Assembly (NCBI GenBank): GCA_023129715.1
Contig: JAGMBO010000012.1
Location: forward strand, 1 to 34,603
Origin: Candidatus Eiseniibacteriota bacterium
GTDB lineage: Bacteria > Eisenbacteria > RBG-16-71-46 > CAIMUX01 > WJJG01
Direction: 5' to 3'
Length of the DNA stretch: 34,603 nt
The notes beneath the pieces were generated by a model, which saw nothing but the letters and a program-made list of their open reading frames with translations, did not search any database and had not been told where the DNA came from. The translations under genes were made by a program, and so were the position numbers. How positions within the stretch are numbered: the first letter of the stretch is position 1; each line of letters opens with the position of its first letter. Below, piece by piece: positions 1-34,603 of this stretch.

Positions 1-76
1 GGCGCTCACGCGGCGGCAGCCGCTCGCGCGGCGGCGGCGGGCGAACCGCGCGGCGCCCACGCAAGACAGCACCGGC

Positions 77-955
77 CTAGTCGAGATCCCCCACTGCCCG
101 GGGCAGCCTGATCTCCTTCGCGCGCGCGGCAAAGAGGAAAACATCCTCGGGCTGCTCGTAGAAGAAGAAGCCCGCCGCCGTGAAGGACTCGAGCGCCACG
201 CCCTGGGGCACCATGATATGCAGGCGGGTGGCCTGCAGCGCGTGGGCCCGCAGAATGGCGGCCGCCACGCAGGCGGGCGGCACCGCTCCATCGGGTGTCT
301 CGATCCAACAGATCTCGCGCGAGCACTCGTGCTTCGTATTGCGCGCCAGGCCGAGCGAGTAGGGCCCACAGCGCAGGCTTACGACCTCGGGCAGGTAGCG
401 CTCGCGATCGGCCAGGTCGACCGGCAGGAAGAGCCAGTCGTTCCAGGCGTAACCCCGGGCGGGCAGCCGGTCCTTCCCCACCGAGACCGCCGCGCAGTCG
501 ATCCCGCTCGCCCAGGCAACGCCCTGCTCCACTTCGGTCAGTTCCAGATTGGTAAAGGCCGCAATGCGCCGGAATCCCAGCACCTCATTGATCCGGATCG
601 AGCTGCGATTGCTGAAGTAAGTCGAGAAGAGCAACTCCTCGAACCCCTCGTCGCACGCGCGGCCGATGACGTGGCGGGCCATTCGATGTCCGAGGCCCCG
701 GCCCTGGTAGGCGGGATCGACGCGGAGCGTCTCGAGCCAACCGCGGCGCTCATCGAGTGACACCAGCCGCCCGCAGCCGACCACCTCTCCGTCGAGAAGC
801 ATGGCGACGAAGTAGGCCCGGGAATCACGCACCCAGCGATCGAAGACCGCCGGCAGGTAATCCTCGCCTTCCCAGATCTGCTTGGCGATCGCCAGGAGCC
901 GGTCGCGATCGGCGACCTGGACGGGGCGGAAGGTAATCGTCGGTGTCTCAGACAT
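77..955 (-). CDS. GNAT family N-acetyltransferase (292 aa)
   Basis: Predicted cytosolic acetyl-CoA dependent N-acetyltransferase with unknown acceptor. The N-terminal half (about residues 5-135) is a GNAT domain. Motif A reads LRVDPAYQGRGLG (residues 77-89), with the Q-x-x-G-x-G/A acetyl-CoA pyrophosphate loop at Q84-G85-R86-G87-L88-G89, and the NEVLGFRR strand near 123-130 fits motif B. The C-terminal 150 residues are not recognised and make the protein about twice the length of a minimal GNAT, so it may carry a second degenerate GNAT fold, as in tandem-GNAT proteins. The start at 955 is preceded only by a weak GAGG about 11 nt upstream, so the start is moderately certain. It is divergent from the gene at 1133 and shares a 177-bp intergenic region with it. 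The 76 bases left of the stop codon are GC-rich and hold nothing identifiable. Confidence 0.85.
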   Translation of the reverse strand: MSETPTITFRPVQVADRDRLLAIAKQIWEGEDYLPAVFDRWVRDSRAYFVAMLLDGEVVGCGRLVSLDERRGWLETLRVDPAYQGRGLGHRMARHVIGRACDEGFEELLFSTYFSNRSSIRINEVLGFRRIAAFTNLELTEVEQGVAWASGIDCAAVSVGKDRLPARGYAWNDWLFLPVDLADRERYLPEVVSLRCGPYSLGLARNTKHECSREICWIETPDGAVPPACVAAAILRAHALQATRLHIMVPQGVALESFTAAGFFFYEQPEDVFLFAARAKEIRLPRAVGDLD

Positions 956-1029
956 CGTCTTCGAGCCTCAACCCCGCGGAATCAATGCGGGATCGTATCC
1001 TAGCCGCCTTGGCGCAGGCACGCAATACG

Positions 1030-1071
1030 CTGCTCGTTGTGTTCGCTGCTCGTTGTGGGCTGCTCGTTATG
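1030..1071. repeat. Three short direct repeats in a divergent promoter region
   Basis: The 12-base word ctgctcgttgtg starts at 1030 and 1046 and recurs at 1060 as ctgctcgttatg, a spacing of 16 and 14 bases. It lies between the divergent GNAT (start 955) and VCBS (start 1133) genes. The last copy runs into TATGAT (1068-1073), a possible -10 hexamer for the + strand gene, but no good -35 is seen. Helical-turn-like spacing would suit regulator sites, though simple tandem duplication explains it equally well. Confidence 0.5.
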
Positions 1072-1132
1072 ATAGTATCGTCGACAGTAGACTTCCCAAG
1101 CTTACCGCGGTTTCATGCTCCGGAGGTGCGCC

Positions 1133-2920
1133 ATGCGAACCCACCTCGAACCGACCTTCCGGCCGACCCGCCCCCGGCACGATCGGCAGGCGCACCAGAG
1201 TCCTCTCCTGCGGGTCATCCTGCCGGACGTCCGCCAAGTGCTCCTGCTGCTCATCCTGCTGCCCGCCTTCTCCGGCACAGCGCCCATGGCCGACGAGGTT
1301 CCCCTCCCGGCAACACCCGACTGGCAGGGGACGCTCGAGCGCGCTGTCGGCGGACTCGCCTGGGGGGATGCCGATGGTGACGGAGACCTCGATCTGGCGG
1401 TCGGCTGCTACTACGCCAATGCCTACCCGCCGATCACCGAATGGAAGAACTACATCTACAGCAATGTCGGCGGAACGCTCGAGTCCCTGCCGAGCTGGAC
1501 CTCCGCTGACGAACGCAGCACCGCGGATGTCCGGTGGGCCGATCTCGACGGGGACGGCCGGCCCGACTTGATCGCCGCCAACGGGTACGACAATCTCGCG
1601 CCGAGTGTCATCTACTTCAACGGACCGGGCGGGGTCGCCACGACCCCGGGATGGACCGCCGCCGATGCCACCTGGACCCTCGGCGCGGCCGCCGCGGATG
1701 TCGACGACGACGGCGATCTCGACGTCGCCTTCGCCAACCAGGGGCGCTCGCTCGATCCCTATCGTCCGGTCTCGCTCTTCTACAATACCGGCAGCACACT
1801 CGAGACCTCGCCGACCTGGACCTCCGCCGACCCGGCAATCAGCAACGTCGTCGCCTGGGGCGACGTGGATGGCCTGGGTAGAACCGCGCGCAGCGCCCTG
1901 TTCACGGGAGATGGAGCACGCCGCGTGTTCCATGTCGCTCTCCTCCCGCTGGAAGAGCCGGTCCGTGTCTCTGTTGATGGGATCCCGGTGAGCGGGTTCG
2001 CCTGGGAGCGAATCGCAGGGTGGGTCTCGCTCCCCAGCGCGCCTCCGCCCGGCGCTGCGGTCGTCGTGGGCTACTACAACTCGACCACCCCCGACCTGGC
2101 CGTCTCGCGCTGGACCGGATTCGCCAGCGGCATCTACCACAACACCGGCGGATCGTTGGAGTCTCTCCCGGGCTGGACGGTCGCTGACGAGGGCCGCTCG
2201 GAGAAGGGCATCGGCTGGGCGGATGTCGACAACGACGGCGATCTCGATCTGGCGATCGGCGCCTCAAGCGATGCGACCCGGCTCTACGCCAACCAGGGCA
2301 CCGGCCTGGATGCAACCCCGGTCTGGCAGGCGCAGGCTGCCTATTTCGGCTGCCAGGATCTCGCCTGGGGAGATGTCGATGCTGATGGAGACCTCGACCT
2401 CGCCACGGTCCACTTCGGCAATGGACATGCCCGCGTCTATCTCAACGAGGCCGGGACCTTGACGGACGAACCCTGCTGGTTCTACGACTGCTCGTCATCG
2501 GCGACCGCGATTGCCTGGGGAGATATGAACGGCGACGGCCGACTCGATCTCGCGGTCGGCACCGCACGCCAGCCGCCGATGGTATTCCTCAACACGCTGC
2601 CGCCCGCGGGCATCGCCGAGCATTCCGGGATCTTGGCCCTGCAACTGATCCTGCGGCCCCAGCCCTGGCGCGCCCCGGGCCGGATCGGGTTCCGGCTGCC
2701 GCCGGGCAGCGAGGGGCGTCTGTCGATCCATGATCCCACGGGGAGGTGCGTGCGGTGGTTGCCACTCGGGAGTCTTCGTACAGGCAGCCGCGGGATCGAC
2801 GAGATCGACTGGAATGGGCGCGACGGCGATGGGCACCGGCTACCGGCGGGTGTCTATCTCGTCCGCCTGCAGGCGGCGGACCAGCAGGTGGCGCGGCCCC
2901 TGCTGCTCGTGGCCCCCTAG
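1133..2920 (+). CDS. Secreted FG-GAP/VCBS-repeat beta-propeller with FlgD-like C-terminal domain (595 aa)
   Basis: Predicted exported or cell-surface protein with no enzymatic motif. The start at 1133 is chosen because GGAGG (1122-1126) lies 6 nt upstream; an in-frame ATG at 1115 has no such site. A basic N-terminus and hydrophobic stretch (VLLLLILLPAF, near residues 33-43) form a signal peptide. Seven acidic Ca-binding-type loops follow, such as DADGDGDLDLAVG, DLDGDGRPDLIAA, DVDDDGDLDVAFA, DVDNDGDLDLAIG, DVDADGDLDLATV and DMNGDGRLDLAVG, the pattern of integrin-alpha-like seven-bladed propellers. The fourth loop (DVDGLG, about residue 247) is interrupted by roughly 65 extra residues before the strand resumes at DLAVSRW. 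The C-terminal 80 residues end in GHRLPAGVYLVRLQ, the FlgD Ig-like / secretion-sorting fold. Role (adhesion, binding) is inferred only. Confidence 0.85.
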   Translation: MRTHLEPTFRPTRPRHDRQAHQSPLLRVILPDVRQVLLLLILLPAFSGTAPMADEVPLPATPDWQGTLERAVGGLAWGDADGDGDLDLAVGCYYANAYPPITEWKNYIYSNVGGTLESLPSWTSADERSTADVRWADLDGDGRPDLIAANGYDNLAPSVIYFNGPGGVATTPGWTAADATWTLGAAAADVDDDGDLDVAFANQGRSLDPYRPVSLFYNTGSTLETSPTWTSADPAISNVVAWGDVDGLGRTARSALFTGDGARRVFHVALLPLEEPVRVSVDGIPVSGFAWERIAGWVSLPSAPPPGAAVVVGYYNSTTPDLAVSRWTGFASGIYHNTGGSLESLPGWTVADEGRSEKGIGWADVDNDGDLDLAIGASSDATRLYANQGTGLDATPVWQAQAAYFGCQDLAWGDVDADGDLDLATVHFGNGHARVYLNEAGTLTDEPCWFYDCSSSATAIAWGDMNGDGRLDLAVGTARQPPMVFLNTLPPAGIAEHSGILALQLILRPQPWRAPGRIGFRLPPGSEGRLSIHDPTGRCVRWLPLGSLRTGSRGIDEIDWNGRDGDGHRLPAGVYLVRLQAADQQVARPLLLVAP

Positions 2921-3011
2921 CGGCCGGCTCAGAGACTGCCGCCACCCGCCGAGCACCGGTCGCCGCGTACGAGGGATGCGGGATCGGACATCGTGCGACC
3001 GGGAGTGGTGG

Positions 3012-6000
3012 TCATGCGGCGCGGTCGAGTTCGAGATCGAGGAGCGCCCCGCGCAGGCGGGTGAGCTCCCGCTCCAGCGCATCACGGGCCTCCCGCGCTG
3101 GTTCCAGGTCGCCTTCGGCGGCGAGTCGTTCGAGACGCGCCGCCGCCGCCGCCGCGTCGTGCGCGGCGAGATTCCCCAGCGCGCCTTTCAGCCCGTGGGC
3201 CGCCTCTCGCAAGGCGGAGGCATCACCCTGCTCGAAGGCCACGATGATTCTCTCCTGGAGGTTCGCCGATTCCGTCAGGAAGACCTCGACTAGGGCGCGC
3301 AGCAGTTCGTCGTCTCCGTCGATTCTCTCCCTCAACTCGACGAAGTCGATCGGGACCGTGAGCTGGTCAGCAGAACCCGCATCACCGGGCGCCGAGTCCT
3401 CCTCGCGCGCCTCCTGCGCTTCAGTCGACGTGGAGGCTTCCGCGGTCACACGGGGCTCAGTCGACGTGCAGGCCTCCGCAGCCACACGGGCCTCAGTCGA
3501 CGTGCAGGCCTCCGTGGCCGCGCAGGCTTCAGTCGACGTGCAGGTCTCCGTGGCCGCGCAGGCTTCAGTCGACGAGCAGACCTCCGTTGCCGCGCAGGCT
3601 TCCGCCGCCGCGCAGACCTCCGTGCCCGTGCAGGCTTCCGCCGCCGCGCAGGCCTCCGTGGCCGCACTCGCCTTCGGCGTAGCCCCCGCCCCATCCACTC
3701 CTCGGACGACAATCCGCTCGATCATCCGGAAAAGGTCTTCGGATTGGATCGGCTTCGGGAGGTACTCGTCCATCCCCGCCTTGAGGCAGCGCTCTCGATC
3801 GCCTCGCATTGCATGGGCGGTCATCGCCACGATCGGCGTGTGTTTCCCCTTGCCCGCCTCTCGCTCGCGAATCTCGCGGGTCGCCTCGAGGCCGTCCATC
3901 TCCGGCATCTGCACATCCATCAGAACCAGATCGAAGGGACGCCTCTCGAGCTCCTCGATGGCCTGTTTCCCATTGGACGCCACCACGACTCGGTGACCAC
4001 GCTTCTCGAGCAAGCAGACGGCGAGCTTCTGATTCACCAAGTTGTCCTCGGCAAGCAGGATCTCGCAGCTGCGCCGACCTTGGCGAAGCGAATGGCGCGT
4101 CACCAGTGGAAGTGGCGCCGCCGGCAGGGTCGTCCCCTCGATCACCATCAGAATCGTATCGAGGAGATCGGATTGCTTGACCGGCTTGGTCAGATAGGCG
4201 GAGATGCCCAATTCCCGACAGCGGGCGGCGTCACCCCGCTGGCCCGCCGAGGTCGTCAAGATCAACTTCATGCCGTGGAACTCAGGCACTTTGTGTACGC
4301 GCTCGGCCAGGTCGAAGCCGGTCAGGCCGGGCATCATGGCGTCGAGAATCACCAGTTCGAACGGCTCCGGCGAGCCGCTGGCGGTCCACAGGGCGGCGAG
4401 CGCCTCCTTGCCGCCTGCCACGGAAGTCGGCGTCATCCGCCAGCCACGCAGCATCTCCTCGTAGACCTTGCGGTTGGTCGCGTTGTCGTCGACGATTAGG
4501 ACGCGCAATCCACTGAGACGCTCGCTGTCGCGCGCATGGCGGGGAACGGGCGGGTTCTTGCAGCGGGTGAACGGCAGGGTAAAGTGAAACGTGCTGCCCC
4601 GCCCGACGATGCTCTCGAGCCAAATGCGGCCGCCGAGAAGGTCGACCAGCCTCGAGGAGATCGCCAGCCCGAGACCGGTGCCGCCATACTTGCGCGATGT
4701 CGAGGCATCCGCTTGCGAGAAGGCCTCGAAGATCTCTGCCTGCTTCTCGGGCGGGATGCCGATCCCGGAATCGCTGACCGTGAAGTGGAGAACCAGATCA
4801 TCGCCGCTCTGTGATTCAACGCCGACCTTGACAACGATCTCACCTTCATCCGTGAACTTGACCGCATTGCCCACCAGGTTGACGATCACCTGCCGCAGGC
4901 GTCCCGGGTCTCCCACCAGACCCTCGGGAACGACGGGCTTGATCTGCAGGGCCAGTTCGAGCCCCTTCTGGTGCGCCCGCAGGGCCAGGGTCTTGACCGT
5001 GTTCCCGAGACCGTCGCGCAGCATGAAGGGGGTGGACTCGATTTCCAGCCGCCCCGCATCGATCCTCGAGAAATCGAGAATGTCATTGAGCAGATCCAGC
5101 AGGCCGACGGCCGATGTGCAGACGGTGTCGAGATACTCGCGCTGCTCGCTCGAGAGATCGGTACTGAGGGCCAGTTCGGTCATGCCGATGATCGCATTCA
5201 TCGGCGTGCGGATCTCGTGACTCATGTTCGCCAAGAACTCGCTCTTTGAGCGATTGGCCCCCTCGGCTCGCTCGCGGGCCTCATTGAGCTCGGTGACATC
5301 GATGAAGGACTCGATCCCCATGATGACCCGCCCCTCGTCGTCGCGGACCAGATCGGCATTCTTCAGCACCGTCAGCTCGCGCCCCGCCTTGGTCTTGATC
5401 TGACAGGGATACTTCTCGATGGGATTGGCGCGATCGGGGTCGAGCAGAACGCAATTCTCCCGGCAGCCGCCGCCGGCCAGCATCTGGCAGTGCCGGCCGA
5501 TGACCTCCTTGGGCTTGTAGCCGAGGATCGCACAGAACTCCTCATTGACACTGGTGATCGTCTGCTGCGCATCAACGGTGAAGATCGCCGTCGCCGCGGT
5601 GGCGAGCAGTCGCTGCTGGAGCTCGCCGCCCGCCTGGAATTCCACTTCGGCGCGCTTGCGCTCGGCGATCACCGCCTCGAGCCGTCCATTGGCGGCCTGC
5701 AGCTCGCGCTGCGATGCCTCGAGCTCGCGGTTGCGTTGTTTGCCCGTCTCGATCGCCTCGGCGGCATCGCGCAGGGAAGCCCGCAGTTCGTCGCGCAGGG
5801 TGAGCAAGTCGATGAGATGGCCGTCGTCCGAGAAGTCAGTGAAGTCGAGTTGGGCGAGTTGGTCGCGGCCTTCCACATCGGGAAGCGCCAAGAGGACGAA
5901 GTCCTCTCCGGCGGCGACCCAGCGGCCCCGTAGCGGCAGGGGCTCGGCGCCGCTCAGAAGGGAGAACCCCTGGGGTCTGCTCAAGATGCCGGCGACTCGT

Positions 6001-6197
6001 TCGCGCGTCAGCGGGGCGGGCAGATTGCGCAAGCCAATCAACTCGTGTGCCGGGCGCCCGACGGCCTCCGGCATCCGGCGCTCAATGGCGGGACTCACCC
6101 AGCGGATGATCCCCTCTCCGTTCATCGCCACGATGAACGGCAACGTCTCGACGAGCGCGGGGAGATCGAGGCGCGTCAACGCACGGCCATCACTCAT
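3012..6197 (-). CDS. H-NOX-associated hybrid histidine kinase: HNOBA-PAS-HisKA-HATPase-REC-REC-Hpt (1061 aa)
   Basis: Cytosolic hybrid kinase, probably the output partner of the adjacent H-NOX. ATG at 6197 forms an ATGA overlap with the H-NOX stop and has GGAGG about 10 nt upstream. Residues 9-145 resemble HNOBA, the PAS-like domain next to HNOB in soluble guanylate cyclases (LRGRWV, LLALPDV and DFSDDGHLIDLL blocks). A coiled coil spans about 140-197. The PAS at about 198-305 carries Cys 237, 245, 249 and 265. HisKA follows with H327 (SHEIRTP), then HATPase_c with N444, DSGIGIP (476-482) and GGTGLGL (505-511). REC1 has D570/D571, D619 and K671; REC2 has E717/D718, D761 and K815. A hexapeptide-repeat linker (843-932) precedes the Hpt domain with H1001 (AAHGLKG). 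All phosphorelay residues are present, so the kinase should work. There is no transmembrane segment and no DNA-binding or cyclic-di-GMP output in the window, so the final regulator is elsewhere. Confidence 0.93.
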   Translation of the reverse strand: MSDGRALTRLDLPALVETLPFIVAMNGEGIIRWVSPAIERRMPEAVGRPAHELIGLRNLPAPLTRERVAGILSRPQGFSLLSGAEPLPLRGRWVAAGEDFVLLALPDVEGRDQLAQLDFTDFSDDGHLIDLLTLRDELRASLRDAAEAIETGKQRNRELEASQRELQAANGRLEAVIAERKRAEVEFQAGGELQQRLLATAATAIFTVDAQQTITSVNEEFCAILGYKPKEVIGRHCQMLAGGGCRENCVLLDPDRANPIEKYPCQIKTKAGRELTVLKNADLVRDDEGRVIMGIESFIDVTELNEARERAEGANRSKSEFLANMSHEIRTPMNAIIGMTELALSTDLSSEQREYLDTVCTSAVGLLDLLNDILDFSRIDAGRLEIESTPFMLRDGLGNTVKTLALRAHQKGLELALQIKPVVPEGLVGDPGRLRQVIVNLVGNAVKFTDEGEIVVKVGVESQSGDDLVLHFTVSDSGIGIPPEKQAEIFEAFSQADASTSRKYGGTGLGLAISSRLVDLLGGRIWLESIVGRGSTFHFTLPFTRCKNPPVPRHARDSERLSGLRVLIVDDNATNRKVYEEMLRGWRMTPTSVAGGKEALAALWTASGSPEPFELVILDAMMPGLTGFDLAERVHKVPEFHGMKLILTTSAGQRGDAARCRELGISAYLTKPVKQSDLLDTILMVIEGTTLPAAPLPLVTRHSLRQGRRSCEILLAEDNLVNQKLAVCLLEKRGHRVVVASNGKQAIEELERRPFDLVLMDVQMPEMDGLEATREIREREAGKGKHTPIVAMTAHAMRGDRERCLKAGMDEYLPKPIQSEDLFRMIERIVVRGVDGAGATPKASAATEACAAAEACTGTEVCAAAEACAATEVCSSTEACAATETCTSTEACAATEACTSTEARVAAEACTSTEPRVTAEASTSTEAQEAREEDSAPGDAGSADQLTVPIDFVELRERIDGDDELLRALVEVFLTESANLQERIIVAFEQGDASALREAAHGLKGALGNLAAHDAAAAAARLERLAAEGDLEPAREARDALERELTRLRGALLDLELDRAA
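3402..3671 (-). repeat. In-frame 18-bp repeats encoding about 15 Cys-bearing hexapeptides
   Basis: Within the kinase gene, residues 843-932 read as about fifteen six-residue units of consensus [AVT]-C-[AT]-[AS]-T-E, for example ACAATE, ACTSTE and VCSSTE, joining REC2 to Hpt. Ten units have Cys at position 2. Units nearer the Hpt domain lose the Cys (ARVAAE, PRVTAE, ASTSTE). At DNA level, pairs of units form a higher 36-bp period, with the word tcagtcgacg recurring on the + strand. The repeat is an exact multiple of three, so unit gain or loss keeps the frame. Confidence 0.9.
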
Positions 6198-6736
6198 TGG
6201 AACCGGACCTCCATGACGCAATGCGGGGCACCCTCTCGGGCGCAGGCGGTCTCGACGACCTCCAGGGGCTCTTCGAAGAGCTCACCGACGCCGAGAATCA
6301 AGCCGCGCAACACCGGACAAAGCCCGCGCTGCGAGTGGTAGTGCATGCACAGGGTCCCGTCAGGCACTTCTTCATAGGTGAACACGGGAGGCGTGGCACT
6401 GGGCGCATTGCGGGTTACCTGCTCGTGAACACGATTCATGTTGAGCAGGAACTCGCGTGCCGTCTTTCCGGCAAGCTGGTAGAAGGTAGGGTAGGAATCG
6501 CGGCCCGTGTTCGGCACCCAGAACTTGCCGAACTCGACGAGCAGGGTATCGACAGGAATCCCAAGTGTCTCGGAAGCCGCCCCGGCCAAGGCGACGGTGA
6601 GCTCGTCGGGATAGTCCTCACTGATCGCGAAGAAGGGTTCCGCACATTGCGCCCGCGATTTGATCTCGGCCCAGGCATCGGCGCCGAACCGGCCTTCGAT
6701 CAATTCTTGGATTCCCTTGTTGATGACGCCTTTCAT
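6194..6736 (-). CDS. H-NOX heme nitric-oxide/oxygen binding protein (180 aa)
   Basis: Stand-alone soluble heme gas sensor (HNOB family) at the usual length of 180-190 residues. The heme-binding hallmarks are the proximal His104 (NRVHEQV) and the Y133-x-S135-x-R137 motif that holds the propionates. Prolines 112, 116 and 117 lie in the loop that shapes the heme. The position five residues after the YxSxR Arg, where O2-binding H-NOX proteins have a Tyr, is Val142, which predicts NO selectivity rather than O2 binding. Cys130, Cys140, Cys165 and Cys173 lie around places where several H-NOX proteins carry a zinc/redox cysteine cluster. The start at 6736 has GGAGAG upstream (gatggagagaagag). Its stop overlaps the kinase start by ATGA, so the two are co-translated, the standard arrangement for H-NOX with its partner kinase. 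In characterised systems NO-bound H-NOX controls kinase autophosphorylation; the same is inferred here. Confidence 0.95.
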   Translation of the reverse strand: MKGVINKGIQELIEGRFGADAWAEIKSRAQCAEPFFAISEDYPDELTVALAGAASETLGIPVDTLLVEFGKFWVPNTGRDSYPTFYQLAGKTAREFLLNMNRVHEQVTRNAPSATPPVFTYEEVPDGTLCMHYHSQRGLCPVLRGLILGVGELFEEPLEVVETACAREGAPHCVMEVRFQ

Positions 6737-6968
6737 CTCTTCTCTCCATCCGTGCCGCCGGCCAGTCCCGGGCCGTGTGCGGGTCTCCCGGCACTGTGCG
6801 GCCCAGAGACGCGGTGGCTCACTCGCAGTTCGCAGCCCTATCGCCCCTGCACGCTCCACGGCGGGAGGTGCCCCTCTCATCCTCTATCGGCGCAAGGAAC
6901 TGCGACGGTGCGTGAAAAAAAACTTCCCCAGGTGCGGCGGACGGGACAGGAGCGCGGCGGCAATCAAT

Positions 6969-6997
6969 CCTAACTAATTGACTAGTAGCTAGTTAGG
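6969..6997. terminator. Inverted repeat over the epimerase stop codon; possible terminator or operator
   Basis: CCTAACTA (6969-6976) and TAGTTAGG (6990-6997) are perfect complements around a 13-base loop, and the epimerase TAG stop lies at 6989-6991. In the minus direction a T8 tract follows about 50 nt later (A8 at 6915-6922 on the + strand), too far away for a classical intrinsic terminator. The AT-rich palindrome is unlike its GC-rich surroundings and could instead be a protein site upstream of the H-NOX operon. The 252-base gap to the H-NOX start shows no convincing promoter. Confidence 0.4.
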
Positions 6998-7996
6998 ACC
7001 CTGCTCGGGCGAGGGGGACGTCTCGCCGCGCCAAGCCTGCAGCAAGGCGATCTCCCGGTCGGCCCCGAGCCCGGCGCGCAGCTCGGTGCCGGGGGGTCGC
7101 GAGAGATCCCAGGCAACGGTTTCCCAGGCGGTCTTGCGCAAGGGCCGGAAGGCGAGGCCGGCACGGATCGCCCGGCGACAATCGATCCGATCCTCGGCAT
7201 GCGGGATCCAGAGGGGCATCTCGGTGAAGGGCACCACGCCGTGGCGCAGCAGGAACTCATCCGTAACCCAGACGAATTCGCCGACACTGTCACTCGCCTC
7301 CCGGCAGGTCTCGAGCACCTCCTCCATCGTCAGAGGCTTCTCCGGACCGGTGGCGTTGTAGACCCCGGTCCGCCCCGTGGTGCTCATCACCAGCAGCCAG
7401 GCGGCAAGATCACGAACGTCGATGATCTGCACACTGCGGCCAGGCCGTCCCGGGGCGAGGATCGAGCCCCCATGGGTGACCCGGCGGGGCCAGTAGGTGA
7501 AACGGTCGCTCAGATCGTGGGGTCCGACGATCAGACCGGGCCGTACGATCAGCGTGCGTCCCGGCAGCTCACCCTCGGCGGCTTGCTCGCAAAGGGCCTT
7601 CAGGGGACCGTAGGTCTCGGCGGTGAGCTGCTCGGTCGACTGATCCTCAAGAGCCACGAGCGGCGCGGTTTCATCAACGTCCCGGGCAGCGGGGTCGCGG
7701 TAGACGGAGATGCTGGAGACGAAGGTGTAGTGTCCGACGCGTCCGGAGAGCAGACGCGCCGAGTCGCGCACCAGCCGCGGAAGGTAGCCGGAAGTGTCGA
7801 CGACGGCATCCCACTCGCCCGCCGCGAGTGCGTGCAGATCACCGTCGCGGTCGCCGTGCAGGTGTGTGGCTTTGGGAAAGAGGTGGGGATTGTGGCGCCC
7901 ACGATGAAAGAGGGTTACCTCGTGGCCCCCTTGAAGCGCCGCCTCGGCCAGGTGGCGGCCGAGAAAGATCGTCCCGCCTAAAATGAGCAACCGCAT
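6989..7996 (-). CDS. NAD(P)-dependent epimerase/dehydratase family protein (335 aa)
   Basis: Short-chain (extended SDR-like) Rossmann oxidoreductase. The N-terminal strand and loop MRLLILGGTIFLGRH (residues 1-15) is the GGxxFxG dinucleotide-binding signature of the atypical branch that includes CSP41-like and isoflavone-reductase-like proteins. FVSSISVY (92-99) and Y129-x-x-x-K133 supply plausible catalytic Ser/Tyr/Lys. Substrate is unknown. The start at 7996 is chosen because the conserved fold begins exactly there, with GGAAGGAA about 10 nt upstream; a longer frame upstream would run into the permease gene. It lies 26 bases downstream of the permease stop, so it is the last gene of the ABC operon, although no functional link to the transporter is obvious. 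Confidence 0.85.
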   Translation of the reverse strand: MRLLILGGTIFLGRHLAEAALQGGHEVTLFHRGRHNPHLFPKATHLHGDRDGDLHALAAGEWDAVVDTSGYLPRLVRDSARLLSGRVGHYTFVSSISVYRDPAARDVDETAPLVALEDQSTEQLTAETYGPLKALCEQAAEGELPGRTLIVRPGLIVGPHDLSDRFTYWPRRVTHGGSILAPGRPGRSVQIIDVRDLAAWLLVMSTTGRTGVYNATGPEKPLTMEEVLETCREASDSVGEFVWVTDEFLLRHGVVPFTEMPLWIPHAEDRIDCRRAIRAGLAFRPLRKTAWETVAWDLSRPPGTELRAGLGADREIALLQAWRGETSPSPEQGPN

Positions 7997-8022
7997 GGTT
8001 CGCGTTCCTTCCCGTTTCGGCT

Positions 8023-9459
8023 TCACTCGCGACGCAGCGCCTGCACCGGATCGACGCGCGCCGCCCGCGCGGCCGGCAGCAGGCCCGAGAGGAGACTGAC
8101 GACCACGCCGAAGCCGATCGCCGCAGCGGCGAGGCCGGCGGTCATCACGAAGAAATCGATCGGGGGATTGCCCTGGGAGACGAGCAGGCGGCCGACAATC
8201 AATGAGAGGATCCGCGAGACCCCCCAGCCGAGCAGCCACCCCCCCACCGAACCGAGCAACCCGATCAGCCCCGACTCGACCAGAAACAGCCAGCGGATCT
8301 GGCTGTCGCGTGCCCCCAAGGACTTCAGAATGCCGATCTCACGCACCCGCTCGAGGATCGACATGACCATCGTGTTGAGGATCCCGAGCGCCGCGACGGC
8401 CAGAGCGACGATCCCGACGACACCGACGATGATATCGAAGATCAGAAACGCGCGGCGCATGCGCGCGAACTCGGCGGCAAAGCTGAGCACCTGGAGACCG
8501 CGGGCCTCGATCGCCTCGCGCACAGCCTCTGCATCGGCGCGTTGATCGAGCGTGACGACCGCCAGCGGATACCCCGCACCCGCCCCCGCGCTCATGCGGG
8601 CCAACAGCTCGATCGGATTACTGAACCCGAGTCGATCGAGACCGCCGGCGATCCCGGAAGGCACGAGGGCGTCATGGAGGCGAAAACCCCACCCGCGCTC
8701 GACCTCGATGACTCCAACGACGGCGAGCCGACACCGGTTCTCGCCCAGGCGGGAGAGGTAGAACTCGCTGATTCCCTGCCCGAGGGCACGCAGCTCATCC
8801 GGCAGGCGCTCGTCTTCCAGCATCGGGCCGACGAACTCGCGCACCAGCGCGCCCCGACCCGCCGCCTGCAGGGTGATCGTATCGCCGACAATCGAGTCCG
8901 GCGCCGCCTCCCACGCGCGCAGCACCCGGTCACTCAAGACGATCTCGGGAACCGAGTCGGCGGTGAAGAACCGCCCGGCGAGGATCTTTCTGACACCGCG
9001 CTTCTGCCCGAAGCTCGCGGGCAGCGCCTGCGCGGTGACCTCGCGTTCCTGCGAACCCCAGACGAGCCGGGCATCGAAGGTATCCTGCGGATAGACGTGC
9101 ACGACTCCCGGCAGGGCGGCAATCGCCTCGATGGCGGCATCGTCGAGAATGACAATCGAATCGGCAGCGCCTCCGGTGTCTTCCCCAACCACCTCGGCTG
9201 CAGCCGCGGAATCGTCCGGATCCTCCCCATCGACCACCACCCCGGGTCCCCCACTCGGACCGCCCGGCATGACATGGAGGGTATTGAACAAACCCAGCTC
9301 ACGGAACTCGGCCGACACGTTGCGCTGCAATCCGAAGGCGAAGGAGAACATCGTCACCAAGGCGCCGATACCGATCGCAACGCCCGCCACGGTCAGCCCC
9401 GTGCGCAGCTTCATCCGCCAGAGATTGCCCGCCGCCATGCCGAGGAATTCCCCTAGCAT
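8023..9459 (-). CDS. FtsX/MacB-type ABC transporter permease (478 aa)
   Basis: Inner-membrane permease of the type VII (MacB/LolCE/FtsX) ABC class, which work as mechanotransmitters rather than classic channels. Topology matches the family: one N-terminal TM at about 20-43 (LTVAGVAIGIGALVTMFSF), a large periplasmic MacB_PCD-type domain at about 45-320, and three C-terminal TMs. The hallmark cytosolic coupling segment REIGILKSLGARDSQIRWLF lies between TM2 and TM3, and the protein ends with the typical ARVDPVQALRRE. The periplasmic domain has an acidic Gly/Ala-rich loop near 65-100 (GGPGVVVDGEDPDDSAAAA). ATG at 9459 overlaps the end of the ATPase gene by 7 bases, showing coupling. The substrate could be a lipoprotein, macrolide or peptide; no adaptor gene is adjacent. 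Confidence 0.92.
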   Translation of the reverse strand: MLGEFLGMAAGNLWRMKLRTGLTVAGVAIGIGALVTMFSFAFGLQRNVSAEFRELGLFNTLHVMPGGPSGGPGVVVDGEDPDDSAAAAEVVGEDTGGAADSIVILDDAAIEAIAALPGVVHVYPQDTFDARLVWGSQEREVTAQALPASFGQKRGVRKILAGRFFTADSVPEIVLSDRVLRAWEAAPDSIVGDTITLQAAGRGALVREFVGPMLEDERLPDELRALGQGISEFYLSRLGENRCRLAVVGVIEVERGWGFRLHDALVPSGIAGGLDRLGFSNPIELLARMSAGAGAGYPLAVVTLDQRADAEAVREAIEARGLQVLSFAAEFARMRRAFLIFDIIVGVVGIVALAVAALGILNTMVMSILERVREIGILKSLGARDSQIRWLFLVESGLIGLLGSVGGWLLGWGVSRILSLIVGRLLVSQGNPPIDFFVMTAGLAAAAIGFGVVVSLLSGLLPAARAARVDPVQALRRE

Positions 9460-10163
9460 CGGCCCTCCGCGGTGGGTCCGACCTCCCGATGGGTCGTCTC
9501 GCGCACGATTCGCCCGTAGCTCATCTCCAGCGTGCGGTGGACCGCCCGCTGCGCCAATTGCTGATCGTGGGTGACCACCACGATGGTCAGGCCCGCGGCG
9601 CTCAGTCGGGCAAACCACTCGGCCAGCCGGGCGGAGTTCTCTTGATCGAGATTCCCGGTCGGTTCATCGGCCAGCAGGAGTCGGGGGCGTTTCGCCAGCG
9701 CCCGGGCAAGCGCCACGCGCTGCTGCTCGCCGCCGGAGAGATCTCCCGGACGGTGGTGCAGGCGGTCGGCCAGGCCGAGCTCGGTCAGCGTCTCTTCGGC
9801 GCGGCGGAGGCGCTCACGCGCGGGGAGTCCGATGAAGAGCATGCCGAGGGCGACATTCTGAAGTGCGCTCTGGTGAGGAATGAGATTGAAGGACTGGAAG
9901 ACCATCCCGATCCAGCGCGCACGATACTCGGCGATGCGGGCAGGCGGCATCTCGGTCAGCGACCCCGCGGAGGTCTCGATGCTGCCCGCGGTCGGGTGAT
10001 CCAGTCCGGCAAGGAGATTGAGCAGCGTCGACTTGCCCGAGCCGGAAGCTCCAACGATGCGGACATGCTCCCCCGAACGCACATGGAAGTCGACGCCGTC
10101 GAGCGCCCGGATCTCCTCCCCCCCCAACCGATAGACTCGCGTCAGCCCCTTTGCCTTCAGCAT
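9453..10163 (-). CDS. ABC transporter ATP-binding protein, LolD/MacB family (236 aa)
   Basis: Cytosolic ATPase that powers the adjacent permease. All nucleotide-binding motifs are intact: Walker [10 protein letters not shown] (38-46), Q-loop Q90 in VFQSFNL, signature LSGGEQQR (142-149), Walker B RLLLADE with catalytic E167 followed by PTGNLD, and H-loop H199 (VVTHD). The A-loop aromatic is probably Tyr11. The LPTL-like insertion ([15 protein letters not shown]) and the length of 236 aa are typical of the LolD/MacB/FtsE group. The start at 10163 begins directly at the conserved [11 protein letters not shown]; no strong Shine-Dalgarno is seen, so initiation may be weak or leaderless. It is the first gene of an operon with permease and epimerase, and divergent from the tricorn-like protease across a 277-bp region holding 32-bp repeats. 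Confidence 0.94.
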
Positions 10164-10194
10164 GCCGGATCTTGGTCCGGCCTCAGGGGTCGGT

Positions 10195-10307
10195 GCAACC
10201 CACGATCCACCAATGCATGAGATGTCGCAACCCACGACCCACCGGCGCACGAGATGTCGCAACACTCGATCCACCGACGCATGCGATGTCGCAACCCTCG
10301 CCGTCCC
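10195..10307. repeat. 32-bp tandem repeat, three copies plus a partial fourth
   Basis: Units start at 10195, 10227, 10259 and 10291 (the last about 17 bases). Each begins gcaac, carries an invariant central cgaYccacc and ends with gatgtc. Copies differ at about 3-7 positions, so they are old enough to have diverged. The array fills the middle of the intergenic region between the divergent ABC operon (start 10163) and tricorn-like gene (start 10441). Because 32 is not a multiple of 3 and the copies lie outside any gene, regulatory sites or neutral tandem duplication are the likely explanations. Confidence 0.85.
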
Positions 10308-10377
10308 GATTCCGTATCAGGGAATGCAGGGCTCCTCTTGCATCTGGCATCCCCCAGGTCGGTGCGCCCCCTTGCCC

Positions 10378-10407
10378 TTGCGGGCCGGGGGGCGTGCCTG
10401 GTATCTT
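10378..10407 (+). promoter_or_regulatory. Possible sigma-70-like promoter for the tricorn-like gene
   Basis: TTGCGG (10378-10383) and TATCTT (10402-10407) are 18 bases apart. Transcription would begin near 10414, about 27 bases before the ATG at 10441, which has GGAGG at 10432-10436. The hexamers are only moderate matches. Confidence 0.3.
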
Positions 10408-10440
10408 GTTGTTCATATTGTCCTTACATCTGGAGGCGAC

Positions 10441-13400
10441 ATGGGGACTCACTTGTTCAGCGCATCGAGAACGATCCGGACCTTGCTTCTGGCACTCGGT
10501 GTCGCGGCGGGTCTGTCGGCAGCCGGCAACGCGGTCGCCCGGCCGGGATACCTGCGCTACCCGGACATCCATGGAGAGCGCGTGGTCTTCGCGGCCGAGG
10601 GGGATCTCTGGCTCGCCTCCCTGGATGGCGGCGACGTGCGGCGCGTCACCTCCCACCCGGGAACCGAGAGCTATCCCCGCTTCTCCCCCGATGGCGCATG
10701 GATCGCCTTCTCCGGCGACTACGACGGAAACCGTGATGTCTTCGTCATGTCGGCCAGCGGCGGAGAGCCACGCCGTCTCACCTGGCACCCCGGGAGTGAC
10801 TATGTCGTCGGCTGGACCCCCGACGGCTCGCGGGTCATCTTTCGCAGCCGCCGCCACTCACCCCACGGCGACGACGAGCTCTTCTCGATTCCCTTCCGGG
10901 GAGGCGATCCTGAGAAGTTCCCGCTCGGACGGGCGAACTGGATCGACATCGATCCCGCCACCGGCAGGTACGCCTTCACGCGCAATTGGGGAGGCGGTAC
11001 CTGGAAGCGTTACCGCGGCGGGACGGCGCCTGAGATCTGGGTCGGCGATCCCGCGCCGGCCGACTACGCCCAGGTGACCGACTTCGATGGCCTCGATCTC
11101 TATCCGATGTGGCATGGAGGACTGATCTACTTCCTCTCCGACAAGGGCGGCACCAGCAATCTCTGGTCGATGCGGCCAGATGGGAGTGAACGCAAGCGCC
11201 TGACCCACTTCGACGAGTGGGACGCCGACCGGCCCGCCATGGGGCCCGAGGGGCGCATCGTCTTCTCGCTCGCCGGTGATTTGCACCTCTATGATCCCGG
11301 CGCGGATCGCGAGAGCACCCTGCGCATCGATCTGCCCAGCGAGCGCGTGCTGACTCGCCGGCGATACCCCGATCCCGCCCGCTACGTGACCGAAGCGACC
11401 CTCGCGCCCGACGGCGAGCGCGTCCTCGTCGTCGCGCGCGGCGAGATCTTCTCGATCCCCGTCGAGGAGGGCCTGACCCTCCCCCTCACCCGCGGCAGCG
11501 GAGCGCGCGAGTGCCGTGTCGGCTTCGGCCCCGAGGGCAAGCGGGTGATCTACGTCACCGACGAGAGTCATGATGAGGCGATCGTCTCGGCCGATGCCTG
11601 GGGCCGGGGAGAGGTCGAGGTGATCAGGGCGCCCGGGAAGGGCTGGCATTTTCCGCCGCGCTGGTCACCCGACGGTAAGTGGATCGCCTACGCCGATATG
11701 ACCCAGAGGCTCTATGTCGTGCCGGCGGAGGGAGGACGCCCCCGCGAAATCGATCACTGCGAGGCCTCCGAAATCCGGCAATACACATGGAGCCCCGATG
11801 GGCGTTGGCTCGCCTATGCAAAGAACAACGAGATCTATTACAGTTCGATCTTCATCTACGACGTTGTCGAGGATGAGGTCCACCAGGTAACCGACTGGAC
11901 CACCGATGACCGTGACCCCGTCTGGGATCCGGAGGGTCGCTACCTGCACTTCCTCAGTGATCGCACGATGAACCCGGTCGTCGACTGGTTCGATTTCGAG
12001 TCGATCATCACCGAACCCTCGCGGCCCTACCTGCTCTTGCTGCGCCCCGACGTCGAGAACCCCCTCGCCGAAACCGCCGGGATCCCTCCCGGAGATGACG
12101 AGGAGGACGACGAGGCGGCAGAGAAAGACAGCGACGAGGATGAAAGCAAGGATGAGGGCACGGGCGAGAGCGATGGCGGCGGCCAGGCCGACGGAGAGGA
12201 GGCCGGCGCGGAGGATGAAGAGGAACTCACGCCGGTCGAGATCGAATTCGAAGGACTCGCCGATCGCATCCTCGAGCTTCCCGTCGAACCGGGACGCTAC
12301 GACGGACTCGCGGCGACCGCGAAGAAGATCTTCTACGTCTCCGCTCCCGTCGAGGGGCTCGTCGGAGCCTCCCCCTTCGGCGATGAGGAGGAACCGAGCG
12401 CAACCTTGATGGCCTTCGATCTCGAGGAGCAGGAGGCCGACGTCTTCCTGGCGGGTGTCGCCGGATTCGAATTGCAGCCCGAGGCGGAGAAGATGCTGGT
12501 CTTCAAGGGCCGCGGCCGGATCTACGTGGTCGGCGCCGAATCGCCGCCGGGCAGCGATCTCTCCGACTCCCAAGTCTCGCTCGACGACATCGTCATCGAG
12601 CTCGATCCTCAGGATGAGTGGGAGCAGATCTACTTTGAAGCCTGGCGACACATGCGTGACTTCTACTGGGACGAGGGGATGCATGGCCTCCACTGGGAGG
12701 GGATCCGCGACCAATACGCCAGCCTCCTGCCGCGCATCGGGGAGCGGGCCGAGTTGCGCAGCATCCTGGCCGACATGATCGGTGAGCTTTCGACCGGCCA
12801 CACCTATGTCTGGGGCGGGGATCAGGGACGCGATGTCCCCCGCTACCCGACGGGTTTGCTCGGCGCGCGGCTCGCCCGTGAGGGGGAGGTCTTCCGCGTC
12901 GAACAGATCTATCGCGGCGGGCCGCCCGACCGCGTGCGCTCGCCCCTAGCCGAGCCGGAGGTTGCCGTCGAGGAGGGTGACTACATCCTGGCCGTCAATC
13001 TGCAGCCCTTCTCTTCCGACCTGCCGTTCGAGGCGAATCTGGAAAACCTGGCGGGCAAGGAGGTCTTGCTCACGGTCAACGAGCGGCCCGAGATGGAAGG
13101 TTCTCGCCAGGTCGTCGTCACGCCCCTGCGCGGCGAGCGCGATCTGATCTACACCGACTGGGTCCGGCGCAATCGCGAATACGTTGCCGAGAAGACCGAC
13201 GACAAAATCGGCTATATCCACATGCCGGACATGATGGGTGATGGACTCGCGACCTTCGATGCCTGGTTCTATCCGCAGCTCATCCGCGAGGGCATGGTCG
13301 TCGATAGTCGCTGGAACGGCGGCGGGATGGTCTCGCAGCTGATCCTCGCGCGCTTCCAGCGCCACATCATCAGCTGGGATCGCGACCGCCACGGCGGCGT

Positions 13401-13827
13401 CTCGACTTATCCCTGGCGGGTGCTCAACGGACCATTCGTCGTGCTGACCAACGAACACGCCGGCTCCGACGGCGACATCTTCCCCGCGGCGGTACAGCTC
13501 GCCGGCCTGGCCCCCGTGATCGGCAAGCGCTCCTGGGGCGGTGTGGTCGGCATTCGCGGCGGCATTCCGCTGGTGGACGGCGGAGTTTTCACTCGCCCCG
13601 AGGGCGCCTGGTGGGATCACCGGCGGGGCTGGGGCCTCGAGGGGCGCGGGGTTGAGCCCGACATCGTCGTCGAGAACTTGCCACAGGATCTCGCCCGCGG
13701 GATCGACGCCCAGCTCGATCGCGGAATCGCGGAGGTGTTGCGCCTCCGCCGCGAGCGCCCTCCGCTGGAGCCGAAGTTCGGCCCGGCGCCCGATCGCAGC
13801 CGCAGGGCCTATCGCGACGAGCAGTAG
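10441..13827 (+). CDS. Exported tricorn-like S41 protease with beta-propeller and PDZ domains (1128 aa)
   Basis: Large peptidase of the tricorn family (S41), expected to trim peptides outside the cytoplasm because an N-terminal signal sequence is visible (TLLLALGVAAGLSAAGNAVA, residues 14-33). The start at 10441 follows GGAGG by 4 nt. Residues 33 to about 540 contain TolB/WD-like propeller repeats (FSPDGAWIAFSGDYDGNRDV, WTPDGSRVIFRS, WSPDGKWIAY, WSPDGRWLAYAK). A strongly acidic Asp/Glu/Gly stretch at about 547-596 interrupts the second propeller. The tricorn C1 region carries S784 and H787 (ELSTGHTYVWGG). A PDZ domain lies at about 810-905. The S41 core starts near 920 (GYIHMPDM, VVDSRWNGGG), with nucleophile S1009 (EHAGSDGD) and a probable E1067 (LEGRGVEPDI). 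The length fits archaeal tricorn (about 1070) plus signal peptide and acidic insert. It ends just before a 17-bp repeat array, convergent with the radical SAM gene. Confidence 0.95.
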   Translation: MGTHLFSASRTIRTLLLALGVAAGLSAAGNAVARPGYLRYPDIHGERVVFAAEGDLWLASLDGGDVRRVTSHPGTESYPRFSPDGAWIAFSGDYDGNRDVFVMSASGGEPRRLTWHPGSDYVVGWTPDGSRVIFRSRRHSPHGDDELFSIPFRGGDPEKFPLGRANWIDIDPATGRYAFTRNWGGGTWKRYRGGTAPEIWVGDPAPADYAQVTDFDGLDLYPMWHGGLIYFLSDKGGTSNLWSMRPDGSERKRLTHFDEWDADRPAMGPEGRIVFSLAGDLHLYDPGADRESTLRIDLPSERVLTRRRYPDPARYVTEATLAPDGERVLVVARGEIFSIPVEEGLTLPLTRGSGARECRVGFGPEGKRVIYVTDESHDEAIVSADAWGRGEVEVIRAPGKGWHFPPRWSPDGKWIAYADMTQRLYVVPAEGGRPREIDHCEASEIRQYTWSPDGRWLAYAKNNEIYYSSIFIYDVVEDEVHQVTDWTTDDRDPVWDPEGRYLHFLSDRTMNPVVDWFDFESIITEPSRPYLLLLRPDVENPLAETAGIPPGDDEEDDEAAEKDSDEDESKDEGTGESDGGGQADGEEAGAEDEEELTPVEIEFEGLADRILELPVEPGRYDGLAATAKKIFYVSAPVEGLVGASPFGDEEEPSATLMAFDLEEQEADVFLAGVAGFELQPEAEKMLVFKGRGRIYVVGAESPPGSDLSDSQVSLDDIVIELDPQDEWEQIYFEAWRHMRDFYWDEGMHGLHWEGIRDQYASLLPRIGERAELRSILADMIGELSTGHTYVWGGDQGRDVPRYPTGLLGARLAREGEVFRVEQIYRGGPPDRVRSPLAEPEVAVEEGDYILAVNLQPFSSDLPFEANLENLAGKEVLLTVNERPEMEGSRQVVVTPLRGERDLIYTDWVRRNREYVAEKTDDKIGYIHMPDMMGDGLATFDAWFYPQLIREGMVVDSRWNGGGMVSQLILARFQRHIISWDRDRHGGVSTYPWRVLNGPFVVLTNEHAGSDGDIFPAAVQLAGLAPVIGKRSWGGVVGIRGGIPLVDGGVFTRPEGAWWDHRRGWGLEGRGVEPDIVVENLPQDLARGIDAQLDRGIAEVLRLRRERPPLEPKFGPAPDRSRRAYRDEQ

Positions 13828-13875
13828 CCCGGGCGGCCGGTTCTCTGCCGGAAATGCCCGAGGGCAGATGCGGTT

Positions 13876-13995
13876 CAGCGTTGGACGCGGCTCAGCGTTG
13901 GATGGGACTCAGCGTTGGATGTGGCTCAGCGTTGGATGGGACTCAGCGTTGGATGGGGCTCAGCGTTGGATGGGGCTCAGCGTTGGATGGGGCTC
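13876..13995. repeat. 17-bp tandem repeat, seven copies, at a convergent gene junction
   Basis: Units beginning cagcgttgga start at 13876, 13893, 13910, 13927, 13944, 13961 and 13978, exactly 17 bases apart, and differ mainly at bases 11-16. The array begins about 50 bases after the tricorn-like stop and extends into the last codons of the radical SAM reading frame on the other strand. The stop codon of that frame at 13977-13979 is made by the repeat, and every unit carries the same TGA on the minus strand. Without spacers of unique sequence this is a minisatellite-like array, not a CRISPR. Confidence 0.95.
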
Positions 13996-14208
13996 GGGGT
14001 ATCTGGCTCCCGCCCCTCACTGCGCGCGGTGAACAGCCGCCGCGTCACCCGCCGCAGTAGTTCGAGCAGGAACCGGGGACGCAGGAGCAAGTAGGCATAA
14101 CGGCGGAAGAAGATGTGGGGGTGATAAAGCAGCGGCCGCAGGTACTGCAGCGTCCAATTCTTGTTGACCAGAGTGGTGATCTGCTCCGCGGTGAATTCCT
14201 CAGTACTC
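13977..14208 (-). pseudogene. Out-of-frame C-terminal part of the radical SAM gene
   Basis: This stretch reads VSTEEFTAEQ, then WTLQYLRPLLYHPHIFFRR and a basic LRPRFLLELLRRVTRRLF segment. That is the kind of amphipathic, Arg-rich tail found at the C-terminus of B12-binding radical SAM proteins. It lies one frame away from the upstream gene, which ends prematurely at 14200 just after seven consecutive G (minus strand; C7 at 14210-14216). Removing one G joins the two into a continuous 526-residue protein. Its own possible start, GTG at 14222, has no ribosome binding site of its own, so an independent gene is unlikely. The last residues (PSPIQR) are encoded by the 17-bp repeat. Confidence 0.75.
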
Positions 14209-15558
14209 ACCCCCCCGCCCACGGGTCGAGGAGTTCTGGGTGAAATTGAAGTCTTCCGGAATATAGCCCTGCGCCTTACACGTCTCGTAGGCGGGCGTCC
14301 CGGGCAGCGGGAAGAAGGCGAATAGATTGGCGGCCTCCAGTCTCAGGCTCTTAACGAAGTCGATCGTCTGATGGATCTGCGCCATCGTCTCGCCCGGCAG
14401 GCCAATCATGAACAACGCATTGTGGCGGATGTCGTACTTCTGGACTATGCGGACCTTCTCGACCGCATCTTCCAGCTTCAACGGCTTGTGCATGATCTTG
14501 GTGAGCACCTCTTGTGAACCCGATTCGAAGGCCAGCACGATCTCGCTCACCCCGCTCGCCTTCATCAAGCGCACCAACTCCTCGTCCAGCGTCCAGACGG
14601 CCAGTCCATTGGGAGCGCTCCAACGGATCTTGTATCCCCGATCGAGGATGCCCTGCAGAATCGCCTTGGCCCGGGGCACATCGGCGGTGAAGTTGTCGTC
14701 CTCAATGTGGAACTCATCGATTCCGTACTTCTCAATGCATTCTCCGATCTCGTCGAGCACGTTCTCGGGGCTGCGGTTGCGCAACCGCTTCTGGACCCCC
14801 CAGAAGATGGTCGATGAGCAGAAGGTGCACCGCGATGGACACCCGCGCCCGGTGAAGAACGACGTGCTGGAGCATCCATGGGCGAAGACGATGTGGGGCA
14901 CATTGATCTCCGCATAGCGCTTCATCGGCATGAGGTCACGCGCGGGAAAGGGAATCCCATCGACGTCCATGATCGACGTCGTCATCGGCTGAACGACGAT
15001 GGAACCATCCCGGCGATAGGCGAGCCCATCGAGCTCAGCCAGCGATGCGCCCGTCTCGATGGCTGTCAGCAGCTCGCGCAGGCGTTGTTCCCCCTCGCCG
15101 AGGACGATGTAGTCGATGTCATCTCCGGCCGGGCGCGCAAAGCACTCCTCGGCAAGGAAGGTCGGGTGATTGCCGCCGACGATCGTGACGATACGCGAGT
15201 CGATCTTCTTGGCGAGGGTCGCGATCTCCTCGACCACCGGATAGGTCGGCGAGAAGGGGCAGGAGATGCCGACGACATCGGGAGTGAAGGCCCGGATGCG
15301 TTCGGCGATCGCATCCATGGAGAGCCCATAGCGGAAGAACCCGTTGATGTCGTCTTCTTCGTGCTCGTACCCATCGGCGCTCGCATCCAGGACCGCCACC
15401 TCGTAGCGATCCCGGATGTAGGCCGCCAGGTAGCTGACGCCCAGGGGCATCTGACAGAACTTGAGTGATTCGCGCGCGATGCGGATCGGCGGATGGATGA
15501 GAAGGACGCGCCTCACCTGACGGCGAGGAACATCTCCCCCCGCGCTCTGCTCTGGCAT
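14200..15558 (-). CDS. B12-binding-type radical SAM protein, truncated by an apparent frameshift (452 aa as read)
   Basis: Radical SAM enzyme with an N-terminal cobalamin-binding-like Rossmann domain (about 15-190: VRRVLLIHPP, GVSYLAAYI, VVGISCPF, IVTIVGGNHPT, DYIVLGEGE) followed by the radical SAM barrel. The [4Fe-4S] cluster cysteines are C240, C244 and C247 (GCPSRCTFC). Further barrel signatures are FHIEDDNF, LAFESGSQEVL and FMIGLPGETM. This class includes methyltransferases, hopanoid and lipid-tailoring enzymes, and tRNA or natural-product enzymes; the substrate cannot be told. The start at 15558 has GGGAGG 5-6 nt upstream. The frame stops at 14200 after a seven-G run, and the family C-terminus continues in another frame to 13977. 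The catalytic core is complete before the break. No operon partner lies on this strand. Confidence 0.9.
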   Translation of the reverse strand: MPEQSAGGDVPRRQVRRVLLIHPPIRIARESLKFCQMPLGVSYLAAYIRDRYEVAVLDASADGYEHEEDDINGFFRYGLSMDAIAERIRAFTPDVVGISCPFSPTYPVVEEIATLAKKIDSRIVTIVGGNHPTFLAEECFARPAGDDIDYIVLGEGEQRLRELLTAIETGASLAELDGLAYRRDGSIVVQPMTTSIMDVDGIPFPARDLMPMKRYAEINVPHIVFAHGCSSTSFFTGRGCPSRCTFCSSTIFWGVQKRLRNRSPENVLDEIGECIEKYGIDEFHIEDDNFTADVPRAKAILQGILDRGYKIRWSAPNGLAVWTLDEELVRLMKASGVSEIVLAFESGSQEVLTKIMHKPLKLEDAVEKVRIVQKYDIRHNALFMIGLPGETMAQIHQTIDFVKSLRLEAANLFAFFPLPGTPAYETCKAQGYIPEDFNFTQNSSTRGRGGEY

Positions 15559-15581
15559 CCAAGCCTCCCGGGAAAACGCAC

Positions 15582-15609
15582 GCCCGGGCTCTCCGAAGCG
15601 AGCCCGGGC
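15582..15609. other. GC-rich hairpin in the radical SAM / RND adaptor intergenic region
   Basis: GCCCGGGCTC (15582-15591) and GAGCCCGGGC (15600-15609) are perfect complements around an 8-base loop. It lies 24 bases upstream of the radical SAM start, so it would fold in that gene's 5' leader. On the + strand it is followed by cagcagcaaactatttattg rather than a T tract, so an intrinsic terminator is doubtful. Confidence 0.6.
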
Positions 15610-15624
15610 AGCAGCAAACTATTT

Positions 15625-15630
15625 ATTGTA
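15625..15630 (-). promoter_or_regulatory. Possible -10 element for the radical SAM gene
   Basis: On the minus strand TACAAT is followed by an AT-rich stretch (aaatagttt), which stands out in GC-rich DNA. Transcription would start near 15617 and include the hairpin at 15582-15609. No good -35 hexamer is seen 16-18 bases upstream, so this is tentative. Confidence 0.35.
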
Positions 15631-15862
15631 CCAGACCGCCGGCCGGCTTCACATTCAGAGGCATCGGCGGGCGCTGGCAGCGGCCGTCCCGGATCGGCCG
15701 TGGCAGCCTTTGTGGAACCCTCGTTGCACCGCCCCCGTAGTTGTCCGCAGGAGGGGTGGAGATCTCCCGACGGGATCCGTCCAGGGGCCTCCCGTATTCT
15801 TCGGCCATCTGGCGCGACGGCTCCACGTCTCCTCGAGAACACATGATCGTTGGAGGTCGGCA

Positions 15863-17203
15863 ATGCATGTGAGTCGTTCCTCGGCTCCCCGGGCAGCAGG
15901 GTTCATCCCTCAAACCAATTGTCATCCAATACGTTATGGCACAGGAGCATCTCTGCGGCAGGGACTGCGCATCGTCCTGCTGGGCCTGCTGGTTGCCATT
16001 CTGGTGAGCGGTCTCGGCGCCGGCTGCAATCGCTCCTCGGAACAAGCCGCCGGAGAGGCGCCGGAGCGTCCTGCTGCGGCCAGCGACAGTTTGGCCGACA
16101 GCCTGATGGCGGCGCACCCCGATAGCGCCGGGGCTGACAGCGCCGCCGGAGGCGGGGGGGGATTCCTCGCGAAGCTCTTCGGCCGCCGCGAGGAGGAGCC
16201 GAAGAAGCAAGAACCCGTTCCGGTGGAGCTCGCCGCGGTCGCCTACCACGACTTGCCCCGCTATCTCACCGCCACGGCCACCCTCGAGCCCGAGAAACAG
16301 GCCGACATCCTGGCCAAGATCAATGGTGAGATCACCCGGATGCTCGCCGAAGAGGGTGACTGGGTCGACGAGGGTGAGTTGGTGGCGGTGCTCGACGGCG
16401 CCGCTCAGGGAGTCGCCCTCGAGGAGGCCCAGGCGCGGCTGAAGGCTCTCGCACTCGATCTCGAGCGAGTGCACGCACTCCACCAGCAACAACTTGCCAG
16501 CGAGAAAGACCTGCACGACGCTGAATCGCAGTTCGAACAGGCTGAGGCGCAGCGTAAGGCGGCCCAGCTTCAACTCGACTACACCCGCGTGGGCGCGCCC
16601 TTCAGTGGACAGATCGCCGAGCGCTTCGTCGATCTCGGCCAGACGGTAGCTCCGGGCACGCCGCTGTTCGCTCTGGTGGATCCCAACCCTCTGCTCGCCA
16701 AGATCTACCTGCCGGAGAAGGAAGCCCTCAGAATCGAGCCCGGCCAGAGTGTGATGATCAATCCCGACACCGATCCCTCGCGGCACGTCCCGGGAGAGGT
16801 CCTGCGCATCGCCCCGATGGTCGACCGCCGGACCGGAACGGTGAAGGTCACCTGTTACATCTCGGGGGCAACGGGCAATCTACTCCCGGGATCGTTCGTG
16901 CGCGCACAGGTGGAGACCGAAATGCACCGTGATGTCCTGGCGATTCCCAAGCGCGCCCTCGTTCAGGAAGGGGCGGAGACCTTCGTCTTCAGGGCCGTCG
17001 CCGATAGTGTCATCAAGATCCGCGTAACCACCGGAGTGGCCAACCACGTGATGGTCGCGGTCGTCGACGGTCTCGAGGAGGGCGACGAGGTCGTGGCCGT
17101 TGGCCACGGGGCATTGAAGACCGGGTCGAAGATCCGCGCGATCCCCCCCCCCGAGCCCGTCGCCGTCGCCGATGCGGATTCCGGGAATCCGGAGCGCCTC
17201 TAG
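15863..17203 (+). CDS. RND efflux periplasmic adaptor (membrane fusion) lipoprotein (446 aa)
   Basis: Adaptor that bridges an RND pump and an outer-membrane channel. The start at 15863 has GGAGG (15852-15856) 6 nt upstream. A hydrophobic segment (IVLLGLLVAILVSGLGAGC) ends in lipobox LGAGC with Cys55, so it is probably anchored as a lipoprotein after an unusually long 35-residue N-terminal extension. A disordered Ala/Asp/Gly-rich linker covers about 56-110. The lipoyl half-motif (ATLEPEKQADILAKINGEI, then GDWVDEGELVAVLD), a coiled-coil hairpin (LEEAQARLKALALDLERVHAL... EKDLHDAESQFEQAEAQ) and LDYTRVGAPFSGQIAERFVDLGQ follow, then beta-barrel and membrane-proximal domains (KIYLPEKEALRIEPGQSV, AIPKRALVQEGAETFVF). 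It belongs to the MdtA/AcrA-like group. It is the first gene of a cluster with two RND genes downstream; substrate unknown. Confidence 0.93.
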   Translation: MHVSRSSAPRAAGFIPQTNCHPIRYGTGASLRQGLRIVLLGLLVAILVSGLGAGCNRSSEQAAGEAPERPAAASDSLADSLMAAHPDSAGADSAAGGGGGFLAKLFGRREEEPKKQEPVPVELAAVAYHDLPRYLTATATLEPEKQADILAKINGEITRMLAEEGDWVDEGELVAVLDGAAQGVALEEAQARLKALALDLERVHALHQQQLASEKDLHDAESQFEQAEAQRKAAQLQLDYTRVGAPFSGQIAERFVDLGQTVAPGTPLFALVDPNPLLAKIYLPEKEALRIEPGQSVMINPDTDPSRHVPGEVLRIAPMVDRRTGTVKVTCYISGATGNLLPGSFVRAQVETEMHRDVLAIPKRALVQEGAETFVFRAVADSVIKIRVTTGVANHVMVAVVDGLEEGDEVVAVGHGALKTGSKIRAIPPPEPVAVADADSGNPERL

Positions 17204-17276
17204 CGCTCGTTTCCGATGCCCGTGGGCGGTAGCGGAAGCGCGCTCGCGGCAATTCCCTAGAACCGCGCCGGCGATG

Positions 17277-17353
17277 TCGGGATGAGGAAAGCCGACCTGC
17301 TCCGGCAAGGTCGGGACGAGGACAGCCGAACTGCTCCAGTGAGGTCAGGATGA
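17277..17353 (+). repeat. 34-bp direct repeat overlapping the RND start codon
   Basis: Copies begin at 17277, 17311 and 17345 (tcgggatgag, tcgggacgag, tcaggatgag). The first two are near-complete, and the third is cut after about 9 bases, where the RND coding sequence begins. The repeat includes the aggtc-ggatgag translation-start region, so the gene's start appears to have been tandemly duplicated and the upstream copies left as leader. Confidence 0.85.
17282..17353 (+). other. Possible 23-codon leader ORF coupled to the RND gene
   Basis: ATG at 17282 opens a frame of 23 codons (MRKADLLRQGR...) whose TGA at 17351-17353 overlaps the RND ATG at 17350 as ATGA. It is formed wholly by the 34-bp repeat. 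Only weak ribosome-binding sequence precedes it. It may simply be a by-product of the duplication, or it may couple translation to the pump gene. Confidence 0.3.
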
Positions 17354-20300
17354 GAATCGTTGAAGGGTCGATGCGCCGACCGGTGACGGTCACGATGGTC
17401 ACCCTAGCCGCCGTGCTTTTTGGCATGGTCGCGCTCTCGCGCCTGCCGCTCAACCTGCTGCCTGAAATTTCCTATCCGACCTTGACCGTCCGGACCGAGT
17501 ACACCGATTCCGCCCCGGCCGAAGTCGAGAAGCTGATCACCGAACCGCTCGAAGAAGCCGTCTCGGTGATCCAGGGATTGCGTCACCTGCGTTCGAGTTC
17601 CCGTCCCGGCGTTTCCGAGATCACCCTTGAATTCGCCTGGAAGACGAACATGGATTACGCGGCTCTGGATGTCCGCGAGAAGATCGACCTCGTCGATCTC
17701 CCGGAGGATGCCGAGAACCCCGTCCTGTTACGCTACGACCCCTCGCTCGATCCGATTCTGCGCATCGGGCTCTATGGCGACAAGGACCTCGTTACCCTGC
17801 GTTATCTCGCCGACCGCGTGTTGAAGAAGGACCTCGAATCGCTCGAGGGGGTCGCCTCGGTGCGCGCGCATGGCGGACTCGAAGAAGAGATCCATGTCGA
17901 TGTCGACGAGGGCAAGCTGGCAACCTTGGGCATCCCGATTTCGGCGGTCTCGCGATTCCTCGAGGCCCAGAATGTCAATGCCGCCGGCGGCCGCCTCCGC
18001 GACCGCGATGCGGAGTTCCTGGTCCGCACGGTCAACGAGTTCGAGTCGCTCGACGATATTGGTGCGGCGACGCTCTACGAAGATGCCGGGCGCCGAGTGC
18101 GCCTCAAGGATGTCGCCACCGTCAGCCGCGGTCACAAGGAGCGGGAGATCATCTCGCGCGTGCAGGGCAAGGAGGCCGTCGAGCTAGCCGTCTACAAGGA
18201 AGGCAACGCCAATACAGTTCATGTCGCGCGCGACGTGAAACACAGGCTGGCCTGGCTCGATGAAGCCCTGCCGGCGGGTGTCCACACCCGCGTGCTCTTC
18301 GATCAATCGACCTTCATCGAGCAGTCGCTGGCTGAGGTGCGCTCGAACGCGCTGCTGGGAGGTCTGCTGGCCGTCTTCGTTCTCTATCTCTTCCTGCGTG
18401 AGCGCCGCAGCACCCTGATCGTCGCCCTTATCATTCCGATCTCGGTTGTGGCGACCTTCTTCATCATGCAACAGCTCGGCGTCTCACTCAACATCATGTC
18501 GCTCGGCGGGCTGGCGCTCGGGGTCGGGATGTTGGTCGACAATGCGATCGTCGTGCTCGAGGCGATCACCCGGCAGCGCCAAGAGGGCAAGTCGCTGTGG
18601 GACGCAACCCGCGATGGAGCCAATGAGGTCTCGCGCGCGGTCACCGCCTCGACGCTGACGACGGTTGCGGTCTTCCTGCCGATCATCTTCGTCGAAGGAA
18701 TTGCCGGGCAGATCTTCCGCGACCAGGCCCTGACGGTGACCTCCTCGCTGCTCGTCTCCCTGGTTGCGGCGCTAACGCTGATTCCGGTTCTCGGCACACT
18801 CGGCGAGCGCCGGCGGCAGGCTGCCGCCGCGCTCGAGGGCGGTGAGGGACCGGCCACCGGGGCCCCGTCCGGTGATCGACCCGGCCCTGGAGGCGTGATC
18901 CCGCCCCCGGGGAGCGCACCGGCGAGCGATGGGACGCCCAGGCGGGGTGTCCCGGCAGGGGGGCCTGCTGCAGCGCCTGTTCCCGGACATCTCCGCCGGA
19001 TCCTGCGTGCCGTCGGCCGAGTGATCTTCTTCCCCTTCAAGCTCACTTTCCGCGGACTGCGCTTCCTCTTGGTTTGGGGCGGCCGGATCTTCGCCATGCT
19101 GCTGCCCGGCCTCGCCCTCAAGGGGATCCGCCTCGTCGCCCGACTGCTGGCCGGGCTGCTCGGCCTGCTGCTGCGCCCCATCCAGGCCGTCTTCGATCGC
19201 GCGTGGGCTGCCTTGGCCGCCGCCTATCCTCGCCTGTTACAGGCCGCGCTGGGGCACCGCGCCCGGACGTTGGGCGCCGCCGGGGTGCTGGCCGCCGCGG
19301 CTCTGCTGCTGATTCCCCAGCTCGGCGTCGAGCTGGTGCCGCCCTTCTCCCAAGGCGAGTTCACCTTCGAGCTCGAACTTCCGCCGGGAACGCCGCTGGC
19401 GGTCACCGAACGCAAGGTCGCCGCTCTCGAAGCCGACCTCGTGGGAGATCCGCGCATCGCGACCCTCTTCGGCGTCATCGGCGACAGCCCTGAGCTGGGC
19501 AGTGCCGCCATCGAGCGGCGCGAGAACGTCGCTCAACTCAATCTGTCGATTCGCGACCCGGGCAACCGCCGGCAGGAAATGGCGGTGATCGAGATGGTCC
19601 GCGAGCGCCTCGCCGCCCACCCCGAGATCCGCCATACCTTCCGGCGACCGTCCTACTTCAGCTTCAAGACCCCGATCGAGGTCCATGTCTTCGGCCACGA
19701 TCTGGAGGCCCTCGGGAGCTACTCGGCCGCCCTCGCGCAGACGATGGCGCAGGTGCCCGGTCTGCGCGATGTGCGCAGCAGCCTCGAGGAAGGCAGCCCC
19801 GAGGTGCAGATCTCCTTCCGGCGTGAACGGGCCGCCGATCTCGACCTCGATCTCGAATCGATCTCGCGCACCCTGCGCAACAAGATCCGCGGCGAGGTGG
19901 CCACCCGGCTCAAAGAGCGCGATCGGCAACTCGATATCCTCGTGCGGACCGCGCGGGCGAGCGAGCTCGAGGTCGCGGAAGTCACCGATCTGATCGTGGG
20001 ACAGGCAGGGGGGATCCCAATTCCGCTCTCCACGGTCGCCGATGTCGTGGTGGGTATGGGCCCTTCCCAGATCACCCGCATCGGACAACAACGGGCTGCG
20101 ATCGTGCGTGCCAACCTGGTTGGGCGCGACCTGGGCAGCGCCAGCCGCGAGATCGAGGCGCTGCTGCGCCATCATCCCCCACCCCCGACTCTGGCGGCGA
20201 GCCTCGGGGGGCAAAACAAAGAGATCTCGACGTCCTATCGCAGCCTGGCGCTGGCCGCCTTCCTGGCGATTTTCATGGTCTATCTCGTCATGGCCAGCCA

Positions 20301-20727
20301 GTTCGAGTCGTTCCTCCATCCGCTGGTAATTCTCTTCACCGTGCCGCTGGGCGGCGTCGGCGTCGTTCTCGCATTGGTGCTGACCAAGACGGCCATCAGT
20401 ATCGTGGTGCTCATCGGCGTGGTCATGCTGACCGGCATCGTGGTCAACAATGCGATCGTCTTGATCGACTTCATCAATCAGCGGCGCCGGGCGGGACTGG
20501 CGAAGATCGACGCGATCATCGAGGGCGCCCAGGCGCGCCTGCGCCCGATCTTCATGACCACCCTGACGACGGTGCTGGCCCTGCTGCCGATGGCGCTCGG
20601 GCTTGGACAGGGAGCAGAACTGCGTGCGCCGCTGGCAGTCGCCGTCATCGGCGGCCTCACCCTGGGCACCCTGCTGACGCTGGTCGTCATCCCAGTGGTC
20701 TACGCCACCTTGGATCGGAATCCCTAG
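17350..20727 (+). CDS. RND-family efflux pump inner-membrane subunit with large central insertion (1125 aa)
   Basis: Proton-driven trimeric exporter subunit (AcrB/MdtB-like HAE group). The start at 17350 (MRIVEGSMRRPVTVTMV) matches the family's N-terminal TM1 lead, with GAGG 5 nt upstream. Two homologous halves are present: TM1 at about 12-30, porter domain 35-330, TM2-6 at about 335-480, then the second half from about 640. TM4 has D397-N398 (MLVDNAIVV), so only the first Asp of the AcrB D407/D408 pair is kept. TM10 reads GIVVNNAIVLIDF, with Asn in place of the AcrB lysine, a pattern seen in many HAE pumps. Residues 485-637 between TM6 and TM7 are about 110 longer than usual: a Gly/Pro/Ala-rich segment and then basic hydrophobic helices. 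It lies 146 bp after the adaptor and 25 bp before the second RND gene, suggesting an operon and possibly a heteromeric pump. Confidence 0.94.
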   Translation: MRIVEGSMRRPVTVTMVTLAAVLFGMVALSRLPLNLLPEISYPTLTVRTEYTDSAPAEVEKLITEPLEEAVSVIQGLRHLRSSSRPGVSEITLEFAWKTNMDYAALDVREKIDLVDLPEDAENPVLLRYDPSLDPILRIGLYGDKDLVTLRYLADRVLKKDLESLEGVASVRAHGGLEEEIHVDVDEGKLATLGIPISAVSRFLEAQNVNAAGGRLRDRDAEFLVRTVNEFESLDDIGAATLYEDAGRRVRLKDVATVSRGHKEREIISRVQGKEAVELAVYKEGNANTVHVARDVKHRLAWLDEALPAGVHTRVLFDQSTFIEQSLAEVRSNALLGGLLAVFVLYLFLRERRSTLIVALIIPISVVATFFIMQQLGVSLNIMSLGGLALGVGMLVDNAIVVLEAITRQRQEGKSLWDATRDGANEVSRAVTASTLTTVAVFLPIIFVEGIAGQIFRDQALTVTSSLLVSLVAALTLIPVLGTLGERRRQAAAALEGGEGPATGAPSGDRPGPGGVIPPPGSAPASDGTPRRGVPAGGPAAAPVPGHLRRILRAVGRVIFFPFKLTFRGLRFLLVWGGRIFAMLLPGLALKGIRLVARLLAGLLGLLLRPIQAVFDRAWAALAAAYPRLLQAALGHRARTLGAAGVLAAAALLLIPQLGVELVPPFSQGEFTFELELPPGTPLAVTERKVAALEADLVGDPRIATLFGVIGDSPELGSAAIERRENVAQLNLSIRDPGNRRQEMAVIEMVRERLAAHPEIRHTFRRPSYFSFKTPIEVHVFGHDLEALGSYSAALAQTMAQVPGLRDVRSSLEEGSPEVQISFRRERAADLDLDLESISRTLRNKIRGEVATRLKERDRQLDILVRTARASELEVAEVTDLIVGQAGGIPIPLSTVADVVVGMGPSQITRIGQQRAAIVRANLVGRDLGSASREIEALLRHHPPPPTLAASLGGQNKEISTSYRSLALAAFLAIFMVYLVMASQFESFLHPLVILFTVPLGGVGVVLALVLTKTAISIVVLIGVVMLTGIVVNNAIVLIDFINQRRRAGLAKIDAIIEGAQARLRPIFMTTLTTVLALLPMALGLGQGAELRAPLAVAVIGGLTLGTLLTLVVIPVVYATLDRNP

Positions 20728-20752
20728 GCGGGGACGAAGGAGCTTCAGGGCA

Positions 20753-23700
20753 ATGCATCTCTCCGAACACGCCATCCGCCGGCCGGTGACGGTTCTCGTC
20801 GTGACCGCCGCCCTCCTCATGTTGGGTGCGGTCAGCGTCAGCCGCCTCAAACTCGACTTCCTGCCCAAGATGGACATGCCCTTCATCGGCGTCTATGCCC
20901 CCTACCCCAATGCGGTCCCCGCGCAGGTCGAGAAGGAGATCGCCCGCCCGATCGAGGAGATCATGGCGACCCTGGGGAACACCCGCGAGATCTTCTCCGA
21001 ATCCGACGAGGATGGCGCCTTCGTCGGAGTGCTCTTCGAATTCGGCCGCAGCGTCGATGTGCTGCGCATGGAGGTCAAAGAGAAGCTCGAGCAGGTTCGC
21101 CCCTTGCTCCCTTCCGACCTGCGCGACACGTTCATTTTCACGTTCAATACCAACGACATCCCGATCATGGTCGGGCGGATCAGCGCGCCGGGCACGGATC
21201 TGGCCGGATCTTACGAACTGCTCGAACGCCGCGTGATCAACCCCCTGCAACGGGTCGAGGGCGTCGGCCGTGTACAAGTTGATGGCATCGCACCGAAGAG
21301 CATCCGCATCTACCTGTTGCTCAACAAGATCATCGAGCACTCGATCGATGTCAGCCGGCTCTTCGAATTGCTCAATGCCAACAACCTCGATCTCTCGGTG
21401 GGCCAGGTCCGCCACGGCCGCCAGCGGGTGACGGTGCGGGCCCTGGGCCAGTTCCGCTCTTTGGAAGACATCGAGAACCTCCTGGTCAGCGAGGCCGGAC
21501 TGCGCCTGGGCGATATCGCCGAGATCGACTACAGCGAGCCGGCCCCCAGCTACTATCGCAACTTGAACGGCGAGTCGGCGATCGCCTTCGAGATCCAGAA
21601 GGCCTCCGGCGCCAACATCGTCGAGGTCTCGCGCAGCGTTCACGACGTGCTCGCCGAAATCGGCCGCGACCCCGCCCTGGCGGGCATCAATGTGGTCCTC
21701 TTCTTCGATCAGGCGGCGGAGATTAAGAATTCCCTGAAGAGCGTACTCCAGGCGGGCGTGATCGGATCGTTGCTCGCCATCGCGGTGCTCTTCCTCTTTC
21801 TGCGGCGTGTGCGCACGACCCTGATCATTTCGGTGGCCATCCCGATCTCGGTCATCTCGGCCTGCGTGTTCCTCTTTCTGACCGGCCGCTCCCTGAACAT
21901 ACTCACGATGATGGCGCTCATGTTGGCGGTCGGCATGCTCGTCGACAACGCCATCGTCGTCCTCGAATCGATCTACCGCCGCCATGAAAAGGGGGAAGTG
22001 GGGCCGCAGGCGGCCCATCTCGGCACACGCGAGGTGGCCATGGCGGTAACCGCCTCGACGCTTACCTCGATCATCGTCTTCGCCCCGATCATCTTGACCA
22101 AGGGCGACGCGATGAGTGTCTGGCTGGGAGAGGTCGGCCTGACGATCTCGATGACGTTGATCTTCTCTCTTCTGATCTGCCTGACGCTGGTGCCCCTGCT
22201 CGCCTCGCGCATGCCGGTCACCGGCCAGCAGCAAGAAGGGCGCTGGTTGCAGAGCTTGCGCCGGCGCTATCTACGGGTCTTGCAGTGGACCGCGATCCGG
22301 CACCCGAAGCGCACGGGATTCGTCTTCATCCCGCTCTTCTTGGTCGTCACCGTCGCCGCGATCCAGATCAGCGGATTCCAGCCTGAGGAGATGGAGGGCA
22401 GCGGCGTCCGTCAGGAGCGCCTCTACCTGTGGCTCGAGTTCAGCGACAATACCAACATCTATGGCGTGCGCGACTATGTCGAGAAGATCGAGTCGTTCCT
22501 ACTGCCGCGGCGTGATTCGCTCGGTGTCGAGTCGCTCTACACGTTCTACCGGGATAACCTCGCCGGGTTCAGCCTCTACTTCCCGAAGGAGAGCCCGTTC
22601 AGTGACAGCGCGGTGCGCGAACTGCGCCAGTACTTGCGCGAGGAGCTCCCGGTGCTGCCGGGGATCAAGTATCGCTTCGGCGACGATGAAGACGCCGGCC
22701 GGGGGGCGCGCACGATATCCGTAACCCTCTTCGGCGAGGACACCGAGTTGCTCGAGGGTTTCGCCGAAGAGGTCCAGCGGCGTCTGAACCTGCTCGGCGG
22801 ACTCGAAGATGTCCGCACCGACATCGACGAGGGCAGCGATGAGGTGCGCGTGATCCTCGACCGCGTCCAGGGGGGCCGCTACGGCGTCGATTCGCGCCAG
22901 CTCGCTCAGATCCTCGGTTTGACCTTCCGCGGTGTCCCCCTGCGCGAATTCCAGAGCGCCGATCGCGAGATCGATATGGATATCGTCCTGGAACCCTCCG
23001 ACCGGAGAAACATCGACAACCTCGCCAAGCTCCCGATCAGCTACCGCGAGGCGCGCCCGATCCGCCTCGGCCAGGTGGCACGGTTCGAGATCGCCAAGGG
23101 CCCTCAGCGGATCCACCGCGAACAGCAGAAGACGGCGATCGGCATCCGCGGGAGCTACGAGGGCGAGGAATACCCGCAGATGATCGACCAGGTCACCAGC
23201 ATGATGACCTCCCTGGAGCTGCCGACCGGCTACAGCTGGTCCTTCGGCCGCGAACTGCGTGAGGCGCGCCGCGAACAGAACGACATGGGGATCAACATCC
23301 TCTTGGCCCTCTGCTGCGTCTACCTCCTGATGGCGGCACTCTTCGAGTCCTTCCTCCACCCCATGGTGATCATGCTCTGCATCCCCTTCGCCGCCCTGGG
23401 CGTCGTCTGGACGCTGATGCTCACCGGCACGCAGTTCAATCTCATGGCGATGATCGGCGTCGTGATCCTGATCGGCATCGTTGTCAACAACGGCATCGTG
23501 CTCCTCGATCACGTCAACAATCTGCGCCGGCGCGGCTACGATCGGACCACCGCGATCATGGAGGGGTGCCGCGATCGGTTCCGGCCCATCCTGATGACCG
23601 CGGCGACGACGATTCTCGGCCTCTCGCCTCTGGCGCTCGGGAAGGCCGATGTCAGCGGCGGCTACTACTTCCCACTGGCGCGCGCCGTCATGGGCGGGCT

Positions 23701-23857
23701 GGCGACGAGCACCGTGCTGACCCTGCTGGTCTTGCCGACCTTCTACGTGCTCGCCGAATCGACGATGGCCAAGGTCAAGCGCACCCTCGCCTGGGGTCTC
23801 GGCCGGGCCGGATTGCCCTGGAAGGAGGAGCTGCCGGGGGCTTCCGCCGGCCGCTGA
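20753..23857 (+). CDS. RND-family efflux pump inner-membrane subunit (1034 aa)
   Basis: Second, clearly different RND protein of normal family length. The start at 20753 has AAGGAG 10 nt upstream. TM1 is at about 11-29 (TVLVVTAALLMLGAVSV), with the first porter region to about 330. TM4 contains D398-N399 (MLVDNAIVVLESIY). The TM6-TM7 connection is about 40 residues (SRMPVTGQQQEGRW...), the normal size. The second porter half follows (GDDEDAGRGARTISVTLFGED, RVQGGRYGVDSRQLAQIL), and TM10-12 end in GIVVNNGIVLLDHVNNLRRRG and FRPILMTAATTILGL. Its porter half has few charged relay residues beyond D398. Being adjacent to another RND subunit and one adaptor recalls MdtABC, in which two different subunits make one trimer. 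No outer-membrane factor follows. Substrate unknown. Confidence 0.94.
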   Translation: MHLSEHAIRRPVTVLVVTAALLMLGAVSVSRLKLDFLPKMDMPFIGVYAPYPNAVPAQVEKEIARPIEEIMATLGNTREIFSESDEDGAFVGVLFEFGRSVDVLRMEVKEKLEQVRPLLPSDLRDTFIFTFNTNDIPIMVGRISAPGTDLAGSYELLERRVINPLQRVEGVGRVQVDGIAPKSIRIYLLLNKIIEHSIDVSRLFELLNANNLDLSVGQVRHGRQRVTVRALGQFRSLEDIENLLVSEAGLRLGDIAEIDYSEPAPSYYRNLNGESAIAFEIQKASGANIVEVSRSVHDVLAEIGRDPALAGINVVLFFDQAAEIKNSLKSVLQAGVIGSLLAIAVLFLFLRRVRTTLIISVAIPISVISACVFLFLTGRSLNILTMMALMLAVGMLVDNAIVVLESIYRRHEKGEVGPQAAHLGTREVAMAVTASTLTSIIVFAPIILTKGDAMSVWLGEVGLTISMTLIFSLLICLTLVPLLASRMPVTGQQQEGRWLQSLRRRYLRVLQWTAIRHPKRTGFVFIPLFLVVTVAAIQISGFQPEEMEGSGVRQERLYLWLEFSDNTNIYGVRDYVEKIESFLLPRRDSLGVESLYTFYRDNLAGFSLYFPKESPFSDSAVRELRQYLREELPVLPGIKYRFGDDEDAGRGARTISVTLFGEDTELLEGFAEEVQRRLNLLGGLEDVRTDIDEGSDEVRVILDRVQGGRYGVDSRQLAQILGLTFRGVPLREFQSADREIDMDIVLEPSDRRNIDNLAKLPISYREARPIRLGQVARFEIAKGPQRIHREQQKTAIGIRGSYEGEEYPQMIDQVTSMMTSLELPTGYSWSFGRELREARREQNDMGINILLALCCVYLLMAALFESFLHPMVIMLCIPFAALGVVWTLMLTGTQFNLMAMIGVVILIGIVVNNGIVLLDHVNNLRRRGYDRTTAIMEGCRDRFRPILMTAATTILGLSPLALGKADVSGGYYFPLARAVMGGLATSTVLTLLVLPTFYVLAESTMAKVKRTLAWGLGRAGLPWKEELPGASAGR

Positions 23858-23860
23858 GGC

Positions 23861-23885
23861 GCCCCCGACGGGCCTCGCCGGGGGC
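23861..23885 (+). terminator. GC-rich hairpin just after the second RND gene
   Basis: GCCCCCG (23861-23867) pairs with CGGGGGC (23879-23885) around an 11-base loop, 3 bases past the stop codon. No T tract follows, so it may act weakly or by another mechanism. Confidence 0.4.
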
Positions 23886-24052
23886 CGGGGGGCCGGATCC
23901 CCACTCCCCCGCTTCCATGCCCCCCCTGGACCTGCGCCACCCGAGCAGTCCCACGCCTCCGGGCAGGATGAAGGAGTCGGCCAGCAACTCCATGTGAAAC
24001 CGAGACATCCCTTGCATACCCAATCCGTGAAACAGTGCAGTCCCCAATCGTT

Positions 24053-24088
24053 CCCTCCCCCCGGAGGGGGCGGGGGGAGGGGGGCGGA
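24053..24088. other. G-tract hairpin / possible G-quadruplex in an intergenic region
   Basis: CCCTCCCCCC (24053-24062) and GGGGGGAGGG (24072-24081) form a perfect 10-bp stem. The + strand from 24063 on has consecutive runs of 5, 6 and 6 G plus flanking GG, enough to consider a quadruplex. It lies in the 401-bp gap between the second RND gene and the SdrD/SpaA-like gene. The remainder of that gap holds the hairpin at 23861, the promoter at 24126 and nothing else recognisable. Confidence 0.6.
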
Positions 24089-24125
24089 TGGAGATTCGGG
24101 GTGTGCATGCGCCCACACATTCCGA

Positions 24126-24155
24126 TTGATAAGATACTGGCACTCATGGTATTAT
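24126..24155 (+). promoter_or_regulatory. Sigma-70-like promoter for the secreted protein at 24259
   Basis: TTGATA (24126-24131) and TATTAT (24150-24155) are separated by 18 bases, a good match to the housekeeping consensus and AT-rich against a GC-rich background. Transcription would start near 24162, giving a leader of about 97 bases. Confidence 0.6.
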
Positions 24156-24258
24156 GTGCTGCGTCGGTGGAGAGTATCAGCTCAGCCGACGTTCCACTTC
24201 TGTGGTTCGGGGGATCCAAGTGACGGTAGCATCCAATCAGCGTGAAGGAGGACAGCGA

Positions 24259-25017
24259 ATGAGGTTCAGCAACCGTGTTCTACCCTGGGCGTTCGTCTTG
24301 ATCGGAGTGGCGGTTTTCAGCACCCCAGCGATGGCAGAGCCAGGTGATCCCTTGGAGGCGACGATCAGCCTAGGCCGTGATCCCGAGCCCCCCTTCTGTG
24401 CGGCCAATCCCGGGGGAACGGTCGAGATCACCTGGAACATCGACTATTCGACGACACCGAACTATGTCTACTACAAGCTCGAGGATCCGAGTCGCACGAT
24501 CATCCTCGAAGAGGAAACCTATCCTGGAGCCACCGGCACCTCGATCACCCGCAATTGGACGGTGCCCAATGGGCTCGTCGATGGGAAATACTGGGTCCGC
24601 GTCGAGTACTGGTCCCTCGAGGCAGGCAACGAGGCCAACGCCGAGGTGACCTTCTACGTGTGCACGGGCGTTGGGACGATCTGTGCCGAGAAGTGGGAAG
24701 ACATCGACTGCGACGGCATCTTGACGCCGGGCATCGATCAGCCGGTTCCCGACTGGTGGATTTGCCTCGAGACGCCCTTCAACGAGACCTATTGCCTGCA
24801 GACCAACGCAGAGGGCATTGTCTGCTGGGAAGGGATCGCCCTGGGCGACTACACCGTCTACGAGCCCGCTCTCGGCGAGTGGACGCCGATCGGGCCGACC
24901 GCAGTGGAGCTGACGCTGGAGGAAGGCGAGACCGAGACGGTCATCTTCTTCAATCACCGCTGCCCCTCAGACAGGGACGATTCGACATGGGGCAAGGTAA
25001 AGTCGTTCTTCCTGTAG
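24259..25017 (+). CDS. Exported SdrD/SpaA-like Ig-fold protein with eight cysteines (252 aa)
   Basis: Predicted secreted protein of unknown role. The start at 24259 has AAGGAGG (24245-24251) 7 nt upstream. Signal peptide MRFSNRVLPWAFVLIGVAVFSTPAMA is followed by a probable cleavage at A26. Residues about 30-135 look like a beta-sandwich (VEITWNIDY, YWVRVEYW) with no family I recognise. Residues 143-235 resemble the SdrD B-like / SpaA-like prealbumin fold: KWEDIDCDGILTPGIDQPVPDWWICL contains a Ca-binding-type D148-D150-D152-G loop, and GIALGDYTVYE is the typical late strand. Eight cysteines (47, 135, 142, 151, 169, 179, 189, 235) suggest disulfides outside the cytoplasm. It has its own promoter, stands alone and is convergent with the GNAT at 25114. 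There is no LPXTG motif or C-terminal sorting domain. Confidence 0.8.
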   Translation: MRFSNRVLPWAFVLIGVAVFSTPAMAEPGDPLEATISLGRDPEPPFCAANPGGTVEITWNIDYSTTPNYVYYKLEDPSRTIILEEETYPGATGTSITRNWTVPNGLVDGKYWVRVEYWSLEAGNEANAEVTFYVCTGVGTICAEKWEDIDCDGILTPGIDQPVPDWWICLETPFNETYCLQTNAEGIVCWEGIALGDYTVYEPALGEWTPIGPTAVELTLEEGETETVIFFNHRCPSDRDDSTWGKVKSFFL

Positions 25018-25093
25018 TCGAGCCAATCGCATAGCCGGCAACATCGAGAAAGTATCCGGCTGCGAGAGCGAAAAATCTTCACGCTGTAGATTC

Positions 25094-25123
25094 GGGGTTC
25101 TGACCCACGCGGGTCAGGACCCC
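25094..25123. terminator. Bidirectional hairpin between convergent genes
   Basis: The 13 bases at 25094-25106 pair with 25111-25123 (one G-U pair) around the tetraloop acgc. The minus-strand GNAT stop codon (25114-25116) is inside the right arm. The strength and position between convergent genes suit a shared terminator, although neither side has a clear T tract. A weaker 6-bp stem (25033-25038 / 25056-25061) precedes it. Confidence 0.55.
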
Positions 25124-25938
25124 TTCGCTGTCCTCGATTTCCCCAGCGGGCCGGCCATGTGCTCCTCGTAGTCGGCAACGCGGGCGAAGCCGAGCCGCTG
25201 ATAGCAGGCCAGAGCGCTCGTGTTGTCCACCCTCACATTGGCCCCGATCGTGTCCACCGTAGCCCGCAGCTCCCGGCAGAGGCGGGCGCAGGTCCGTGTC
25301 GCCAACCCGGCGCCCCGATGCTCTGGATGAGTGGCCACATTGCCCAGGGCGGCCACGCGAAGCCGCGCCGAATAGACGTGGATTCCCGCAACCGAGACCA
25401 GGCGTCCCCCGCGGCGGATGCCGAAGTAGAGGTTCGTCTCGAGCATGCGCGGGGCAAACCAGTTGCCCGGATAGCTCTCGCGGTAGAAGGCACGTAACTC
25501 CGGCAAGTCCGCCTGGCTGAGGCGCTCGATATCGCCGCTCTGCACCTCATCCAGCCGCCCGGACTCAATCATGACGAGCTTGTAGTGAAGGCCGTGGGGT
25601 TCCAGCGCATGGGTCTGCTGCAGGACCGGAGCGAGTCCCGGGCTCACGTGCGCGTGGAAGCGTGAGGGGAGTCGATCCCGAAGGCCACCCAGCAATTCGC
25701 CCATCTCGTCGATGCGCTGATCGGTCAAGGCCAGGAGCGTCGTCAGGTCCTCGTGCCGGTAGAAGAGCACGACTTGGCGAAGATGACTTCCGTCGAGCAG
25801 TCCGTACCAGTGCGTCCGCGGCCAGAAGAAGTCATCGAGATCCCCCAGGGAGTAGATGTGCAGAGCTGGGTTCCGGCGCAAGAAGGCCTCCAACACGGCT
25901 CTGTCCCGAAGGTGCGTGATCCTTGTCGCCGGCTTCAT
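25114..25938 (-). CDS. GNAT family N-acetyltransferase (274 aa)
   Basis: Cytosolic acetyltransferase, acceptor unknown. The N-terminal domain (about 1-125, with NPALHIYSLGDLDDFFWP near 23-40) is the variable substrate-side domain found with FR47-type GNATs. The C-terminal half has motif A NVATHPEHRGAGLATR (200-215), with the acetyl-CoA loop R208-G209-A210-G211-L212-A213, and motif B NTSALACYQRLGFARVADYEE. The start at 25938 is supported by GGAGG 7 nt upstream. That GGAGG lies in the first unit of a 38-bp repeat, so the ribosome binding site region has been tandemly copied upstream. It ends inside a strong hairpin shared with the convergent gene. Confidence 0.9.
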   Translation of the reverse strand: MKPATRITHLRDRAVLEAFLRRNPALHIYSLGDLDDFFWPRTHWYGLLDGSHLRQVVLFYRHEDLTTLLALTDQRIDEMGELLGGLRDRLPSRFHAHVSPGLAPVLQQTHALEPHGLHYKLVMIESGRLDEVQSGDIERLSQADLPELRAFYRESYPGNWFAPRMLETNLYFGIRRGGRLVSVAGIHVYSARLRVAALGNVATHPEHRGAGLATRTCARLCRELRATVDTIGANVRVDNTSALACYQRLGFARVADYEEHMAGPLGKSRTAKGS

Positions 25939-25943
25939 CGCCT

Positions 25944-26057
25944 GCCTCCACTGGACCGTTCCCTAGCCAGCTGCCCCGCGAGCCTCCACCGGGCCGCTTC
26001 CCGACCAGCTGCCCCGCCTGCCTCCGCCGGGCCGTTTTCTGACCAGGTGCCCTGGAG
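25944..26057. repeat. 38-bp tandem repeat, three diverged copies, upstream of GNAT
   Basis: Units start at 25944, 25982 and 26020 with gcctcc, contain a gRccg core and then ccagctgcccc (or a variant), and are exactly 38 bases apart. On the minus strand each holds GGAGG, and the copy nearest the GNAT start supplies its ribosome binding site. The array occupies the first part of the 422-bp region between the divergent genes at 25938 and 26361. Confidence 0.85.
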
Positions 26058-26138
26058 ACAGGGTAGCCCGATTGGAGGATCCGTGAAAGCCCGGCGGCTC
26101 TAACCACTTGAAAACAGAGAGGATCGACGATAAGACTC

Positions 26139-26167
26139 TTGAACCCAGCGTCAATGGACGATATGAT
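26139..26167 (+). promoter_or_regulatory. Strong sigma-70-like promoter upstream of the seven-repeat propeller gene
   Basis: TTGAAC (26139-26144) and TATGAT (26162-26167) with exactly 17 bases between them make the best promoter match in the window. Transcription near 26174 would leave a leader of about 187 bases before the start at 26361. No riboswitch or other structured RNA was recognised in that leader. Confidence 0.65.
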
Positions 26168-26360
26168 GGATATCGAGGCAACTTGGAGAAAGGCCCGCGG
26201 CGACGCGGACCGGGCATCCCTGGTGAATACCCGATTGAGCAGCTCAGTACGACATGCTCATACCGACCGTGCGTTTCTCCTGGGCCACAGGCAGCGGGGA
26301 CATTAGCACCCCGGCCTGACCGAATGAGTGTCGGCACTCGACGACCCAACGAGGGAACGC

Positions 26361-27536
26361 ATGAACAGCAAGATGATTCAGCCGTTGTCGGCAGTGGCGC
26401 AACTGATGGTCCTACTGGCAATGCTTGCGGCCACGTCTGTGGCCGTTTCAGCCCAGATCGACGGCGCCGCCAACGGCAATCTGGCCTTGATCTCGAACGG
26501 CGAGAAGGCCTTCGGTTACAGCACCTATTCGATGCTCTGGAGTTCGGTCGAGCTCGAGGGCGTGCGCCTCGCCTCCGAGACGAGCCCGTCATTGGGTTTC
26601 ATTCTGACCACCGAGAAGCTCTTTGCCTACAACGCCGTCAGCGGCGGCTGGTTCAAGGCCAACTACACCGGCCCCCCCTGTGGATACGACGTCAACGGGG
26701 CCGCGATCATCTTCTGGACCGAGGACGCTGCCTACGGGATCTCTACGGTTTGGGCCCGGTGGGCGCGTAAGAGCCTCAAGCAGGAGGAGACGCCACTCGA
26801 CGGAGCCTCGGCGGGCAATTTCGGCCTGCTCTGGACGAGTCACAACGCCTACGCGTACAACGGGAGTTCCGGGCAGTGGATGTCCAAGCAATTGGGATCG
26901 CCTCCGGTCGGTGGAATCGCCAGTGATGGTCTGGGGCTCGTCTGGACCAACCTGGAAGCCTATGCCTTCGAGCCGAGTCCCGGCGCATGGATGCACCTCG
27001 ACCTGATGGGCTATCCGATGGGCATGAGCGCCGATGGCTCGGGCGATGTGGCTCTGGTCTGGAGTTCGAATGCCGCCTTGGTCTACAGCAGTCAGTCCAG
27101 AGAGTGGTTCACGTTCCCGTGCTACATCGATGCCGCCTGCGCCGCCGGGGATATCGCCCTCGTCTGGAACGAGGAGTTGGCCTACAGCTTCGATGTCAAT
27201 CGGGGCACCTGGTCGGCAGTGTCGATCAGGGCCCGCGAGCCGGCGGGACTCGTCGAGCCGGCACCGGGCGGCGCCTCCTTCTCGGTCGGGCCCAATCCCT
27301 GTGCCGCGGGACCACTCGCCTTCCGTCTTCCCGCGGGGAACAAGTGGGAGATCAGCGTCGTCGATCTCGAGGGACGCACGATCCGCACAATGGAAATGCC
27401 TGCGGCCTCACACGCGCGCACGGTGGAGTGGGACTGGCGGGACGATCAGGGAAGGCCGATACCGGCAGGGACCTACTGGGTACGCGCGACGTCGGAGACG
27501 CGCCGCGAGGCCCGGCGAGTCATCCGCCTGCAGTAG
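26361..27536 (+). CDS. Exported seven-repeat beta-propeller-like protein with FlgD-like C-terminal domain (391 aa)
   Basis: Predicted secreted protein with no enzyme motif; I do not recognise the family. The start at 26361 follows GAGGGAA (26351-26357). A signal peptide spans about 1-31 (LMVLLAMLAATSVAVSAQ). Seven units of about 38 residues begin at G39, S77, G113, G152, G190, G228 and G263, each close to G-x-x-x-L-hydrophobic-W-[ST]-x4-A-Y-x-[YF]-x4-G-x-W, for example GLLWTSHNAYAYNGSSGQW. Seven regular units with a closing Trp strand strongly suggest a seven-bladed propeller with very short blades. Residues about 300-391 (FSVGPNPCAAGPLAFRLP... GRPIPAGTYWVRA) are a FlgD Ig-like sorting domain like the one at the end of the protein at 1133. 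It has its own strong promoter and a long leader. Confidence 0.8.
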   Translation: MNSKMIQPLSAVAQLMVLLAMLAATSVAVSAQIDGAANGNLALISNGEKAFGYSTYSMLWSSVELEGVRLASETSPSLGFILTTEKLFAYNAVSGGWFKANYTGPPCGYDVNGAAIIFWTEDAAYGISTVWARWARKSLKQEETPLDGASAGNFGLLWTSHNAYAYNGSSGQWMSKQLGSPPVGGIASDGLGLVWTNLEAYAFEPSPGAWMHLDLMGYPMGMSADGSGDVALVWSSNAALVYSSQSREWFTFPCYIDAACAAGDIALVWNEELAYSFDVNRGTWSAVSIRAREPAGLVEPAPGGASFSVGPNPCAAGPLAFRLPAGNKWEISVVDLEGRTIRTMEMPAASHARTVEWDWRDDQGRPIPAGTYWVRATSETRREARRVIRLQ

Positions 27537-27827
27537 CCGCCGATGACCCATATGGACTGTGCGCTGTGTGCGGCCTGCGCGATGCACTGCTCATTCCACC
27601 CACCGTTCTGGTCCACCCCAATGCCTGCTCCACCAGCTTGGGCTTCCTCACACGCTCGGGGATGCCGCTCACGCTGGCAGGCCGATGATCCACACACCCG
27701 CCGGCAAGCCCCCAGACGCGGATGAGGAGCGCGGGGCGGGGCCGCAGGTGGCGTGGGATCTCCGGGAGGCCGATCTGGGCAGTGCGGGCTCCATCCCAGC
27801 CCATTCTTCGTTCCATGAGTATTGGTG
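27537..27827. other. Intergenic region without a recognisable gene
   Basis: Between the propeller stop (27536) and the TetR promoter (27828) there is no credible gene. Short frames on both strands lack ribosome binding sites and family resemblance. No clear terminator hairpin with T tract was found. Confidence 0.6.
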
Positions 27828-27856
27828 TTGACATTTTGGTCAAATAGTTCAATTAT
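27828..27856 (+). promoter_or_regulatory. Promoter of the TetR-RND operon
   Basis: A perfect TTGACA (27828-27833) is followed after 17 bases by AATTAT (27851-27856); a 19-base spacing to TTATCT (27853-27858) is the alternative. The region is the most AT-rich in the window. Transcription would start near 27863, giving a leader of only about 16 bases carrying GGAGG (27869-27873) before the TetR start. Confidence 0.65.
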
Positions 27857-27868
27857 CTAGTTGAACTA
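27845..27868. promoter_or_regulatory. Likely TetR operator: perfect 24-bp inverted repeat over the -10 region
   Basis: TAGTTCAA (27845-27852) and TTGAACTA (27861-27868) are perfect complements with an 8-base centre. The site covers the -10 hexamer and start point and ends directly before the Shine-Dalgarno of the TetR gene. Length and placement are typical of AcrR/TetR-family operators that block RNA polymerase, pointing to autorepression of the whole four-gene operon. Confidence 0.65.
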
Positions 27869-27878
27869 GGAGGTCAAG

Positions 27879-28559
27879 ATGAGGACACCTCGCAGGGACG
27901 GTGCCGAGACCCGCAGCCGCATCATCGAGGCCGCGTCCGTCGTCTTTGCTGCCGCCGGGTTCCGCCTCGGAACGGTGGCCCAGATCGCGGAGCTTGCCGG
28001 GGTCAATCACGCCGCCGTCAACTACCACTTCGGAGGCAAGGAGGAGCTCTATCGGCGAGTCTGGATCCATGCCCGCGAGGTCTGCCTGCAAGCCTACCCA
28101 CTGAAGCCGCGGGGACCGGACGAGCGCTCGACGGAGAATGCACTGCGCAGCTTCATTCGATCCTTGGTGCTGCGAAGCTTCGATGATGGGCCCGCTGGGC
28201 ACCTCACGCGACTCATCGCGTTCGAGATCACCGACCCGCTGGACCACATTGCCGACCTGCGCCTCGAGACGATGCGCATGCATGCGTCACGACTGGATGA
28301 GATCGTGAGCGCAGTCCTCGGACCCGCCGCGATCCCGAACACCCTTCAGTTGTGCCGCCTGAGCATCCTATCCCCAACCGTGGGGCTGGGTGTGCGCATG
28401 GTGCGTCACGCGGAGCAGCCCCAGGTCGCGCGGCTGCGCAAGAGCGATCCGGAGCAACTGGCGGACGGGGTCTTTCGTTTCGCGTGGGCAGGGCTACAGG
28501 ATCTGAAGCGAAACCGATCACGGTCGGATCACAGGACTGTGAAAGAGGAGCACAAATGA
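27879..28559 (+). CDS. TetR/AcrR-family transcriptional regulator (226 aa)
   Basis: DNA-binding repressor, first gene of the efflux operon. The N-terminal helix-turn-helix is classic: TRSRIIEAASVVFAAAGFRLGTVAQIAELAGVNHAAVNYHFGGKEELY (residues 11-58), with recognition helix HAAVNYHF. The C-terminal part (ENALRSFIRSLVLRSF, GHLTRLIAFEITDPLDHI) resembles the DUF1956/CecR-type ligand-binding domain. GGAGG lies 5 nt before the ATG. Its TGA overlaps the ATG of the outer-membrane factor gene (ATGA). The inverted repeat at 27845-27868 is the probable binding site; the inducer would be a pump substrate, identity unknown. Confidence 0.93.
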   Translation: MRTPRRDGAETRSRIIEAASVVFAAAGFRLGTVAQIAELAGVNHAAVNYHFGGKEELYRRVWIHAREVCLQAYPLKPRGPDERSTENALRSFIRSLVLRSFDDGPAGHLTRLIAFEITDPLDHIADLRLETMRMHASRLDEIVSAVLGPAAIPNTLQLCRLSILSPTVGLGVRMVRHAEQPQVARLRKSDPEQLADGVFRFAWAGLQDLKRNRSRSDHRTVKEEHK

Positions 28560-29998
28560 GATACCTGCACCGGCGAGGCGCCCGGATTGCGGCAGCGCTC
28601 CTGATCCTCGGGGCGACGGGCTGCAGTGTCGGGCGTCAATCGGTACCGGCGATGACTGACTGGCCGGAATCGTTCTCGCGAGACGGCCAGGCGATGACGG
28701 CCGAGGGAGCGATGCCGGCCGAGCATTGGTGGACGGCGTTCTCGGATCCCCAGCTCGATTTGCTGATCGCCGAGGCTCTCACAGGCAGCCCCGATCTAGC
28801 CGCCTGGTGGGACCGGCTTGATCAGGCGCGCTCGCTCGCCCGCAAAGCGGGAGCCTCCCAGTGGCCGCAGCTCGAGCTCGATGGCGGCGCTTCGCGCACC
28901 GGGCGCTGGCCGGATGAGGCACCCGACACATATGCCAACGACTTCAGCGCGCAGCTGTTCGCGAGCTACGAGATCGATTTGTGGGGACGCGTGCGATCAA
29001 GTAAGGAAGCCGCCGTCAACAGCGCCCGAGCGAGCGAGCAGGATTTTCGCGCCGCCGCGATCTCGCTGAGCGCGAATGTTGGCGCCACCTGGTATGAGCT
29101 GGCCGAGGCCCGTGAGCAGCTGGCGGTGCTCGAGGAGCAACTGGCGGCGAACGCGCAGATTCTGGAGTTGGTCACATTGCGCTTCCAGCACGGTCGGGTA
29201 GGGGCCAGCGATGTCCTGCTGCAGCAACAGCTCGTCGAGTCCACGCAAGGCGATCGCGCGCTTGCGCAGGCGCGTATCAAAGTTCTGCAGCACCAGCTGG
29301 CCGTTCTGCTCGGTCGCCCCCCGAGTGACGCGCCCGATATCTCTGCCGCGCAGCTGATCGAGCTCCCGGCACCTCCCGCAACGGGGGTTCCGGCCGAACT
29401 GCTGCAGCGACGTCCGGATCTGCAAGCCGCTTGGCTTGAAGTGGCCGCGGCGAATGCTCGACTCGCCGCGGCTGTGGCCGAGCGCTACCCGCGCCTCTCA
29501 ATCTCCGCTGGCGGCCAGACCGGAGCGGCCGAGGTCATGGATCTCTTCTCCGATTGGCTGGGGAACCTCGCCGCGAACCTGATGATGCCGCTGATCGACG
29601 GCGGAAGCCGCGCCGCCGAGGCGGATCGCCAGGAAGCCGTCGCCCGGCAAGCGCTGCATGCCTATCGCAGCACTGTGCTGACAGCCTTGCAAGACGTAGA
29701 GAATGCGCTGGTTCGCGAGGAGAGGCAGGCCGAGTACCTGGCGAGTCTCAGGCGGCAGGTCGAGTTGACTCGGGTGATCTTCGATCGAACCAAGGACGAT
29801 TACCTCGGTGGGCAGACCGACTACCTCCGCGTCCTACAAGCCCAGACTTCTCTGCACAGTCTGCAGCGCAGGCTACTCACGGCCGAACGTGAACTCATTC
29901 AATACCGCATCGATCTGTGCCGCGCCCTCGGGGGGCGCTGGACACTCGAGCGTCCCGCTGTTGCGGGCTTTGAAGAGGATGGGAGGGTGTCATCATGA
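28556..29998 (+). CDS. Outer-membrane efflux lipoprotein, OprM/NodT family (480 aa)
   Basis: TolC-like trimeric outer-membrane channel. The start at 28556 has AGAGGAG 5 nt upstream and overlaps the TetR stop. The signal peptide ends in lipobox LGATGC with Cys23, as in NodT/OprM-type factors that are lipid-anchored. Two OEP repeats are visible: the first from HWWTAFSDPQLDLLIAEAL (about 57-75) with long helices to about 260, including LFASYEIDLWGRV; the second from ELLQRRPDLQAAWLEVAAANARLAAAVAERYPRLSI, continuing to LQDVENALVREERQAEYL and YRIDLCRALGGRW. Its stop overlaps the next gene (ATGA). It is the only outer-membrane factor in the window, so it may also serve the adaptor and pumps at 15863-23857, which lack one. 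Confidence 0.95.
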   Translation: MRYLHRRGARIAAALLILGATGCSVGRQSVPAMTDWPESFSRDGQAMTAEGAMPAEHWWTAFSDPQLDLLIAEALTGSPDLAAWWDRLDQARSLARKAGASQWPQLELDGGASRTGRWPDEAPDTYANDFSAQLFASYEIDLWGRVRSSKEAAVNSARASEQDFRAAAISLSANVGATWYELAEAREQLAVLEEQLAANAQILELVTLRFQHGRVGASDVLLQQQLVESTQGDRALAQARIKVLQHQLAVLLGRPPSDAPDISAAQLIELPAPPATGVPAELLQRRPDLQAAWLEVAAANARLAAAVAERYPRLSISAGGQTGAAEVMDLFSDWLGNLAANLMMPLIDGGSRAAEADRQEAVARQALHAYRSTVLTALQDVENALVREERQAEYLASLRRQVELTRVIFDRTKDDYLGGQTDYLRVLQAQTSLHSLQRRLLTAERELIQYRIDLCRALGGRWTLERPAVAGFEEDGRVSS

Positions 29999-31326
29999 GC
30001 GGGCACTTCCTGAGTGGACGCTTCCTGAAAAGAGCCTGGCCTACGGTCGCGATTCTGCTGCTGGGTCTGATCCTGACAATTGTGATCGCGACCAGCGGCC
30101 CCGAGGCACCCAAACGGCCGTCGGCGGAGCAGGCGCGGCTGGTCGAGGTGTTGCCGCTCGAGCTGGTCGACGCGCGCGTCATCGTCTCCGCGATGGGCAC
30201 GGTTCGGCCGGCGCGGGAAGTCGACATCACCGCGCAGGTTGTCGGGAAAGTGGTCGAGATGGGCCCCGCCCTGATCCCCGGCGGATATGCCGTCGCGGAC
30301 GAACCTCTTCTGCGCATCGATCCGCGCGACTACGAGTTCGTGGTGCGTCAGCGGCAGAGCGATCTGGCACGCGCTGAACAGGAGTGGAAGCTGGAGAGCG
30401 GGCAACAGGAGATCGCGAAGCGGGAGTATGCGCTCCTCGAGACGGTGATCGATGAATCGACCTCCGAGCTCGTGCTGCGCGAGCCGCAGCTCGCAACGGC
30501 GCGCAGCACCCTGGATGCTGCCCGAGCCACGCTACAGAAGGCTGAACTGGATCTGCAGCGCACCACCGTGCGAGCGCCGTTCAACTGCATCGTGCTCGAG
30601 AAGCACGTCGATCTGGGGGCCGTAGTGAATACCAACTCACCGGTCGCCAAGGTCGTCGGAACCGATGCCTTCTGGGTCGAGGTCGCTGTCCCGCTCGAGA
30701 AGCTGCGATGGATCGCGATCCCTGCGGATGCCGACGCGGAGGGTTCGGTGGTTCGAATCCGGCAGCCGTCGGTCCAGCCAGAGGGTCCCTGGCGCGAAGG
30801 ACGCGTCCTGAGACTGATGGGGGATCTGGAGACCGAAGGGCGCATGGCGCGTCTGCTGGTGGAAGTCGCCGACCCCTATGCCCGCCAGCCCGAGAATGCC
30901 GATGCTCCCGCCCTGCTCGTGGATGCGTTCGTGGAAGCCGAGATCATCGGCCGGGAACTGCATGACGTCATCCGTGTCCCGCGCCGCTACCTCCACAACA
31001 GTCGCAGCGTCTGGCTGCGCACCAGCGAGGGACGGCTCGAGATCCGTGACGTGGTCCCGACCTACTCCGGCGAAGAAGCGCTGCTCGTCGCCGAGGGGCT
31101 GGAGGCCGGAGAGGAGCTCGTAACCAGCAACATCTCTGCTCCGGTGCCCGGCATGCCGCTTCGTGTGCAAGGCGAGACCGCGCGATCCACAGGCAGCCGC
31201 GAGGACCATCCGATCGCAGGAGCCGGCGAGGGGCAGCCGTCCGAGAAAGCCGGTGAAGGGCAACCGTCCGAGGGGGCCGGTGAAGTGCAGTTGCCCGAGA
31301 AGGACGGAGAGGAGTTGCCGCGATGA
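29995..31326 (+). CDS. RND efflux periplasmic adaptor with repeated acidic C-terminal tail (443 aa)
   Basis: Membrane fusion protein of the third RND system. One N-terminal TM (TVAILLLGLILTIVIATS, about 17-34) anchors it; there is no lipobox, unlike the adaptor at 15863. Lipoyl halves (VSAMGTVRPAREVDITAQVVGKV and LDLQRTTVRAPFNCIVLEKHVDLGAVV) flank a coiled coil at about 118-190 (RQRQSDLARAEQEWKLESGQQEIAKREYALLE). A beta-barrel (FWVEVAVPLEKLRWI) and membrane-proximal domain (IRVPRRYLHNSRSVWL) follow. The last 34 residues are repeats of AGEGQPSEK type encoded by 27-bp units. ATGA overlaps join it to both neighbours, so stoichiometric co-translation is expected. Confidence 0.94.
   Translation: MSGHFLSGRFLKRAWPTVAILLLGLILTIVIATSGPEAPKRPSAEQARLVEVLPLELVDARVIVSAMGTVRPAREVDITAQVVGKVVEMGPALIPGGYAVADEPLLRIDPRDYEFVVRQRQSDLARAEQEWKLESGQQEIAKREYALLETVIDESTSELVLREPQLATARSTLDAARATLQKAELDLQRTTVRAPFNCIVLEKHVDLGAVVNTNSPVAKVVGTDAFWVEVAVPLEKLRWIAIPADADAEGSVVRIRQPSVQPEGPWREGRVLRLMGDLETEGRMARLLVEVADPYARQPENADAPALLVDAFVEAEIIGRELHDVIRVPRRYLHNSRSVWLRTSEGRLEIRDVVPTYSGEEALLVAEGLEAGEELVTSNISAPVPGMPLRVQGETARSTGSREDHPIAGAGEGQPSEKAGEGQPSEGAGEVQLPEKDGEELPR
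31222..31322 (+). repeat. 27-bp in-frame repeat at the adaptor C-terminus
   Basis: Units start at 31222, 31249, 31276 and 31303 (the last partial). They encode AGEGQPSEK, AGEGQPSEG, AGEVQLPEK and DGEELPR, an acidic, presumably disordered periplasmic tail. The repeat runs up to the stop codon, immediately before the pump gene. Confidence 0.9.
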
Positions 31327-34300
31327 AGACCAACGACGCGCGCGGTCCGATCGCCTGGATGGCCCGGAATCACGTGACGGCGAACGTCCTCATGATGGTG
31401 CTCCTGGTGGGCGGGCTCTTCACGACGACGCGCATCAAGCAGGAGGTCTTCCCCGAGTTCTCCCTCGACATGGTATCGGTGTCGGTGGCTTATCCGGGAG
31501 CATCGCCGGAGGAGGTCGAGCAGGGGATCGTCCTGGCGGTCGAGGAGGCGATTCGCGGTATCGACGAAATCAAGGAGGTCGAGGCGACGGCGCGCGAGGG
31601 CATGGGGATCGTCAACGCCGAACTGCACACCGGCGTGGATGCACAGAAGGCCTACCAGGAGATCGATCAGGAGGTTGCGCGCATTGTGACGTTCCCCAGG
31701 GACGCCGAGGAGCCGCAGGTCAAGCTGGAGAGCCGCCGCCGCCGCGTTCGCGAACTCACGCTCTACGGGGAGATTGATGAGCTGGTCCTGCGCGAGCTGG
31801 CCGAAGAAGTCCGCGATCGACTTCTGCAATCCCCGGGGATCACTCAGGTCGACCTGCTGGGCGTCCGCCGGCTCGAGATCCATGTCGAGATCCCGCAGGA
31901 GAACCTGCGCGCATACGGGCTGACCCTCGAGGGCGTGGCGAACACGATCTCCGCCTCGGCGCTGGAGCTGCCCGGTGGTTCCATACGAACAGACGGGGGC
32001 GAGATCCTCCTGCGCGTCACCGAGCGCCGGGACTGGGCCGAGGAGTTCGCCGAGCTACCGCTGATCACGACGGCCACCGGGTCCCGGTTGCGGCTGGGTG
32101 AGATCGGTCGGGTGCGGGAGGGTTTCGAGGAGACCAACATCGAACGCCAGTTCAAGGGCCTGCCCTGCGTGAGTATCGAGGTCTATAGCACCGCGAACCA
32201 GACCCCGGGCGGCGTGGCGGATGCCGTGGATGAGATCCTGGTGGATATCCGCGCCGCCCTTCCACCGGGTGTCGCGATTGCGATTACCAACGACATGGCC
32301 GACATGTACGCGCAGCGGCTGACCCTACTGCTCAAGAACGCATTTATCGGTCTCGTGCTGGTGCTGATCCTGCTGGGGCTGTTCCTCGATCTGCGCCTGG
32401 CCTTCTGGGTAACGATGGGCATTCCGATCTCGTTTCTGGGAGGACTGCTCTTCCTTCCTTGGCTGGGCGTGACGATCAACATGGTCTCGATGTTCGCATT
32501 CATCGTGGCGTTGGGCATCGTCGTCGATGATGCCATCGTTGCTGGTGAGAACATCTACGAGTATCGGCAGCGCGGGATGGGATTTCTGCCGGCCGCCATC
32601 CAGGGCGCGCGAGATGTAGCCGTGCCGATCACCTATGCGATTCTCACCAACATCGTAGCCTTCCTGCCGCTGGCTTTCATCCCCGGCGTGATGGGCAAGA
32701 TCTGGATCTCCATACCGATCGTCGTAATCACTGTCTTCGTCATCTCCTGGGTCGAGGCCCTCTTCATCCTGCCGGCCCACCTGACGGACGCGGGCCGCCG
32801 GCGACGGGGCCGGATCGAACGCTGGATTGCCGCGCGGCAGACGCGCTTTGCCGAGGGACTGCAGCGCTTCATCCGGGGGCCCTACGCTCGGCTGCTGAGC
32901 CTGAGCTTGCGTAATCGCGCCGTGACCGTGGCGATAAGCCTGGCCGTGCTCATGGTCGTCTTGGCGTACGCCATGAGTGGGCGCATGGGGTTTACCCTGA
33001 TGCCCAGGACGGAATCCGACTTCGCCATCGCCACGGCCGTGCTGCCCTATGGTACCCCCGAGAAAAGCGTGCGGGAGGTCCGTGATGAGGTCGTGGCCGC
33101 GGCGTGCCGGGTCGTCGCCGCGCATGGCGGTGATCGCTTGAGCACCGGGATCCTGACCGCGGTCAACGAGAATCAGGTCGAGATCACCGTGTATCTGACG
33201 GATCCCGATGAGCGACCGATCAGCACCTCCCAATTCAGTCGGCAGTGGCGGCAGGCAGTCGGGACGTTGTCTGGCCTGGAGCGGCTGCGCTTCGAAACAG
33301 ACCGCCGTGGGATCGGAGGCGGAGCGTCTTTCACCGTGGAATTGGCGCACCGTGACATCGATGTCCTCGATCAGGCTAGCGCATCTCTAGCGGCGAGTTT
33401 GCGGGAGTTCAGCTACACGCGTGACATTGACGACGGTTACAGCCCAGGCAAGGAACAGCTCGACTTCCGCATCCGAGCCGAGGGTCGCGCACTGGGGCTG
33501 ACGGCCAGCGACATTGCCCGACAGGTGCGGTCCGCGTTCTATGGCGCCCAGGCGCTGCGCCAGCAACGGGGGCGCAACGAGGTTCGTCTGTTGGTGCGCC
33601 TCCCCGAGTCGCAGCGCACTCATGCGGCCGATGTGGAGAAGCTGCTGATTCGCACGCCGCGCGGGACCTGGGTCCCGCTGATGGAAGTGGCCGAGGTCGG
33701 GTACGGGCACGCCTACACGACCATCGCCCGACGGGATGGGCGACGAACGGTCAGTGTGACCTGTAACGTCGATCCGGAGGAGCAGACTTCAACGGTGCAG
33801 ACCTCACTCATGGAGGACGGGCTGCCTCAACTGGCCCTCAACTACCCTGGGTTGACCTATTCCTTCCAGGGGCGCCAAGCCGAAATGCAGGAGAGCCTGG
33901 CGGCACTGGCCGGGGGATTCACCCTCGCCATGCTGGCCGCATTCGCACTGCTGGCGATTCCGTTTCGCAGCTACAGTCAACCGCTGGTGATCATGGTGGC
34001 CATCCCGTTCGGTATCGTGGGGGCCGTCTTCGGGCATCTGATCATGGGCTACTCGTTGAGTGTGATGAGTATGATGGGTGTCGTCGCCCTCTCAGGCGTG
34101 GTCATCAACGATTCGCTGGTCCTGATCGATCAGGCCAACCGGCTGCGTCGCGAGGGGGCGACCGCTGTTGAGGCCATCCAGCAAGCCGGCCGGCGCCGCT
34201 TCCGACCGATCCTGCTCACGACTCTGACGACCTTCGGCGGCCTTGCGCCGATGATCTTCGAGACCTCACGCCAGGCGCGTTTCATGATCCCGATGGCATT

Positions 34301-34466
34301 GTCGCTGGGATTCGGGATTCTGTTCGCCACCGTGATCACACTGCTGCTGGTCCCCAGCCTGTACATGCTGCTGGAGGATCTGCGCGGTCTCTTCCGACGG
34401 ACGTCGGGAGACGAGTACACCGATGTCGGAATTGCGGGGAAGGGCGCGGTGCCGCAGACGGGCTGA
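31323..34466 (+). CDS. RND-family efflux pump inner-membrane subunit (1047 aa)
   Basis: Third RND pump, from a different subgroup than the two upstream. The start at 31323 overlaps the adaptor stop (ATGA). The N-terminus MKTNDARGPIAWMARNHVTANVLMMVLLVGG is typical of the NolG/HAE1-like group that pairs with a TetR and a NodT-type factor. TM4 carries a full D402-D403 pair (IVVDDAIVAGENIYEYR), as in AcrB. TM10 reads GVVINDSLVLIDQANRLRREG, with Asn-Asp where AcrB has the relay lysine region. Porter domains are of standard size, and the TM6-TM7 linker is normal (DAGRRRRGRIERW...). The protein ends with a short polar tail. Last gene of the operon. Substrate unknown; hydrophobic toxicants or lipids are typical. 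Confidence 0.95.
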   Translation: MKTNDARGPIAWMARNHVTANVLMMVLLVGGLFTTTRIKQEVFPEFSLDMVSVSVAYPGASPEEVEQGIVLAVEEAIRGIDEIKEVEATAREGMGIVNAELHTGVDAQKAYQEIDQEVARIVTFPRDAEEPQVKLESRRRRVRELTLYGEIDELVLRELAEEVRDRLLQSPGITQVDLLGVRRLEIHVEIPQENLRAYGLTLEGVANTISASALELPGGSIRTDGGEILLRVTERRDWAEEFAELPLITTATGSRLRLGEIGRVREGFEETNIERQFKGLPCVSIEVYSTANQTPGGVADAVDEILVDIRAALPPGVAIAITNDMADMYAQRLTLLLKNAFIGLVLVLILLGLFLDLRLAFWVTMGIPISFLGGLLFLPWLGVTINMVSMFAFIVALGIVVDDAIVAGENIYEYRQRGMGFLPAAIQGARDVAVPITYAILTNIVAFLPLAFIPGVMGKIWISIPIVVITVFVISWVEALFILPAHLTDAGRRRRGRIERWIAARQTRFAEGLQRFIRGPYARLLSLSLRNRAVTVAISLAVLMVVLAYAMSGRMGFTLMPRTESDFAIATAVLPYGTPEKSVREVRDEVVAAACRVVAAHGGDRLSTGILTAVNENQVEITVYLTDPDERPISTSQFSRQWRQAVGTLSGLERLRFETDRRGIGGGASFTVELAHRDIDVLDQASASLAASLREFSYTRDIDDGYSPGKEQLDFRIRAEGRALGLTASDIARQVRSAFYGAQALRQQRGRNEVRLLVRLPESQRTHAADVEKLLIRTPRGTWVPLMEVAEVGYGHAYTTIARRDGRRTVSVTCNVDPEEQTSTVQTSLMEDGLPQLALNYPGLTYSFQGRQAEMQESLAALAGGFTLAMLAAFALLAIPFRSYSQPLVIMVAIPFGIVGAVFGHLIMGYSLSVMSMMGVVALSGVVINDSLVLIDQANRLRREGATAVEAIQQAGRRRFRPILLTTLTTFGGLAPMIFETSRQARFMIPMALSLGFGILFATVITLLLVPSLYMLLEDLRGLFRRTSGDEYTDVGIAGKGAVPQTG

Positions 34467-34603
34467 TCCGCCCGACGCGCTGCAGCTCGCCGCTCGCCGA
34501 GGCGCCAGCGCGCTGATCTGCTCTCTGCCGCAGCCGGTGATGGAGAACCGCCCCGGGGCGAAACCAGGGAGGTGGCGAGCCAGGGGCCCCACCCCACCCC
34601 CCC
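34467..34603. other. Right edge, no gene seen
   Basis: This GC-rich stretch after the last pump gene holds a short perfect palindrome (cgccccggggcg, 34549-34560) and ends in C-rich sequence. No T-tract terminator and no gene start are visible before the window ends. Confidence 0.5.

Follow-up and report, generated by a model that had tools for sequence, protein, structure and literature searches.

A small family of seven-repeat, probably exported proteins with Kelch-like units and a FlgD-type tail in Candidatus Eisenbacteria

The window analyzed here, a 34,603-nucleotide stretch of a Candidatus Eisenbacteria contig, carries a propeller-like gene on the forward strand at positions 26361..27536. 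Read from the sequence, its frame opens with an ATG at 26361, closes with a stop codon at 27534-27536 and encodes 391 amino acids with a signal-peptide-like start and a FlgD-type tail; the whole gene is covered by a full-length alignment of orthologs (see below), and GAGG at 26351-26354 is a possible ribosome-binding site. The signal-peptide-like N terminus comprises residues 1-31 (26361..26453), in which V-S-A precedes Q32, suggesting export of the protein and cleavage at this point. The reading frame with a secreted-type start that an earlier note had described on this DNA is thus present, export itself being probable. The N terminus is followed by a repeat head at residues 34-288 (26460..27224) and by the tail at residues 306-390 (27276..27530), in which the Pfam entry PF13860 matched residues 329-380.

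The gene is flanked by an oppositely oriented GNAT gene and by a TetR/RND efflux cluster. A link of the propeller gene to efflux was considered and rejected, as the flanking genes had no match in the stretches compared around the other loci. About 190 nt upstream of the ATG lies a sigma-70-like site, TTGAAC-17-TATGAT (26139..26167, forward strand), which agrees with the consensus at 9 of 12 bases and may serve as a promoter. The earlier note took this site for the best promoter in the window and expected good expression from it, but the same consensus scan gave two stronger sites with 10 of 12 bases each, at 24126-24155 and, just upstream of the tetR gene, at 27828-27856; the former expectation is incorrect and the latter loses its basis. 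The site at 24126-24155, the only one in which TG precedes the second hexamer, is located about 100 nt before the likely start of the neighbor gene described below. Rfam searched over the whole window at gathering thresholds yielded nothing. Elsewhere in the window, we observed a second FlgD-tailed protein, with FG-GAP_3 repeats (1115-2920), a Haem-NO-binding (HNOB) protein adjoining a hybrid histidine kinase with PAS, receiver and Hpt domains (3012-6880), which look like a gas-sensing pair, and three RND (AcrB-type) pump genes (17350-23857 and 27879-34466), two of them in tandem and the third standing with TetR, outer-membrane factor and HlyD-like genes.

The seven repeats of the protein are real. 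The mean BLOSUM62 self-score over residues 31-300 was +0.13 to +0.26 at lags of 37, 76, 113 and 150, against a best value of -0.06 in 300 shuffles, each evaluated over all lags, marking a strong periodicity of about 37 residues. The seven units, each 35-39 residues long, align nearly gap-free, namely residues 39-75 (26475..26585), 76-112 (26586..26696), 113-151 (26697..26813), 152-188 (26814..26924), 189-227 (26925..27041), 228-262 (27042..27146) and 263-299 (27147..27257), all on the forward strand. Six of them were found with both the unit alignment and the unit model; the divergent unit 3 was delimited by the unit alignment and missed by the unit model, the alignment of which excluded every blade-3 unit. 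The unit starts proposed earlier (residues 39, 77, 113, 152, 190, 228 and 263) differ from ours (39, 76, 113, 152, 189, 228 and 263) by at most one residue each. The motif W-[ST]...A-Y...G-x-W, which had been regarded as common to the seven units, holds in part. The unit-closing Trp at offset 21 occurs without exception, in all seven units of the window protein and in all 35 across the five orthologous proteins, but W-[ST] is seen in four of the seven window-protein units (unit 1 has S-N, unit 2 L-T and unit 7 W-N there), and G-x-W likewise in four (units 2, 4, 5 and 7). The motif is clearer across the ortholog family than in the window protein alone: offset 6 is Trp in 24 and offset 7 is Thr in 22 of the 35 units, and offset 14 is Tyr or Phe in 30, the remaining five being blade 3. 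Blade 3 possesses an additional invariant Trp (W131), Ile or Val in place of the aromatic residue at offset 14, and one or two extra residues. Blade-specific features, among them S54, N91 and the blade-3 motif [YF][GA][IV][AS][TS]xWxxW, are kept between orthologs, suggesting that the seven-unit layout predates the split of the genomes bearing it. With the unit model, no second protein carrying the same repeat was found in the genome of the window at E-values below 0.5.

With the head alone as the query, we detected one protein each in four genomes of the same order (G002, G005, G007 and G009) with E-values of 4e-44 to 3e-54 and identities of 31-38%, and all four were also recovered by the profile search. 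Orthologs are thus present in four of the 10 other genomes of the order (five of 11 when that of the window is counted), and the head-bearing genomes fall in the four sampled families of the order. The head was absent from the six other genomes of the order, one of them 97% complete, by both sequence and profile searches, and from all of the 36 remaining Candidatus Eisenbacteria genomes examined by profile. In another profile search, all 47 genomes matched, but the matches listed outside the five head-bearing genomes cover the C-terminal half, mostly the tail. Four of the five proteins align end to end with the tail included, while the G005 protein stops at a contig end just after unit 7. A match in G017 (E-value of 0.0072, 82 residues, single-sequence query) was rejected, as the protein looks TolB/PD40-like by eye and was not recovered with the head profile. 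Viral contigs contained no relative, and the PHROGs search gave weak matches only, to six families, each in a single member (best E-value of 0.0042). We also noted that, among 149 genomes around G182, the head profile matched 16 at E-values up to 0.001. Altogether, the window protein belongs to a small family that has no name in the databases searched.

The FlgD-like sorting domain that had been proposed to be fused to the repeats is borne out by the tail, which passes the cut-off of FlgD_ig (PF13860; 28.7 bits, cut-off 27), albeit not that of the type A sorting domain, TIGR04183 (18.2 bits, cut-off 23). When 150 of 225 candidates in the genome of the window were scored, 149 matches to the protein were obtained, all of which, the gene itself excepted, start at residue 220 or later. 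Our search of this genome for the type IX secretion system covered SprA and PorU, and both were found above their cut-offs: SprA with 376.6 bits (492.5 bits with frame neighbors; cut-off 200) and PorU with 484.3 bits (cut-off 420), neither of which passed in any of the 14 control genomes. The tail and these two genes make type IX export of the propeller protein likely. In the open-access literature, we found nothing on Eisenbacteria with type IX secretion, and nothing joining a propeller, FlgD and type IX secretion.

Library searches left the head without a family. No Pfam entry exceeded its cut-off on the head in any of the five proteins, and NCBIfam gave no match on the head of the window protein. 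Neither FG-GAP nor PQQ families of Pfam were among the matches of the five heads (at E-values up to 10 for FG-GAP), and Kelch_1 appeared in one of the five members, not the window protein, with a best E-value of 0.24, failing the cut-off of PF01344. Searching the PDB by sequence with the single protein returned FlgD tails and one weak cohesin match only, and the profile of the whole head returned unrelated matches at E-values of 0.6 or worse. The profile of the unit, on the other hand, gave 79 matches to PDB sequences at E-values up to 10, and all of the 60 listed are Kelch proteins or Kelch-derived designs. The very low E-values of the designs (SAKe-type) are inflated by their identical repeats; among the natural Kelch proteins, KLHL2 matched with an E-value of 2.8e-4 and KEAP1 from 8e-3, both as sums over repeats. 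A single stretch passing on its own was seen, among the natural Kelch proteins listed, only in the plant protein of PDB 5a10, a thiocyanate-forming protein, which we take to be Kelch. The alignment to Kelch is restricted to positions 10-36 of the unit profile.

The unit profile was further compared by hhalign with units of known propellers, with column shuffles as the control. Against 50 Kelch units from 10 proteins of the phylum, the score was 19.4 with a probability of 31.6% (shuffle maximum 16.4; 0 of 100 shuffles reached the score), and against the FG-GAP_2 units of L085, a propeller protein of the same genome, it was 18.5 with a probability of 11.7% (shuffle maximum 14.8; 0 of 100). PD40 (WD40-like) and FG-GAP_3 units were rejected as the nearest relatives, as 53 and 32 of 100 shuffles, respectively, reached the observed scores. 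A profile comparison of the kind suggested for the repeat in the earlier note thus places it above the shuffle level for Kelch and FG-GAP_2, yet with low probabilities for both. Likewise, the view that the unit fits no known family stands insofar as Pfam and NCBIfam hold no entry for the head, but the unit is not wholly unassignable, Kelch being the nearest family of solved structures, albeit at low probability. The resemblance to Kelch is above chance but short and weak, with two defining features of the family, the Pfam cut-off and the Gly-Gly doublet, not reached by the repeats of the window family. Thus, the head may work like Kelch blades and may perhaps be derived from them, but we do not file it as Kelch. 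According to PMC9218822, Kelch is among the propeller lineages, and a disrupted, formerly seven-bladed Kelch-like protein occurs in Verrucomicrobia.

AlphaFold2 modeled the window protein with a mean pLDDT of 81.9 and a pTM of 0.64 (means of ten-residue blocks between 75 and 97 over residues 31 to 290), and the head of the G009 ortholog alone with a mean pLDDT of 86.3 and a pTM of 0.79, each model resting on an alignment of only five sequences. In both models, 28 strands are predicted, which form seven four-stranded units, so that this part of the compact seven-bladed propeller envisaged in the earlier note was predicted from two different orthologs. The closed ring, which together with the lack of a known family match was to mark a new propeller type in the earlier note, was not recovered in the same way. 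Superposition of the two models on solved propellers by VIA-align 2 gave rmsd values of mostly 9-11 Å over about 220-270 residues, with Z of 9.6-12.0 among the matches listed, and the Foldseek TM scores by model length among the matches listed were 0.19-0.36 for the window protein and 0.31-0.42 for the G009 head. WD40, RCC1, IFT, BamB, PorZ and other propellers were listed at similar scores, and no family can thus be picked from the fold search; VIA-align re-scored the best 1000 chains of Foldseek, and the absence of Kelch entries from the matches listed excludes nothing. A fold match to PorU concerns the tail (89 residues, 2.3 Å), and that to PorZ covers the head and tail at 19.9 Å. In a toy geometry, which is crude and was used only to show how much closer than observed the superposition of a standard ring ought to be, a seven-blade ring of the same topology gave rmsd values of 1.2-1.6 Å and TM of 0.93-0.96, mild distortions gave 2.9-3.2 Å, and stronger departures (open, spiral, inside-out or reversed) gave 4.8-16.6 Å.

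Either the global arrangement in both models is wrong, or the head is something other than a standard closed ring. The former is plausible because of the five sequences per alignment. For some repeat proteins, AlphaFold2 is reported to yield models that are confident yet unrealistic (PMC11795689); the case described there is of beta-solenoids from artificial perfect repeats, and the word "propeller" is absent from the text. The presence of seven units in all of the five proteins favors a closed ring over an open solenoid, and we regard a seven-bladed toroid as the most likely arrangement of the head. If the units are read in the Kelch register, the strand of small residues (e.g., VGGIAS) would lie innermost and W-x4-L outermost, with GLVWT and then AYAYN in between, and the head would then comprise seven complete blades.

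Besides the propeller gene, a single gene is shared among the loci once alternative frames of the same genes and matches confined to the tail are set aside. This neighbor (24259..25017, forward strand; start codon deduced from homologs at the other loci) encodes a protein of 252 amino acids with a signal-peptide-like start, Ig-like and SdrD_B/SpaA-like parts (Pfam matches below cut-off) and the end STWGKVKSFFL, and has no NCBIfam match. The loci, of 34.6 kb (window), 19 kb (G007), 10 kb (G009), 7.5 kb (G002) and 4.3 kb (G005), were compared by an all-against-all search of ORFs of at least 90 amino acids at E-values up to 1e-6, in which the query frame for the neighbor was 24154-25014. A homolog lies near the propeller gene at four of the five loci, in tandem twice in G007; none was found in the 3.4 kb upstream at the G005 locus, where the contig breaks off within the propeller gene. 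The homologs share 52-58% identity with the neighbor of the window, more than the propeller proteins do (33-37%). The two genes are about 1.3 kb apart in the window with the GNAT gene between them, about 0.1 kb apart and convergent in G007, about 0.5 kb apart on the same strand in G009, and about 1.2 kb apart in G002 with a nucleoside-recognition (Gate) gene between them. As the orientation varies and another gene intervenes at two of the four loci, the pair is not an operon. A sample of 400 kb, about 8% of the genome, contained no paralog of the neighbor. The conservation of the neighbor points to a functional link with the propeller protein, while shared local ancestry alone is a possible cause.

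The homologs of the neighbor end with a WGx[IVL]K motif, and [ST]WGx[IVLM]Kxx[YF] is C-terminal in the neighbor itself (24982-25014) and in its homologs (L120, L044 and L045). In the 400-kb sample (L122-L141), the latter motif ends five of the 1864 ORF-like segments with 100 or more amino acids and is internal in one more; VPAE or VPNE stands just before it in three of these five. Alongside the FlgD type, the motif may represent another sorting tag; we found nothing on it in the open-access literature. The G009 neighbor (L044:143-2365) carries, before its WGQIK end, many Cys-rich repeats in a long array (PTGACCxPNGDC...).

Thirty-four positions of the head are invariant in the five proteins. 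Twelve of them are Trp, and the invariant residues are confined to G, W, S, A, T, I, L, F, Y and N; with no D, E, H, K, R or C among them, an enzyme or a metal site is unlikely, and we discarded this function for the head. We consider it probable that the protein is an exported, non-enzymatic binding scaffold at the cell surface with a Kelch-like seven-blade head, perhaps acting with its neighbor. The signal peptide would take the protein across the inner membrane, and the FlgD-type tail would hand it over to the type IX machinery, for which SprA and PorU are encoded and which would position it either on the outer membrane or outside it. In its mature form, the head would consist of seven compact Kelch-like blades, each of four strands and about 37 residues, most likely in a seven-bladed toroid, and would hold some partner or ligand on the cell surface. 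As the partner, the probably secreted Ig-like/SdrD-like neighbor (24259-25017) would be the best candidate, and the most obvious candidate contact residue is the invariant W131, which is unique to blade 3 and lies between the predicted strands 123-128 and 135-138. A more specific combination, in which Kelch-like blades form a non-standard toroid or spiral used at the surface with an Ig-like/SdrD-like neighbor that bears a second C-terminal tag, has in our estimate only a slight probability.

The abundance of conserved aromatic residues would also be consistent with a lectin-like propeller, of which each aromatic-rich unit binds part of a polysaccharide in a multivalent manner, with the neighbor being structural or unrelated. 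The Trp residues at offset 6 and at the end of the units, W131, the sorting-type tail and the type IX secretion genes all agree with such a protein. The conserved Trp of Kelch blades is structural, however, and the closing Trp of our units aligns with it, so that its conservation need not mean binding; moreover, none of the positions invariant across the 35 units is polar. We regard this function as unlikely. Descent from the FG-GAP/integrin branch of propellers, of which the head would be a compact relative, instead of the Kelch branch, is harder to credit. The units of L085, a protein that matches PF14312 with 371.6 bits, score nearly as high as Kelch and above all shuffles, but L085 had been picked because the unit model matched it weakly (E-value of 0.56), which makes the comparison not independent, and the hhalign probability is lower than that for Kelch. 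L085 also lies near the cut-off of Kelch_6 (25.2 versus 25.3 bits), so that the two groups are hard to separate. The heads bear neither an FG-GAP Pfam match nor an invariant acidic residue, and the listed PDB matches of the unit profile belong to Kelch throughout.

The poor superposition of both models, in the range of the stronger rearrangements of the toy geometry and far from its same-topology ring, would be explained if the head were assembled as an open spiral or a ring of a different sense and not as a standard propeller. Against this stand the shallow alignments and the artefacts on record for AlphaFold2 models of repeat proteins (PMC11795689), the constant number of seven units in every ortholog and the crudeness of the toy geometry, in which no single alternative gives the observed rmsd, Z and TM together. 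We deem such an assembly very unlikely and retain the surface binding scaffold as the preferred interpretation. The sequences define a small, probably exported family of repeat proteins with no name in the libraries searched, the Kelch-like units of which fall short of the Kelch units in this phylum by about 10 residues, and the conserved neighbor offers a testable lead to its function. No description of the propeller family was found in the open-access literature, which gives little on the secretion systems of Candidatus Eisenbacteria; the family adds a candidate surface module to this phylum.

Among known systems, small proteins of other lineages (L051, L054, L058, L062, L064 and L069) likewise combine Y-x-[FY] with G-x-W and matched the head profile with E-values of 6e-10 to 6e-4. 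By eye, they consist of about 4-5 similar units of 38-40 residues, a lower number than in the window protein, with no Pfam entry above cut-off and no FlgD match listed; L069 reaches 18.4 bits for PQQ_2 (cut-off 27.6). The FG-GAP_2 propeller protein L085 shares the Y-x-[FY]-x core with a Trp in register and has a tail-like C terminus (22.4 bits against the FlgD_ig cut-off of 27), but its units are of 55-57 residues and start with F-G, and no FG-GAP match is seen in the head of the window protein. With Kelch (PF01344; KLHL2, KEAP1 and SAKe), the units share an aromatic residue seven positions ahead of a Trp that stands at the turn joining the last two strands, a spacing displayed by Tyr or Phe at offset 14 in 30 and Trp at offset 21 in all of the 35 units. 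The Gly-Gly doublet that ends the second strand of a Kelch blade, and that we also saw in the Kelch units compared here, is replaced by W-[ST] in most units of the window family, and the unit length of about 37 residues contrasts with the about 45-48 residues between the Kelch units of L087. A Kelch protein with a FlgD_ig tail above cut-off is present in the same order (L086 of G008). The tail itself resembles FlgD_ig and type IX tails (PF13860 and TIGR04183) in its length of about 80 residues, its C-terminal position and the many tail-type matches spread over the genome.
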